In this document: piece after piece, positions 1 through 64,000 of the stretch
Layout of the letters: each line of letters starts with the position of its first letter
Position numbering within the stretch: the stretch's first letter is position 1
Position numbers and translations under genes: made by a program
Notes under the pieces: model-generated
What the model was told of the DNA's origin: nothing
What the model saw: only the letters and a program-made list of their open reading frames with translations
Database searches by the model: none
Assembly: GCF_000802245.2 (NCBI RefSeq)
Contig: NZ_CP021080.1
Location: 6,572,001 to 6,636,000, forward strand
Source of the DNA: Streptomyces pluripotens
Lineage (GTDB): Bacteria > Actinomycetota > Actinomycetes > Streptomycetales > Streptomycetaceae
Length of the DNA stretch: 64,000 nucleotides
Reading direction: 5' to 3'

Positions 1-183
1 CCGCCACTTGTGCCACAGATGAATCCCGCACACTAGCGGCGTAGGCCGATTCAAGAGCGAGAAGTGGCCATACGGGCTTGATTTCAGTCTGGTTACGCAA
101 GAGTGTTCACGTATGTTGGTAGCTACCGGAGGGGAACACGCGAAACCGCATTTTCCCGTCGTCGAACTGCCAAGGGGGAACCA

Positions 184-1059
184 GTGCGCCTCACCATGCT
201 TTCGTCGGACCGGGTATACGAAAGCACCCGTCTGCCGGCGGAGTCCCAAGGTCCGGTTTCGATGTACTGCGGGCTGCTCGGGCCCCTGCGCATCGGGGCC
301 GATGAAGCGGGCGATCCCGTGCGGCTCGCTCCGAAAATACGCACCGTGCTGGCGATGCTATGCCTGCACCCCGAACAAGTGGTTCCCGCCCCTGCGCTGA
401 TGCGGGAGCTGTGGTCCGACCATCCTCCCGCGAGCGGTCTGCGCACCCTGCAGACATACGTCCTCAACATCCGCAAACTATTGTCCCAGGTGGCAGACCG
501 GGAGCCTGCCCGAGTCGCGCAGGACATGCTCGTCACCCGGGCCGGCGGCTACAGCCTGCAGAGCGCCGGAATGCGTCTGGACTGGCTGGAGTTCATCCAA
601 CTGGCCGACCAGGGCCGGACGAAACTGCGAGGCGGTGACGGTCGTACCGGTATCCGGCTGCTGGAGAAGGCGCTGCGCCTGTGGCACGGCAGTGCCTTGT
701 CCGACGTGCCGGCCGGGTCGGTCCTGGAATCACGTCGTCTGCATCTGGAGGAGTCGCGGCTGGACGCGGTGGAAGCCTTGGTCGAAGCACGGATCGAGGC
801 CGGGCTGCACCAGAAGGTCATTGCCGAACTCGCATCACTGACTAATGAGCACCCCTATCACGAGGGATTGCACGCCCAGTACATGCGCGTCCTCGCGCTC
901 AACGGGCGCCGGGCTCGGGCACTGGAGGTGTTCACCCGGCTTCGAGCCCGTCTGGTGGATGACATCGGAATTGAGCCAGGTTATCCATTGCAGCAACTCC
1001 AGCTGAAAATTCTGAACTCACACACCCCCCAGACATTTACTCCTTCGGCGGCAAGCTGA
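184..1059 (+). CDS. SARP-family pathway-specific transcriptional activator
   Basis: Cytoplasmic DNA-binding activator of the AfsR/DnrI/RedD (SARP) family, 291 aa, the length of a small stand-alone SARP. Residues about 20-105 form the OmpR-like winged helix (VRLAPKIRTVLAMLCLHP, then LRTLQTYVLNIRKLL). The rest is the bacterial transcriptional activation domain (DWLEFIQLADQG, HPYHEGLHAQYMRVLALNG, ending in IGIEPG). I chose GTG 184 because AAGGGGGA at 172-179 precedes it. The frame is open back to a GTG at 103, and ATG 196 is an alternative. No TTA codon is seen. The gene lies on the same strand as, and 535 bp before, the diaminopropionate operon, so by family habit it is probably that cluster's activator; this is inference. 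No ATPase or NB-ARC extension is present. Confidence 0.9.
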   Translation: MRLTMLSSDRVYESTRLPAESQGPVSMYCGLLGPLRIGADEAGDPVRLAPKIRTVLAMLCLHPEQVVPAPALMRELWSDHPPASGLRTLQTYVLNIRKLLSQVADREPARVAQDMLVTRAGGYSLQSAGMRLDWLEFIQLADQGRTKLRGGDGRTGIRLLEKALRLWHGSALSDVPAGSVLESRRLHLEESRLDAVEALVEARIEAGLHQKVIAELASLTNEHPYHEGLHAQYMRVLALNGRRARALEVFTRLRARLVDDIGIEPGYPLQQLQLKILNSHTPQTFTPSAAS

Positions 1060-1186
1060 ACGAGAGGCATTTGATTACGTGTACCGGGTGATTCCCCGGC
1101 CTGATTCCTGGTGCTCCGGGCTCCTGCTCTGCCGGAATGACACACCATTCGCGGCGGCCTTGTGGTGCGGGTGCCGTGCCCACCCC

Positions 1187-1224
1187 GGTACGCGGTGGCC
1201 ATCGTCCGGCGGCCACCGCGTACC
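1187..1224 (+). terminator. Perfect 14-bp hairpin after the SARP gene
   Basis: GGTACGCGGTGGCC at 1187-1200 is exactly inverted at 1211-1224 with a 10-nt loop. It lies 128 bp after the SARP stop and has no T tail, as is usual for actinomycete terminators. The rest of the 535-bp gap before the next gene shows no credible coding sequence. Confidence 0.6.
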
Positions 1225-1561
1225 TGCGCGGCATCGGTACCTTCCGGATCGGTGGGCGCCGCATGCCTTCGGCCTGGGCCCACCGGCGTATTGACCGTTC
1301 CTCGTCACGATCTCGACAGGGGTCTGCGACGGTGATCGGGCGACAGCGTGCGCCACCGACGTGCTGAGCCGTCGCACTGCACGGCCGCCCGTACCGCAGA
1401 TTCTGCACTCAGGTAACGATCTCACCTGGTCGAAGGGACGTGCATGCGAAGCGGACGAGTCCCGCACGCGGTACCGGACCGACCCGCGAAGACCTCACCG
1501 GCACCGGCTCGCGACGCACGCCCCAACGAACTTGGAACCCCCGAGCACGCAGAGGATCCAG

Positions 1562-1577
1562 GTTCATCCGGATGAAC
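1562..1577. promoter_or_regulatory. Perfect 16-bp palindrome at the head of the diaminopropionate operon
   Basis: GTTCATCCGGATGAAC is a perfect palindrome ending 17 bp before the first start codon of the operon and touching the ribosome-binding purine run GGAAGTGAAG (1578-1587). It could be an operator for a dimeric regulator, or an RNA hairpin limiting translation. Nothing in the window identifies its partner. Confidence 0.5.
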
Positions 1578-1594
1578 GGAAGTGAAGACAGCGC

Positions 1595-2566
1595 ATGACC
1601 GTCATCACCGCGGCTCACGAACTCCTCGACAGCGACGTCTACATCGACCTGCGCCCCAGCCTCGGCCTGCCACTGCACCTCAAGTGCGAGGGCTTCAACT
1701 TCGCCGGATCCATCAAGATCCAGCCGGCCGCGCGGATGGTCGAGGCGGCCCAGCGCGACGGCCTCATCACGGCGGACTCCGTTCTGATCGAGTCCTCCTC
1801 GGGCAACCTCGGCGTGGCCCTCGCCGTGATCACCGCCTCAAAGGGGCTGCGGTTCGTCTGCGTCACCGACCCCAACTGCAATTCCGCCACCGCGAGCCTG
1901 ATCAGAGCGCTGGGCGCCGAGGTCGTGGTGGTGGACGAGACCGACGACACCGGTGGACACCTCGCGGCACGCAAGGCCTACGTGAGCCGCCGCTGTGCCG
2001 AAGACCCGGCCCTCGTCTGGCTCAACCAGTACGAGAATCCCGCCAATTGGATCGCCCACTACGAGACCACCGCGGCTCTGATAGCCAAGGACTTCCCCGG
2101 CCTGGAGACCCTGTTCATCGGCGCGGGCACCGGAGGAACCCTGATGGGCTGCGCCCGCTACTTCCGCGAACACCGACCAGGGGTCCGCATCATCGCCGTC
2201 GACAGCGTCGGCTCCGTGAGTTTCGCCGGTGCCCCCGGACCACGGCACATCCCCGGACTGGGGGCCAGCGCGCCGATGCCGCTGATCGACCCGGGACTCG
2301 TCGACGAGGTCATCCGCATCCATGAGATCGACACCATCCACACCTGTCGCCGGCTCGCGGCCCGCGGCATCCTCCTGGGCGGCTCCTCCGGAACGGTGAT
2401 CACTGCGGCCTCCCAGTGGTTCGCCCACCACCGCGGCAACCCGCACACCGCGGTGGCCATCGCGCCGGACCTGGGGGAGCGCTACATCGACACGATCTAC
2501 AACGACACCTGGGTCACGCACCACTACGGCCACGACGACCTGAACAAGATCCTGGAGACGTTTTGA
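1595..2566 (+). CDS. sbnA: SbnA-type PLP synthase, N-(2-amino-2-carboxyethyl)-L-glutamate synthase
   Basis: Pyridoxal-phosphate enzyme of the cysteine-synthase fold, 323 aa, the usual SbnA length. In the family it joins O-phospho-L-serine and L-glutamate, the first of two steps to L-2,3-diaminopropionate (L-Dap). The Schiff-base lysine is expected at K41 in FAGSIKIQPA. The cofactor phosphate loops are SSSGNLG (about 69-75) and GAGTGGT (about 176-182), and GGSSGT follows near 280. It is the first gene of the operon. Its TGA overlaps the TTG start of the next gene, the normal SbnA/SbnB partnership. O-acetylserine sulfhydrylase is the main alternative, but the adjacent SbnB homologue and the SIK rather than SxKDR lysine motif favour SbnA. 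Confidence 0.88.
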   Translation: MTVITAAHELLDSDVYIDLRPSLGLPLHLKCEGFNFAGSIKIQPAARMVEAAQRDGLITADSVLIESSSGNLGVALAVITASKGLRFVCVTDPNCNSATASLIRALGAEVVVVDETDDTGGHLAARKAYVSRRCAEDPALVWLNQYENPANWIAHYETTAALIAKDFPGLETLFIGAGTGGTLMGCARYFREHRPGVRIIAVDSVGSVSFAGAPGPRHIPGLGASAPMPLIDPGLVDEVIRIHEIDTIHTCRRLAARGILLGGSSGTVITAASQWFAHHRGNPHTAVAIAPDLGERYIDTIYNDTWVTHHYGHDDLNKILETF

Positions 2567-3621
2567 GCAGCCAGGCCGGTACCCCCCCGTTCTCCGTCGT
2601 CCCAGGCAGCACCGTCCACCAGGTGCTCGACGGGCGACAACGGGAGATCATCGAACTGGTCGAGCAGGCGTACCGCCTGCACGGCGAGGGCCACACGGTG
2701 AATCCGCCGTCATACTTCCTGCGGTTCCCGGACCGGCCCACCGCCCGCATCATCGCCCTTCCCGCGTCGGTCGGCGGCGACGCCCCGGTGGACGGCCTGA
2801 AGTGGATATCCAGCTTCCCGGGCAATCTCGATCGCGGCATCCCCCGCGCCTCCGCGGTCCTGATCCTCAACGACCCGGCCACCGGCTACCCGTACGCCTG
2901 CCTCGAAAGTTCCATCATCAGCGCCGTACGCACGGCCGCCTCGGCTGCGGTCGCGGCTCGCGCGCTGGGTGAGAACAGGCCCGTCCCGCACCGCGTCGGG
3001 TATCTGGGCACGGGGCTCATCGCGCGCTACGTGCACTCCTACCTGTCCGCGCTCGGCCTACCCCCGCAGGAGTACGCCGTCCACGACGTGTCGGGCGACT
3101 ACGCCCGGAGCTTCGCCGGCCACCTGGCCCGCAACACGGGTACGTCCCCGCTCGTCCTGGACTCGGCGGAAGAACTGGTCCGCTCCTGCGACCTGATCGT
3201 GTGCGCGACCACCGCGGCCACCCCCCACCTCCTCGATCCATCCCTGTTCAGCCACCACCCGCTGGTGTTGCACGTGTCACTGCGCGACCTGGGCACGGAG
3301 GTCGTCCTCGGGAGCTTCAACGTCGTCGACGACGTCGAGCACGTACTCAAGGCGAATACCTCGGTCCACCTCGCGGAACAGCGCACCGGCGGCCGGGACT
3401 TCCTCGACGGCACCCTCTACGACGTCCTCACCGGCACCCTCAAGGTGCCGGCCGACCGCACCGTGGTCTTCTCACCGTTCGGGCTCGGCGTACTCGACCT
3501 GGCGGTCGGCGCGCACGTCCACGCCCGCGCCGGCGACACCGGCCGGCTCGTCACCGTGGATGGGTTCTTCCACGACCTGGACCGACACGACTCCCCGGAG
3601 ACGGAAGGTGGGCGGCGATGA
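2563..3621 (+). CDS. sbnB: SbnB-type NAD-dependent dehydrogenase forming L-2,3-diaminopropionate
   Basis: Ornithine-cyclodeaminase/mu-crystallin-family dehydrogenase, 352 aa. In the SbnB reaction it oxidatively splits N-(2-amino-2-carboxyethyl)-L-glutamate into L-Dap and 2-oxoglutarate using NAD. Visible marks are the substrate region PPSYFLRFPDRPTARIIALP, the Rossmann start RVGYLGTGLIARYV, and the C-terminal run FSPFGLGVLDLAVG typical of the family. I chose TTG 2563, which overlaps the upstream stop (TTGA) and has GGAG about 7 nt before it. An open frame extends to 2416 but is antisense-like arginine-rich translation. The stop overlaps the next ATG (ATGA), so the genes are translationally coupled. 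Confidence 0.88.
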   Translation: MSSQAGTPPFSVVPGSTVHQVLDGRQREIIELVEQAYRLHGEGHTVNPPSYFLRFPDRPTARIIALPASVGGDAPVDGLKWISSFPGNLDRGIPRASAVLILNDPATGYPYACLESSIISAVRTAASAAVAARALGENRPVPHRVGYLGTGLIARYVHSYLSALGLPPQEYAVHDVSGDYARSFAGHLARNTGTSPLVLDSAEELVRSCDLIVCATTAATPHLLDPSLFSHHPLVLHVSLRDLGTEVVLGSFNVVDDVEHVLKANTSVHLAEQRTGGRDFLDGTLYDVLTGTLKVPADRTVVFSPFGLGVLDLAVGAHVHARAGDTGRLVTVDGFFHDLDRHDSPETEGGRR

Positions 3622-5315
3622 CCACGACACCCGATCGCACCGGTGCTCCGGCGCGGACGTGGGCCGAACTCCCCCTGGCCCCGATGGCCGTGGCCCGTGC
3701 CGGCGAACTGGCCTTGCGCAGAGCCGGAACACACGATACGGCCACCGCCGTGCTGGACCACGTCATCGGCCACGCCCAGCGCGACCCGGACCGCCCCGCC
3801 GTCGTCGACGGCGAACGCACCCTCAGCTACCGGGGCCTGCTGGGCAGGGTCGCCGCGGCGCGCGACACCCTGCACGCCGCTGGGGTGCGCGCCGGAGACG
3901 TTGTCGCGGCCGTCGGACCCCGTAGTGCCGACACCCCGGTCGTCTTCCTGGCGCTGGAGGCCCTGGGGGCCTCGTACCTGCCGCTCGATCCGGGCTGGCC
4001 GGAGGTCAGGGTCCGCGACGTCCTGGACCGCAGCGGAGCCGCGCTGCTCCTGGACTACTCCGGCGACGGCGACGGCGACGGCGACGGCACCGTGCACGCC
4101 GCACGGTCCGCCGCCGTCGCCGAGCAGGTGGCCGTTGTGCCGCTGCCGGCCGACGACGAAGGCGGTGAACTCTCGAGTCGGAGCGGCACCGACCGTTCCC
4201 GGGAGGTCCGCTACACGATCTTCACCTCGGGGACCACGGGCCGCCCCAAGGGGGCCACCGTCGAGCACCAAGGCATGCTCAACCACCTCTGGGCCAAGGT
4301 GACCGACCTGTCACTGGGGCCCGAGGACGCGGTGGCGTTCACCGCTCCGGTCGTCTTCGACATCTCCATCTGGCAGATGCTCTGTCCGCTGCTGGTCGGC
4401 GGACGAGTGGTCGTGGTCGGTGACGCGGCCCTACGGCTGCCCCGCTGGCTCACCGGCGTCCTGGACGCCGCCGCCGTCACCGTGGTGGAACTCGTGCCCA
4501 CGGTCATCGGCTGGCTGGCGGACGACCTGAGCCGCCGCGAGCGCCCCGCACTGGCCTCGCTGCGGTGGCTGCTGTCCACCGGTGACGAGTTGTACCCGAC
4601 CCTTGCCCAGCGTGTCCTGCTGACCCTGCCGCACGTGACGGTGGTCAACGCATACGGCCCCACGGAGTGCTCCGACGATGTCACCCACCATGTGGTGACA
4701 CGGGCCGATCTGGCCAGCCCTCGGCTTCCCGTCGGCGCACCGGTCCTCGGCACCGCCCTCTACGTACTGGTCCAGGACGCGGAGGGCGCCGGCTGGAGGG
4801 CGGCCGAACCGGGGGAGAGCGGCGAGCTCTTCATCGGGGGCACCGGAGTGGGGCTGGGCTATCTCAACGATCCGGACACCACCGACCGCGTCTTCTTCCG
4901 CGACCCCTTCGACGCGGACTCCGCCACCGGCCGGCTCTACCGCTCCGGTGACCTGGCCCGCGTCGAGGGAGGACTCGTGTACTACACGGGTCGCAGCGAC
5001 CGGCAGGTGAAGGTGTCCGGCGTCCGCATGGAACTGGGGGAGATCGAGGTCGTCTTGAGCCGGCATCCGGCCGTCGAGCAGTGCGCGGTCGTCGTCTCAG
5101 GGCAAGGCGAGCACGGCGAACTCGTGGCCCACTACAGCCTGCGGGCCCCCACGTCCGCGAGCGCACTGCAAGAGACGTTGAGCGGGGCACTGCCGATCGC
5201 GATGGTGCCACGGCGCTGGCGGGAGTGGGACGCACTGCCCCTGACGCACAACGGAAAGATCGACCACAGGTCGCTCCAGGCGGCCGCAGCCACCCACCGG
5301 AAGGAGGCACCATGA
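3618..5315 (+). CDS. Free-standing NRPS adenylation domain, probably L-Dap activating
   Basis: Amino-acid-adenylating enzyme, 565 aa, lacking condensation and carrier domains. Core motifs are clear: A3 YTIFTSGTTGRPKG (about 198-211), A4 VFDISIWQ with the Asp that normally holds the substrate alpha-amine (about 244), A5 NAYGPTE (about 344), A7 YRSGDLAR (about 441), A8 GRSDRQVKVSGVRMELGEIE, and A10 LPLTHNGKID with the catalytic Lys near 547. It would make an aminoacyl-AMP and load it onto the carrier protein encoded at 7391. Substrate L-Dap is inferred from the two preceding genes. A GACGGC microrepeat near 4062-4088 encodes a (GD)n loop in the N-terminal part. ATGA overlaps occur at both ends. 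Confidence 0.9.
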   Translation: MTTTPDRTGAPARTWAELPLAPMAVARAGELALRRAGTHDTATAVLDHVIGHAQRDPDRPAVVDGERTLSYRGLLGRVAAARDTLHAAGVRAGDVVAAVGPRSADTPVVFLALEALGASYLPLDPGWPEVRVRDVLDRSGAALLLDYSGDGDGDGDGTVHAARSAAVAEQVAVVPLPADDEGGELSSRSGTDRSREVRYTIFTSGTTGRPKGATVEHQGMLNHLWAKVTDLSLGPEDAVAFTAPVVFDISIWQMLCPLLVGGRVVVVGDAALRLPRWLTGVLDAAAVTVVELVPTVIGWLADDLSRRERPALASLRWLLSTGDELYPTLAQRVLLTLPHVTVVNAYGPTECSDDVTHHVVTRADLASPRLPVGAPVLGTALYVLVQDAEGAGWRAAEPGESGELFIGGTGVGLGYLNDPDTTDRVFFRDPFDADSATGRLYRSGDLARVEGGLVYYTGRSDRQVKVSGVRMELGEIEVVLSRHPAVEQCAVVVSGQGEHGELVAHYSLRAPTSASALQETLSGALPIAMVPRRWREWDALPLTHNGKIDHRSLQAAAATHRKEAP

Positions 5316-6538
5316 CGAGTGCGACGGCGAAGGCGGTTGGACCCGCGCCGGACGGCGGGACCCCGGCCGAGGGGCGGGACGGTTCGACGCCGGACCTCGG
5401 GCAGCGAATCGCCGCGGTGACCCGGGCCGCCGAGGAGCATCTCGACGAAACCGAACGCGACGCGGTATTCCCCGAACACGCGCTGGCGGAGATGCGCCGC
5501 ACCGGGCTGCTCGGACTGCTCGTACCGGTCGAGTACGGCGGGCTCGGCGGTACGGTCACCGATCTCGTCGACGTGAGCATGGCCCTCGGCCGAACCGACA
5601 TGTCCGTGGCGATGATCCTCGCCATGCACTGCCAGCAGTCCGAGGCGATCGTCAGGTACGCCGCCTCCGGGCTGCGCGAGGAACTGCTCCGCCAACTCGC
5701 GTCCGGACACCTGTACCTGGCGTCGGTGACCACCGAACCCGGCAAGGGCGGCCACCTGTTCAGGTCGTACGCGCCTTTGCGTGAGGGCGAGGACACCCTG
5801 GAGATCAACCGGACGGCGCCGATCGTGACCGGCGGCACGGTGGCGGACGGTTTCCTGATCACGATGCGCAGCCCACAGGCCACGGCTGACCACCACGTCT
5901 CCCTGGTCTACGCCCACAGGCACCAACTGCGGGTGGAGGGTGCCGGGGTGTGGTGTCCGATGGGCATGCGCGCCAGCCACAGCGTCCCGCTGACACTGAC
6001 GGGTACGATCCCCGCCCGTCAGGTGATCGGCGAACACGGCGCCTTCCACCGCATCGCCCAGTCCGTCTTCGGGCCGCTGGCCCACCTCGGCTGGTCGGCG
6101 GCCTGGCTGGGTACCGCCGCAGGCGCCCTCTCGCGCGTTCTGCGGCTGCTGCGCGACCCGGCCGGCCGTAAACGCCTCGACCTCGGCTCGGAACTGCTGA
6201 TGACACGCCTGTCCCGGGCCAGAGCGCGGCTCGACACCGTCCACGCTCTGCTGCGGCGCACCGAAGCGCTCGTGGCGTCCGGTGCCGATCTGTCGGCGGC
6301 CAGCAGCCAGCTCCTGCTGAACAACCTCAAGATCACTGCCGCGGAGGAGTGCTACCGGGCCGTCGACCTGCTGGTGGACGCCGTCGGGCTCCGGCACGGC
6401 TACCTCCAGGACTCGCCGACCCGGCTGGAGAAGACGCTGCGGGACCTGCGCTCAGCCGTGCTGAACTACAGCAACGACCGACTCCACCTGGCCGATGGGC
6501 AGTTGTGTCTGCTCGATCCGGGCGTGCGTTTCGCCTGA
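5312..6538 (+). CDS. Acyl-CoA dehydrogenase-fold flavoenzyme, possible carrier-bound oxidase or N-oxygenase
   Basis: Flavoprotein of the acyl-CoA dehydrogenase superfamily, 408 aa. The N-terminal helical domain contains LGLLVPVEYGGLGGT and the middle beta domain has YLASVTTEPGKGG. The segment GMRASHS (about 216-222) sits where true dehydrogenases have GMRxSxT/S. The C-terminal helical bundle is present (ITAAEECYRAVDLLVDAVG). Its ATG overlaps the adenylation gene stop and has GGAAGGAGG upstream. With a carrier protein and an FMN reductase in the same locus, it may dehydrogenate or hydroxylate the tethered aminoacyl group. Group D flavin monooxygenases share this fold, so N-oxygenation is possible. 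The family call is secure; the reaction is inference. Confidence 0.82.
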   Translation: MTSATAKAVGPAPDGGTPAEGRDGSTPDLGQRIAAVTRAAEEHLDETERDAVFPEHALAEMRRTGLLGLLVPVEYGGLGGTVTDLVDVSMALGRTDMSVAMILAMHCQQSEAIVRYAASGLREELLRQLASGHLYLASVTTEPGKGGHLFRSYAPLREGEDTLEINRTAPIVTGGTVADGFLITMRSPQATADHHVSLVYAHRHQLRVEGAGVWCPMGMRASHSVPLTLTGTIPARQVIGEHGAFHRIAQSVFGPLAHLGWSAAWLGTAAGALSRVLRLLRDPAGRKRLDLGSELLMTRLSRARARLDTVHALLRRTEALVASGADLSAASSQLLLNNLKITAAEECYRAVDLLVDAVGLRHGYLQDSPTRLEKTLRDLRSAVLNYSNDRLHLADGQLCLLDPGVRFA

Positions 6539-6824
6539 CCCTTCCCGTGCCCTGGCCCGCCGCTGCGCGGGGAGTACCGGCGAAGTACCTCCGTTTGCCG
6601 TTCGTATCTCCCGCAGCCAATTTCGGTGACCCGTTTTCCGGACGTCAATGCGATCGAATTCGTTCTTGTGTCTCCGGAAAGTAACTGTTAGCCTCGAAAA
6701 GGCGGCAAATTGCGCGGTTGATTCGCGTAAATTCCATGGACTCACCTATGTCAGCCTGCTCCTGTGGTCACGCGCCAGGAGCGAAGAAATCATCGCATCC
6801 GCACTCCACCACCAAGGAGTCCTC
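6539..6824 (+). promoter_or_regulatory. AT-richer gap with a plausible second promoter of the cluster
   Basis: This 286-bp gap interrupts an otherwise overlapping gene run and is visibly richer in A and T. TTGTGT (6666-6671), 17 nt, then TAGCCT (6689-6694) fits the Streptomyces housekeeping promoter pattern, about 130 bp before the next gene. The GAF frame is open through much of the gap, but the good ribosome site at 6814 argues that it is not coding. Confidence 0.45.
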
Positions 6825-7394
6825 ATGCCTGGAAACGGCTCGGAAACGACTGAGAACTGGAATACGGCGCTGCGTTACATCGCCGGACGCAAGGCGGCAG
6901 AGGAGGCTTTGGGGTTCCTTGCGCACATCACGGCGACCGTTCAGCGCGCCGCCGATATCGAAGAGGTCGTGCCGGCGGTGGCCAAGGCCTGCGTCCCCTT
7001 CCTCGGCTCCGCCCTCTCGCTGGGCACCCTCGCCACGCACTCCCGTCTCGTGGTGCAGTCGCCCGCCGAGTTCTCCACCGCGCTGGAGGGCGTGCGCTCC
7101 CTCGCGGAAGACCGTGACGAGCCGCTTGTGATCAGCGGACACGAAGGCATGGCCGGCCAGACCGATCCGGGCCATCTCGACCTGCTGCGCCAGTGGAAGG
7201 CGGAGTCGGCGGTGCGGCTTCCGCTGGTCTACCGGGGCGTGCGCGGCGGTCATCTCGTTCTGCTGCGCGGCCCCAAGCATCGCCGGGGCCAGATCGGGCC
7301 CGCCGATCTGGCGCTCGTCTCCGAGGTCGCCGACCGCGTGGCGGCGTTCAACGCGTTCGCCACGCAGCTGGCCGGGGCGGACGTCCCGCGATGA
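6825..7394 (+). CDS. Single GAF-domain protein
   Basis: Small soluble protein, 189 aa, consisting mainly of one GAF-type sensor domain (about residues 25-175). The helix ALGFLAHITATVQRAADIEE is followed by alternating strands (SALSLGTLATHSRLVVQSP) and a C-terminal helix (ADLALVSEVADRVAAFNAFA). No kinase, cyclase, phosphatase or DNA-binding output is present. ATG 6825 is chosen because AAGGAG lies 6 nt upstream at 6814-6819. Its stop overlaps the carrier-protein start (ATGA), which ties its dosage to the biosynthetic enzymes. It may bind a ligand, haem or nucleotide, or act as a scaffold. I cannot assign a function; the family is moderately sure. Confidence 0.7.
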   Translation: MPGNGSETTENWNTALRYIAGRKAAEEALGFLAHITATVQRAADIEEVVPAVAKACVPFLGSALSLGTLATHSRLVVQSPAEFSTALEGVRSLAEDRDEPLVISGHEGMAGQTDPGHLDLLRQWKAESAVRLPLVYRGVRGGHLVLLRGPKHRRGQIGPADLALVSEVADRVAAFNAFATQLAGADVPR

Positions 7395-7630
7395 CGGCGA
7401 CCTGGCAGGACGTGCGCAGCTGGATTCTGCAGCGCAATCCCGAGCTCGACGAGGACAGCCTGGATCCGGAAACCGACATCATCGAATCCCGAATTGTCGA
7501 CTCGTTGCAGTTCGTGGAACTGGTTCTCCATATCGAGGAATTGCGCGGTGAAATGATGGAATCCATGGACGTCGATCTGGACGCCTTTCGGACACTCAAG
7601 GATATCGAGCGTAATTTCCTTCTGCGGTAG
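7391..7630 (+). CDS. Free-standing peptidyl/acyl carrier protein
   Basis: Carrier protein of 79 aa. The phosphopantetheine attachment serine is S38 in ESRIVDSLQFVELVLHIEEL, with acidic residues before and after as expected for a four-helix carrier. It starts at an ATG overlapping the GAF stop. With the free-standing adenylation domain encoded upstream it forms a minimal loading system: the amino acid, probably L-Dap, is held as a thioester while other enzymes act on it. The thioesterase encoded next would release or proofread it. No phosphopantetheinyl transferase is in the window, so a general one must act. Confidence 0.9.
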   Translation: MTATWQDVRSWILQRNPELDEDSLDPETDIIESRIVDSLQFVELVLHIEELRGEMMESMDVDLDAFRTLKDIERNFLLR

Positions 7631-7647
7631 CGGTGGGAAAGGAATCG

Positions 7648-8439
7648 GTGAGAGAATATGGGGGCGGCATGACGAGCGGACGGTCCATCGTGGTGCAGGG
7701 CGACGTGCGCGACACCGTCGATGCGGTGGTCTTCCTGCCGCCGGCCGGCAGTGTCACCTCGCCCTTTCTCCCGATCGGAGCACACCTGGCTGCCGCCGTT
7801 CCCGTGCTGCACTGCGAGACGCCCGGCCGCGGCCGGCTTGCGCACCAGGAGGCTCCCGCCTCCGTGGCCGCCGCCGTGGACCGGTGGGCTGACGACCTCG
7901 CCGCGACCCTGCCGGAAGGTCGCCTACACCTGTTCGGCCACAGTCTGGGGGCCCTGTTCGCCTATGAGCTGGCTGCACGGCTCGAAGGGGAACCCCGGTA
8001 CGAGGTCATGAGCTTGTCGGTCTCCGGTGCCCGGGGGCCCACCAGCGCAGCGCGCACCCTGGTGACCGCGGCATTCGCGGCACTGCGCCAGAACCAGCGC
8101 AGCGCCGACACGAAGGGCGACCCGAACGGGACGTGGCTCGCCCTGGACCTGCGTATGCGGCGGCAGCACCGTGTCAGCCGGCCGTCGGTCCGGGCGCCCC
8201 TCGCCCTGTTCTGCGCGGATGCCGACCCGTTCGCCCGCTCCGCCGACATGGAGGAGTGGAAGCACTTCACCACAGGTCCGTCCCTGGGGACGTTCACCTT
8301 CCCCGGGGGACACGACTACTACCTCTTCGCCCACCTTCCGGTCGCCACGACGATCGCCGGTCTCGTCGCCGCGGCGCCCACCTCAACACATCCCTATCCG
8401 AAACCCGGTCAGTTCCCTCAGAACAGGAGTCAGACATGA
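7648..8439 (+). CDS. Type II thioesterase (alpha/beta hydrolase)
   Basis: Alpha/beta hydrolase of the type II thioesterase family, 263 aa. The nucleophile S99 is in LFGHSLGALFAYELA. The acid is probably the Asp in ALFCADADPFA, and the histidine is in FPGGHDYYLF. It should hydrolyse thioesters from the carrier protein encoded 17 bp upstream, releasing the finished amino acid or clearing misloaded groups. Three in-frame starts exist (GTG 7633, GTG 7648, ATG 7669). I prefer 7648 for the AAAGGAA preceding it, but 7669 is possible. Its TGA overlaps the ATG of the PAS gene (ATGA), so it belongs to the same operon. Confidence 0.85.
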   Translation: MREYGGGMTSGRSIVVQGDVRDTVDAVVFLPPAGSVTSPFLPIGAHLAAAVPVLHCETPGRGRLAHQEAPASVAAAVDRWADDLAATLPEGRLHLFGHSLGALFAYELAARLEGEPRYEVMSLSVSGARGPTSAARTLVTAAFAALRQNQRSADTKGDPNGTWLALDLRMRRQHRVSRPSVRAPLALFCADADPFARSADMEEWKHFTTGPSLGTFTFPGGHDYYLFAHLPVATTIAGLVAAAPTSTHPYPKPGQFPQNRSQT

Positions 8440-9296
8440 CGGTCGACAAGCACAGCGCGCCCACGATCGAGCAGCTGATCGACGTGGTCGGCAACAGTTC
8501 GGTCGGCATCACGGTGACCGACCGCACCGGTGCCGTCCTGCTGCACAACAAGGCACAGTCGGTCCTCATGGACGGAGAAGGCGACCACCTCGGCGGCCGG
8601 GTCCTGGTCGACGGCGTGGACGGGCTCTCCAGCCTGCTGGCACGGTTGGAGAAGGCAGGCCGGTTTGAGAACGTCAGGGTCACCTACCGCAGTGCCGACG
8701 GCCGGCAGGAGCGTGCCGCGGCCGTCAACGCCGTGGCGACCGGAAGCGGCGACCAGACCCGGATCCACTGGGTGAGCCGGCCGGAACTCGGCGAGCGGTT
8801 GCCGGTGTCCAACACCAGCAACGAGGACCCCACCTCCGACGCGGCCACCTGGATCCGCACGGTCAACGAGCGGGAGCACCCGACCCTTGCCCCCACCAAG
8901 GAGCACGAGTCGGTACTGCGCGAGTTCTACGAGCTCGCGCCGGTGGCGATCCACCTCATCGGAGCCAACGGCACCGTCATGCACGCCAACCCGGCCGACG
9001 TGGCCCTGGTCGAGTACACCTCCAGCCCCTCCGAGTACGTGGGCGGTCACATCCGCAAGATCTACGAGGACCAGGGGCTGCTCGACGACTTCCTGGCCCG
9101 CTGGGACGAGGACTCGCCGATCATCAACTTCCGGGCGAACTTCGTCACCCGGGACGGTGCCCCCAAGCCCGTACTGATCTTCTCGACGGCGCAGGCGTCC
9201 GGTGGCAACGTCTCCAACACCCGCTGCTTCGTCTTCAACGACCCCGAGCCCCAGCGCGCGCGGGACGCCGTCAGCGCCTTCGGCTGGCCGGCCTGA
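8436..9296 (+). CDS. Double PAS-domain protein without output domain
   Basis: Soluble 286-aa protein with two PAS-like domains. The first is at about residues 8-110 (IDVVGNSSVGITVTDRTGAV, HNKAQSVLMDGEGDHLGGR). The second is at about 160-275 (FYELAPVAIHLIGANGTVMH, NPADVALVEYTSS, FVTRDGAPKPVLIFS). No kinase, cyclase or DNA-binding module follows. It starts inside the thioesterase stop (ATGA) with AACAGGAG upstream. PAS folds bind haem, flavin or small ligands. In an operon of carrier-bound amino-acid oxidation it may sense redox state or NO, or may have been recruited as a catalyst; both are speculation. I recall a PAS protein in the alanosine cluster but cannot verify its similarity to this one. 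Confidence 0.78.
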   Translation: MTVDKHSAPTIEQLIDVVGNSSVGITVTDRTGAVLLHNKAQSVLMDGEGDHLGGRVLVDGVDGLSSLLARLEKAGRFENVRVTYRSADGRQERAAAVNAVATGSGDQTRIHWVSRPELGERLPVSNTSNEDPTSDAATWIRTVNEREHPTLAPTKEHESVLREFYELAPVAIHLIGANGTVMHANPADVALVEYTSSPSEYVGGHIRKIYEDQGLLDDFLARWDEDSPIINFRANFVTRDGAPKPVLIFSTAQASGGNVSNTRCFVFNDPEPQRARDAVSAFGWPA

Positions 9297-9370
9297 GGCG
9301 AGGCGTCCGGAGCCCGGGTCCGCCCGGGTTCCGGACGCATAGACCAGACCTCGACCCGACCATCCCTGGG

Positions 9371-9910
9371 GTGACCGTGTCCAACGTGTTGGTAATTTCG
9401 GGAAGCCCGTCACCGATGTCCAAGACCGAACTCGTCGGGGACCACGTGGCGCGGCGACTGGCCGAGTACGAGTGGCACACCGGGCACCTGAGGGTACGCA
9501 CCCTGCCCGCCACACCACTGCTCCACGCACACGCGGCGCACCCGGCCATCGCCGCCGCGCTGGACCAGGTCTCGCGGGCCGACGGCATCGTGCTGGCCAC
9601 ACCGACGTACAAGGCGAGTTTCTCCGGACTGCTCAAGACGTTCCTCGACTTGCTGCCGCAGTACGGATTCACCCACAAGGCCGTCCTCCCCCTCGCGACC
9701 GGCGGCAGCGCCGCGCACGTCCTGGCGCTGGACTACGCGCTGCGCCCGGTGGTGCACTCCCTGGGCGCCCGGCACGTCGTACAGAGCGTCTTCGTGCTCG
9801 ACAAACACGTGGTCCACGAAGACGGGAACCTGCACATCGGGCAGAGCGGCTCCGTGATGCTCGATGCGGTGATCGAGCAGTTCCGCAAGGCGCTCGTCGG
9901 AACCTCGTGA
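9371..9910 (+). CDS. NADPH-dependent FMN reductase (SsuE-like)
   Basis: Flavodoxin-fold reductase, 179 aa. The N-terminal FMN phosphate loop reads NVLVISGSPSPMSKTE. ATPTYKASFSGLLKTFLDLLP is split here as ATPTYKASFSG and LLKTFLDLLP, the flavin-binding region typical of SsuE/MsuE enzymes. It transfers hydride from NADPH to FMN and would supply reduced flavin to a partner monooxygenase. The only candidate partner nearby is the acyl-CoA dehydrogenase-like protein encoded at 5312. The start GTG 9371 is weakly supported; GTG 9377 is equally possible. It is the last gene of the run and is followed directly by a strong hairpin. Confidence 0.87.
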   Translation: MTVSNVLVISGSPSPMSKTELVGDHVARRLAEYEWHTGHLRVRTLPATPLLHAHAAHPAIAAALDQVSRADGIVLATPTYKASFSGLLKTFLDLLPQYGFTHKAVLPLATGGSAAHVLALDYALRPVVHSLGARHVVQSVFVLDKHVVHEDGNLHIGQSGSVMLDAVIEQFRKALVGTS

Positions 9911-9935
9911 CGGGTGCCGGCGCCGCCGGCACCCG
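9911..9935 (+). terminator. Perfect 11-bp hairpin ending the diaminopropionate operon
   Basis: CGGGTGCCGGC (9911-9921) and GCCGGCACCCG (9925-9935) pair perfectly around a 3-nt loop, starting on the base after the FMN reductase stop codon. Its position makes termination its likely role. Confidence 0.7.
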
Positions 9936-10389
9936 CTGTCGTCGAAGCGGCGCTGCGCCGCCCCCGGCGGTACGCGGTGACCGGCTTCAGCGGACGCGAG
10001 CGGACCACGCCGTCCTCCTCCCGCTCGTTCCCGCCCCGCCCCCAGGGGCTGCGGTGCGGCGGCCCGCCCCCTACACGGAGCGGTGCCGACGGGTGGGACC
10101 GGAGCGTCCGCCGCCCCGAACGGCCGTGTCCGTGTCGCCGGCGGCACCGACCGGTGGGCCGGTGAACTTGGCCAACTGCCCCCGCTGGAGCACCACGACG
10201 GCATCGCAGCTGCACTTGCAGTATTCGAGATCACCGCCGGACGTCCGGTGACTGGACAGCAGTCGCCAGGTCGGCCGTGGCAGGGCGGCGGTGCAGCCCC
10301 ATTCCCGCAGGGGGCAACAGTCGCCAGCCGGCGGCCCGTCCGGGTCGCCCGTCCCGGTGGATCGGTGAGCCCTCGGCGGTGCGGACCGG
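9936..10389. other. Convergent intergenic region, nothing recognised
   Basis: 454 bp between the operon terminator and the 3' end of the convergent transporter gene. Open frames here are short, arginine- and proline-rich, and lack ribosome sites. No repeat or RNA gene was recognised. Confidence 0.5.
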
Positions 10390-11604
10390 TCAGCGGCGGT
10401 CGGGCCGGGCGGGAGAGAGTGCGGCATCGGTGTCGTCTCCCTTCGTGGGCGCCGCGGTTCCGGGCCGCGGCACGGTGGGTTCGGGCAGGGTCCGGAACAG
10501 CAGCCAGCTCAGCGCCGGCATCAGGATCAAGGGGGCCAGGGCGGTGCGCAGGGAGGTCGCGTCGGCGATACCGCCGATGACGGGGCTCATCAGACCGCCG
10601 ATGCTGACGGTCAGGCCGAGGGTGATCCCGCTGGCGGTGCCCATCCGCGAGGGCAGGTAGTCCTGGCCGAGGGTGACCTGGAGTGAGAACGGGACGTACA
10701 GGCCGGCCGAGGTCAGTGCCACGAACACGTACAGGGCTGGACCCGGCACGAAGACCACGCCGGCGACCGCGGCGACCGTCATCAGGTACGACCAGCGGGC
10801 GACCGTGACCCGGTCCCACCGGTTGGCCAGTGCGCCGCCCAGCACGGAGCCGACCGCGCCGCCGAGGTAGAGCACGAACAGTGCCGCGGTCCCCGCGGCG
10901 GTGCTGCCATCCATGCGCTGCTTTGCATACAAAGAGATGAACGTGCTCAGGCCGATGAAGACGATCGAGCGGCACACCACGGCCAGCGACAGCTTCACGA
11001 ACGACCCCTTGTCGTCGTTCCCGGCCGCACCCGCCGGACCGGCCCCCGAGGCCTGCCGCTGTCCCAGAGCACGCAGCACGGGCAGACACAAGGTGCTGCC
11101 GGCGAGCGCAGGCAGCACCAGCAGCGGTGTCAGACGCAGCCCGCCGGTGGCCACGACCGCGGTGACCAAGAGCGGGGCCAGCGCGAAACCGAGGTTGCCG
11201 CCCAGCGAAAACCAGCTCATGGCGCTGTGGCTGCCTTGGCTGGCGAGCCGTGCGACCCGGGCGGACTCGGGGTGGTAGGCGGCCACACCGACGCCGGAGA
11301 TCGCCACGAACACGAGAGTGAGCCCGTACGAACCGCTCACCCCGCTCAGAGCGATGCCCACACCGCCCAGCAGCGTGCTCACCGGCAGCAGCCACGGCAT
11401 CGCCCACCGGTCGGTAAGGACACCGAACACCGGCTGGGCCACCGATGACAGCAAGGAGGCGGCCAACACGATGCCGGAGACGGCGGCGTAGCTGTAGGCG
11501 CGCTCGGCCACGAAGAACGGGACCAAGGACGCCACGGCGCCCTGGTAGACGTCGACACAGGCGTGCCCCACGGACAACAGGGTGATCGATGTATTCCTTC
11601 GCAC
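10390..11604 (-). CDS. MFS exporter (fosmidomycin-resistance-like)
   Basis: Integral membrane exporter of the major facilitator superfamily, 404 aa, with about 12 hydrophobic segments. The first, SITLLSVGHACVDVYQGAV, and the loop GVLTDRWAMPW resemble the fosmidomycin-resistance (Fsr) branch. The second half repeats the pattern (GSVLGGALANRWDR). The start is GTG at 11604, giving MRRNTSIT; no strong ribosome site is visible. It is divergent from a cupin-AraC regulator with only 51 bp between starts, so the regulator probably controls it. It lies next to the diaminopropionate operon and could export that product, but such MFS/AraC pairs also occur alone. Confidence 0.85.
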   Translation of the reverse strand: MRRNTSITLLSVGHACVDVYQGAVASLVPFFVAERAYSYAAVSGIVLAASLLSSVAQPVFGVLTDRWAMPWLLPVSTLLGGVGIALSGVSGSYGLTLVFVAISGVGVAAYHPESARVARLASQGSHSAMSWFSLGGNLGFALAPLLVTAVVATGGLRLTPLLVLPALAGSTLCLPVLRALGQRQASGAGPAGAAGNDDKGSFVKLSLAVVCRSIVFIGLSTFISLYAKQRMDGSTAAGTAALFVLYLGGAVGSVLGGALANRWDRVTVARWSYLMTVAAVAGVVFVPGPALYVFVALTSAGLYVPFSLQVTLGQDYLPSRMGTASGITLGLTVSIGGLMSPVIGGIADATSLRTALAPLILMPALSWLLFRTLPEPTVPRPGTAAPTKGDDTDAALSPARPDRR

Positions 11605-11655
11605 CTCGTCATGATCTGAGCCCGCAACCGTGTCGCACTTCCAATAAGCTGCCGA

Positions 11656-12402
11656 ATGATGACGCAGATCCGCCATGAGCCTGTGGCTCCGACCCGCACC
11701 CAGTGGTTGGCGCCCGGCAGCGCGATAGACGCCCACCGGCACGACGACCACCAGATCGTCTACGCCGGCCGGGGCGTGCTGGGCGTCGCCACCAGCGCCG
11801 GTTCCTGGGTTGCCCCCGGCACCCGTGCCATCTGGGTGCCGGCCGGCACCATGCACGCCCATCAGGCCCACGGCGAACTTGAGCTGCACCTGGTCGGGCT
11901 GCCCGCGACCGAGAACCCGCTCAGCCTGGACACCCCGACCGTGCTGGCCGTGAGCCCGCTGCTGCGCGAACTGATCGTCGCCTACACCCGCACCCCGGAC
12001 GACGACAGTCCCGAGCGGGCCCGTCTGCGTGCGGTGCTGATCGACCAGCTGAGAGTGTCGCCGCAGCAGCCACTGCACCTGCCCACGCCTTCTTCGCCCC
12101 TGTTGCGGGCGGTGTGCGACATCCTGCGCGCCGATCCCGCGGACGGCCGCACGCTCGCCGAACTGGGCCGCGAGGTCGGGGCGAGCGACCGCACCCTGTC
12201 CCGGCTGTTCCGGCGCGACCTGGGCATGACGTTCCCGCAGTGGCGCACCCAGCTGCGGCTCCACCATGCGCTGGTCCTGCTTGCCGGGAGAACTCCGGTG
12301 ACCGCCGTGGCGCACCGGTGCGGCTGGTCGTCGGCCAGCGCGTTCATCGACGTCTTCCGGCGTACCTTCGGTCACACGCCGGGCTCTCACTCGATCGGTT
12401 GA
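11656..12402 (+). CDS. Cupin-AraC family transcriptional regulator
   Basis: Regulator of 248 aa with an N-terminal cupin (about 15-95: PGSAIDAHRHDDHQIVYAGR, TRAIWVPAGTMHAHQAHG) and a C-terminal AraC/XylS pair of helix-turn-helices (about 150-245: TLAELGREVGASDRTLSRLF, VTAVAHRCGWSSASAFIDVF, RRTFGHTP). The His-rich cupin could bind a metal or a small effector. It is divergently transcribed from the MFS exporter with 51 bp between. Published work on L-alanosine describes a required cupin-AraC fusion regulator (AlnA), which makes this neighbour noteworthy. However, cupin-AraC/MFS pairs are common, so pathway membership is uncertain. Confidence 0.88.
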   Translation: MMTQIRHEPVAPTRTQWLAPGSAIDAHRHDDHQIVYAGRGVLGVATSAGSWVAPGTRAIWVPAGTMHAHQAHGELELHLVGLPATENPLSLDTPTVLAVSPLLRELIVAYTRTPDDDSPERARLRAVLIDQLRVSPQQPLHLPTPSSPLLRAVCDILRADPADGRTLAELGREVGASDRTLSRLFRRDLGMTFPQWRTQLRLHHALVLLAGRTPVTAVAHRCGWSSASAFIDVFRRTFGHTPGSHSIG

Positions 12403-12543
12403 GGGCCCCGCGGAACCGGGGGTCCGGCCGCCGGCTGCCGCGGGCTGCGGCGTACCGGTCGGCTGTGCCCCTGGTGGGGCGGCGGGGATCTCGGGGGAGC
12501 GGCCGACCGTCGTGGGCGGGTACGGTGCCCGCTGTCTCCTCGC

Positions 12544-13029
12544 TTATGGCCCGGCGGGCTGTGCGCGCCCCTGGGCGGATTCACCCTTGAGCTTGGCCCA
12601 GACCGTGTTGAGGGCGGCGATGTCCGTGTCGTCGAGGAGGTCGTCGAAGACGTCGGCCAGGGCGTGGCGCCGCGTGGCGTCGGCCTCGGCGAAGACCCGT
12701 CGGCCGTCGTCGGTGAGGGCTATGCGCACCGACCTGGCGTCGGTCGGCGAGGGCACACGCTCGATGAGGCCGCGGGCCTGGAGCGCGTCGACGACCCGGG
12801 ACACCTGACTCCGGCTGAGCAGGGTCTTCGCCCCGAGTACCGAGGGCGCGACGGGCTCCGGCTGCGCCTGCAGCCAGAGCATGACCTCGAACCAGGACAG
12901 GGGCAGGTCCTGGGCACGGGACAGTGCGTGGTCCACCCGGGCGGTCAGGGTGGTGCCCGCCCAGACGAGGCCGTAGAAGGCGTGATCACGCCCTGACAGT
13001 TCTCCCAGGGTGATGTCGTCGCGGCTCAT
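12544..13029 (-). CDS. MarR-family repressor (unit 1)
   Basis: Dimeric winged-helix regulator, 161 aa. The DNA-binding helices lie in LLSRSQVSRVVDALQARGLI and the beta wing in RVPSPTDARSVRIALTDDG; the flanking helices form the dimer interface. The start is the ATG ending at 13029 (MSRDDITLGELSG). An upstream extension in frame runs through the operator region and is unlikely to be translated. It is divergent from a short-chain dehydrogenase gene, and the 98-bp space holds two palindromes and a TATAAT box, as expected for autoregulation and control of its neighbour. Confidence 0.9.
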   Translation of the reverse strand: MSRDDITLGELSGRDHAFYGLVWAGTTLTARVDHALSRAQDLPLSWFEVMLWLQAQPEPVAPSVLGAKTLLSRSQVSRVVDALQARGLIERVPSPTDARSVRIALTDDGRRVFAEADATRRHALADVFDDLLDDTDIAALNTVWAKLKGESAQGRAQPAGP

Positions 13030-13047
13030 GAGATGAGCGTACCGAGG

Positions 13048-13087
13048 GTGCGTGCACACGCACGCCGTATAATGTGTGTACACGCAC
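13048..13087. promoter_or_regulatory. Two palindromic MarR operators flanking a TATAAT box
   Basis: GTGCGTG-CA-CACGCAC (13048-13063) has perfect 7-bp arms. GTGTGTACACGCAC (13074-13087) is a near copy. TATAAT at 13068-13073 lies between them, about 55 bp before the dehydrogenase start. A MarR dimer bound here would block both divergent genes. Confidence 0.75.
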
Positions 13088-13127
13088 ATAATGAATGTTG
13101 GCCCCCATTCTGGAAGAGAGCACTGCC

Positions 13128-13985
13128 ATGACCCGTGCCGACACCTCCGGCAAGACCGTACTGATCACAGGCGCCTCCTCGGGCATCGGATTGGCTGCCG
13201 CGGTGGCCTGCGCGCGGACGGGGTGGACCGTCGTGGCCACCATGCGCGACCTGCGCAAGGCGGACGCCCTGCGCGAGGCGGCGGCCGGCGCCGGTGTCGG
13301 GCACCGGGTGCATACCAAGCGCCTCGACGTCGTCGACCCCGGGACCGTGGCCTCCTGCATCGACGAGTCCGCCGCCGAGTTCGGCCGCCTCGACGCGTTG
13401 GTCAACAACGCGGGGGCCGGGCAGGTCGGCACCATCGAGCAGGGCACGGTCGAGGACGTCCGCGCCGCCATGGAGGTGAACTTCTTCGGTGTCGTCGGCG
13501 TCACGCGCGCGGCCCTGCCGCACCTGCGTACCGCCCGCGGTCGTCTCCTCACCGTCACCAGCGTCGGTGGTGTCGTCGGACAGCCCTTCAACGAGGCCTA
13601 CTGTGCGGCCAAGTTCGCGGTGGAGGGCTTCATGGAGTCCCTCGCCCCGGTTGCCGCGACCGTCGGCGTCGATGTCACGGTGGTCGAACCCGGGGCGGTG
13701 GCAAGCGAATTCGTATCCAACGTGGGCCTGGACGTGTCCGCGATGCTGGACGACGCCGGCCCCTACGCCCCGGCCCTCAGGGCCTATATCGACCGCACTC
13801 GGCAGTCCTTCAGCAGCGCCCAGACGCCCGCACAGGCCGCCGCTCCGATCGTCGAGGCGCTGAACTGCGACAAGCCGCCGTTCCGGATCCAGACCTCAGA
13901 CTGGGCGCGGGAGTTCGTCGGTACGAAGCTCACCGATCTGGACGGTTCCGGCGTCACCGGCATGACGGCGGGTTGGGTCGGCTGA
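13128..13985 (+). CDS. Short-chain dehydrogenase/reductase
   Basis: Classical SDR, 285 aa, NAD(P)-dependent and cytoplasmic. The nucleotide loop is [18 protein letters not shown], followed by LVNNAGAG. The catalytic Ser is in LTVTSVGGVVG and the Tyr-x3-Lys in NEAYCAAKFAVEGF. ATG 13128 is preceded by GGAAGAGAG. It is the target of the divergent MarR repressor and probably reduces a carbonyl compound or drug-like inducer. The substrate cannot be read from sequence. The C-terminal tail is somewhat longer than in minimal SDRs, as in the oxidoreductases often annotated beside MarR genes. Confidence 0.9.
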   Translation: MTRADTSGKTVLITGASSGIGLAAAVACARTGWTVVATMRDLRKADALREAAAGAGVGHRVHTKRLDVVDPGTVASCIDESAAEFGRLDALVNNAGAGQVGTIEQGTVEDVRAAMEVNFFGVVGVTRAALPHLRTARGRLLTVTSVGGVVGQPFNEAYCAAKFAVEGFMESLAPVAATVGVDVTVVEPGAVASEFVSNVGLDVSAMLDDAGPYAPALRAYIDRTRQSFSSAQTPAQAAAPIVEALNCDKPPFRIQTSDWAREFVGTKLTDLDGSGVTGMTAGWVG

Positions 13986-14146
13986 CCGGTCCGACCGATG
14001 GGTGCTCCGTCGGCGCCGGTGGTCGTTGTGCCGGTGCGCGGCACCCGGCCGGCCGTGCGGACTGCGGGGCGCCGCCGTCCGGCCCGTGCCGTAGTCGCGT
14101 GGTGTGCGACGGGGAGTACGAGCGCGCCCGCTGCGGCCGGCTCGGT

Positions 14147-14584
14147 TCAGGCGGCTTCGGGCGGCGCCGTGAAGGCGCGCTCCAGCAGCGTGTACAAGGT
14201 GTCCCGTTCCTGCGTGCTCAGTCGCTCCAGGCCGGCGATCGTGTGGTGCATCCTGCCGCGGATGGTGTCGATGACCCGCTCGCCGTCGGCGGTGAGGGCG
14301 ACGTTCTTGACGCGCCGGTCGGACGGGCTGGGCTCGCGGCGTACCAGGCCGCGCTTCTCCAGCCGGTCGACGATCCCGGTCATGTTCGAGGCGTCACAGG
14401 TCAGGGTGGTGGCCAGGACGCTCATGGACGCGGCTCCCCGTCGCAGCACGGTGAGTGTCTTGCCCTGGCTGGCCGTGAGGTTCTCCCTCGCGGCGGAGAC
14501 CGTGAAGTCGCCGTAGTAGGCGGCCAGTGACACGGAGAGGAGCTCCATGAGTCGGGCCGTGTCGGTGCCGGCGGTTCCTGTCAT
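14147..14584 (-). CDS. MarR-family repressor (unit 2)
   Basis: MarR regulator, 145 aa. The recognition region is VLATTLTCDASNMTGIVDRL, with wing RREPSPSDRRVKNVALTADG. ATG 14584 is preferred over GTG 14593 because AGGGTGA sits about 6 nt upstream of the ATG. It is divergent from a DHA2-family exporter, and the space between carries two CTTGA-N5-TCAAG operators. The arrangement is that of a multidrug efflux pump under a ligand-released repressor. Confidence 0.88.
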   Translation of the reverse strand: MTGTAGTDTARLMELLSVSLAAYYGDFTVSAARENLTASQGKTLTVLRRGAASMSVLATTLTCDASNMTGIVDRLEKRGLVRREPSPSDRRVKNVALTADGERVIDTIRGRMHHTIAGLERLSTQERDTLYTLLERAFTAPPEAA

Positions 14585-14607
14585 GCGCGTCACCCTACGC
14601 CAAAAAA

Positions 14608-14662
14608 CTTGACGATCTCAAGCAATGGAGGCTACCGTCCCGCATTGCTTGAAGTTATCAAG
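14608..14662. promoter_or_regulatory. Paired CTTGA-N5-TCAAG operators
   Basis: Identical half-site layouts occur at 14608-14622 and 14648-14662. The inner halves also form a larger perfect inverted repeat, TCAAGCAATG (14618-14627) against CATTGCTTGA (14643-14652). A further TCAAG half lies at 14674-14678. All sit between the divergent MarR and exporter genes. Confidence 0.8.
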
Positions 14663-14734
14663 TATCAACGTTCTCAAGTAGTTCATCCGGGTACTCCAAC
14701 AGTTCACCGGGTCATGAAACAGGGGGAGACGCAC

Positions 14735-16234
14735 GTGTCTCACGCACAGCAGGCGGTGCCTCGACGGCGCTCAGGAGACACCACGGTCGTCCTGGTGCTC
14801 GGGCTTGCCGCCATGGTCGTTTCGATGATGCAGACCCTGGTCGTCCCGATCCTGGGCATCATCCAGAACGACCTCAAGGCCACGACCGCCAACGTCAGCT
14901 GGGTGGCCACGGCCACGCTGCTCTCGGCGGCCGTCTTCACCCCGCTGTTCGGCCGCTTCGGCGATCAGCACGGAAAGAAGCCCACCCTCGTCGGCGTGCT
15001 GCTCGTGATGATTGCGGGCTCGGTGCTCGCCGCTACCACCACCTCGCTGACCTGGTTGATCGTCGGCCGGGTGATGCAGGGAGCGGCAACCGCGATCTTC
15101 CCCCTGGCCCTGTCCATCCTGCGCGAAGAGATCAGGCCGGAGAAGCTGCACGGCGCCATGGCCCTGGTCAGCGGCACACTGGCGTTCGGCAGCGGACTCG
15201 CGCTGGTCGGCGCTGGCCTGCTCACCCGGGGCTCCGCCCCCGATTACCATCGGGTCTTCTGGCTCGCGGTCCTGCTCGCCGTGGTGGCGCTGGCCGGCGT
15301 CCTGTTCATCGTGCCCGCCTCCCGGACGAAGACGGGGGGACGCACGGACTGGCTCGGTGCCCTCACCCTGGCGGCGCTGCTGGTGCTGTTCCTGCTGCCC
15401 ATCTCCCAGGGGCACCAGTGGGGATGGACGTCCGGCCGGACGGTCGGCTCCTTCGCCGGGGCGGTCGTGATGGCGGTGGTCTGGGTCGTCGCCGAGCGCA
15501 AGGTAGCGGAACCGATGGTGGACATGAAGATGTTCGCCCACCCTCCCGTCCTCTTCACCAACCTGGCCGGCCTGATGCTGGGCTTTGCGATGTTTGCCCA
15601 GTTCATCGGCGTCTCGTACCTCGTCCAGATGCCCGAGCACGTCGTCGGCTACGGCTTCGGAGCCTCCGTGCTGGAGGCGTCCGTCGTGTACCTGCTGCCG
15701 ACCACACTCGTTTCGCTGGTGGGCGCGCAGGTGGGCGGTGTGCTGGTGCGCCGGCTCGGCGCACGCGTCACGCTGGCCGTCGGGGCCTGCTTCGGCGTGC
15801 TCGGCTTCACCTGGCTGAGCGCAGCGCACGACACCACGGCCTCGGTGATCGGCGCGGGCATGGTCATCGGCTTGGCGATCAGCTTCGGTTACGCAGCGAT
15901 GCCCGCGCTTATCGTCGCCGGAGTCCCGGCCCATCAGACCGGCATCGCCAACGGCATCAACTCCATCTCCCGGTCGGTCGGCAGCGCCATAGCGAGCGCG
16001 GTGATCACCTCACTGCTCGCGTCGAAGACCGTCCCGCTGCCCGCCGGCATGCCCGCACTGCCCGAGGAGAGCCAGTTCACGCTGAGCTTCGTCATCGCGG
16101 GCGCCGCGTTCTTCCTGGTCGTCGTCGTGGCCGTCCTCGCGCTCAAGCCGGACCGTGCGCCGGTGCTGAAGGCGGCCGCAGAAACCGGGGCGACCAAGGG
16201 TGCGGAGGCCGAACTCGCTGCTGAGACCGTGTGA
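14735..16234 (+). CDS. DHA2-family MFS drug exporter
   Basis: Integral membrane proton antiporter of the DHA2 (EmrB/QacA-like) family, 499 aa, with about 14 hydrophobic segments. It has the motif A loop TPLFGRFGDQHGKKPTL and a motif C-like GSGLALVGAGLL. GTG 14735 is chosen for the AGGGGGAG at 14721-14728; the longer frame from 14609 runs across the operators. Divergent MarR and operator sites imply repression relieved by a transported ligand. The substrate is unknown. Confidence 0.88.
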   Translation: MSHAQQAVPRRRSGDTTVVLVLGLAAMVVSMMQTLVVPILGIIQNDLKATTANVSWVATATLLSAAVFTPLFGRFGDQHGKKPTLVGVLLVMIAGSVLAATTTSLTWLIVGRVMQGAATAIFPLALSILREEIRPEKLHGAMALVSGTLAFGSGLALVGAGLLTRGSAPDYHRVFWLAVLLAVVALAGVLFIVPASRTKTGGRTDWLGALTLAALLVLFLLPISQGHQWGWTSGRTVGSFAGAVVMAVVWVVAERKVAEPMVDMKMFAHPPVLFTNLAGLMLGFAMFAQFIGVSYLVQMPEHVVGYGFGASVLEASVVYLLPTTLVSLVGAQVGGVLVRRLGARVTLAVGACFGVLGFTWLSAAHDTTASVIGAGMVIGLAISFGYAAMPALIVAGVPAHQTGIANGINSISRSVGSAIASAVITSLLASKTVPLPAGMPALPEESQFTLSFVIAGAAFFLVVVVAVLALKPDRAPVLKAAAETGATKGAEAELAAETV

Positions 16235-16277
16235 GCGGCCGTCCCGGCAGGTCCGACCGCTACCAGGTCGCCTGACC

Positions 16278-16326
16278 CAGTCGCCAGTCGCCAGTCGCCA
16301 GTCGCCAGTCGCCAGTCGCCAGTCGC
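16278..16326. repeat. Seven tandem 7-bp units (CAGTCGC)
   Basis: CAGTCGC is repeated seven times without variation between the exporter stop and the next gene. It is a simple tandem repeat, probably length-variable by slippage, and has no CRISPR-like spacers. Confidence 0.95.
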
Positions 16327-16356
16327 CCGGCTGAACCGCACCTCTCCGAAAGGCAT

Positions 16357-17160
16357 GTGACCTTGAAGACCTCGGACCACTGTGACCACGGCTCCATTCG
16401 CCCCCCGCTCGACCACCACGCCGCGGTCGCGGCCGAGACGGCCCGGTTCGTCGCGGCGGTCGGGGGCGCCGACCCGTCGACACCTGTGCCCCACTGCCCC
16501 GGCTGGACGATGGCCGATTTGATCAAGCACACGGGCAGCGTCCAGCGCTGGTTCTCGGTCCTGTTGCGGGAGCGTGTCCAGCAAGCCCCGCGCAGCCGCG
16601 AAGTGGAACTGCGGCTCCCAAAGCGGGAGGACGGCTACGCCGACTGGCTCGCCGAGAGTGCGACCGTGGCCGCGGAGGTCTTCGCGGTCACCGACCCGGA
16701 GCTGCCGATGTGGGCGTGGGGCGCCGACCAGCACGCCCGCTTCTGGGCCCGCCGGATGCTCTTCGAGACCCTTGTGCACCGGGTCGACGCCGAGTCGGCG
16801 CTCGGTCTCCAGCCCGCGATCGACCGCCCGGCCGCGGTGGACGGGATCGACGAGTTCCTGGTCAACCTGCCCTTTGCCACCTTCTTCGCCCCCAAGGTGG
16901 CCAACCTGCGGGGCTCCGACCGGACCATCCGTTTCTGCGCCACCGACGGGAATGACGAGTGGCTCGTGCGCCTGTGCCCCGACGGCTTCGGACTCGACAC
17001 GGTTCACCCGGCCGCGAGCACTGCCGACGCGACCGTCCGGGGAACTGCGTCCGACCTGCTCCTGCTCGTGTACGGCCGCCTGCCCCACGACGCACAGACC
17101 CTCGCGGTGGAGGGGGACGAGGGACTGCTGGCCCACTGGTTCGCCCACTCCGCCTTCTGA
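16357..17160 (+). CDS. Maleylpyruvate-isomerase-family (mycothiol-dependent type) protein
   Basis: Protein of 267 aa matching the actinobacterial TIGR03083-type maleylpyruvate isomerase/DinB-like family. The N-terminal four-helix part carries PLDHHAAVAAETARFV, VPHCPGWTMADLIKHTGSVQ and FWARRMLFETLVHRVDAE, whose His and Glu residues usually bind a metal. A C-terminal domain ends DLLLLVYGRLPHDA. Such proteins are thought to use mycothiol, but most members are uncharacterised. The start GTG 16357 has AAAGG upstream. The gene stands alone after the exporter and a tandem repeat, and is closed by a 21-bp hairpin. Confidence 0.8.
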   Translation: MTLKTSDHCDHGSIRPPLDHHAAVAAETARFVAAVGGADPSTPVPHCPGWTMADLIKHTGSVQRWFSVLLRERVQQAPRSREVELRLPKREDGYADWLAESATVAAEVFAVTDPELPMWAWGADQHARFWARRMLFETLVHRVDAESALGLQPAIDRPAAVDGIDEFLVNLPFATFFAPKVANLRGSDRTIRFCATDGNDEWLVRLCPDGFGLDTVHPAASTADATVRGTASDLLLLVYGRLPHDAQTLAVEGDEGLLAHWFAHSAF

Positions 17161-17299
17161 CCCAGTGCACCCCTCCGCTGCGGTATCGGTGGAGGAGTGC
17201 ACCGGATCGGCCCCGCTCCCGGCCGGGATCCCGGCGGGCGCGGCTTGCCGTACGCGCCACCCCGCCTGCGCTCGGTGCGGGGCAGTCACCCGCACACGG

Positions 17300-17343
17300 C
17301 CCGCATCCGCCGACGAGGCGACCGCCTCGTCGGCGGATGCGGG
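17300..17343. terminator. Perfect 21-bp hairpin between convergent genes
   Basis: Arms at 17300-17320 and 17323-17343 are exact inverted complements with a 2-nt centre (AC). It lies 140 bp after the maleylpyruvate-isomerase-like gene and 175 bp past the stop of the convergent membrane-protein gene, so it can terminate both. The rest of this 357-bp gap shows nothing else. Confidence 0.75.
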
Positions 17344-17517
17344 CACGCCTGCTCCACCGGCGTCTTCAGGGCGCCACACGCCACGTTCAGCCGGCGGGCA
17401 CGGGCCATGCGGCGCTGACCCTGACGGGGCGGTCGCGGCGCTGTGCCCGATGGCACCGGACATGTTCCCGCGCCCGGCCGCAGGGATGCGCGGGCGGTCC
17501 CTGCGCCGGCTCGGCGG

Positions 17518-18117
17518 TCAGCCGGTCTTGTGGTCCCATCGGGGTCCGACCAGGGTCCACTCCCTGTCCCAGAGCGCGATGCGCCGCCGGTCGAGCCACC
17601 ACCGCCCGGCGCTGCCGGCGCCGTACACCACGCCGCTCAGGGCGAGTGCGGCCGAGGCGCCGAGAAGGACCGCCTCGACCGCTGCCGTGGCGGGATCGGG
17701 CGGCTGGGCGCTCGGTTTCCCCTGCGTGTCGATCCAGACCCTGGCCGGCGAACCGGTCTTCTGCCCGGCGGGCACCAGCGCGGTGCCGTTGTGCACGGAG
17801 CCGTCCGGGGACGTCCAACGGACCTGAGCTGAGTCGAGGGCTTTACCGGCCCCCGAGGCGGTCGTGCGCCGCGCATCGGTGAGAAGTACGGCACGGACGG
17901 GGGTCCGCTCTTCGCGCTGCCGGGCGAAGGCCCGGTCGGTGGCCTCGGCGGTCACCACGCCGACGAGGGTGCCGCCCACCGCGATGAGGACCCACACGGC
18001 CAGCAGGAGCCATGCCTCCAGCAGATCGTCGCGTCGACGGATCGGGTTGCTCCGCCACCGCCACAGCAGCGGCTTCGCTCGCCTGTACGTGCGCCTCGCG
18101 GGCCGGCCCTTGCGCAT
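17518..18117 (-). CDS. Rv1733c-family membrane protein
   Basis: Membrane protein of 199 aa with two transmembrane helices (AWLLLAVWVLIAVGGTLVGV near 45-65 and VEAVLLGASAALALSGVVYG near 145-165) around an extracytoplasmic domain. The start region RRAKPLLWRWRSNPIRRRDD and the ending WWLDRRRIALWDREWTLVGP are marks of the Rv1733c family. ATG 18117 has GAGGAGGCAGGAA upstream. Rv1733c belongs to the M. tuberculosis DosR dormancy regulon, and this copy opens a run of other dormancy-type genes. The biochemical role is unknown. Confidence 0.85.
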   Translation of the reverse strand: MRKGRPARRTYRRAKPLLWRWRSNPIRRRDDLLEAWLLLAVWVLIAVGGTLVGVVTAEATDRAFARQREERTPVRAVLLTDARRTTASGAGKALDSAQVRWTSPDGSVHNGTALVPAGQKTGSPARVWIDTQGKPSAQPPDPATAAVEAVLLGASAALALSGVVYGAGSAGRWWLDRRRIALWDREWTLVGPRWDHKTG

Positions 18118-18200
18118 CTGTTCCTGCCTCCTCGTCGTGACCGACATGAACTTGTCAGCCAGAGCAGGGCGTCGGCATGGGCCCATCAGGCGGAAGTGGG

Positions 18201-18224
18201 GGGCCGACCGGACCAAGCCGGTCC
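18201..18224. promoter_or_regulatory. Dormancy-type boxes upstream of the Rv1733c-like gene
   Basis: GGGCCGACCGGACC (18201-18214) fits the GGGCC-N4-GGNCC pattern that recurs through this island, and GGACC-AAGCC-GGTCC (18210-18224) overlaps it. They lie 84-107 bp upstream of the Rv1733c-like start. Confidence 0.5.
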
Positions 18225-18361
18225 AAGTTCGCTACGAGCAGGCGTGGCCCATCGCGGCCAGGGTGGTGGTAGGCGGGTGCCGGCATCTGGTCGCCGACCG
18301 CTACGACATCACCGGCTCCGGCCCACAACGAGCCGCGCCCGTCGAAGATGATGCAGAGACG

Positions 18362-18393
18362 CGCGCGGTAGGAGCCCGGGCCCCTACCGCGCG
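18362..18393 (-). terminator. 11-bp hairpin after the secreted-protein gene
   Basis: CGCGCGGTAGG (18362-18372) pairs with CCTACCGCGCG (18383-18393), beginning 13 nt beyond the stop codon of the leftward gene. Confidence 0.65.
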
Positions 18394-18405
18394 TGAGAGG
18401 GGTCT

Positions 18406-18966
18406 TCAGCCCACTGAGATGGTGGACCAGCTCTGGTCTTGCCTGGTCGGCTGGTTGCTCCTGGTGATGGTGGCGTAGCCGTTGTGAGCGTTCAGGTTGA
18501 AGTCCTGGTCGTCGTACGCGAGCAGTGGAAGGCCGATGAGGCCGCTCCCGCCTGAGTGCCCCCAGTGCCATTGCTGGTAGCTCGCGCCCGTGCCCGGCTC
18601 CAGGAAGACCTGCTCGCCGTTGGAAAACGGTTTGCTGTGGCTGAGGCTCAGGACCATTCTCTTGGCGGGGCTGTACATGGTCAATTGGTTGTCGGACCCG
18701 TTCTGCCGCCACAAGCAGTAGGGGTCGATGTTGGCGGTGAGTGGTTCGACGGTCGCCCTGTTGCTGTTCGGGTCGGCACACAGCACCTTGTGCTGGCCGG
18801 CGTTCGCGAGCACGAAGCTGCCGACCGGGCTGGCCCCCTGCTGGTTCGCATGGGCGTGCGCGGCGTGCGCAGCGGGCGTGGCGGTGAGGAAGGCGGCGCT
18901 CAGGGCGGCCACCGACAAACCTCGAAGCACCCGCGTGGCGCGGGGGACAGTGCGCAGGAATGACAC
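18406..18966 (-). CDS. Small secreted protein of unknown function
   Basis: Exported protein, 186 aa. A Sec-type signal peptide is clear: basic start MSFLRTVPRATRVLRG, hydrophobic core LSVAALSAAFLTA, and a cleavage region ATPAAHAAHA. The mature part is rich in Trp, Gln and Asn (YCLWRQNGSDNQLTMYSP, GASYQQWHWGHSGG), faintly suggesting a ricin-type beta-trefoil, but the QxW repeats are not clear enough to claim it. GTG 18966 is chosen for the adjacent GGAGGAG at 18974-18980. Two cysteines could form a disulphide. It stands alone before a terminator. Confidence 0.7.
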   Translation of the reverse strand: MSFLRTVPRATRVLRGLSVAALSAAFLTATPAAHAAHAHANQQGASPVGSFVLANAGQHKVLCADPNSNRATVEPLTANIDPYCLWRQNGSDNQLTMYSPAKRMVLSLSHSKPFSNGEQVFLEPGTGASYQQWHWGHSGGSGLIGLPLLAYDDQDFNLNAHNGYATITRSNQPTRQDQSWSTISVG

Positions 18967-19116
18967 GTGAAACTCCTCCACAGTCGCTTTAAGGTGTACG
19001 CGCCAACAATGTGCGGCTTAAGAGGACGTCTCAACGGTGTTATGAGTCGACGTGTTGCTGGCCGATCATGGTGCACGCCACCGGCTTGAATCGACACATC
19101 GCGGTGTGGGCAGCAC

Positions 19117-19510
19117 GGCACTGTCAAGGTGTCCCTGAGCGTGGCGGGTGAGGGGGCATCAGGGCGTAGTGGGCCTGTGGCGGAGCCGTCTTCAGGCGGC
19201 GGTAGGCATGGCGGTGGTGCCGGTGATGTCGTTTCAGGTGTCGAAGCGGTGGCGCATCTCGGTGCGGTAGCCGGGTGCGGTCATCCGGTGGCGGGGCCGG
19301 AAGTGCGGTGAGATCCCGCTGAAGACGGACAGGAACCTCTGCGTCGTCCTTCCGGCCGTGCGGAAGCCCTTCATCGCCCGTCCAGGTAGGCGAAGGGCTT
19401 GGTGAGAGTTCTCGGCCCGGTTGTTCAGACCCTTGGGGCGCGGTGTTCCACCGAGCCCATCGGTTCCCGGTGAACCGGCCCATAGGACCGGCACTTGTCG
19501 GTCACAGCGC
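19117..19510 (-). pseudogene. Degraded IS6-type transposase (3' end of an insertion sequence)
   Basis: The leftward strand carries the end of an IS6/IS26-type DDE transposase in two frames: VTDKCRSYGPVHREPMGSVE, then after a frameshift near 19430-19445 GLNNRAENSHQALRLPGRAM and TQRFLSVFSGISPHFRPRHR. After RFDT a TGA (19234-19236) stands where intact relatives have Trp; the reading NDITGTTAMPTAA continues to a second TGA at 19193. GGCACTGTCAAGGTG at 19117-19131 looks like the element's outer end. The first half of the transposase and the other terminal repeat are not visible. The element is dead. Confidence 0.75.
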
Positions 19511-19793
19511 CCCCCGGGTGGTAGCTCGAACGCCTGGTTCGCGCCATGTCGGTGGACGTCGCCGCCTTCTCCAGCGCCCGGATCCCGATGCCCTCCACCC
19601 GTGGGGTACTGCTGGTCATCCCCCCCCACCGACGCCAAGGGCATCGCCATGCGGCCCGTTCCCCGCGCCCGCACACCGTGAAGGCGACCGCGGGCAAGCC
19701 CCGCCTGAACCGGGGGAGATGACTGCGGCAGCGGCACCGCGGTCTGTGGCGTTCGAGTCCCTTTGGTCCCCGCCGTCGGTGCGTACGGTCCCG

Positions 19794-20183
19794 TCAGCCC
19801 GCTGCGACGGCCAGGCCCCCGGCCGGCACCGCAGCGAGGGCTTCGGACAGGCGGTCGTACCTCTCGAAGACCCCGTCCAGTCCCGCTCCGTGCAGTACCC
19901 GCAGGAACCGACTGCCCTCCGTGACGAGCCGCAGCCGGCCGTGCCGTTCCATGGCCCGGTTCCGTGCCCGACACAGCAGCCCCAGTCCGGCGCAGTCGAT
20001 GAAGGACACGCTACGAAGGTCCACCACGAGATCCGGGCATACGACGGCTGTGAGGTCGTCGAGACGCGCCGCCAGGGACAGCGCCGTGAGGATGTCGATC
20101 TCGCCGCGCAACTCCACGACGGTCGTCCCGCCGACGGCACGTTCGGTGAGGTGGAATTCGGACCTGATGACGGTTTCGGCCAT
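19794..20183 (-). CDS. STAS-domain protein, anti-sigma-factor-antagonist-like, lacking the phospho-serine
   Basis: Soluble 129-aa protein that is one STAS domain (TVVELRGEIDILTALSLAAR, LVVDLRSVSFIDCAGLGLL). Anti-sigma antagonists are normally switched by phosphorylation of the Ser after Asp in D-S-x-G-L. Here the site reads D-C-A-G-L, so ordinary switching is impossible and it may be constitutively active. ATG 20183 is chosen; an in-frame extension to 20426 overlaps the divergent gene. It is divergent from a PPOX-fold gene with two dormancy-type boxes between. The partner anti-sigma factor is not in the window. Confidence 0.83.
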   Translation of the reverse strand: MAETVIRSEFHLTERAVGGTTVVELRGEIDILTALSLAARLDDLTAVVCPDLVVDLRSVSFIDCAGLGLLCRARNRAMERHGRLRLVTEGSRFLRVLHGAGLDGVFERYDRLSEALAAVPAGGLAVAAG

Positions 20184-20220
20184 GGTTGAGAGCAAACCCG
20201 GACCCGTGGGCGCGCCGGAA

Positions 20221-20234
20221 GGGCCGTTCGGCCT
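20221..20234. promoter_or_regulatory. Dormancy-type box upstream of the STAS gene
   Basis: GGGCCGTTCGGCCT matches GGGCC-N4-GGNCC except at the last base and lies 38-51 bp before the STAS start. Confidence 0.4.
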
Positions 20235-20277
20235 CCCTTCACCGCCGCGCCCAACCGGGCCGCTCTCCGGGCAGGAC

Positions 20278-20291
20278 GGGACCGGTGGTCC
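20278..20291. promoter_or_regulatory. Dormancy-type box upstream of the first PPOX gene
   Basis: GGGACCGGTGGTCC is nearly identical to the box before the oxidase gene (37184) and is a good palindrome (GGACC...GGTCC). It lies 69-82 bp before the PPOX start, a typical activator distance. Confidence 0.55.
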
Positions 20292-20359
20292 CTCACCCGT
20301 GGCCGTCGCCGGGCCCACCATGGAGCGTGGTTTCTCCACCGGGCGAAGGGCGAGCTGCC

Positions 20360-20824
20360 ATGTATCCGAACGACGGTTTCCGCGAACTCGATCGGCACGA
20401 GTGCCTCGATCTGTTGGCCACGGCACCCGTCGGCCGTGTCGTCCACACTCGGCAGGCCCTGCCGGCCGTGGTACCCGTCAACTTCGGCCTGGATGCGGGC
20501 GGAGCAGTGCTGCTGCGCACGTCGGCCGCCTCCGAGCTGGCCCACGCGGTTGACGGCGCCGTGGTCGCTTTCGAGGCCGACGCGGTCGACGCGGACGCTC
20601 AATCCGGCTGGAGTGTGGTCATCACCGGCCGGGCGGCGGTCGTGACGGACCCGGTCGAGACGGAACGCCTCGACCGGGTCGGTCCGTCCTCCTGGGTTCC
20701 CTCCATCGATGAGGTCCTGGTGCGCATCGAGCCGGAACTGGTCACCGGGCGTGAGCTCGTCGGCGGTCGGACGCTGTACGGCCTGCGCCTCTGCGCCCTG
20801 CCGCCGGTGCACGGCTGCCCCTGA
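20360..20824 (+). CDS. Pyridoxamine 5'-phosphate oxidase-fold protein (PPOX 1)
   Basis: Split-barrel flavin-binding protein, 154 aa. ECLDLLATAPVGRVVHTRQALPAVVPVNF is visible as ECLDLLATAPVGRVV and ALPAVVPVNF, the hallmark of the small PPOX/F420-type family. It continues with VVAFEADAVDADAQSGWSVV and ITGRAAVVTDP. These proteins bind FMN or F420 and reduce varied substrates; the true pdxH role is unlikely. ATG 20360 follows a GAAGGGCGAG purine run. A paralogue of the same length lies at 25341. A PPOX-fold protein is also in the mycobacterial DosR regulon, which agrees with the setting here. Confidence 0.85.
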   Translation: MYPNDGFRELDRHECLDLLATAPVGRVVHTRQALPAVVPVNFGLDAGGAVLLRTSAASELAHAVDGAVVAFEADAVDADAQSGWSVVITGRAAVVTDPVETERLDRVGPSSWVPSIDEVLVRIEPELVTGRELVGGRTLYGLRLCALPPVHGCP

Positions 20825-20827
20825 CAC

Positions 20828-20841
20828 GGACCAAACGGCCC
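20828..20841. promoter_or_regulatory. Dormancy-type box upstream of pyruvate formate-lyase
   Basis: GGACCAAACGGCCC, which reads GGGCC-GTTT-GGTCC on the other strand, lies 137-150 bp before the pflB start. Confidence 0.5.
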
Positions 20842-20977
20842 TACGGCACCGGGACGGACGGCACGCCGACGGGGTTCTTGCAGGCCCTGCCCCGCGCGGT
20901 GACGGACGGGGAGCATCGTCGGCGAAGCCGCCCACGGACCTTCCGTGAGTGGTGTCGCCAACGATGCGGAGGCAGTG

Positions 20978-23242
20978 ATGACCGTGGCAGCAACCCGCGC
21001 AGACGTGGACGCACCCGCCGAGGCCTGGCGCGGGTTCACCGGCCGTGACTGGCGCAGCACCATCGACGTACGCGATTTCATCCAGGCCAATTACACGCCC
21101 TACGCAGGCGGTCCCGAATTCCTGTCCGGCCCGACCGAGCGCACGCTCGACGTCTGGCACAAGGTCAGCGCCCTGTTCCCCGAGGAACGCCGCAAGGGCA
21201 TCCTCGACGTGGACACCGCCACCCCGTCCACGATCACCTCGCACGCCCCCGGCTACATCGACCAGGACCGAGAGCTGATCGTCGGGCTGCAGACCGACGC
21301 CCCGCTGAAGCGGGCGATCATGCCCAACGGGGGCCTCCGGATGGTCGAGAACGGTCTGAAGGCGTACGGCTACGAGCCCGACCCGTTCGTGACCAAGGTC
21401 TTCGGCACCTACCGCAAGACCCACAACGACGCCGTCTTCGACGCCTACACCCCCGCGATGCGGGCCGCCCGCAGGGCCGGCATCATCACCGGGCTGCCCG
21501 ACGCCTACGGCCGCGGCCGGATCATCGGCGACTACCGGCGCGTCGCGCTGTACGGCACCGCCCGGCTGATCGAAGCCAAGCAGGCCGAACGTGCCCTGCT
21601 CGACGAGCAGCCCTCCACCCCGGACGTCATCCGTGACCGCGAGGAACTGGCCGAGCAGACCAGGGCCCTGGGCGAACTGACGAGGATGGCCGCCTCCTAC
21701 GGCTGCGACGTGTCCCGCCCCGCCACCACCGCGCACGAAGCGGTGCAGTGGCTCTACCTCGGTTTCCTGGCCGCGGTGAAGGAGCAGAACGGCGCGGCGA
21801 TGTCGCTGGGCCGCACCTCGACCTTCCTGGACGTCTACCTTCAGCGCGACCTGGACGAGGGCCGCATCGACGAGAGCCACGCCCAGGAGCTGATCGACGA
21901 CTTCGTGATCAAGCTGCGGATCGTGCGGTTCCTGCGCACGCCCGAGTACGACGCCCTGTTCTCCGGCGACCCGACCTGGGTGACCGAGGCCATAGGCGGC
22001 ATCGGCACCGACGGCCGCCCGCTGGTCACCCGTACCTCCTTCCGCTTCCTGCAGACCCTCTACAACCTGGGACCGGCCCCGGAACCCAACCTCACCGTGT
22101 TGTGGTCGTCCCGGCTGCCCGAGGGGTTCAAGCGGTTCTCGGCCCAAGTCTCCATCGACACCAGTTCCATCCAGTACGAGTCAGACGACCTGATGCGTCC
22201 GTGCACCGGCGACGACACCGCGATCGCCTGCTGCGTGTCGGCGATGGCGGTCGGCAAGCAGATGCAGTTCTTCGGCGCTCGCGTGAACCTCGCCAAGGCC
22301 CTGCTGTACGCGATCAACGGGGGGCGGGACGAGATCTCCGGTGAGCAGGTGGCGCCCGAAATGCCCGTCCTGGCCGGGGAGTACCTGGACTACGACGAGC
22401 TGCGGCAGGCGTACGACCGGATGCTGGACTGGCTGGCGGAGACGTACGTGGACGCGCTCAACGTGATCCACTTCATGCACGACAAGTACGCCTACGAGCG
22501 CATCGAGATGGCGCTGCACGATCATCCGGTGCACCGCTTCATGGCCTGCGGGATCGCCGGGCTCTCGGTGGCCGCCGACAGTCTGTCCGCCGTCAGGTAC
22601 GCCCGGGTGAAGGTGATCCGGGACACCTCCGGGCTGGCCGTGGACTACGAGGTCGAGGGCGAGTATCCCGCGTACGGCAACAACGACGACCGCGCGGACG
22701 GGTTCGCCGTCGACCTGGTGGAGTCCTTCATGGCCAAGGTGCGTAAGCACCCCACCTACCGGGGCGCCGAACACACCCAGTCGGTGCTGACGATCACGTC
22801 GAACGTGGTCTACGGCAAGCACACCGGCAGCACGCCCGACGGCCGGCGCGCCGGACAGCCGTTCGCACCCGGCGCGAACCCGATGAACGGGCGGGACCGC
22901 CACGGCATGGTGGCGTCGGCGCTGTCCGTGGCCAAGCTTCCGTACGCGGAGGCCCGCGACGGCATCTCCCTGACCTCGACGATCACGCCGGAGGGACTCG
23001 GTCACGACCCGGCCGAGCGCGCGGCCAACCTGGTCGGCATCCTCGATGCCTACACGGCAGCGGGCGGCTACCACATGAACGTCAACGTGCTGAACCGGGC
23101 GACCCTGGAGGACGCCATGGAACACCCCGAGAAGTACCCGGAGCTGACCATCCGGGTCTCCGGATACGCCGTCAACTTCGTCCGCCTGACCCGCGAGCAG
23201 CAGCTTGACGTGATCAGCCGCACCTTCCACGGGTCGCTGTGA
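20978..23242 (+). CDS. pflB: Pyruvate formate-lyase (glycyl radical enzyme)
   Basis: Formate C-acetyltransferase, 754 aa: pyruvate plus CoA gives acetyl-CoA plus formate, in oxygen-free cytoplasm. The adjacent catalytic cysteines are C418-C419 in [10 protein letters not shown] and the glycyl radical is G729 in [12 protein letters not shown]. This close correspondence to E. coli PflB (C418, C419, G734) argues for true PFL rather than a diol dehydratase or decarboxylase. ATG 20978 has GCGGAGGC just upstream; GTG 20945 is a weaker alternative. Its stop overlaps the activase start. It is oxygen-sensitive, so its presence in an aerobic genus suggests use during hypoxia, and AdhE nearby could take its acetyl-CoA. 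Confidence 0.95.
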
Positions 23243-24018
23243 ACCCCGTGGCGCCCTCGGCACCGGGGCAGCCGGTGCCGGCGGCGGGCCGGCTCACGGG
23301 CCGGGTGCACTCCTGGGACCTGTCCACGGGTGTGGACGGTCCCGGGACCCGGTTCGTGCTGTTCGTCAGCGGCTGTCCACTGCGCTGCCGATACTGTGCG
23401 AACCCGGACACCTGGCACATGCGGGACGGGCGGGAGGCAACGGTCGAGGAGGTGGTGGCGGACATCACGAAGTACCGGGCCTTCATCACCACGGCGGGCG
23501 GGGGAGTGACCGTCACCGGTGGTGAGCCGCTGCTGCAGCCCCGATTCACCGGAGCGGTGCTCCGCCGCTGCAAGGAGTTGGGCCTGCACACCGCCCTGGA
23601 CACCTCCGGCTTCCTCGGGACCCGCGCCGACGATGCGCTCCTGGCCGACACCGACCTGGTGCTGCTCGACATCAAGTCCTTCGACGTCGGCACCTACCGG
23701 CGGCTGACCGGCGCCCCCCTCGCCCCCACGCTGAACTTCGCCACCCGCCTGGACAGGTTGGGCATCCCCGTGTACATCCGCTACGTCCTCGTCCCGGGCT
23801 GGACCGACGACCCGTCCGCAGTGGACGGCCTCGGTGCCTTCCTGGCCGGGCTGGGCAATGTCGACCGGGTGGACGTGCTGCCGTTCCACAAGCTCGGCGC
23901 CCACAAGTACGACGCCCTCGGCATCGACTTCCCGCTGCGCAACACGCCCGTGCCCAACCCCGACCTGACGGAACGGGTGCGCGAGCAGTTCCGGGAGCAC
24001 GGTCTGCGGGCGCTGTGA
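23239..24018 (+). CDS. pflA: Pyruvate formate-lyase activating enzyme (radical SAM)
   Basis: Radical S-adenosylmethionine enzyme, 259 aa, that installs the glycyl radical on PflB. The 4Fe-4S site is the C-x3-C-x2-C in [16 protein letters not shown], the SAM-contact motif is [15 protein letters not shown], and [19 protein letters not shown] is typical of PflA. The start GTG 23239 overlaps the pflB stop (GTGA), so the two are translated as a coupled pair. Only the single cluster is visible, as in PflA, with no extra ferredoxin-like insert. Confidence 0.94.
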
Positions 24019-24029
24019 CCGGGCCGGCC

Positions 24030-24064
24030 GCACCCGAGCGGCTGCCATGGCGCTGCTCGGGTGC
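24030..24064 (+). terminator. Hairpin after pflA
   Basis: GCACCCGAGC (24030-24039) pairs with GCTCGGGTGC (24055-24064), extendable by a G-U and two G-C pairs toward the loop. It starts 12 nt after the pflA stop. Confidence 0.65.
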
Positions 24065-24152
24065 TGGTCGTCGGACACGTCGGCGGGAGGCCCTCCGTTA
24101 CGGACGGTCCGCCTACCGGCCACCGGCCCTCGCACGTCGGCTGCCTGCGCGT

Positions 24153-24166
24153 GGGCCACCCGGCCC
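24153..24166. promoter_or_regulatory. Dormancy-type box upstream of universal stress gene 1
   Basis: GGGCCACCCGGCCC matches GGGCC-N4-GGNCC and lies 77-90 bp before the start. Confidence 0.5.
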
Positions 24167-24242
24167 CCACCTGGTGACCTGAGGCCTCTCCTGTCCCAAG
24201 TGCCTTTCTCCGAAACTGAATTCGACTTCGAAGGAGGCCGAG

Positions 24243-25157
24243 ATGCCCCACACCATCACCGCAGGCCTGGATGGCTCCCCGGAGAGCCTGGCAGCCGCCG
24301 ATTGGGCGGCCCGGGAGGCTCTGCTCCGCGACACCCCGCTGCACCTGGTCCACGCCCTCCGGCGGGAGCCGGACACGCACCCGCCCGCGGGCGGGACGCC
24401 CCAGCCGCCCCAGGACCCCGGCGTGCAGGACCAGCGGGCCGACCGCCTACTGAGGGAGACCGCGGCGACACTCGCGCGGAACCACCCCGGCCTGCAGATC
24501 ATCACTGACCACGTTCCCGGAGAGCCCGCTCCCGCCCTGCTTGAGGCAGCCGAGGAAGCCGATCTTCTGGTGCTGGGCTCCCGCGGTCTGGGCGGCGTCG
24601 CCAGGTTCCTGGTCGGGTCCGTCGTCCTCGCGGTCATGACCGGCAGCCGACGGCCCGTCGTCGTCGTACGGGACGGCCTGCGCGCCGAGGACGAACACCA
24701 GCCCGGGACCCCCGGCACCGGGGCCGAGTCGTTCAGGGACGTCGTCCTGGGCCTCGGATCCGCGGCCCCGGACGACGCCGTGATCGGGTTCGCCTTCGAC
24801 GCCGCCGCCCGCCGCGGGGCAAGGCTGCGCGTCGTCCGCGGCTGGAGCCCGGATCAGCCCCAGGACGGCGACGGTGATCTCAGTGCCGAACTGCATGCCG
24901 AACTCACCGGAGACACCCAGCGTGCCTTGTCCGAGGTCCTGGACCCCTGGCGGAACAAGTTCCCCGGTGTCGAGGTGGTGGAGCAGGCGGTGATCGGCAA
25001 GGCGGGCTCGCACTTGGTGGAGGCCTCGCACGACGCGTCGCTGGTCGTGGTCGGGCGTCGCCGACGCCGGACGCCGGCCGGTACGGCGATCGGCCCGGTC
25101 ACCCATGCGGTGCTGCACCACGGTGGCGCGCCGGTCGCGGTGGTTCCGCACGACTGA
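24243..25157 (+). CDS. Tandem universal stress protein (USP 1)
   Basis: Cytoplasmic protein of 304 aa with two UspA domains. Domain 1 (about 1-145) runs from ITAGLDGSPESLAAADWAAR to the nucleotide loop LVLGSRGLGGVARFLVGSV. Domain 2 (about 160-304) ends LVVVGRRRRRTPAGTAIGPV then APVAVVPHD. Double-domain USPs bind ATP and are prominent in the mycobacterial DosR regulon. ATG 24243 has GAAGGAGG at optimal spacing. It is related to the second USP at 35616, and both have dormancy-type boxes at similar distances. It is closed by a very strong bidirectional hairpin. Confidence 0.92.
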   Translation: MPHTITAGLDGSPESLAAADWAAREALLRDTPLHLVHALRREPDTHPPAGGTPQPPQDPGVQDQRADRLLRETAATLARNHPGLQIITDHVPGEPAPALLEAAEEADLLVLGSRGLGGVARFLVGSVVLAVMTGSRRPVVVVRDGLRAEDEHQPGTPGTGAESFRDVVLGLGSAAPDDAVIGFAFDAAARRGARLRVVRGWSPDQPQDGDGDLSAELHAELTGDTQRALSEVLDPWRNKFPGVEVVEQAVIGKAGSHLVEASHDASLVVVGRRRRRTPAGTAIGPVTHAVLHHGGAPVAVVPHD

Positions 25158-25187
25158 CCAGCCACCCGGCGGACACAGCTGGTGTGC

Positions 25188-25245
25188 GGCCTCAAGCCTG
25201 CGGCGTGAGAACCCCGGAGGGTTCTCACGCCGCAGGCTTGAGGCC
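25188..25245. terminator. Perfect 27-bp hairpin between convergent genes
   Basis: Arms 25188-25214 and 25219-25245 are exact inverted complements around a CGGA loop. It lies between the convergent USP 1 and PPOX 2 genes, 30 bp after one stop and about 95 bp past the other. Its length and perfection are unusual for a simple terminator. Confidence 0.8.
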
Positions 25246-25340
25246 GTCCGCTGCCAAGGGCACCAAGGGCGGCAAAGGGGTCGAGCGGGCGTGGTGCCGG
25301 AAGGTGTCGCGGAGCGACGTACGGCAGCCGTTTCCCTGCG

Positions 25341-25805
25341 TCAGACGCCTTCTCCTGCGTCGTCGGCGGTGAGCCGGACGCCGGTGACCAGGTCGGGGTG
25401 AATGCGCACCGCATGGTCCATGGTCCGGTTGACCCAGGGGTTGAGCAGGTCCCGGTAGCGGGCCAACTCCTCCGGGTCGGTCACCAGGTGGGCGTATCCG
25501 GTGACCACCACGCTCCAGCCGAGGTGTGTGCCGGGATCGATCGCGTCGGCCTGGTACGCGACCACTACGCCCCGGCCGTCGGCCTGCCCCGCGCGTGCGG
25601 TCAGCGCCGCGCCCTCGTGGGTGCGGATGACGATGTGGCCGTTGTCCAGGACATGATTGACCGGTCGGACGGTCGGCAGCGCGTGTCGGGTGAAGACGAT
25701 CCTGCCGAGCGAGACGCTGCCCAGCAGCCGCAACGCCTCGTCGCCGGCCAACTCGATGCTCCGGCGCGGCCCGGCAGGAAGCACCTGAGGAGCGTCGATG
25801 GTCAT
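25341..25805 (-). CDS. Pyridoxamine 5'-phosphate oxidase-fold protein (PPOX 2)
   Basis: Split-barrel flavin/F420-type protein, 154 aa, paralogous to the protein encoded at 20360. It shares the pattern LLGSVSLGRIVFTRHALP, TVRPVNHVLDNGHIVIRT, VVAYQADAIDPGTHLGWSVV and VTGYAHLVTDP. ATG 25805 is chosen; the frame stays open upstream to 26009, but that stretch contains the adhE terminator and is not coding. It lies downstream of adhE on the same strand, separated by a hairpin, so it probably has its own promoter. Substrate unknown. Confidence 0.85.
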   Translation of the reverse strand: MTIDAPQVLPAGPRRSIELAGDEALRLLGSVSLGRIVFTRHALPTVRPVNHVLDNGHIVIRTHEGAALTARAGQADGRGVVVAYQADAIDPGTHLGWSVVVTGYAHLVTDPEELARYRDLLNPWVNRTMDHAVRIHPDLVTGVRLTADDAGEGV

Positions 25806-25948
25806 GGGGAGCTTCCACGCGGTTTCGTAGCTCACTGGTGTGTCGCTGACCGACGCAGTACGGCTCCTGTGGGGCCCGTCGCCGTGGTGACGGCCCGTGC
25901 ACCGGTACGGCATGCGTCGCGTCCCTTCCAGATGTGGGCGGCTGCCCA

Positions 25949-25980
25949 TTGGCGGCGTCCCACGATGCGGACGCCGCCAA
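25949..25980 (-). terminator. 12-bp hairpin after adhE
   Basis: TTGGCGGCGTCC (25949-25960) pairs exactly with GGACGCCGCCAA (25969-25980) around an 8-nt loop, 38 nt beyond the adhE stop. Confidence 0.7.
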
Positions 25981-26018
25981 CGGGCCTGGTCAGGACATTG
26001 GAGCGACACCGGAGCAGG

Positions 26019-28706
26019 TCACGCCAGGGCCGTTCGGCCCTGGTCTGCGTCCCGCACGTCCTGCGCACCGGAGTAATAGGCCGCGCGCATGAGCTTCTGC
26101 ATGTCGTCGAGCATCGGCATACGCGGGTTCGCCGGCGCGCACTGGTCCTCGTAGGCGTTCAGGGCCTGCTGCGGCAGGGCGTCGAGGAAGGCGCGCTCCT
26201 CGACGCCGAGTGCCTGGAACGACGCCTCGATGCCCACGGCGTCACGCAGTCGCTCCACCGCGAGGGCCAGCGACTCGACGCCCTCGTGCGGGGTCGAGGC
26301 GGGCAGGCCGAGGACGCCGGCGATCTCCTGGAAGCGTTCGGGGGCACGGTAGTTCTCGTACTTGGGCCAGGCCGTGAGTTTCGTCGGCACGGTTCCGTTG
26401 TAGCGGATGACATGCGGCAGCAGGACGGCGTTGGTACGGCCGTGCGCGATGTGGAAGGTGGCGCCGAGGGTGTGTGCCATGGCGTGCACGATGCCGAGGA
26501 AGGCGTTGCCGAAGGCCATGCCGGCGATGGTGGCCGCGTTGTGTATCTTCTCCCGAGCCTCGGGGCGGTCGGCACGGTCGTTGACCGCTGCTTCGATGTT
26601 GTCGAAGATCAGCCGGATCGCGTGCAGGGCCAGACCGTCGGTGAAGTCGTTGGCGTATACGGAGACGTAGGCCTCGATCGCGTGGGTCAGCGCGTCGAAG
26701 CCGCTGTCCGCGGCCAGCGCCGAGGGCAGGTCCGCGGTGAGCAGCGGATCGACGATGGCCACGCTCGGGGTCAGCGCGTAGTCGGCCAGCGGGTACTTCT
26801 TGCCGGTGGCCGGGTCGGAGATCACCGCGAAGGGAGTGACCTCTGCGCCGGTGCCGGACGTCGTGGGTACGCACACCAGCCGGGCGCGGCTGCCGAGCAC
26901 GGGGAAACGGAAGGCGCGCTTGCGGATGTCGGAGAACTTGTGCCGCATGTCGGCGAAGTCGACGTCCGGGTGTTCGTACAGCAGCCACATCACTTTCGCC
27001 GCGTCCATTGGGGAGCCACCGCCGAGCGCGATGATGGTGTCCGGGCGGAAGCCGCTCATGAGCTTGGCGCCGCGCTGGACGGAGCCGATGCTCGGCTCCG
27101 GCTCCACGCCGTCGATGACCTGGATGGTGACCGGCTCCCTGCGCCGCTGCAGGACGCGGGTGACGCGGTCGACGAAGCCGAGCCGGGTCATGGTGGCATC
27201 GGTGACGATGGTGACGCGGTGGACGTCCGGCATGGACGCGAGGTAGCGGATGGCCTGTGGTTCGAAGTAGATCTTCGGCGGGACCTTGAACCACTGCAGG
27301 TTGTTGCGGCGTGCGCTGACCCGTTTGACGTTCAGGAGTTGGGCGGCGGAGACGTTGTTGGACACCGAGGTGTGGCCCCACGAGCCGCAGCCCAGCGTGA
27401 GCGACGGCAGCAGGTGGTTGTAGATGCCGCCGATCGCGCCCTGCGAGGACGGGGCGTTGACGATGATGCGTACTGTCTTCATGCTCCGGCCGTACGCCTC
27501 GGCGAGATCCGGGTCCTCCGTGTGGATGACGGCGCTGTGGCCCTGGCCGTGGAAGGCGACCATGTCGGCGGCCAGGCTGAAGCCCTGCTGCTCGGAGCCG
27601 GCGCGCAGCACGGCCAGCACGGGGCAGAGCTTCTCCCGGGTCAGCGGCTCGTCCGGGCCTACCCGATCGGCCTCGACCAGGATCAGCGAGGTGTCGTCCG
27701 GGACGGTGAAGCCGGCCTGTTCCGCGATCCACGCCGAACTCTGACCGACGGCAGCCGGATTCACCTTCGGCTCGCAGCCGCCGCCCGCCGCTCCGGCTGG
27801 GAACAGGAACCGCTCCAGCTTCTCCTTCTCCTCCGCGGTCGCCAGGTGGGCGCCCAGGACGCGGAATTCGGCGAGGGCCGCGTCGTAGATCTCGGCGTCG
27901 AGGATGACGGCCTGCTCGGAGGCACAGATCATCCCGTTGTCGAAGGACTTCGACAGCACCAGGTCGTTGACGGCCCGGCGGAGCTTCGCGCTCCTGTGCA
28001 CGTACGCCGGTACGTTGCCTGCGCCGACCCCCAGCGCGGGCTTGCCCGCCGAATACGCGGCCCTGACCATGGCGTTGCCACCGGTGGCGAGGATCAGCGA
28101 GACGCCGGGGTGGTGCATCAGGATCTCGGTCGCCTGCACGGACGGTGTCTCGATCCACTGCACGCAGTGCTCCGGCGCGCCGGCGGCGACGGCCGCGTCC
28201 CGTACGATCCGGGCCGCCTCCGTGCTGCACTTCTGGGCCGAGGGGTGGAAGGCGAACACGACGGGGTTACGCGTCTTGAGCGCCATCAGGGCCTTGAAGA
28301 CGGTGGTGGAGGTCGGGTTGGTGACCGGCGTGATCGCGCAGATCACGCCCACCGGTTCGGCCACCTCGATCATGTCCTCGATGTCGTCGCGGGCGATGAC
28401 GCCGACGGTCTTCATCGGGCCCATGCTGTGTGTGACGTGTTCGCACGCGAACATGTTCTTGGCGGCTTTGTCCTCGAAGACACCCCGTCCGGTCTCCTCG
28501 ACCGCCAGGCGCGCCAGCGCTGTGTGCCGGTCCAGGGCGGCGACCGAGGCCTTCTTGACGATGTGGTCGATCTGCTCCTGGGTGAAGGCCTCGTAGTCGG
28601 TGAGCGCCTTGAGCCCGTTCGTGACCAACCGGTCCACGGTGACGGTGATGTCACACGGGGCTCCGGTGGTGTCCGCGGCCTCGGTTGCGGTGTCGTGACG
28701 GGTCAT
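26019..28706 (-). CDS. adhE: Bifunctional acetaldehyde-CoA/alcohol dehydrogenase
   Basis: Fermentative enzyme of 895 aa, full AdhE length, reducing acetyl-CoA to acetaldehyde and ethanol with two NADH. The N-terminal aldehyde dehydrogenase half (about 1-450) has the catalytic Cys in SKSFDNGMICASEQAV. The C-terminal iron alcohol dehydrogenase half has IALGGGSPMDAAKVMW and the metal ligands in AMAHTLGATFHIAHGRTNAV. ATG 28706 has CGGAGGCG upstream. AdhE normally forms helical spirosomes. Beside pflBA it gives a route that reoxidises NADH without oxygen. The long leader contains a stable hairpin and a dormancy-type box. Confidence 0.95.
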   Translation of the reverse strand: MTRHDTATEAADTTGAPCDITVTVDRLVTNGLKALTDYEAFTQEQIDHIVKKASVAALDRHTALARLAVEETGRGVFEDKAAKNMFACEHVTHSMGPMKTVGVIARDDIEDMIEVAEPVGVICAITPVTNPTSTTVFKALMALKTRNPVVFAFHPSAQKCSTEAARIVRDAAVAAGAPEHCVQWIETPSVQATEILMHHPGVSLILATGGNAMVRAAYSAGKPALGVGAGNVPAYVHRSAKLRRAVNDLVLSKSFDNGMICASEQAVILDAEIYDAALAEFRVLGAHLATAEEKEKLERFLFPAGAAGGGCEPKVNPAAVGQSSAWIAEQAGFTVPDDTSLILVEADRVGPDEPLTREKLCPVLAVLRAGSEQQGFSLAADMVAFHGQGHSAVIHTEDPDLAEAYGRSMKTVRIIVNAPSSQGAIGGIYNHLLPSLTLGCGSWGHTSVSNNVSAAQLLNVKRVSARRNNLQWFKVPPKIYFEPQAIRYLASMPDVHRVTIVTDATMTRLGFVDRVTRVLQRRREPVTIQVIDGVEPEPSIGSVQRGAKLMSGFRPDTIIALGGGSPMDAAKVMWLLYEHPDVDFADMRHKFSDIRKRAFRFPVLGSRARLVCVPTTSGTGAEVTPFAVISDPATGKKYPLADYALTPSVAIVDPLLTADLPSALAADSGFDALTHAIEAYVSVYANDFTDGLALHAIRLIFDNIEAAVNDRADRPEAREKIHNAATIAGMAFGNAFLGIVHAMAHTLGATFHIAHGRTNAVLLPHVIRYNGTVPTKLTAWPKYENYRAPERFQEIAGVLGLPASTPHEGVESLALAVERLRDAVGIEASFQALGVEERAFLDALPQQALNAYEDQCAPANPRMPMLDDMQKLMRAAYYSGAQDVRDADQGRTALA

Positions 28707-28760
28707 GGGTGTGCGCCTCCGTGGACAAGGGCCGCCGGAGGGGTCCGGCGGCGGGTGGAT

Positions 28761-28796
28761 GCGAGCGGCACCGGCGGGGGATCGGGTGCCGCTCGC
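28761..28796 (-). promoter_or_regulatory. Stable hairpin in the adhE leader
   Basis: GCGAGCGGCACC (28761-28772) and GGTGCCGCTCGC (28785-28796) form a perfect 12-bp stem with a 12-nt loop, 55 nt before the adhE start. It could be a terminator of the upstream gene or a transcript-stability or attenuation element. Confidence 0.45.
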
Positions 28797-28877
28797 GTCT
28801 TCACTCTCGGTCGGTTCCCCGTGTCGTCCCCAGACACCGAAGGTCCCGCCCGGGGACTGACCGGCACCGCTCCGGAC

Positions 28878-28891
28878 GGGCCGGGCGGCCC
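28878..28891. promoter_or_regulatory. Dormancy-type box upstream of adhE
   Basis: GGGCCGGGCGGCCC fits GGGCC-N4-GGNCC but lies 172-185 bp from the start and is very GC-rich, so chance occurrence is possible. Confidence 0.35.
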
Positions 28892-29109
28892 TCCCCAGTC
28901 GGACACGGCGGTCGCCGCGGTGGGGTGACCTCACGGCCCTGGTGGCCTCACGACCCCGCGGAGCCGGCCGACGGGGTCGGCCGCGGTCACCGGGACGCCC
29001 TCCGGGCCGGGCCGGTTTCGGCCCGGCCGGCCGCCCGAGCGGGACCCCGGCGGCGCACCGCACACGCGGCGGCCTCCACCGGTCCGCGGCCAACCGGGCA
29101 GCCCCTGGG

Positions 29110-29505
29110 CTAGGGTCGCTCGCCGACGGCACGCCCGCCCCGCCAGGGAGGTGGGGTGGCCGACCTGCGAGCCTCCTCACCCCGGTGCAGGGTCCGATTC
29201 ACCTGAGCGTGCATCCGGTCCTGCAGCCGGTCCGCCAGTTCACGGGCCGTGGCCTCCTGGGCCTGCACGACCACGAGGTGGTTCCCCACGACGAGCTGGG
29301 CCAGGGCCGACCACGGCTGCTCGGCACGGTGCGCCGCGGCCTTGCTGATCTTCACCTCGCCGCTGACCACCGGAACCCCGGGCCGGCCGAGGACCGCGTC
29401 GACCTTCTCCCGGACGTAGGTGAGTGATCCCTCGTCGACATCGCCCGCGGCCCGCACTCGTACGGCGGCGGTGTTCGTGCGGGCGCCGGGGTCCTTGCCA
29501 GTCAT
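29110..29505 (-). CDS. HPF/RaiA-like ribosome-associated protein
   Basis: Small 131-aa protein resembling the sigma-54-modulation/S30EA (hibernation promoting factor) domain. LTYVREKVDAVLGRPGVPVV precedes a strand-strand-helix part (SGEVKISKAAAHRAEQPWSA, QLVVGNHLVVVQAQEATARE, LADRLQDRMHAQVNRTL). HPF-like proteins bind the 30S subunit and inactivate or protect ribosomes in resting cells. ATG 29505 has GAAGGAGC upstream. A related protein (Rv0079) is in the mycobacterial DosR regulon. The C-terminal dimerisation domain of long HPF is missing, so it is a short or divergent form. Confidence 0.72.
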   Translation of the reverse strand: MTGKDPGARTNTAAVRVRAAGDVDEGSLTYVREKVDAVLGRPGVPVVSGEVKISKAAAHRAEQPWSALAQLVVGNHLVVVQAQEATARELADRLQDRMHAQVNRTLHRGEEARRSATPPPWRGGRAVGERP

Positions 29506-29570
29506 CTGCGTCGCTCCTTCTGATCGCGGGAAGCGACATCAGCCTGCTGCGACGATGTGCCGACTGCCCA

Positions 29571-29584
29571 GGGCTGTCCGGCCC
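29571..29584. promoter_or_regulatory. Dormancy-type box upstream of the HPF-like gene
   Basis: GGGCTGTCCGGCCC, flanked by CCA and CTGG to extend the palindrome, lies 66-79 bp before the start. Confidence 0.5.
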
Positions 29585-30199
29585 CTGGAGCGGGGGCCGT
29601 GCGTCCTGTGCCCGTGCGGGCCCGCCGGGAGGGACACGTCAGCGAGTCGCGGCGGACCGTCACGTCAAGGGTGCGGCGATGCGGTGGCGCGGCGATGCGG
29701 TTCTGCGGGGACGCGGGACCCGGGGACGCGGGCTGAGGAGCGCGCCGCCCGGGTCCAAGACGGGCGGAGCCGGATGTGGAAGTCTCCGGGACGGCACGGC
29801 GAACGAGCGTCCCGTCCCTCCGGGGCGTCCCCGTGCGTCGTGGACCGGGCTGCGGACACGCCCCGCAGCGTCCGTCGGCTACCCGGAACGATGCCGAGCA
29901 GGGCCGCCGCCGCCCCTACGCGGGGGCAGCGGCGGCCGTGGGCGCGGGAACCCGTGCCTCCCCCAACACGTAGCCCGCGCGGAAGCCCTCGCGGCTCCTG
30001 GGGCCTGCGGGAGAACCACCCCAGCTGCAATGAACCGCAAGGACATGGCACCGTCGGCCGGTTGGCGCCGCAGGTGACCGGTTGTCGTCCTGCCTCCATT
30101 GTCGGGACGGGAGCGCTGTCGTCGAAGGGGCGACAGGGCCGAGCCGTGGCCCGAACGGCCCCTGCCCTTCGGCCAGCGGCCCCGACAGACGGGCGGTCC
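29585..30199. other. Long intergenic region with short direct repeats
   Basis: About 600 bp of very GC-rich sequence between divergent genes. Short direct repeats are visible: GCGGCGATGCGGT at 29673-29685 and 29689-29701, and CGGGGACGCGGG at 29706-29717 and 29721-29732. No convincing gene or RNA was seen. Confidence 0.5.
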
Positions 30200-30213
30200 G
30201 GGTCGGCCGGTCC
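30200..30213. promoter_or_regulatory. Dormancy-type box upstream of the arc operon
   Basis: GGGTCGGCCGGTCC fits the island motif loosely and lies 124-137 bp before arcD. An overlapping inverted pair GGTCCCG/CGGGACC occurs at 30209-30228. Confidence 0.4.
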
Positions 30214-30336
30214 CGTGGCGCCGGGACCATCGGGGTCGCCCGCGGGCCTTGTGGCCGCTGACCCCGCCCGCCGCAGCACAGAAAGATCAATGGTGGATCG
30301 GACAACCCCATCCACCTGTTGAAAGGAGTCCCGACC

Positions 30337-31827
30337 ATGCCCAGGACCACAGGAGGCGGAAAGGGGACGGCGCCCACGGCGGCGCTCGGCCTTCCCGCCG
30401 CCTCCGCGCTCGTGATCGGCAGCATCATCGGCACCGGAGTCTTCGCTCTGCCCTCTGCCCTCGCTCCGTACGGACCGATCTCCCTGGTCGCGTTCGTCGC
30501 CGTGACCCTCGGCGCACTCGCGCTGGCCCTGACCTTCGGGGCGCTGTCGAAGCGCGTTCCCACGAGCGGCGGTCCGTACGTCTACGCTCGGGAGGCCTTC
30601 GGGGAGTTCGCCGGGTTCCTCAACGCCTGGTCTTACTGGATCACCGCCTGGGCCGGTAACGCGGCCATCGTGGTGGCGTGGGTCGGCTACGTCGAGGTGT
30701 TCGTCAACACCGGTCACCACAAGTGGATTTCGGTACTCCTCGCACTGGTCGGGCTGTGGATCCCGGCCGCGATCAACCTCACCGGCGTCCGCAACACGGG
30801 CGCGTTCCAGGTGATCACCACGGTGCTGAAGTTCGTCCCGCTGGTCTTCATGGCCACCGTCGGACTGCTGTTCATCGACACCCACAACTTCGGCCCGTTC
30901 AACGCGAGCGGACAGTCGGTGGTGGGCGCGATCTCGGCAGCGGGTGCCATCGCCCTGTTCAGCTACCTGGGCCTGGAAGCCGCCTCGGTGGTGGCCGGCC
31001 GGGTCCGTGAGCCGGGCCGCAACGTGCCGCGCGCCACCGTCTACGGCACGCTCATCTGCGCCCTCATCTACATCCTGGGCACCCTCGCCGTCTTCGGCAC
31101 CGTCGCACATGGCAAGCTGGGCGCCTCGACCGCGCCGTTCACCGACGCGGCGAACAACATCTTCGGCGGTACCTGGGCCGGTGACATCGTCGCCGTGGCC
31201 GCGATCATCTCCGGTATCGGCGCCCTCAACGGCTGGACCATGTTGTGCGCGGAGATGCCCTACGCCGCCGCTCGTGACGGCCTCTTCCCGCGGGCGTTCG
31301 CCCGGCTGCGCGGCGAGAACGACGTACCGGCCTTCGGCATCCTCGCCTCCACCGCGCTCGCCTCGCTGATCACCGTGTTCAGTTACACCCGCTTCGACGA
31401 CGTCTTCACGAAGATCGTGCTGCTGAGCGTGGTGACCGCCGTCATCCCGTACCTGTTCTCCGCGGCCGCCCAGCTGTACTGGCTGCTCGTGCGGGGCAGC
31501 GAGACCCTCAGCCCCCGGCGGCTGGCCCGCGATGTGACCGTGGCCGCGCTGGCGCTCGCCTTCTCGTACTGGTCGATCCAGGGAAGCGGCTACCAGACCG
31601 TCTACTACGGCCTGTTCGTGCTGCTCCTCGGCGTGCCGGTCTACGTCTGGCTGAAGCGGGGTCAGGGTGCCTACGGCGAGTCGACCGTGACCCAGACATC
31701 GCAGGTCGACCTCCAGCCGGAGCGGGCCCCTGAGACGCCGCCGCCGGCCCGGCGGTCCCAGCGCGGGCCGCGCACCAACCGCGTCGGCCCACCGCAGCAG
31801 CGGATGGACCTCCGCCACCACGACTGA
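30337..31827 (+). CDS. arcD: Arginine/ornithine antiporter (APC superfamily)
   Basis: Integral membrane amino-acid permease, 496 aa, with about 12 hydrophobic segments. The APC signature is at the start: [20 protein letters not shown], then [40 protein letters not shown] is the conserved cytoplasmic loop. Immediately upstream of arcA-B-C it should exchange arginine for ornithine. ATG 30337 has AAAGGAG at good spacing. The last 50 residues are hydrophilic, rich in Pro, Arg and Gln, and cytoplasmic. 29 bp separate it from arcA. Confidence 0.9.
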
Positions 31828-31856
31828 TTCACCCCGAGTACGGAGGACCCCCCGCG

Positions 31857-33071
31857 ATGAACACCTTTCACGTCGACTCCGAGGTCGGCCCGCTGCGCCA
31901 GGTGATCCTGCACCGCCCCGGCCTCGAACTCTCCCGCCTCACCCCGCGCAACGTCGACGCGCTGCTCTTCGACGACATCCTGTGGGCCAAGCGGGCCCGC
32001 GAGGAGCACGATGCCTTCGCCCAGGTCCTGCGTGACCACGGCGCACGCGTTCACTACTTCGCCGACCTGCTCGCCCAGACCCTCGACGTCCCCGAGGGCC
32101 GTGACTGGCTCCTGGACCGGGTCATCACCCCGGCTACCGTGGGACCCGCCCTCGTCGACCCGGTACGCGAGCTGTGTGCCGAGCTGGACGGGGAGACGCT
32201 CGCCGGCTATCTGATCGGCGGTCTCCTCAAGAGCGACCTGCAACTCGCCACTCCGCACAGTCTGGTCTGGAACACGTTGGGCGGTGACGACTTCGCCCTC
32301 GCCCCGCTGCCCAACCACCTCTTCCCGCGCGACAACTCCTGCTGGATGTATGACCAGCTGTCGGTCAATCCGATGGCCAAGCCGGCCCGGCGCCGCGAGA
32401 GCCTGCACGCTCAGGCCATCTACACATTCCACCCGATGTTCGCAGGTGTGGCTCCGGCCCCCCTGCTCGACGGGCCCGTCGGCACCCTCGAAGGCGGGGA
32501 CGCCCACGTCCTGGGCAACGGCGCCGTCATGGTCGGCATGGGCGAACGCACCACGGCCCAGGCCGTGGAGAACCTGGCCGCACGGCTCTTCGCGGCCGGT
32601 ACGGCGAGCCGGCTGATCGCGGTCCAACTACCCGCGGCCCGCGCGTTCATGCACCTGGACACCGTGCTGACCATGGTCGATCGCGACACGTTCGTCATCT
32701 ATCCGGGGCTCGCCGACTCCCTGCGCTCGTGGACTCTCACCCCCAGCGACATACACCGGGCCGGTTTCGCCGTCACCCCGAACTCGGACCTGGCAACCGC
32801 CCTCGCCGAGGCCCTCGATCTGGACAAGGTCCGCATGCTGTCCGCGCCCCAGGACATCCGCAACGCCGAACGCGAGCAGTGGGACGACGGCAGCAACTTC
32901 CTCGCCCTCGCCCCGGGCGTGGTCGTCGGCTACGAGCGCAACGTCACCACCAACACCTACCTGCGCAAGCAGGGCATCGAGATCATCACCATCGCCGGCG
33001 CCGAACTCGGCCGTGGACGAGGCGGCCCGCGCTGCATGAGCTGCCCCATCGAACGCGACCCCGCCGCCTGA
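31857..33071 (+). CDS. arcA: Arginine deiminase
   Basis: Hydrolyses arginine to citrulline and ammonia, 404 aa, the usual length. Guanidinium-binding and catalytic motifs are intact: [32 protein letters not shown], the catalytic His in [12 protein letters not shown], and the nucleophilic Cys in [10 protein letters not shown] near the C-terminus. ATG 31857 has GGAGGACC upstream. It is the second gene of arcD-A-B-C. The pathway yields one ATP per arginine without respiration and raises pH, which suits the fermentative genes around it. Confidence 0.96.
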
Positions 33072-33093
33072 TCCGCCGAAGGAAACCAGCACC

Positions 33094-34095
33094 ATGACCA
33101 TTGACCTGCGCGGTCGCTCCTACCTGAGCGAACTCGACTTCACCGCCGCCGAGATCAACGGGCTCCTCGACCTCGCCGCCGAGCTCAAGGCGGACAAGCA
33201 CGCCGGTACCGAGCAAGCCCGGCTCACCGGCAAGCACATCGCCCTGGTCTTCGAGAAGTCCTCCACCCGTACCCGCTGCGCCTTCGAGGTGGCTGCCGCC
33301 GACCAGGGTGCCAGCACCGTATACCTCGGCCCCGGCGACACCCACGTCGGCCACAAGGAGTCGATCGCCGACACCGCCCGCGTGCTGGGCCGCATGTTCG
33401 ACGGCATCGAGTACCGGGGCTCCGCCCAGTCGATCGTCACCGATCTCGCCACCCACGCCGGCGTCCCCGTCTACAACGGACTCACCGACACCACGCACCC
33501 CACCCAGAGCCTGTGCGACATGCTCACCATGCGCGAGCACAGCACCAAGCCGCTCGCCGACACCAGCTACTGCTACCTCGGCGACGCCCGCAACAACATG
33601 GGCAATTCGCTGCTGTCGATGGGCGCGCTGCTCGGCATGGACGTGCGCATCGCCGCGCCCGAGGCACTGTGGCCGGACGCCGGGCTGGTCACCACCTGCC
33701 GGGCACTCGCCGAGGCCAGCGGGGCCCGGATCACCCTCACCGAGGACGTCGAGACCGCCGTGCGCGGAGCCGACTTCCTGCACACGGACGTGTGGGTCTC
33801 GATGGGAGAACCGGCCGACACCTGGCGGGATCGGATTGCCCTGCTACTCCCGTACCAGGTCAACGAGAAGGTCCTCGCCCTCACCGGCAACCCGGACGTG
33901 AAGTTCATGCACTGCCTGCCTTCGCTCCACAACCGCCGGACCGAGCTGGGCCAGGAACTGTTCGGCACCTACGGCCTGGACGGACTCGAAGTCACCGACG
34001 AGGTCTTCTCCTCGCCCGCCTCGATCGTCTTCGACCAGGCGGAAAACCGGCTGCACACCATCAAGGCCGTGCTCGTCGCCACCTTGGAGGACTGA
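33094..34095 (+). CDS. arcB: Ornithine carbamoyltransferase, catabolic position
   Basis: Converts citrulline and phosphate to ornithine and carbamoyl phosphate in this context, 333 aa. The carbamoyl phosphate motif is [14 protein letters not shown], followed by [13 protein letters not shown], and the ornithine-side Cys is in [13 protein letters not shown] 33094 lies 22 bp after arcA with AAGGAAAC upstream, and only 3 bp precede arcC, so this is the catabolic ArcB rather than biosynthetic ArgF. The sequence alone cannot prove direction. Confidence 0.95.
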
Positions 34096-34098
34096 ACC

Positions 34099-35022
34099 AT
34101 GCGCATCGTCGTCGCCCTCGGAGGCAATGCCCTGCTACACCGCGGTGAACGCCCCGACGCGGCCGTCCAGCAGGCCAACATCGACCGGGTCGCCAGCGCC
34201 CTGGGAGCGCTCGCCCGGGAACACGAGCTGGTCATCACCCACGGCAACGGTCCACAGATCGGCCTGCTCGCCATGGAGAGCGCCGCCGACCCGGCGCTCA
34301 GCGCGCCCTACCCGCTGGACCTGCTCGGTGCCCAGACCGAGGGCATGATCGGATCGCTGCTGGCCCGCACGCTGCACAACGTCCTTCCCGGACGTCGGAT
34401 CGCCACACTGGTCACCCATACCCTCGTACGGGCGGACGACCCGGCATTCGCCCGGCCCACGAAGTTCGTCGGCCAGGTCTACTCCCGGGACCTGGCGAAG
34501 TCCCTGGCCCGCAAGCGCGGCTGGCACGTAGGGCCGGACACCAACGGGTGGCGCCGGGTCGTGCCCTCGCCGGTACCGGAGCGGATCGTGGAGACCGACA
34601 CGCTCCGTGAGTTGCTGGACAGCGGCACACTGGTCATCTGCGCCGGCGGCGGAGGCGTCCCCGTCGTCGCCGACCGCGACACCGGGGCCCTGAGCGGAGC
34701 GGAAGCTGTCATCGACAAGGACCTCACCGCGGCTCTGCTCGCCGAGGACCTGAAGGCGGACTTCCTGCTGATCCTCACCGACGTCCCGCACGTGTACGAG
34801 GGTTACGGGACTCCCGAGCAGCGGCCCATTCTCGACGCGACACCCGATGACCTGCGCCGCGGCAGGTTCCCGGACGGCTCCATGGGACCCAAGACCGAAG
34901 CGGTGGCACGGTTCGTCGAACACACCGGAGGGCTGGCCGCGATCGGGGCTCTGGACGCGGCGAACGAGATCCTCCACGGCAGGTCGGGCACCCTGGTCCG
35001 CCCGGACCTCACGGGTGACTGA
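34099..35022 (+). CDS. arcC: Carbamate kinase
   Basis: Transfers the phosphate of carbamoyl phosphate to ADP, giving ATP, CO2 and ammonia; 307 aa. Amino-acid-kinase motifs are MRIVVALGGNALLHRGE, ITHGNGPQIGLLA, VICAGGGGVPVVADRD, AVIDKDLTAALLAEDL, and DGSMGPKTEAVARFVE. The start follows TTGGAGGACTGAACC at the end of arcB, so expression is coupled. It is the final gene of the operon and is followed 54 bp later by a hairpin. Confidence 0.95.
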   Translation: MRIVVALGGNALLHRGERPDAAVQQANIDRVASALGALAREHELVITHGNGPQIGLLAMESAADPALSAPYPLDLLGAQTEGMIGSLLARTLHNVLPGRRIATLVTHTLVRADDPAFARPTKFVGQVYSRDLAKSLARKRGWHVGPDTNGWRRVVPSPVPERIVETDTLRELLDSGTLVICAGGGGVPVVADRDTGALSGAEAVIDKDLTAALLAEDLKADFLLILTDVPHVYEGYGTPEQRPILDATPDDLRRGRFPDGSMGPKTEAVARFVEHTGGLAAIGALDAANEILHGRSGTLVRPDLTGD

Positions 35023-35075
35023 CCCCTTGGCTGAGCACCCGCCGTCGTCGCAGCTCCAGTGCCGCAAGGGCGAGC

Positions 35076-35105
35076 CCTCGGCACGAACCGCCGGTCGTGC
35101 CGAGG
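35076..35105 (+). terminator. 11-bp hairpin after arcC
   Basis: CCTCGGCACGA (35076-35086) pairs exactly with TCGTGCCGAGG (35095-35105), 54 nt after the arcC stop. Confidence 0.7.
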
Positions 35106-35540
35106 ACGGTGACGTCCGCTTCGGCACTGGCCCCGGTGCTGAGGGCGGACCAGCGCACCGGGCCGTTCGGTTCGCCGGCGGCAGGCCCCGCGCCCGGAAG
35201 TCCTCCGCAGGAGGACACCGTGGCGGCGGGGCTTCGCCGCTTCCGCGGCCACGACGCGGCTTCCTCCACCGCCCGACGCGGCTTCCGCCATCGCACCGGC
35301 CACGGCTGTCCGTGCCGCAGCCGGTGACGGGCGGGGCCAGGAGCCCCCGCCGGCGACCGGTGGGCCACGGCGCTGGCCACCGGGACCCGGGCAGGCGTCC
35401 CACCCGCTGGTCCGCCTCCCCCCGAGAGGCCTCGGAAGCAGGGACGTTCAGCCCACCGGCCGGAGACCTTCGGCATTCGGCGTGACCGCACGCACTCGGC
35501 GAGAGTGAGAGGGGTCAGGACGACGAGGCATCGTGCTGGA
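35106..35540. other. Intergenic region, nothing recognised
   Basis: 435 bp between the arcC terminator and the next promoter. CGACGCGGCTTCC is repeated directly near 35255 and 35276. Open frames are arginine-rich shadows without ribosome sites. Confidence 0.5.
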
Positions 35541-35554
35541 GGGCCAGCCGCCCC
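35541..35554. promoter_or_regulatory. Dormancy-type box upstream of universal stress gene 2
   Basis: GGGCCAGCCGCCCC differs from GGGCC-N4-GGNCC at one fixed base and lies 62-75 bp before the start, matching the spacing at USP 1. Confidence 0.4.
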
Positions 35555-35615
35555 GCAGCACGCTCCTGGCTACGACGCTGGAATCGGGTCCCCCGAACCA
35601 CGAGAGGTGGAGATC

Positions 35616-36521
35616 ATGTCCCGCACCATCACTGTTGCTCTCGACGGCTCACGTGAGAGCCGCTGCGCCGCGGACTGGGCGGCCCGCGAGGCGGAGCTGC
35701 GCGGACTGCCGGTGCGGCTCGTCCAGGTCTGGGAGCCCGTACAGGGGGGTATGGCCGAGGCCCCGCTGCTCGGCGCCGAGACCCACCGCCACTGGACCGA
35801 GCGGATCCCCCGCGAGGCCGCGCAGGAGCTGCGGCAGAGCCACCCCGGCGTCGAGGTGACCACGGAACAGTTCACCGGATCACCCGCGGACGCCCTCGTC
35901 CGCGCGTCGGAGGACGCGGAGATGCTCGTCCTCGGTTCGCGCGGCCTGAGCGGGATCGGTGGCTTCTTGGTCGGCTCGGTCGGCCGTTCGGTCGTGGCGC
36001 ACTGCGAACGGCCCGTCGTCCTGGTCCGGGCGGGGCAGCAGGCCGCGGACGAACACGAGACGGACCCTGCGGGTGCCTCCACCACGACCACACCGTTCCG
36101 TCCCGTCGTGCTCGGCCTCGACGTGAACGCTCCGGACCGGACGCTGATCGAGTTCGCCTTCGAGGAGGCCGCGCGCCGCTCGGCGCCGCTGCGGGTGGTG
36201 CACGGCTGGAACCCGCCGTACTACTACGCCTACGGCATGGCGCCCGACCCCGAGGTCACCGCGATGGTGGAGCGGAGCAACGCCGAGGCCCTGGCCGAGG
36301 CGCTGAGCTCCTGGCAGCAGAAGTATCCCGATGTGGAGGTCGTCGCCGAGTCGCGCGGTGAAAGCCCCTCGGTCCTGCTGATCGAGGCCTCCCGTGAGGC
36401 TTCCCTGGTGGTCGTCGGCCGACGCATCCGCCGTTCCCCCATCGGCTTCCACATCGGCACCGTCACACAGGCCGCGCTGCACCACTCCGTCGCTCCCGTC
36501 GCCGTCGTCGCCTACGAATGA
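35616..36521 (+). CDS. Tandem universal stress protein (USP 2)
   Basis: Double UspA protein, 301 aa, paralogous to the protein encoded at 24243. Domain 1 starts ITVALDGSRESRCAADWAAR and has LVLGSRGLSGIGGFLVGSVG. Domain 2 starts VVLGLDVNAPDRTLIEFAFE and ends LVVVGRRIRRSPIGFHIGTV, APVAVVAYE. It probably binds ATP and acts in non-growing cells. The start ATG 35616 follows AGGTGGAG; an open extension upstream crosses the regulatory region. It is a single-gene unit after the arc operon. Confidence 0.92.
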   Translation: MSRTITVALDGSRESRCAADWAAREAELRGLPVRLVQVWEPVQGGMAEAPLLGAETHRHWTERIPREAAQELRQSHPGVEVTTEQFTGSPADALVRASEDAEMLVLGSRGLSGIGGFLVGSVGRSVVAHCERPVVLVRAGQQAADEHETDPAGASTTTTPFRPVVLGLDVNAPDRTLIEFAFEEAARRSAPLRVVHGWNPPYYYAYGMAPDPEVTAMVERSNAEALAEALSSWQQKYPDVEVVAESRGESPSVLLIEASREASLVVVGRRIRRSPIGFHIGTVTQAALHHSVAPVAVVAYE

Positions 36522-36650
36522 CACACCACCGACGGGTGAGCGCGGGGACGGAAACACCGTGAAGGCGGCGGTCTCCCGAGCCTTGGGCCAGTGGGGCCCG
36601 GGGCCTGGCGGGGACTGCCGTCCGCATGACCGACGAGTCGACCGGCCGCG

Positions 36651-36932
36651 TCACACCGGGTGCCGGCACGGGGACATTCGCCCGGTGACGCCTGCCGCCA
36701 CGGGCGCGCATGTCTGTGACGGTACGACGGCGACCGGATACCGGGCTCCGCGCACCAGCGCCTGACCGATGCCCGGAACCGCGCGGGAACCGCGTCCCGC
36801 GACCGCCAGCGCGGCGCCCTCCGAGGAGTGGACCAGGGCTCCGACGGTGCCGAGCAGTACGACGTCCTCCCGTACCGGCACGCGCCGGTACGTCGCCCGC
36901 CACGGCCACAGGGCATCGGCCGGCAGCCGCAC
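36651..36932 (-). pseudogene. Universal stress protein fragment
   Basis: The leftward frame encodes VVLLGTVGALVHSSEGAALA, VAGRGSRAVPGIGQALVRGA and RYPVAVVPS, which match the C-terminal third of a UspA domain (nucleotide loop and final strand). No domain start is found upstream in any frame, and no ribosome site is clear. It is probably the remains of a third, inverted USP gene. A short functional protein cannot be excluded. The surrounding 830-bp gap contains otherwise only the boxes before the oxidase gene. Confidence 0.45.
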
Positions 36933-37183
36933 CTCGTGGTCCTCCCCGGCTCAGCGGTGCGCGGCCGGGACCACGGCCGCACGAGCGGGGTCCGCTTCAC
37001 CGGCGCAGGCGATGACGCCTCGTTCCACGGCGATCCGCCTTCCTGACACGGAAGGGTCCTGCCCGCACGCCTCCCGCCGTTCCACCCGCCCGACGGCCGG
37101 CGTACGGGCCGGACGGATCCGGGGGAGGCCGTGACGCGCACGTCGGGCGAACCGGCACATTCCGCCCGGTGTCGGTCGGAGCA

Positions 37184-37197
37184 GGGACCGTTGGTCC
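37184..37197. promoter_or_regulatory. Dormancy-type box upstream of the oxidase gene, site 1
   Basis: GGGACC-GTT-GGTCCC is the best palindrome of the island set, 155-168 bp before the oxidase start. Confidence 0.55.
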
Positions 37198-37216
37198 CCA
37201 TCCGAGGGCCGAACCA

Positions 37217-37230
37217 GGGCTGTTGGACCC
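37217..37230. promoter_or_regulatory. Possible second box upstream of the oxidase gene
   Basis: GGGCTGTTGGACCC lies one turn-multiple (33 bp) from site 1 and is enclosed by a wider inverted repeat GGGCCGAA (37206-37213) / TTCGGCCC (37233-37240). Confidence 0.4.
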
Positions 37231-37351
37231 TATTCGGCCCGGGTACCCCACCGACGATCATCGGGGGGCGGCCGGGAAGGCCAGGTCTATATCCGTACCA
37301 CGGCACCTCCCGGCTCGCCGCTCATTTGGCAGAAGTGGAGGACACCGTCCG

Positions 37352-39064
37352 GTGGACGAGACGCAGGAACAGCAGGTGCAGACCGTGCGGCCGAGGGATA
37401 CGGCAGGGGTCTCGGTGACGGTGGAGACACCCGGCCGAACGGAGCAGGCGGGAGGCCGTGAACGGCCGTCGTGGACGGAATGGCTGACGACCACCGACCA
37501 CAAGAAGATCGGGACGATGTACCTGGTCAGTGCGTTCGTGTTCTTCATAGTCGGTGGGGTGATGGCCCTGCTGATGCGCGCCGAACTCGCCCGTCCCGGC
37601 ATGCAGATCATGTCGCAGGAGCAGTTCAACCAGGCGTTCACCATGCATGGTTCGATCATGTTGCTGATGTTCGCGATGCCGCTGTTCACCGGCTTCGCCA
37701 ACTGGATCATGCCGTTGCAGATCGGTGCCCCGGACGTCGCGTTCCCGCGCTTGAACATGCTCGCCTATTGGCTCTTCCTGTTCGGGTCGTCGATCGCGGC
37801 CTTCGGGTTCCTGACCCCGGGCGGTGCCGCCGACTTCGGCTGGTTCCTGTACGCCCCGCTGTCGGACGCGGTTCACTCACCGGGCCTTGGCGCCGACCTG
37901 TGGATCATGGGCGTGGCCCTGTCCGGCTTCGGCTCGATCCTCGGCGCGGTCAACTTCATCACCACGATCATCTGTATGCGCGCCCCGGGCATGACGATGT
38001 TCCGGATGCCCATCTTCGTGTGGAACGTGCTGCTGACCGCCCTGCTGGTCCTCATCGTCTTCCCGGTGCTGGCCGCCGCGCTGTTCGCACTGGAGGCGGA
38101 CCGCAAGTTCGGTGCCCACGTCTTCGACGCGGCCAACGGCGGGGCACTGCTGTGGCAGCACTTGTTCTGGTTCTTCGGCCATCCGGAGGTCTACATCCTG
38201 GCACTGCCGTTCTTCGGCATCGTCTCCGAAGTCATCCCCGTCTTCAGCCGCAAGCCCATGTTCGGCTACATGGGACTGATCGCGGCGACGATGGCGATCG
38301 CGGGCCTGTCGGTGACGGTGTGGGCGCACCACATGTACGTCACCGGGGGCGTCCTGCTGCCGTTCTTCTCCTTCATGACCTTCCTGATCGCGGTCCCCAC
38401 CGGAGTGAAGTTCTTCAACTGGATCGGCACCATGTGGAAGGGGTCACTGTCCTTCGAGACCCCGATGCTGTGGACGGTCGGCTTCCTGATCACGTTCGTC
38501 TTCGGTGGTCTGACCGGGGTGATCCTGGCGGCGCCGCCGATGGACTTCCACCTCTCCGACTCGTACTTCGTCGTCGCGCACTTCCACTACACCGTCTTCG
38601 GCACGGTCGTGTACGCCATGTTCGCCGGATTCCACTTCTGGTGGCCCAAGTTCACCGGCAAGATGCTCGACGAACGCCTTGGGAAGATCACGTTCTGGAC
38701 ACTCACGGTCGGTTTCCACACCACCTTCCTGGTCCAGCACTGGCTGGGCGCCGAGGGCATGCCCCGCCGTTACGCCGACTACCTCGCCGCCGACGGCTTC
38801 ACCGCCCTCAACACCGTCTCCACCATCGGGGCGTTCCTGCTCGGCCTGTCGATCCTGCCGTTCTTCTACAACGTCTGGAAGACCGCGAAATACGGCAAGC
38901 CGGTCGAGACCGACGATCCCTGGGGCTACGGTCGTTCGCTGGAGTGGGCGACCTCCTGTCCGCCGCCACGCCACAACTTCGCTCAGCTTCCCCGAATCCG
39001 CAGCGAGTCCCCCGCGTTCGACCTGCACCATCCGGAGATAGCAGCGCTTGAGGCGGCGGGGTAA
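37352..39064 (+). CDS. ctaD: Cytochrome c oxidase subunit I (aa3 type), orphan copy
   Basis: Haem-copper oxidase catalytic subunit, 570 aa, with 12 membrane helices. Haem ligands and proton-path residues are present: [12 protein letters not shown], the Cu-B His and Tyr in [21 protein letters not shown], and the high- and low-spin haem ligands in [14 protein letters not shown] 37352 has GGAGGA about 10 nt upstream. Subunits II, III and the c1/bc1 genes are not adjacent, so this is a second, separate CtaD. Placed among hypoxia genes, it may replace the main subunit under low oxygen; this is inference. Confidence 0.93.
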
Positions 39065-39068
39065 GGCC

Positions 39069-39626
39069 GTGCCCCAAGCCCTTCTCGCCCTGGGAGCGGC
39101 AGCGGTGACCGTGTCGGGCTGTGTCTGGTACCTGCCGGCGCTCGCCGACCTGCGCGCGGGAGCCGACCGGCCCGTGTCCCGACGCAAGGCCGCGGCGGCC
39201 TGCCTCAGCGGCTGGACCACGGCCGGGATCGTCGCACTGCTGCTCCTCGTGTCGCCAGCATGGTGGGTACCGTCCACCGCGGCCGTGGCCGGCACCGCCG
39301 TCACGGTGGGCCTGCGAGCGCGCGCCGCCGTGCAGCGTCGCCGGGAAAGACGTGAGGCCGCACGCGACTGGGCGGAGCTGGGCCACGACCGGAGGCCACC
39401 GGACATCGGACGCGCCCGGAACGTCGTCGCCGTGCTCATCGCCTTCGGAGCGGCCGCCGCCGTGGCCGTGGCGGGCCTCGGCGTCGTTGCCGAGCCCGGA
39501 GGCGCCAGGGCCTGGTGGTGTGCCGCCGTTCCGTCTTCGGTCGTCGCGTTGTTCCTCGCCCTCGCGGTCGTGTGGGGCCGCGCGCTTCGCCGCGACCGCG
39601 TTGATGCGAGTGATCGCCGTCGGTGA
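39069..39626 (+). CDS. Small membrane protein of unknown function
   Basis: Hydrophobic protein, 185 aa, with four likely membrane helices: about 5-27 (LLALGAAAVTVSGCVWYLPA), 45-85 in two parts (TAGIVALLLLVSP and STAAVAGTAVTVGL), 120-140 (VVAVLIAFGAAAAVAVAGLG) and 150-172 (VPSSVVALFLALAVVWGRAL). A charged cytoplasmic loop (RRRERREAARDW) follows the second pair. GTG 39069 begins 4 bp after the oxidase stop with AAGG upstream, so it is co-transcribed and may be an accessory subunit. No family recognised. Confidence 0.65.
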   Translation: MPQALLALGAAAVTVSGCVWYLPALADLRAGADRPVSRRKAAAACLSGWTTAGIVALLLLVSPAWWVPSTAAVAGTAVTVGLRARAAVQRRRERREAARDWAELGHDRRPPDIGRARNVVAVLIAFGAAAAVAVAGLGVVAEPGGARAWWCAAVPSSVVALFLALAVVWGRALRRDRVDASDRRR

Positions 39627-39818
39627 CGAGGAGCGGGGGTGCGGACTCGCCGTGGGTGTCGGCCGGCCGTCGGGGACCCGTCCGGGTGGGGCGCGCCGGC
39701 CGGGCCCGTTCACCCGGTGACAACGGACTCCACCCGCACCCGGCCGAGGGGCGCTGAACGGTGGGACATGCTCGGCGACGACACGCACCCCCGTCCGGTC
39801 GCGAGCACGGTGAGCGAG

Positions 39819-39835
39819 GCCGGACGATGTCCGGC
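39819..39835 (-). terminator. Small hairpin after the glutamate decarboxylase gene
   Basis: GCCGGAC-GAT-GTCCGGC, a 7-bp stem, lies 17 nt beyond the decarboxylase stop in the 225-bp convergent gap. Confidence 0.5.
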
Positions 39836-39851
39836 GCCGACGTGCGTCCGG

Positions 39852-41249
39852 TCAGGTGGCGGCGAGGGGCTCCGGCAGGGGTGAGGCGGCTCGGCCGGTG
39901 TGAAGCTGCCTGGTGACCTCGGTCAGGTCGGTGATGAACATGCCCGCGAGTTCGGCCGTGAACCCGGTGCGTACCACCAGGCGTAGGACGGAAACGTCCT
40001 GACAGGGGACGGGAAAGGTGTAGGCCGGCAGGTGCCAGCCCCGCGCGCGCATGGCCCGGGAGACGTCGAATACCGTCGGGCCCGGTGTGCCGGGCGCCAG
40101 GCGGAAGGCGAAGGCCGGGAGTTCGGAGCCGTCCGTGATCAGTTCGTAGGGTGGAATGCTGCGGATGCGCGCGGCGAGCGCACACGCCGTCGTACGGCAC
40201 TGGGCCGCCAGGCTCCTCATCCCCTCGAAGCCGTACCGCAGGAAGCTGTAGTACTGCGCCACGACGTGCGCTCCCGGACGGGAGAAGTTGAGGGTGAAGC
40301 TGGCGGAGCGGCCGCCGAGGTAGTCCACCTCGAACACCAGGTCCTCGGGGAGAGCTTCGGCGTCGCGCCAGAGAGCCCAACCGAGGCCGGGGAAGACGTG
40401 CCCGTACTTGTGTCCCGAGGTGTTGATGGAGGCGACGCGTTCGAGCTGGAAGTCCCACATGAGCCCCGGGTCGAGGAACGGGGCCACCAGGGCACCGGAT
40501 GCGCCGTCGACATGCACGGGGATGTCGGTCCCGGTGGCGGCCTGGTACCCGTCCAGGACCATGCAGAGGTCGGCGACGGGCTCGTAGGAGCCGTCGAAGG
40601 TGGACCCCAGGACGGCCACGACGCCGATGGTGTTGTCGTCGCAGTAGGCGGTGAGCGCCTCGGGCGAAAGGTGGTAGCGACCCGGTGCCATCGGGACGTA
40701 GCGCGGTTCCACCTCGAAGTAGTTGGCGAACTTCTTCCAGCACACCTGGACGTTCGCCCCCATGACGAGGTTCGGTCGTCCGGTGTCCCTGCCCTGGGCG
40801 CGCCGTCGCTCTTGCCAACGGCGCTTGAGCGCGAGCCCTCCGAGCATGGCTGCCTCGCTGGAGCCGGTGGTGGAGCAGCCACGCACCCGCTCCGGGTCCG
40901 GCGCGTGCCAGAGCCGGGCGAGCATCCGCACACACCGCGCCTCCATCGCGGTGATCTGCGGGTACTCGGCGCGGTCCGCGAGGTTCTTCTCCGCGGTGTC
41001 CGTCATCAGCTGCCGTGCCTGCGGCTCCATCCACGTCGTCACGAAGGTGGCGAGATTGAGCCTTGCGTTGCCGTCGAGCATGAGCTCGTCACGCACGCGG
41101 CGATAGACCAGGTCCGGCGAGGACTCGGACGCGGGGAGCTCTTCTACGGGTAGCAGGAGGTCGTCGGAGGGCGGGGGGTCGAAGCCAGGGGAAGCGGGCG
41201 GGGCGCCGAGCTGGGCTTCGGCCATGACGTCGGTGTTCGAGAGGGGCAT
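39852..41249 (-). CDS. gadB: Glutamate decarboxylase
   Basis: PLP enzyme that decarboxylates glutamate to GABA, consuming a proton; 465 aa, the same size as E. coli GadB. The conserved start RDELMLDGNARLNLATFVTT, GCSTTGSSEAAMLGGLALKR, VHVDGASGALVAPFLDP and the Schiff-base Lys in INTSGHKYGHVFPGLGW are all present. I use ATG 41249 with AAAGGC upstream; GTG 41285 is also in frame. No glutamate/GABA antiporter is adjacent. Acid resistance or GABA-shunt supply are both possible roles. Confidence 0.93.
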   Translation of the reverse strand: MPLSNTDVMAEAQLGAPPASPGFDPPPSDDLLLPVEELPASESSPDLVYRRVRDELMLDGNARLNLATFVTTWMEPQARQLMTDTAEKNLADRAEYPQITAMEARCVRMLARLWHAPDPERVRGCSTTGSSEAAMLGGLALKRRWQERRRAQGRDTGRPNLVMGANVQVCWKKFANYFEVEPRYVPMAPGRYHLSPEALTAYCDDNTIGVVAVLGSTFDGSYEPVADLCMVLDGYQAATGTDIPVHVDGASGALVAPFLDPGLMWDFQLERVASINTSGHKYGHVFPGLGWALWRDAEALPEDLVFEVDYLGGRSASFTLNFSRPGAHVVAQYYSFLRYGFEGMRSLAAQCRTTACALAARIRSIPPYELITDGSELPAFAFRLAPGTPGPTVFDVSRAMRARGWHLPAYTFPVPCQDVSVLRLVVRTGFTAELAGMFITDLTEVTRQLHTGRAASPLPEPLAAT

Positions 41250-41873
41250 GAGCGTCTCAATGCCTTTCTTGTCCGTGCGGCCCACGTACAGTCCGACGCT
41301 AGATCCCCCTGCTTTCCGTCATATGTGTCGATTACACCGATTCAGCTACCGATTTGCATACTGATGAACTGGATTTTCCCTTGTGCGTGCACAGGCCGTG
41401 TAGGTGCCGTGGCGCCGCTGCGTACCGGCTCCCGGGGCCGCCGGGTCATGGTCTGCGTCGATCCGTACCGGTGGGCAGGGCGCGTACGGCCCCGCGTGGT
41501 GGTCCGCCGCCAGGCAGCGGATCGGGCTGCCGACCGGACGGCTCGACGAGAACCCGGGGCGGATCCAGGCGAGATCACGCTCCCGGCGCGGCCGGGGGCA
41601 TCCGTGCCGCTGCTGCCCGGGCACGCTCGGTGTGGTTTCTCGGCAAGCCGCGGAAGGACCGCGCCGAGCACCTGGCGCCGCGCCGAGCCGGGCGGACGGG
41701 CGCCGGATTGCCCGAGTAGGGCGGCCGTTGCGGCCCGACGGGAGGGACGGGCCGCCGTCGGGCCGTGGGCGCGGTCCGGGACCTTGTCCGTGAGGCTCTG
41801 TCAGGAGGCGGATCCGCGGCGTCGCGGATGCCAGCCGGCCGGGATCGGGCGAGTGACCGCGGTACCGCGGTGG
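41250..41873. other. Intergenic region with AT-richer promoter patch
   Basis: About 620 bp between the decarboxylase start and the stop of the next leftward gene. The first 100 bp (roughly 41290-41390) are distinctly AT-richer and probably hold the decarboxylase promoter. The remainder shows only shadow frames. Confidence 0.45.
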
Positions 41874-42368
41874 TCAGTAGCGCAGGGCCGCGCCCACGGC
41901 CGCGCGTACCTCGCCGGTCAGGTTGCGGTTGCTGCGGGCGGTGCCCTTGCCCGTGGCGCCGGCGGCCACGTCCGTGATGGTCACCACGACCACGTCCAGC
42001 AGATTGCCGCTCTGGTCTGTGAAGTTGACCTGGACGGCGAAGGACTTCGTGGAGCTGGCGGTGTTCTTGGTGGTCACCTCGACCGTGGCCCGGCCGTCGC
42101 TGTCAGTGCCGATGCTACCGAGCGTTACGTCGCCCTTGACGTTCAGCCCGCCCGTGGCCTCGTCGAGCTTGCGCTTGGCCTCAGCCGTGGCCGAGGCCAG
42201 CGCGTCGGCCCCCTGGGAGGCGAGGGAGGAGGCGGCGGAAGCGGCTGCCGATGCCGCCTTGCTGACGGTGCCGGACGGGTTTGAGGAGTTGCCGGAGCAC
42301 CCGGCCGCCGCGACCGCCGTCACGGCCAGCACCACACCCGCCGCACCCCGTGTCCAGGGCCCTGCCAT
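41874..42368 (-). CDS. Lipoprotein of unknown function
   Basis: Exported lipoprotein, 164 aa. A signal peptide with lipobox VAAAGC places the lipidated Cys near residue 25 (MAGPWTRGAAGVVLAVTAVA is the N-terminus). An Ala/Ser-rich spacer (KAASAAASAASSLASQGADA) follows, then a beta-rich domain (ATVEVTTKNTASSTKSFAVQ, LDVVVVTITDVAAGATGKG) resembling the FxLYD/DUF4352-like immunoglobulin folds of surface lipoproteins. ATG 42368 has AGGAGG at good spacing. It stands alone; function unknown. Confidence 0.8.
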   Translation of the reverse strand: MAGPWTRGAAGVVLAVTAVAAAGCSGNSSNPSGTVSKAASAAASAASSLASQGADALASATAEAKRKLDEATGGLNVKGDVTLGSIGTDSDGRATVEVTTKNTASSTKSFAVQVNFTDQSGNLLDVVVVTITDVAAGATGKGTARSNRNLTGEVRAAVGAALRY

Positions 42369-43012
42369 ACCGTGCCTCCTGTGGCCTGGGAACAAACCGT
42401 TCCCCTCAGTGATAGACGGCGCGCTCGTGTACCGCACGCCGGATGGGACACCCGGGTCTTGATACGCCCTCGAACGGGCCCTCCGGCGCTCCGGAAGAAG
42501 CCTCGGCAACGCTGCGGTCCGGGCGCGCCCGCGCGAGCGTGTTCCACCGCACCAGGAGCCTCGTCAACGATCGTGTTCACCCCCGGCCCGTAGCCGGTGC
42601 GACTGCGCGGGGCCCGGCACATCGCACGACGGGTGTTCCCGGCCGGTGCGGGCCTCCGGATCCGCCGGCGACCGTCGGGTTCATGGCCGTGGAGGCACGG
42701 CGGGTGCGTTCCCGGCAGGTGAGGTGAGGTCGTCCAGCCGACGGCCGTGACACCGCCCCGATCGATGCGGCGGGCCGGCGGCGCGGGCCGGTCGGCCGCC
42801 GGGTACGTCGGTGACGCATGGCCCGCACGCCCAGGACGGGCCGCGCGCGGTGACGCCCGGGCCGTGTCCGGCCGGGCGGCGTCACTGGGCGCCCGGTGAC
42901 GGGTGGGTGCCCGTAACGGCGGTACTCACCGGGCGTGTGCGCCGGCTCTGGCGGATAGTGGTGGCGGGGCGACGTCCCCCTGCGGTTCCCCCGTCCCGGC
43001 ACAGGAGGCCCG
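42369..43012. other. Divergent intergenic region, nothing recognised
   Basis: 644 bp between two divergent lipoprotein genes. No frame has both a ribosome site and plausible composition. No repeat above about 12 bp was noticed. Confidence 0.45.
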
Positions 43013-43348
43013 ATGCCCGCTTCACGGTCCATGGCCGCGCTCGCCGGCGCCGCCTTGCTCGGCATCGCGCTCACCGCCTGTCAGGATCAGGCGTCCGGGC
43101 AGGTGGTGGCGCGAAGCGATGGCAGACTCGTGGAGACCATCTCGAACCCGTCGATCGACGGGTGCCACCGTTTCCGCGAAGGCGTGACCCACGTGGACAA
43201 CTTCACGGAGAGCAGCATGCTCCTGTACACCACGCCCGACTGCACGGAGTCCTCGGGCGGGGAAAGCAACTACCTGGACATGCACTCCTCGGATGTCGTC
43301 GTCAGATCCACCGGCCTGTGGCAGAGCTTCTCCTTCGCCCCCGAGTGA
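43013..43348 (+). CDS. Small lipoprotein
   Basis: Exported 111-aa lipoprotein with a clear lipobox: MPASRSMAALAGAALLGIAL then TAC, with the lipidated Cys near residue 23. The mature part contains three further cysteines (GCHRFREGVTHVDNF, YTTPDCTESS), which could form a disulphide. CAGGAGG lies 5 nt before ATG 43013. No family was recognised. It is small enough to be a surface or signalling factor and stands alone. Confidence 0.75.
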   Translation: MPASRSMAALAGAALLGIALTACQDQASGQVVARSDGRLVETISNPSIDGCHRFREGVTHVDNFTESSMLLYTTPDCTESSGGESNYLDMHSSDVVVRSTGLWQSFSFAPE

Positions 43349-43427
43349 CCCCGCTGGTCCACCGAGCCTCCGGTCCTTCCCGGCACGGAGGGCGCTTCAG
43401 GCGTGGGTCCCGTCCCCACTCGGGTCC

Positions 43428-43485
43428 GGCGTGGTTCCCGACGAGCCGTAGGTCCTCCTGTAGCCGGGGCGTGGTTCCCGACGAG
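43428..43485. repeat. 18-bp direct repeat, 40-bp period
   Basis: GGCGTGGTTCCCGACGAG occurs at 43428-43445 and again at 43468-43485 in the 507-bp gap after the small lipoprotein gene. The gap is otherwise featureless. Confidence 0.85.
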
Positions 43486-43855
43486 TGCCAGGTTCTGCCC
43501 GGCCGGTCGCCGATGCGGCGGGCTCGCTCGGCCGGTCCCACCCGCTGCGAGGCGCCCGGCAGGTGACGGACGTACGTCCCGCACCGCCGCCCGGGCAGTC
43601 CGTGAGGCCCGGCTGTGCCGAACTCCCCGGGCTGGAGTTGGGGCGCGGGGTGGCGAGGCCGTCCGTCTGCTGGCCGGACTGGCCGACGCCGCATAGCTGC
43701 GGGTCAGTGGGGGCTGCGGTACGCGTACCGGATGCTGTGCCACGTCCAGGCCTTCGTGCGGCACTGTGCTCGGGTCAAGGTCGGGCCCGTGCTGTCGCCG
43801 GAACGCTGCCCGGCCCACTCTGACCTTCGCGGCACCGCCACCGGCAGTGCCGGGC

Positions 43856-45166
43856 TCAGCCCGCCTCGTGGGCCGGGCGGAGCTCGGACAACTCGTCGAG
43901 TGGTGTGTCGAGCACGGCGAGGGACCGGGTCAGATGCAGGGCCAGGGCCAGCGGGACCAGCCCCACCAGCAGCGCGACAGCCCCGCCCGGCACTCCGAAC
44001 AGAGCGACCAACAGCCCGGCCAGCAGGGGCCCGGTCCATTCCAGGGCCTGCACGCCGAAACGGTTCACCGCCGAGACCCGGCCGCTGAACTCGTCCGGGA
44101 CCAGGCGAACCATGTACGACTGGAGCATGACGTTGAGCGGGACCATGGTCAGCATGGCCACGAAGGTCACCGCACCGATTTCCCATGGTGCCGGGACGAC
44201 CGCGACCAGTACCAGCGCCCCCGCGAACGCCCATGCCGCGGTGCGGATGACGGTTTTGGCGCGGACCGAGCGGGCGACCGCCGGGCCGATCGCCGAGCCC
44301 ACCACGCCGCCGACCAGCGCGACCGCGCTGACCAGGCCGATCGTGGTGGGGCCGCCGCCGCGGAACTTGACCAGGGCGATGAACAGGAGCGCGAACGCCT
44401 GGCCGAGGGTGTTGAGCAGCGCCCCCCACATCACCACGAAGCGCAGGAAGGGCTCCCCGCGGACGAACCGGAACCCGGCGGCGATGTCCTGACGCACCGT
44501 CGTGCGCTCGTTCTCAACCCGGTCCTCGCGCTCGGGACCCAGCGGCCGGTGGATCAGCGCCGCGCCGAGCGACGCCGCGCCGAAGGAGAGTGCGTCGATG
44601 CCGAAGGGGCACCAGCGGGCGAGCGAGAACAGCAAGCCGCCCACCGGGCCGCCGAGTAGTTGGGCACCGAGGTCACGGCCCAACTCCTGCGCCGTGGCGG
44701 TGGCCAGTTGGTCCTTGCGGGCAATGCGCCGCAGCGCCGGAGCGGTGGCACCGGAGGCGACCCCGGCCGCCAGGCCGCTCACCGTCGCCGCCGCTACGAG
44801 AAGGGGGAGCTGCGGACGGTCGGCGGCCACCAGGGCCGCGACGGCCGCAAGGGCCGCACCTTGGACGAGGGGCGCGATGACCAGGATGGCCTTGCGGGAG
44901 ACCCGGTCGGCGAGCGCACCGCCCCACAGTGTGGTGACCAGTGCGCTCACCAGCCCGGCCGCGGTGAGCGTCCCGGCCTTGGCCACCGAGCCGGTGGTGT
45001 AGAGGATCAGCAGCGGAAACGAGATGGCCGAGATGCTGGTCCCTAAAGCGGAGGCCGTGTTCCCGACCCACCAGCCCACGTAGTCGGAGTTCCGCCACAG
45101 CGACGGCGGTGGCGCCGTCTCGCTGTCCGCTCCGGAACCTGCGGCGCCGGTGTCGGTGCTGGTCAC
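43856..45166 (-). CDS. MFS exporter (EntS-like, MFS_3 family)
   Basis: Integral membrane major-facilitator protein, 436 aa, with 10-12 hydrophobic segments. WRNSDYVGWWVGNTASALGT and the loop LWGGALADRVSRKAILVIAP are typical of the MFS_3 (enterobactin exporter-like) family. MLTMVPLNVMLQSYMVRLVP and DEFSGRVSAVNRFGVQALEW mark the second half. GTG 45166 has GGGAGAAC at proper spacing. The frame remains open another 95 codons upstream, but that stretch is arginine/proline-rich. It is separated by about 500 bp from the TetR gene on the same strand. Substrate unknown. Confidence 0.85.
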   Translation of the reverse strand: MTSTDTGAAGSGADSETAPPPSLWRNSDYVGWWVGNTASALGTSISAISFPLLILYTTGSVAKAGTLTAAGLVSALVTTLWGGALADRVSRKAILVIAPLVQGAALAAVAALVAADRPQLPLLVAAATVSGLAAGVASGATAPALRRIARKDQLATATAQELGRDLGAQLLGGPVGGLLFSLARWCPFGIDALSFGAASLGAALIHRPLGPEREDRVENERTTVRQDIAAGFRFVRGEPFLRFVVMWGALLNTLGQAFALLFIALVKFRGGGPTTIGLVSAVALVGGVVGSAIGPAVARSVRAKTVIRTAAWAFAGALVLVAVVPAPWEIGAVTFVAMLTMVPLNVMLQSYMVRLVPDEFSGRVSAVNRFGVQALEWTGPLLAGLLVALFGVPGGAVALLVGLVPLALALHLTRSLAVLDTPLDELSELRPAHEAG

Positions 45167-45664
45167 CTTTGTTCTCCCAGGGTGCCGTGGCCTTCGGGCC
45201 GTGGGGATGAGGGCTCGCGACGGCCCTTCCGCCGTGCAGGCGGTCGGGCTCGTCGCTAGAGGAGGGCCGTACGCGGTCCTGGGCCGGGACGATATCCAGG
45301 GCGCCCCGCGTGCGGAAGTACGCCGCCGGTCAGGCCCTTGGCCGGGAGGTGGCAGAACTGCAGGCCGGTGGAGTCCGTCCGTGGATGGTGAGTGAGCGCG
45401 AGGCCGGCGCCCGCGGTGTCCGCGGTCGCTGCTCGAAGGCGCCGCCGGCACACCTGGGCGTCACCGTGGGCGTGGTGGACCGAGCCGCCGTGCGGCTGCG
45501 CGGTGGGTGGGTCACGCCTGGACGGACGCATGCGCCCGCGCCCTCGATGTGGCCCGGGGACGCGTTCACGGCGAGCACCGGCCCCGGCCCGGCCGCGGCG
45601 AACGGCCGTGCCGGCGACCGGTCCCAGGCCCGGCCCCGGCCCGGGACCCCTTCCGCGCCCGCTG
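45167..45664. other. Intergenic region, nothing recognised
   Basis: 498 bp between the MFS start and the stop of the leftward TetR gene. It presumably contains the MFS promoter. No gene, repeat or hairpin above about 9 bp was noticed. Confidence 0.4.
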
Positions 45665-46294
45665 TCAATGACGCCCGGGAGAGCCGATCTCGCGCAGGAT
45701 TCCGAAGGCCCGCAGGAGGGGCGCCGTGTCCGGGCCCGTGTCCGTGACGCCGGACGCCCGGCGCGCCCGGCGTGTCCGCAGTACGGCGCGCACCGCGGAG
45801 AGGGCGGCGCAGGCGATCACGGCCGCCTTCAGGTCGGCGTCCGGCGTGTTCGGGGGAAGCCTGCGCTGGACCAGGACGGTCAGCCGCTCCTCGAAGTCGG
45901 AGAACGCCTGCACGAGACGGGCCGTGACGACGTTCTCGATGTCCTCAAGAGGGTGGCTGAGGGCGGTCAGGGTCGAGGCCGCGAATGGCTTGGCCGCCTC
46001 CAGCAAGGCGTTGCACACCGCGTCCAGGGGCTCCTCCTCCGCCGGACGCTCGGAGAGGGCGTTCTCGACGTAGGCGAAGACCTCGACGCCGTCGGGCAAC
46101 AGCAGCGCTTCCTTGGTCTCGAAGTAACGGAAGAACGTGCGTACGGAGACGTTCGCGTATGCGGCGATGTCCGCAACCGTGGTGGCCTCGAAGCCGCGCT
46201 CTTTGAACAGGTGCGCGGCTCCTTCCAGAAGCAGGCGCCGTGTCTCCTCCTTCTTGCGTTCACGCAGTCCAGTGGGGGTGATCTCACTCGGCAT
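45665..46294 (-). CDS. TetR-family repressor of the MMPL transporter
   Basis: TetR regulator, 209 aa. The DNA-binding part is FEATTVADIAAYANVSVRTF and FRYFETKEALLL; the C-terminal helices form the ligand pocket. ATG 46294 is chosen because GGAGG sits about 9 nt upstream; ATG 46312 is possible. It is divergent from an MMPL transporter, and the 154-bp space holds several TGTCA-based palindromes, so it very probably represses both itself and the transporter. The effector is unknown. Confidence 0.9.
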   Translation of the reverse strand: MPSEITPTGLRERKKEETRRLLLEGAAHLFKERGFEATTVADIAAYANVSVRTFFRYFETKEALLLPDGVEVFAYVENALSERPAEEEPLDAVCNALLEAAKPFAASTLTALSHPLEDIENVVTARLVQAFSDFEERLTVLVQRRLPPNTPDADLKAAVIACAALSAVRAVLRTRRARRASGVTDTGPDTAPLLRAFGILREIGSPGRH

Positions 46295-46335
46295 GGGTCG
46301 AGCCTCCGGCATGGTGTCGCGGCTGTCAATTGGCA

Positions 46336-46432
46336 CGCGTGTCACGCGAGAGCCATCGCATCTGCACATTGTCATGAATGACAATTGTCATCTGTGCCAC
46401 TTCTTCTCTAGAGTTCGTGTCACTCGTGACAC
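46336..46432. promoter_or_regulatory. Cluster of TGTCA-N4-TGACA operators
   Basis: ATTGTCAT-GA-ATGACAAT (46368-46385) and GTGTCAC-TC-GTGACAC (46417-46432) share TGTCA-N4-TGACA. ATGACAATTGTCAT (46378-46391) is a perfect 14-bp palindrome overlapping the first. CGCGTGTCACGCG (46336-46348) is a further palindrome with the same core. All lie between the TetR and MMPL starts. Confidence 0.82.
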
Positions 46433-46448
46433 TTTTTTGGAGAGCAAG

Positions 46449-48665
46449 GTGCCCAGACCTTCACAGCACGTTCCCGCGCCGGCCGACACGCGGCCTGAGG
46501 TGCGGACCGGCGCGCATCCACCGGCGGATCCCACCCCGGTATCCGGCGGACTCGGTCGCCTCGGCGGCTTCTGCGCCCGGCATCCGGTCACGGTCATCGC
46601 CGTCTGGCTGCTGATCCTCGGTGCCGCCCTGGCCGGGCGGCACCTTGCCGCGCCCACCTTCAGCGACCGGATCAGCCTGCCCGGCACCGCCTCCCACACC
46701 GGTGCCGACCTCCTCACGGCATCCATGCCCCAAGCGGGCAGGCCCAGCGGCAAAGTCGTCTTCCACGCAGGCTCCGGCACCGTGGCCGACCAGCGGTCCG
46801 CCCTCGGTAGATCCCTTGCCGACCTGCGCGACCTGCCCCACGTCACCGCCGCTTCGGCATCCGTGACCAGCAACGACGGACGTACCGCCTACACCACCGT
46901 CTCCTTCGACGAGCAGCTGAAGAACCTCGGCCACGACTACACCGAGCGGCTCGACGCGGCGACGGAGCCCGCCCGAGCGGCAGGGCTGGGTGTCGCCTAC
47001 GGGGGAGACCTCGAACAAGTGGTCCGCGAACCGGCCAACGACGAACTGAGTGAGGGCGTGGGCGTCGCAGCCGCCCTCGTCATCCTGCTTCTCGCCTTCG
47101 GCAGTGTCCTCGCTGCGCTGCTGCCGCTGGCCACCGCCCTGATCAGCGTCGGAGTCGGCCTCGGTGTCGTGGGCATCGTCGCCGCCACCCTCACCTTCGC
47201 GACCTCCGCCACGACCCTGGCCGGCATGATCGGCCTGGGCGTCGGCATCGACTACGCCCTGTTCCTGACGACGCGCTTCCGCCAGGACCTCATCGAGGGA
47301 CGCGATCCGGTCGAGGCCGCGGCCCGCACGGCGCGTACCAGTGGACGCGCCGTCCTCATCGCCGCTCTGACCGTGGCCGTCGCCATGCTGAGCCTGTACG
47401 CGTGCGGGCTGACCTTCATCGGCAAGATAGGGCTGGCGGCCACCCTCGCCGTCATCGTGACCGCCGGTGCCGCCCTCACCCTGGTGCCGGCGGCCCTGGG
47501 CCTGGTCGGCAGGCGCATCGACCGGCTGCGGCTGGGCCGCCCTGTCGCCGAGAGCAACGGCGCGCATGACGGCTGGCACCGCTACGCCGGACTCGTCTCC
47601 CGGCGGCCGTGGACCTTCCTGGCCGTCGGCCTCGCCATCCTCGGTGTGTGCTCCGCACCCCTGCTCTCCATGCGCCTCGGTCACGTCGACGGCGGTGCGG
47701 ACCGGCTCGGCAGCAGCACCCGCACCGCGTACGACTGGATCGCGAACGCCGAGGGGAAGGGTTTCGGAGCGGGCGCGAACGGCCCGGTCCTCGCCGTGAT
47801 CGACGTGAGCGGAGCCTCCACACCCGTGGACCGGATCTCGGACGAGGTGAGCGCGGCTCTGAAGGAAACCCACGGCGTGGCCGCCTTCACCCCGGTCCGG
47901 GCGAGCGGCGACGGGAAGATCCTCGTCACCACGGTCACCCCGGCCACGGGCCCGCAGGACGCCGCGACCGGCACCCTGCTCCACGACCTCTCCGCGCGAA
48001 CCCTGCCGAAGGCCCTCGACGGCACCGGCGCCAAGGCCTATCTCACCGGAAGCGTGGCGGGCCAGGCCGACTTCCGCGACACGATCGGCGAACGGTTGCC
48101 CACCGTCATCGGTATCGTCCTGGTCCTCGCCTTCCTCCTGCTCATGACGGTCTTCCGCAGCGTGGTGATCCCCCTCAAGGCCGTCGTGCTCAACCTCTTC
48201 ACCACGGCCGCGTCCTACGGCGTGCTCGTCGTGGTCTTCCAGTGGGGCTGGGGTGACTCGCTGCTGGGGCTGTCCGAGCCCGTACCCATCGAGTCGTACG
48301 TCCCGATGATGATGTTCGCGATCGTCTTCGGGCTGTCCATGGACTACGAGATCTTCCTGCTGTCCCGGATCGCCGAAGCCTGGCATCGCACCGGTGACAA
48401 CAGTGTCGCGGTCGGCGAGGGACTCTCCGCGACGGCCCGCGTCATCTCCGCCGCGGCCTTCATCATGACCGCAGTGTTCCTGTCCTTCACCGCCTCGCCG
48501 ACCGTGGTGGTGAAGATGCTTGCCCTGGGGCTGGCGATCAGCGTGATCGTCGACGCCACGGTGGTCCGCCTCGTCCTGGTGCCGTCCGCCATGTTCCTCA
48601 TGGGCAAGGCGAACTGGTGGATGCCCCGCCGACTTGACCGGATCCTCCCGCGTCTGCATGCCTGA
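46449..48665 (+). CDS. MMPL-family RND transporter
   Basis: Large membrane transporter, 738 aa, of the MmpL/RND type. After one N-terminal helix (HPVTVIAVWLLILGAALAGR) and an extracytoplasmic domain come two bundles of helices. Marks are GLGVGIDYALFLTTRFRQDL near 265 and GLSMDYEIFLLSRIAEAWH near 620, the proton-relay Asp-Tyr pairs of the family. It probably exports a lipid or hydrophobic compound by proton motive force. GTG 46449 has GGAGAG upstream; the longer frame crosses the operators. Regulation by the divergent TetR is strongly implied. Confidence 0.9.
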   Translation: MPRPSQHVPAPADTRPEVRTGAHPPADPTPVSGGLGRLGGFCARHPVTVIAVWLLILGAALAGRHLAAPTFSDRISLPGTASHTGADLLTASMPQAGRPSGKVVFHAGSGTVADQRSALGRSLADLRDLPHVTAASASVTSNDGRTAYTTVSFDEQLKNLGHDYTERLDAATEPARAAGLGVAYGGDLEQVVREPANDELSEGVGVAAALVILLLAFGSVLAALLPLATALISVGVGLGVVGIVAATLTFATSATTLAGMIGLGVGIDYALFLTTRFRQDLIEGRDPVEAAARTARTSGRAVLIAALTVAVAMLSLYACGLTFIGKIGLAATLAVIVTAGAALTLVPAALGLVGRRIDRLRLGRPVAESNGAHDGWHRYAGLVSRRPWTFLAVGLAILGVCSAPLLSMRLGHVDGGADRLGSSTRTAYDWIANAEGKGFGAGANGPVLAVIDVSGASTPVDRISDEVSAALKETHGVAAFTPVRASGDGKILVTTVTPATGPQDAATGTLLHDLSARTLPKALDGTGAKAYLTGSVAGQADFRDTIGERLPTVIGIVLVLAFLLLMTVFRSVVIPLKAVVLNLFTTAASYGVLVVVFQWGWGDSLLGLSEPVPIESYVPMMMFAIVFGLSMDYEIFLLSRIAEAWHRTGDNSVAVGEGLSATARVISAAAFIMTAVFLSFTASPTVVVKMLALGLAISVIVDATVVRLVLVPSAMFLMGKANWWMPRRLDRILPRLHA

Positions 48666-48712
48666 TCGCCCCACCAGCCCGCCCAACCGATCGATTCGGA
48701 GCAAGTGACCAC

Positions 48713-49432
48713 GTGACCCGTTACCGTCGCAACAGGATCCGCGTCCTCGCCGCAATCACCGCGGCACTGGCTGCTCTGACCGGCGCGACCGACCTCCTGG
48801 TCGAGCACAGGGCCGAGGAGAGGATCGTCACCCAGGCTTCGCGCCGGCTGAAGCCGGAAGGGACGGTGCGCGCCGATCTCACCACGCCGCTCGCGGGGTT
48901 GCGCACCCTCGGCGGGGAGGTCGGCGACGTCGAGGTGAGCGCGAAGGGGGTGCGCCGTCAGCACGCGGTGATGGATGTGTCCGTCCGGTTGAAGGACGTC
49001 ACGACGGACGGCAACAGCGCCGGCGGCACCGGGACCGCCACCATCGGGTACGACCAGGTGACCCGGCGTCTGGGAGCGCTGGGCAACGGCCTGACGGCCG
49101 CTGCCCAGGGCGGCGACCTGACGCTCAGCGGAAGCGTCGGCCGCCTTGGGCTGCCGGTCACCGTGCGGGCCAAGCTGACCACCACCCCGGACACCTTCAC
49201 CATCACGCCTACGACGGTGAACGTCCTGGGCCGCACCATGGCGGTCGATGACATCGCCGCCCTGCCGGCCGCATCCGGGCTGCGGGACCAGCTGGAACCC
49301 CGGACCGTGGCCGTCACCGGGCTGCCCCACGGTGTGGCGCTGACCTCCGCGCACGCCGCCGGCAACGGACTTGTGCTCGCCTTCTCGATCGCTCCGGGCC
49401 CGACGCCGGGCGCGGCCGGAGGCGCCGTCTGA
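48713..49432 (+). CDS. LmeA-like (DUF2993) phospholipid-binding protein
   Basis: Protein of 239 aa with an N-terminal membrane anchor or signal (NRIRVLAAITAALAALTGA) and a periplasmic-side lipid-binding domain of the DUF2993/LmeA family (VEHRAEERIVTQASRRL, GEVGDVEVSAKGVRRQHAVM, VTVRAKLTTTPDTFTITPTT, GLPHGVALTSAHAAGNGLVL). It lies 47 bp after the MMPL gene on the same strand and probably works with it, since LmeA proteins act in envelope lipid assembly in mycobacteria. GTG 48713 has GGAGCA upstream. Confidence 0.8.
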   Translation: MTRYRRNRIRVLAAITAALAALTGATDLLVEHRAEERIVTQASRRLKPEGTVRADLTTPLAGLRTLGGEVGDVEVSAKGVRRQHAVMDVSVRLKDVTTDGNSAGGTGTATIGYDQVTRRLGALGNGLTAAAQGGDLTLSGSVGRLGLPVTVRAKLTTTPDTFTITPTTVNVLGRTMAVDDIAALPAASGLRDQLEPRTVAVTGLPHGVALTSAHAAGNGLVLAFSIAPGPTPGAAGGAV

Positions 49433-49506
49433 TGGTCCGGACGGCGGCGCGCGCGAAGGCGCCGTGGCCGCACCGTGCGTCGGGGCCGGACGTACCCCGT
49501 CCGGAA

Positions 49507-49544
49507 CGTGCGCCGGCGCTCGCCTGGGCGGGCGCCGGCGCACG
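49507..49544 (+). terminator. 13-bp hairpin after the LmeA-like gene
   Basis: CGTGCGCCGGCGC (49507-49519) pairs with GCGCCGGCGCACG (49532-49544); the loop can fold further (CGCC/GGCG). It lies 74 bp past the stop. The remaining 365 bp before msrA show nothing else. Confidence 0.7.
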
Positions 49545-49909
49545 CACCGGTGCCAGAGGCGGTGCTGATCGGACGCAGCAGTCCCCAGCCTTCCCGGGGC
49601 GCCTCAAGACAGCCTCCGCCGGGTGCGGAGCCCCCTGCGCACCCGCCCTGCCCGCAGCCGTCTGATCACGCCCGCGTGACGGCCAGTCGGCTCGCCCCGC
49701 CCAACGGCCCGTTCACTTCAGGGAATCCGGGTTTCGCCCGGCCACGGGCCAACGTCCTCGACGTCACCGTCCTTCCTCCGCCCGGCGGTGGACGACCCGA
49801 CGTCCCACGGTGCCCCTTGGCCGGTTGCCCGCGGGCGGCAATAAGCTGGGTGGCTGTGCGACCGGCACGTCGAGGATGGTGCCGGGCAGGAGAGTCAGGG
49901 GAGCGACCG

Positions 49910-50431
49910 ATGACAGTGGGAACAGAGCGAGCCGTACTGGCGGGCGGTTGCTTCTGGGGCATGCAGGAGCTGATCCGGAAGCAGCCGGGCGTGGTGTCCA
50001 CGCGCGTCGGCTACAGCGGCGGCGACACACCGAACGCCACCTACCGTGATCACGGCGACCACGCCGAGGCCATCGAGATCCTCTTCGATCCCACGGTCAC
50101 GAGCTACCGGGACGTCCTGGAGTTCTTCTTCCAGGTCCACGACCCGACCACGAAGGACCGCCAGGGCAACGACCTCGGGCGCAGCTACCGCTCAGCCATC
50201 TACTACGGCGACGAGGAGCAGCACCGCGTCGCCGTGGACACCATCGCGGACGTCGAAGCGAGCGGGTTGTGGCCGGGCAAGGTGGTCACGGAGGTCGAGC
50301 CCATCGGCGACTTCTGGGAGGCGGAGCCCGAGCACCAGGACTACCTGCAGCGCTACCCCAACGGCTATACCTGCCACTTCCCGCGACCGAACTGGAAGCT
50401 GCCTCGCCGGACCTCGGACACGGCGGACTGA
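49910..50431 (+). CDS. msrA: Peptide methionine-(S)-S-oxide reductase
   Basis: Repairs methionine-S-sulfoxide in proteins, 173 aa. The catalytic Cys is in [47 protein letters not shown] and [19 protein letters not shown] are all canonical. The recycling Cys is probably the one in YTCHFPRPN near the C-terminus. ATG 49910 has AGGGGAG upstream. It is a single-gene unit between a terminator and a long gap. An oxidative-stress role fits its position beside stress genes, but no shared regulation is visible. Confidence 0.95.
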
Positions 50432-51004
50432 CGCCGCGGCCCGCGCTCGACAACCGCCCGCGCCCGACAGTGGCCCCCGCCCCTCGGTGATCTGCGCCGC
50501 GGGGCGGGGACAGGACAAGGGCTGAGCCTCTTTCCGAACCCGCGCCAGCCCGCATCCCCCCCGATCGAGTGCCCGTCCGGCGGTGAGCCGCCGCGAGCGG
50601 TCGCGCGCTGGTTCCCCGGCGGCGCCCGCCCGCTTTCTCCGCCGTGGCACGGCCACGCCCGTCGGGGTGGCGCCGGGCGGGCAACTCCTTGAAATGCTGT
50701 CGCCCTTCCGCTGGCGCACCGGCTGGTGAAACCGCCGTGACCCTTCCGAGGCCGGTTCGGCCGAGCCGGCCACCGGACGAGCCGCCCTCGCTCCGGGCCC
50801 GGTTCGTCGGTCCGGCGGAGGCCGCGCCGCCCCTGTTTCCCCGGGCGCCGGCCCGCATATGTGACGTCCTCCATTGCGATCGCCGACCTCTGCGGAGAAC
50901 CTCTCGTGGGGGTGATTTTCCGAAGAACTGTTATCCAGGGCTCACCGAGCGGTCTCCCATACAGCGGACAACATCGTTCGGCGTCGAGGACAGGGAAACA
51001 TTTG
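50432..51004. other. Intergenic region with probable sigma-factor gene promoter
   Basis: 573 bp. The last 130 bp are AT-richer than the rest and probably carry the promoter of the sigma-factor fusion gene. No confident -35/-10 pair can be assigned by eye. Confidence 0.4.
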
Positions 51005-52684
51005 ATGAGTACACGGCACACGGTGGATTCGGCGGCACTGGTGACCGCTGCCCGGGAAGGCGACCTGGAGGCCCAGGACACGCTGGTCAGCGTGTACCTT
51101 CCGCTGGTCTACAACATCGTGGGGCGGGCGCTGAACGGGTCGGTCGACGTCGACGACGTGGTACAGGAGACCATGCTCCGCGCCCTTGAGGGGCTGGATG
51201 GCCTGCGGACTCCCGGGGGTTTCCGCCCCTGGCTGGTGGCCATCGCGATGAACCAGGTTCGCACGCACTGGCAGAACCGGCAGGTGGCCCCGGACGCCGT
51301 GGACGACACCGAGGACTTCGCGGACCCGGGCGCCGACTTCGTGGACCTGACCATGATGCAGCTGCAGTTGTCCGGACAGCGTCAGGAGACCGCCCGCGCC
51401 ACACGCTGGCTGGAGTACGACGAACGAGGGCTGCTGTCGCTCTGGTGGCTGGAGTGCGCCGGCGAGTTGACCCGGGCCGAGGTCGCCGCGGCTCTGGAGC
51501 TGTCGCCACAGCACACGGCGGTCCGGGTGCAGCGGATGAAGGCGCAACTGGAGACGGCCCGGGTGGTGGTGCGGGCACTCGACGCGCAGCCGCCGTGCGA
51601 GGAACTGCGGGGCATGCTGGTCTCCTGGGACGGCCGGCCCTCACCACTGTGGCGCAAGCGAATAGCCCGGCACGCGCGAGGCTGCGTGCGCTGCTCCGGC
51701 CTGTGGAGCGGGCTGATGCCCGCGGAGGGACTGCTGGCCGGCCTGGCGATGGTCGCGGCGGTGCCTGAACTGCTCGCGAGAGTCCGCTCCGCCTCCGGCG
51801 GGACCCCTGTGGCCGGTTCGGCGACCCGGCTCGCCGCGTCCGGTAGCCACGCCGGACCGGGCGCCGGAGGCGGAGGCGGACACCGTGCCGGGCGGGGCCG
51901 GGCGACCTCGCGGGGCCAGGCTCGCCGGCGCCGGCGGATCCGGCGCCGGGCCGTCGGCGGCGCGGCCTTGGCCGTGTGTGTCGCGGGAGGCGGGCTGTGG
52001 TACTTCATCACGGACTACGGGACCGGCTCCGAGCAGGTCACCGCAGCGGACGCTGCCGGGACGCCCACCGTGGACCTCTCGGCGTCCGCTTCCGCCGGGA
52101 CCTCGCCGTCGGCCTCCACGTCCGCATCACCCTCCGCGTCGAAGTCGAAGAAGGCGAGTCCTTCCAAGAAGCCGAGTGCTTCGGCGAGTCCGACTGCTTC
52201 CAAGAGCCCGAAGCCCGCCAGGAAGAGCACTCCGGTCCCTCGGCAGACCCCCCGGACGACGCCGAGTTCGGCCGGCGCCGCGCAGGTGCAGTCGGCTCCC
52301 GCGAACACCGTTGCGCAGGTGGTCGCGCTGGTGAACAAGGAGCGGGCGACCGCCGGTTGCGGTCCGGTTACGGAGAACGCGCAACTGGAGAAGGCAGCGC
52401 AGGCTCACTCGGACGACATGGCCGCCCGCAACTTCTTCGACCACACCAACCCGGACGGCGCCGGACCCGGGGACCGCATCACGGCAGCGGGCTACCACTG
52501 GTCCACGTACGGGGAGAACATCGCTCGGGGCCAGCAGACCCCGCAGTCGGTGATGGACGCCTGGATGAACAGCCCCGGCCACCGTGCCAACATCCTCAAC
52601 TGTGCGTTCAAGGACATCGGTGTGGGCGTGCACAAAGCCTCGGGAGGCCCGTGGTGGACACAGGACTTCGGTGCCAAGCTGTGA
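51005..52684 (+). CDS. ECF sigma factor - zinc-finger - membrane helix - CAP domain fusion
   Basis: Single 559-aa protein joining four modules. ECF sigma regions 2 (about 12-78: LPLVYNIVGRALNGSVDVDD, VVQETMLRALEGL) and 4 (about 135-190: [20 protein letters not shown]) bind core polymerase and promoter. A putative zinc-binding H-x3-C-x2-C (RHARGCVRCSGL, about 220-231) resembles ZAS anti-sigma domains. One membrane helix follows a basic run (about 315-337), then a Ser/Lys/Pro linker (about 350-435). A CAP/SCP domain ends the protein outside the membrane (VVALVNKERATAGCGPVTEN, AHSDDMAARNFFDHTNPDG, MNSPGHRANILNCAFKDIGV). It is probably a membrane-tethered sigma factor sensing the wall or outside. 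ATG 51005 has AGGGAA upstream. Confidence 0.9.
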   Translation: MSTRHTVDSAALVTAAREGDLEAQDTLVSVYLPLVYNIVGRALNGSVDVDDVVQETMLRALEGLDGLRTPGGFRPWLVAIAMNQVRTHWQNRQVAPDAVDDTEDFADPGADFVDLTMMQLQLSGQRQETARATRWLEYDERGLLSLWWLECAGELTRAEVAAALELSPQHTAVRVQRMKAQLETARVVVRALDAQPPCEELRGMLVSWDGRPSPLWRKRIARHARGCVRCSGLWSGLMPAEGLLAGLAMVAAVPELLARVRSASGGTPVAGSATRLAASGSHAGPGAGGGGGHRAGRGRATSRGQARRRRRIRRRAVGGAALAVCVAGGGLWYFITDYGTGSEQVTAADAAGTPTVDLSASASAGTSPSASTSASPSASKSKKASPSKKPSASASPTASKSPKPARKSTPVPRQTPRTTPSSAGAAQVQSAPANTVAQVVALVNKERATAGCGPVTENAQLEKAAQAHSDDMAARNFFDHTNPDGAGPGDRITAAGYHWSTYGENIARGQQTPQSVMDAWMNSPGHRANILNCAFKDIGVGVHKASGGPWWTQDFGAKL

Positions 52685-53279
52685 CGCGGCCGGGCGTGGC
52701 AGTCGGTCCCGAGCCACCGCCCCGGTGGTGTGGTCCGTGGGCGTCCACGTGTGAGCACCGGCGGGGAACGCTGCTCGGGAAGAACCACCGGGTTCTCCGC
52801 CTCGGTACCGGTACACCGCGGCCAGGGCCACCGCGTCGCGGCGGGTAACCGTCGTCAGATCCGGTGACGGACGGCAGACGTGTCAGGCGGAAGGCGGCGG
52901 CCGAGGTGCGGCGGCGCCCGTTGTCGCGGCGGCGGTCGACTTGCTCGTGGTCGTGCGCGGACCGGTGGACGTCTGCCGCGAGGTCCTCGTGCCGCGCCGG
53001 GGGCCGACGGCTGGCACGCGGTCCCGCCGTCCCACGGACGACCGCATGGTCGGCTTCAGGTCGCCTGCAGCCCGCCGTAACCGGCCAACACGCCTGTCTA
53101 CAGGGCTGGTTGAGACCAAGGTCCCCTAGGAACATCATGGCCGGTTAAGGGATTCCCCAAACCTCGGGACGGACCGCCGATCCGATCGGGTAGCCGCTTG
53201 ACGGCTTTTCCACGATCGGGTGACACTGCTGATGCGTTTGACGCCCCCCGATGCGTCAGTGCAGGAAAATGGAGAGCTG
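52685..53279. other. Intergenic region before the polyketide cluster
   Basis: 595 bp between the sigma-factor fusion and the P450. A 9-bp direct repeat CGATCGGGT lies at 53183-53191 and 53213-53221, flanking TTGACG (53198-53203), which could be a -35 element or activator sites for the P450 promoter. The rest shows nothing. Confidence 0.4.
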
Positions 53280-54584
53280 ATGTCGTTGGAACAGCCCGCC
53301 GTCCCGAAGTTACGAAGCGCCTCCGAGGCTCCCCAGACCGAGTTACCCGCCGTTCTCGGTGGGTTCGACCTCAGCGACCAGGACCGGTTCGGCGACGGGT
53401 TCCCGCACGAGGTCTTCGCCCGGCTCCGCCGAGAAGCTCCTGTCCTGCTGCACCCCCCCGGCCGCACCCGCGATGGTGAGGACTTCTGGGTGCTCTCCCG
53501 CTACGCCGACGTGGTCGAGGCCGCGGCGAGTCCGCTGCTGTCCTCCCAGGGCGGTGGCGACCGCGAGGGCGGCGGCACCCACCTCGACGACCTGCCTGCC
53601 GGCACCTATTCCGGCGCGATGCTGAACATGATGGATGACCCGCGGCACCGGCTGCTGCGCGAACTGGTCACACCCTCGGTCACCGGTCCGGTGCTGGAGG
53701 CGCTGAAGCCGGCCATCGCCGAACGCGCCGAGGCGATCATCTCCCAGGTCGTGGAGCAGGGCTCCTGCGACTTCCAGAACGATGTCGCCGGCCGCTTCTC
53801 CGTCGAGGTCATGGCCGCGCTGATGGGCGTGCCGCGCCCGGACTGGCAGCAGTTCGTGGACTGGACCGAGGTGGTGATGGGCTACGAGGACCGCGAGTCC
53901 GGCGAGTCCTCCTCGCGCAGCCAGGCCGCACTGCTGGCGATGTACGAGTACGGCGTCAAACTGATCGCCGAGAAGCGGGCCAACCCGGCGCAGGACTTTC
54001 TGTCCGTGATCGCCGCCGGCGATCTACCGGAGGGCTGCGGCCAGCCACCGCTGCGCGAGTACGAGCGCGAGGTGTTCGTCAACCTGCTGTCCCTGGCCGG
54101 GAGCGAGCCGACCCGCAACGTGATCGCGGTGGGCCTGCTCGCCCTGGCAGAGCGGCCGGACCAGTGGCAGGCGCTGCGCTCGGACCGGTCCCTGCTGGAT
54201 GGCGCGGTCGAAGAGATGATGCGCTGGTCCACGCCGACGCCGTACAACCGGCGAACGGCCACGGAGGACTTCATGTTCCACGGCGCGCGGATCCGCCGGG
54301 GGGACAAGGTGACGCTGTGGTGGGCGTCGGCGAACCGGGACGAGAACGTGTTCGCCGATCCCCTGTCCTTCGACGTGCGCCGGAACCCCAACCCGCACCT
54401 GGCCTTCGGCTGGGGGCCGCACAGCTGCCTGGCGGTAGACCTGGCCCGCCTCGAACTGCGCGCGCTGTTCGACACGTTGCTCGACCGGGTCGCCGAGGTG
54501 CGGCTGACGGGACCGGTGCCGTGGGCCAACAACAGCAAGCACACGGTGGCGCTGAGAGTGCCGGTCGAGTTCGTCCCGGCCTGA
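53280..54584 (+). CDS. Cytochrome P450, probable polyketide-tailoring enzyme
   Basis: Soluble bacterial P450, 434 aa. The oxygen-activation helix has LAGSEPTRNVIAVGLLAL, the K-helix EEMMRW supplies E-x2-R, and the haem-ligand Cys is in LAFGWGPHSCLAVDLARLEL. The last residue of the usual FGxGxHxCxG is Ala, a tolerated variant. ATG 53280 has GGAG at 5-nt spacing. Codons 11 and 22 are TTA (53310-53312 and 53343-53345), so translation should depend on the bldA tRNA. It lies 357 bp before the PKS gene on the same strand and probably hydroxylates or epoxidises the polyketide. Redox partners are not in the window. Confidence 0.9.
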   Translation: MSLEQPAVPKLRSASEAPQTELPAVLGGFDLSDQDRFGDGFPHEVFARLRREAPVLLHPPGRTRDGEDFWVLSRYADVVEAAASPLLSSQGGGDREGGGTHLDDLPAGTYSGAMLNMMDDPRHRLLRELVTPSVTGPVLEALKPAIAERAEAIISQVVEQGSCDFQNDVAGRFSVEVMAALMGVPRPDWQQFVDWTEVVMGYEDRESGESSSRSQAALLAMYEYGVKLIAEKRANPAQDFLSVIAAGDLPEGCGQPPLREYEREVFVNLLSLAGSEPTRNVIAVGLLALAERPDQWQALRSDRSLLDGAVEEMMRWSTPTPYNRRTATEDFMFHGARIRRGDKVTLWWASANRDENVFADPLSFDVRRNPNPHLAFGWGPHSCLAVDLARLELRALFDTLLDRVAEVRLTGPVPWANNSKHTVALRVPVEFVPA

Positions 54585-54659
54585 GCGGACGGGCGGACCG
54601 TGGTCCCGCCGCGCGCGGCAGACGCCCTCGGGTGTGACCGCCACAGCGGCCCGGGGACG

Positions 54660-54681
54660 GTGGTCACGGGGAGGTGACCAC
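54660..54681 (+). terminator. 8-bp hairpin after the P450
   Basis: GTGGTCAC (54660-54667) pairs with GTGACCAC (54674-54681), 75 bp past the P450 stop. Confidence 0.45.
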
Positions 54682-54710
54682 GCCAGCCCGGAACGGACCG
54701 GTGCCCGACG

Positions 54711-54732
54711 CCGGTCCGCGACCGGTCCGCGA
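54711..54732. repeat. Tandem duplicate of an 11-bp unit
   Basis: CCGGTCCGCGA at 54711-54721 is repeated at 54722-54732, within the 357-bp gap between the P450 and the PKS gene. Confidence 0.8.
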
Positions 54733-54941
54733 CCTGTGGTCCGTAGTCCGTGATCCTTGATTCGGTCGGCCGGGTGCTGCCGCTGGCCAGGTCGGCGGCG
54801 TATCCGGCGGCCGAACGTGCGGGGTGCGCACAACGGGGCACCCTGGCCTGCCCGCAGTGTCGGAAGCCGTCCGTCCGTGACGCCTGCCGGACAGAACTGA
54901 CGTGTTCTCGCCGATGAATGGCGGGTGGAGGGGGAAACCCG

Positions 54942-64000
<9,059 letters not shown>

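Follow-up and report, generated by a model that had tools for sequence, protein, structure and literature searches.

Few natural products contain a diazeniumdiolate, L-alanosine being one of them; of the described systems, the ala/aln cluster of Streptomyces alanosinicus JCM 4714 (NZ_BMVG01000053.1; L016 and L119 in our locus set) is closest to the one reported here. One study describes alnP/Q/R reductases in alanosine-type clusters (PMC10831120). A review states that reductases can supply alanosine nitrogen, leaves the N–N bond enzyme of L-alanosine unassigned and considers that AlnA may be either a regulator or the N–N enzyme (PMC11705231). The heme enzymes KinJ, FzmP and NegJ are reported to use a partly GAF-like fold to join nitrite nitrogen to an amine (PMC12154649).

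Gene content and order of the alanosine-type cluster

We analysed a 64,000-nucleotide stretch of a Streptomyces genome (G000:C1:6572001-6636000, hereafter the window; negative coordinates lie left of its base 1). All 14 S. alanosinicus genes from the cupin-AraC gene through the nitrosuccinate lyase gene have counterparts in the cluster found here, with identities of 56–91% (Table 1); the thioesterase, the SARP and the nitrous-acid (ANS) gene products are the most diverged (56–66%). S. alanosinicus JCM 4714 has the same gene order, SARP-sbnA-sbnB-A-ACAD-GAF-PCP-TE-PAS-FMN reductase, and 15 of 16 close loci keep the segment from the adenylation to the PAS gene in this order, L028 being the exception. 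Because of this shared order, we judge that the parts have not come together by chance. The ANS pair is also present in S. alanosinicus, but in our cluster it lies at the opposite end, is divergently transcribed and belongs to another lineage; the exporter-AraC block also differs, standing here at the right end. Gene calling found no extra biosynthetic gene between the 14 matched genes. Since the letters AlnB-F, H, J and K could be given to single genes by their order alone, we do not use them.

Table 1. Features of the alanosine-type cluster. Percentages are identities to the named species; cut-offs are those of the profiles.
Feature	Position	Strand	Evidence
Nitrosuccinate lyase	-3886..-2411 (L007:16114-17589)	-	NF052556 758.4 bits (cut-off 650)
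CreE-like monooxygenase	-2414..-423 (L007:17586-19577)	-	PF13454 141 bits; 56% to S. alanosinicus, 67-69% to S. pyxinae and S. atratus
SARP-family activator	103..1059 (start may be 184)	+	PF03704, PF00486; 63% to S. alanosinicus
SbnA-type enzyme, first step of L-2,3-diaminopropionate (Dap)	1595..2566	+	TIGR03945 374.9 bits (cut-off 349.95); 85% to S. alanosinicus
SbnB-type enzyme, second L-Dap step	2563..3621	+	TIGR03944 390.2 (cut-off 326.9); TTG start in TTGA overlap; 80% to S. alanosinicus
Free-standing adenylation (A) protein	3618..5315	+	TIGR01733 326.5 (cut-off 317.4); PF00501 above cut-off; code DIWELTADDK
ACAD-fold flavoprotein, AlnG/AlaD counterpart, putative N-hydroxylase	5312..6538	+	PF02771, PF00441; 84% to S. 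alanosinicus
Stand-alone GAF protein (UniRef AlaE)	6825..7394	+	PF01590; GAF fold, pLDDT 88.9; 74% to S. alanosinicus
Free-standing carrier protein (PCP)	7391..7630	+	PF00550; DSL serine motif; 91% to S. alanosinicus
Thioesterase (TE)	7669..8439	+	PF00975 (in longer frame from 7633); GHSLG motif; 66% to S. alanosinicus
Double-PAS protein, no recognised output domain (UniRef AlaG)	8436..9296	+	PAS fold; 83% to S. alanosinicus
SsuE-type NAD(P)H:FMN reductase	9371..9910	+	TIGR03567 198.8 (cut-off 164.05); 80% to S. alanosinicus
MFS exporter (predicted)	10390..11613	-	PF07690; 83% to S. alanosinicus
Cupin-AraC protein, AlnA counterpart	11656..12402	+	PF12833, PF00165, PF02311 above cut-off, covering HTH and cupin-like domains; 80% to S. 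alanosinicus

The initial annotation had placed SbnA- and SbnB-type enzymes, a free-standing adenylation protein and carrier protein, an ACAD-fold flavoenzyme, an FMN reductase and a thioesterase between 1595 and 9910. Profile matches recover every one of these parts there, but the list omitted the GAF gene (6825-7394) and the SARP gene (ending at 1059), and the alanosine-type system extends well past both borders, from about -3886 to 12402. The gene overlaps it described are real: four bases are shared where they join sbnA to sbnB (TTGA) and sbnB to A, A to ACAD, GAF to PCP and TE to PAS (ATGA).

The active-site motifs are those of the S. alanosinicus system. The code of the adenylation protein is identical in the two species, and the carrier-protein serine and the thioesterase GHSLG motif are each present in all 16 aligned rows. 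In the ACAD protein, Asn replaces the catalytic Glu of VLCAD-type enzymes (16 of 16 rows: the window and L016-L030). This replacement, together with the FMN reductase in the cluster, leads us to expect a monooxygenase, and it disfavours a dehydrogenase. The earlier suggestion of alanosine or a relative thus gains support from the 14 of 14 counterparts found on comparison with the S. alanosinicus cluster, the shared adenylation code and the homologues of the UniRef proteins AlaG (83%) and AlaE (74%); relatives of the PAS protein likewise lie in alanosine-type loci. On the evidence of gene content and order, of relatedness, and of active-site motifs and family thresholds, all of which are direct observations, the cluster very probably produces L-alanosine or a very closely related diazeniumdiolate derived from Dap.

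A nitrous-acid gene pair beside the SARP gene

Genes for nitrous-acid formation had been reported as missing from the window and possibly located left of base 1. A creE/creD-type pair indeed lies 0.4–3.9 kb left of it, directly left of the SARP gene and divergent from it (Table 1). Streptomyces pyxinae LP05-1 (L017, L125) shows the same arrangement of nsl, creE and divergent SARP gene in addition to an alanosine-type locus, and the SARP beside its ANS pair is 71% identical to ours. In the trees, the ANS pair of the window strain groups with those of S. pyxinae and S. atratus in a single clade (support 100/99 for the lyase and 100/100 for CreE). Our pair is only 56–62% identical to that of S. 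alanosinicus, less than most of the cluster, which leaves room for another role, as does the gene neighbourhood of the S. atratus pair described below. Because the host genome holds two further lyase genes, the nitrite could also have another source. About 0.1 kb separates the lyase gene from the end of a transposase remnant (HTH_21, HTH_Tnp_1), presumably of IS3 type.

Proposed pathway and alternative readings

The pathway outline is taken from the literature, and we infer from it every catalytic step in the window strain, the product (L-alanosine itself) and the N–N-joining protein. SbnA and SbnB would make L-Dap, which the adenylation protein would activate and load onto the carrier protein. 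The ACAD-fold flavoprotein, using reduced flavin from the FMN reductase, would then hydroxylate the side-chain amine of tethered Dap. The CreE-like monooxygenase is expected to convert aspartate to nitrosuccinate, from which the lyase would release nitrite. Nitrite (or NO) would nitrosate the hydroxylamine to an N-nitrosohydroxylamine, most likely with the help of another cluster protein, before the thioesterase releases the product for export by the MFS protein, with the SARP and AraC proteins as putative regulators.

It is improbable that the core instead makes a Dap-derived N–N compound other than L-alanosine, such as a conjugate or a differently released acid. The thioesterase, SARP and ANS proteins are the most diverged, and seven relatives have the same or nearly the same adenylation code without sbnAB at the locus (SbnB was not found at E 1e-30 in four of these seven genomes), so products may vary within the family; the full set of S. 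alanosinicus counterparts and the lack of any additional called biosynthetic gene among them speak against this reading. We consider it highly implausible that this is a common NRPS or siderophore locus that incorporates Dap and in which the ACAD protein acts as a dehydrogenase. Pairs of sbnAB occur in such loci too, and two further places in the genome match the pair, one of them adjoining a 1018-aa protein with an adenylation domain (L123), but the Pfam-scanned proteins include no condensation domain, the ACAD catalytic Glu position holds Asn and the locus is syntenic with S. alanosinicus.

The ANS pair could also be part of another, decayed diazo-type cluster that abuts the alanosine-type core, with nitrite or NO coming from housekeeping nitrate/nitrite reductases. 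The neighbouring transposase remnant would fit this reading, as would the S. atratus pair of the same lineage, which stands beside aminohydroxybenzoate-type genes and not sbnAB. A NasC-like gene (60–63%) is present elsewhere in the host genome, at 2.07 Mb, and according to the review reductases can feed alanosine nitrogen (PMC11705231). On the other side, no other diazo-type gene is called from the transposase remnant to the SARP gene, the nsl-creE-SARP arrangement recurs in S. pyxinae, and the in-locus nitrate reductase of 12 of the 16 close relatives is missing in our cluster. We regard the decayed-cluster reading as unlikely.

History of the putative nitrogen supply genes

Our first lyase sample was biased, consisting mainly of the nearest relatives of the window lyase. 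With it, the approximately unbiased (AU) test left a single origin standing in all three groupings tried: the window with S. pyxinae, S. atratus and S. alanosinicus (p 0.25), these four plus S. hiroshimensis (p 0.24), and the window with S. alanosinicus alone (p 0.10). For a second, 46-row sample we brought in 12 rows related to the S. alanosinicus lyase and manually removed 14 background rows (nine near-duplicates and five distant lyases). A common clade with S. alanosinicus was rejected in this sample for the lyase (AU p 7.8e-5 and 7.2e-9) and, in the same 46 rows, for CreE (AU p 1.5e-19 and 1.9e-6), so that one shared origin for the ANS pairs of alanosine-type clusters is rejected. In the first sample, the S. 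alanosinicus and S. hiroshimensis pairs are joined at 100/98 in the concatenated tree, which carries a long-branch warning, and their grouping as one clade is not rejected (p 0.47); at least two ANS entries into alanosine-type clusters are thereby supported.

The history of the core cannot simply be mapped onto that of the ANS pair. For the core tree, a clade of the window strain, S. pyxinae and S. atratus is rejected (p 6.8e-6), and so is a sister relationship between the window strain and S. alanosinicus (p 4.8e-5). The core-tree sister of S. alanosinicus carries nitrate/nitrite reductase genes where S. alanosinicus has its ANS pair. Given this difference and the rejected common origin, the nitrous-acid module probably joined alanosine-type clusters more than once. 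New here is an ANS pair that is divergent from the SARP gene, belongs to a lineage other than that of the S. alanosinicus pair and sits at the opposite cluster end.

The same core is found in clusters that carry a NarK/NasC/NirB-like cassette of the alnP/Q/R kind, among them those of S. hirsutus, S. caelestis and SID486; in contrast, neither the window nor the 40 kb to its left has such a gene, as tblastn at E 1e-3 gave no NarK-, NasC- or NirB-like match in the 104 kb from -39999 to 64000. A 33-residue NarK match between the FMN reductase and exporter genes (9911-10389; 39%, E 6e-4 in a 0.5-kb search, the others weaker) was not counted as a reductase remnant, nor was a CreE-like match in L022 (34% over 36%) counted as an ANS pair. 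S. pyxinae LP05-1 shares our ANS lineage, the nsl-creE-SARP arrangement and a core with sbnAB, but it also keeps the reductase cassette; its ANS-SARP genes and its core are on separate contigs, each close to a contig end, so that any linkage between them is conjectural. Together, these comparisons suggest that a nitrous-acid supply has been plugged into one assembly core repeatedly. With a second, clearly separate ANS-fed cluster beside reductase-fed or doubly fed relatives, the N–N question becomes testable: because the nitrogen source varies among relatives, the constant part must include the N–N-forming step.

Candidates for the N–N step

The cupin-AraC protein is disfavoured as the N–N enzyme because it keeps its DNA-binding domain, because 14 of the 16 relatives have its gene divergent from that of the exporter, and because the 14 loci of a second PAS cluster type gave no match to it at E 1e-5. 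Its gene is divergent from the exporter gene in the window as well, and matches occur in the genomes of all 16 relatives (best matches 72–86%); the divergent arrangement is not seen in L020, and the match in L027 is on another contig.

The double-PAS protein, whose gene overlaps that of the thioesterase, is a candidate for the N–N step because it has no recognised output domain and because its family accompanies a carrier protein at each of the 30 loci found, 22 of which also contain a nitrate reductase gene. These 30 loci include the second cluster type, which is without GAF, FMN reductase or cupin-AraC matches and has an ACAD match in one locus only. We tentatively consider that the PAS protein, perhaps with the GAF protein, could be not a sensor but a catalyst or NO/nitrite carrier that nitrosates the carrier-bound hydroxylamine, with the nitrogen source as a repeatedly exchanged plug-in; this proposal is possible but doubtful.

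Searches of the PDB (one at E 1, another at E 0.01) returned no sequence relatives of the PAS and GAF proteins. KinJ, FzmP and NegJ offer a precedent for a partly GAF-like fold that joins nitrite nitrogen to an amine. The structure models of the PAS and GAF proteins match common PAS and GAF folds, including FixL and DosS/DosT, and the Foldseek matches of the GAF model include the heme GAF domains of DosS and DosT among many other GAF domains.

A nitrous acid gene pair adjoins an alanosine-type cluster

The cluster in the window is a new one of the L-alanosine family, and its gene pair for nitrous acid was acquired separately. The initial annotation had suspected genes converting aspartate to nitrous acid left of base 1, and gene calling over the 40 kb left of the window located them there in the single 7.35-Mb contig of this genome, which its relatives place in Streptomyces: a CreE-like monooxygenase gene and a nitrosuccinate lyase gene (the ANS pair). 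A transposase remnant, probably IS3-type judging from its HTH_21 and HTH_Tnp_1 domains, ends ~0.1 kb past the lyase gene. Because lyase matches at E 1e-120 occur in 247 of 392 genus genomes, an ANS gene alone carries little information; an ANS gene directly beside the SARP gene, found in two genomes, says more. TTGA or ATGA overlaps join five junctions within the core. SbnA, SbnB, the adenylation (A) domain and the SsuE-type reductase pass curated models, and the remaining core proteins have Pfam support.

Features of the cluster (window base 1 is 1, the preceding base 0)
Feature	Position	Strand	Remarks
Nitrosuccinate lyase gene	-3886..-2411	minus	NF052556, 758.4 bits (cut-off 650)
CreE-like gene	-2414..-423	minus	PF13454; 56% to the gene preceding the lyase in S. 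alanosinicus
SARP gene			upstream of sbnA
Core genes	1595..9910		sbnA-sbnB-A-ACAD, GAF-PCP, TE-PAS, FMN reductase
MFS gene	within 10390-12402	minus	after FMN reductase
Cupin-AraC gene	within 10390-12402	plus	after FMN reductase

The same genome holds two more nitrosuccinate lyase genes, each beside a CreE-like gene, at C1:5923016-5924389 (locus L116) and C1:6143210-6144616 (locus L115). Close to the L116 copy are an SDR gene and genes resembling an FAD monooxygenase and a ligase, by eye perhaps a diazo-type cluster. Further sbnAB-like pairs lie at C1:4676001-4692000 (L123), adjoined by a 1,018-residue protein with an A domain, and at ~2.884 Mb (L004, L005). Beside the cluster, an anaerobic-type block (20978-39064) encodes pyruvate formate-lyase, AdhE, an arginine antiporter, arginine deiminase, ornithine carbamoyltransferase, carbamate kinase and cytochrome aa3 subunit I.

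The core matches the S. alanosinicus cluster

A profile search of genome contigs with a PAS protein alignment yielded 30 loci, 16 close (L016-L031) and 14 distant (L032-L045), with S. alanosinicus JCM 4714 at the top. Identities between the window and S. alanosinicus are 85% for SbnA, 80% for SbnB, 78% for A, 84% for ACAD, 74% for GAF, 91% for the carrier protein (PCP), 66% for the thioesterase (TE), 83% for PAS, 80% for the FMN reductase, 83% for MFS and 80% for AraC, as compared with 63% for SARP, 56% for CreE and 59-62% for the lyase (62% over 393 of 491 residues). UniRef names homologs of the PAS and GAF proteins AlaG and AlaE. The window's A-domain code, DIWELTADDK, recurs in 13 of the 15 close relatives whose A protein is complete (thus excluding L031); L024 and L026 each differ at one position. 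We infer that the product is L-alanosine-type.

Seven alanosine-type loci (L020-L024, L026 and L027) lack sbnAB, with the A-domain code nearly unchanged; a search of their genomes for SbnB at E 1e-30 found none in four.

Nitrogen supply is probably exchanged among clusters

Excerpts of PMC11705231 and PMC7347517 outline a pathway in which carrier-bound Dap is hydroxylated by AlnG/AlaD and either an ANS pair or reductases supply the distal nitrogen; they assign no enzyme to the N–N step. Across alanosine-type clusters, this nitrogen supply is exchanged. NasC-like nitrate reductase and NarK genes, some partial, lie within 12 of the 16 close loci, accompanied by a NirB-like gene in all but L027, which a contig end cuts. 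The ANS pair lies within two, S. alanosinicus and S. hiroshimensis, the latter also carrying the reductase cassette, and three (L022, L024 and L026) have neither in the locus, a score that does not equal absence from the genome. The window's own cluster includes the ANS pair but not the cassette. In S. atratus the pair sits ~5 kb outside the locus edge; in S. pyxinae it is on a separate contig, directly divergent from a SARP gene, as it is here. Wang et al. 2020, as cited in an excerpt of PMC7347517, found alnM/N in none of 14 related clusters, and none of the listed titles and abstract openings in the open-licence literature describes repeated ANS recruitment into alanosine clusters.

In the lyase tree, the window groups with S. 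pyxinae and S. atratus (support 100/99), whereas the S. alanosinicus lyase clusters with those of three genomes (G157, G199 and G276) outside the seven of 392 with a PAS match. Uniting the lyases of the window, S. pyxinae, S. atratus and S. alanosinicus is rejected (p 7.8e-5), as it is with S. hiroshimensis added (p 7.2e-9); CreE tests concur (p 1.5e-19 and 1.9e-6). Earlier tests of common origin, on a sample biased to the window's relatives, gave no significant rejection (p 0.10 to 0.25). In the core tree, built from six proteins, the window branches immediately outside S. alanosinicus, SID486, S. hirsutus and S. caelestis, and S. pyxinae follows. SID486 is the sister of S. alanosinicus in this tree; after the FMN reductase gene it carries the reductase cassette where S. 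alanosinicus carries the ANS pair, and its genome gave no lyase match at E 1e-120.

The simplest history would give an ancestor of these core-tree neighbors both the reductases and a first ANS lineage, as in present S. pyxinae; the window lineage would then have lost the reductases and others the ANS pair, and S. alanosinicus would have taken a second pair into the reductase slot. S. atratus fits this history poorly: the core tree does not group it with the window and S. pyxinae (p 6.8e-6), and its ANS pair lies amid aminohydroxybenzoate-type genes, which encode DHQS II and an aldolase resembling ADH synthase; genes for a ligase and a flavin hydroxylase are close by. That pair may serve a diazo product. 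In S. atratus (L118:3647-10325 with L020:1-5360), these genes and the pair adjoin the sbnAB-less alanosine-type core, and a methyltransferase-like gene is visible by eye.

Candidates for hydroxylation and N–N bond formation

At the catalytic Glu position of VLCAD-type dehydrogenases, the ACAD protein has Asn in all 16 aligned rows; because of this replacement and the in-cluster flavin reductase, its motif fits a putative monooxygenase. The PAS protein consists of PAS domains in tandem with no recognized output domain (model pLDDT 81.3), and the GAF protein of a bare GAF domain (88.9). Since the 30 loci were collected by PAS, which is thereby constant by construction, the informative part of the set is that a carrier protein and nitrate reductase accompany it. 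Carrier-protein matches occur in all 30 (34-90% identity over 58-100% of length). A NasC-like gene occurs in 22 (12 close, 10 distant), counting L018, which itself supplied the NasC query; three loci span less than 16 kb, and a gene missing from a locus may still be present elsewhere in its genome. A heme enzyme with a partly GAF-like fold, described in an excerpt of PMC12154649, links the nitrogen of nitrite to aspartate. Given this precedent and the genes accompanying PAS, catalysis of the N–N bond by the PAS or GAF protein is testable but unproven.

PAS matches in seven of 392 genus genomes comprise four of the close type, including the window's genome, and three of a second type. In the 14 loci of this second type (L032-L045), PAS identity is 35-41%, searches for GAF, FMN reductase and cupin-AraC gave no match, and ACAD matched only in L041 (27%). 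The A-domain code differs from that of the close type in the 10 loci with an aligned A protein (for example, like DALFLGGVFK). Families of a P450 gene and a small cupin gene from L033 recur in 13 and 12 of the 14, respectively, alongside carrier and A proteins, an SDR and, in part, an IPMS-like gene.
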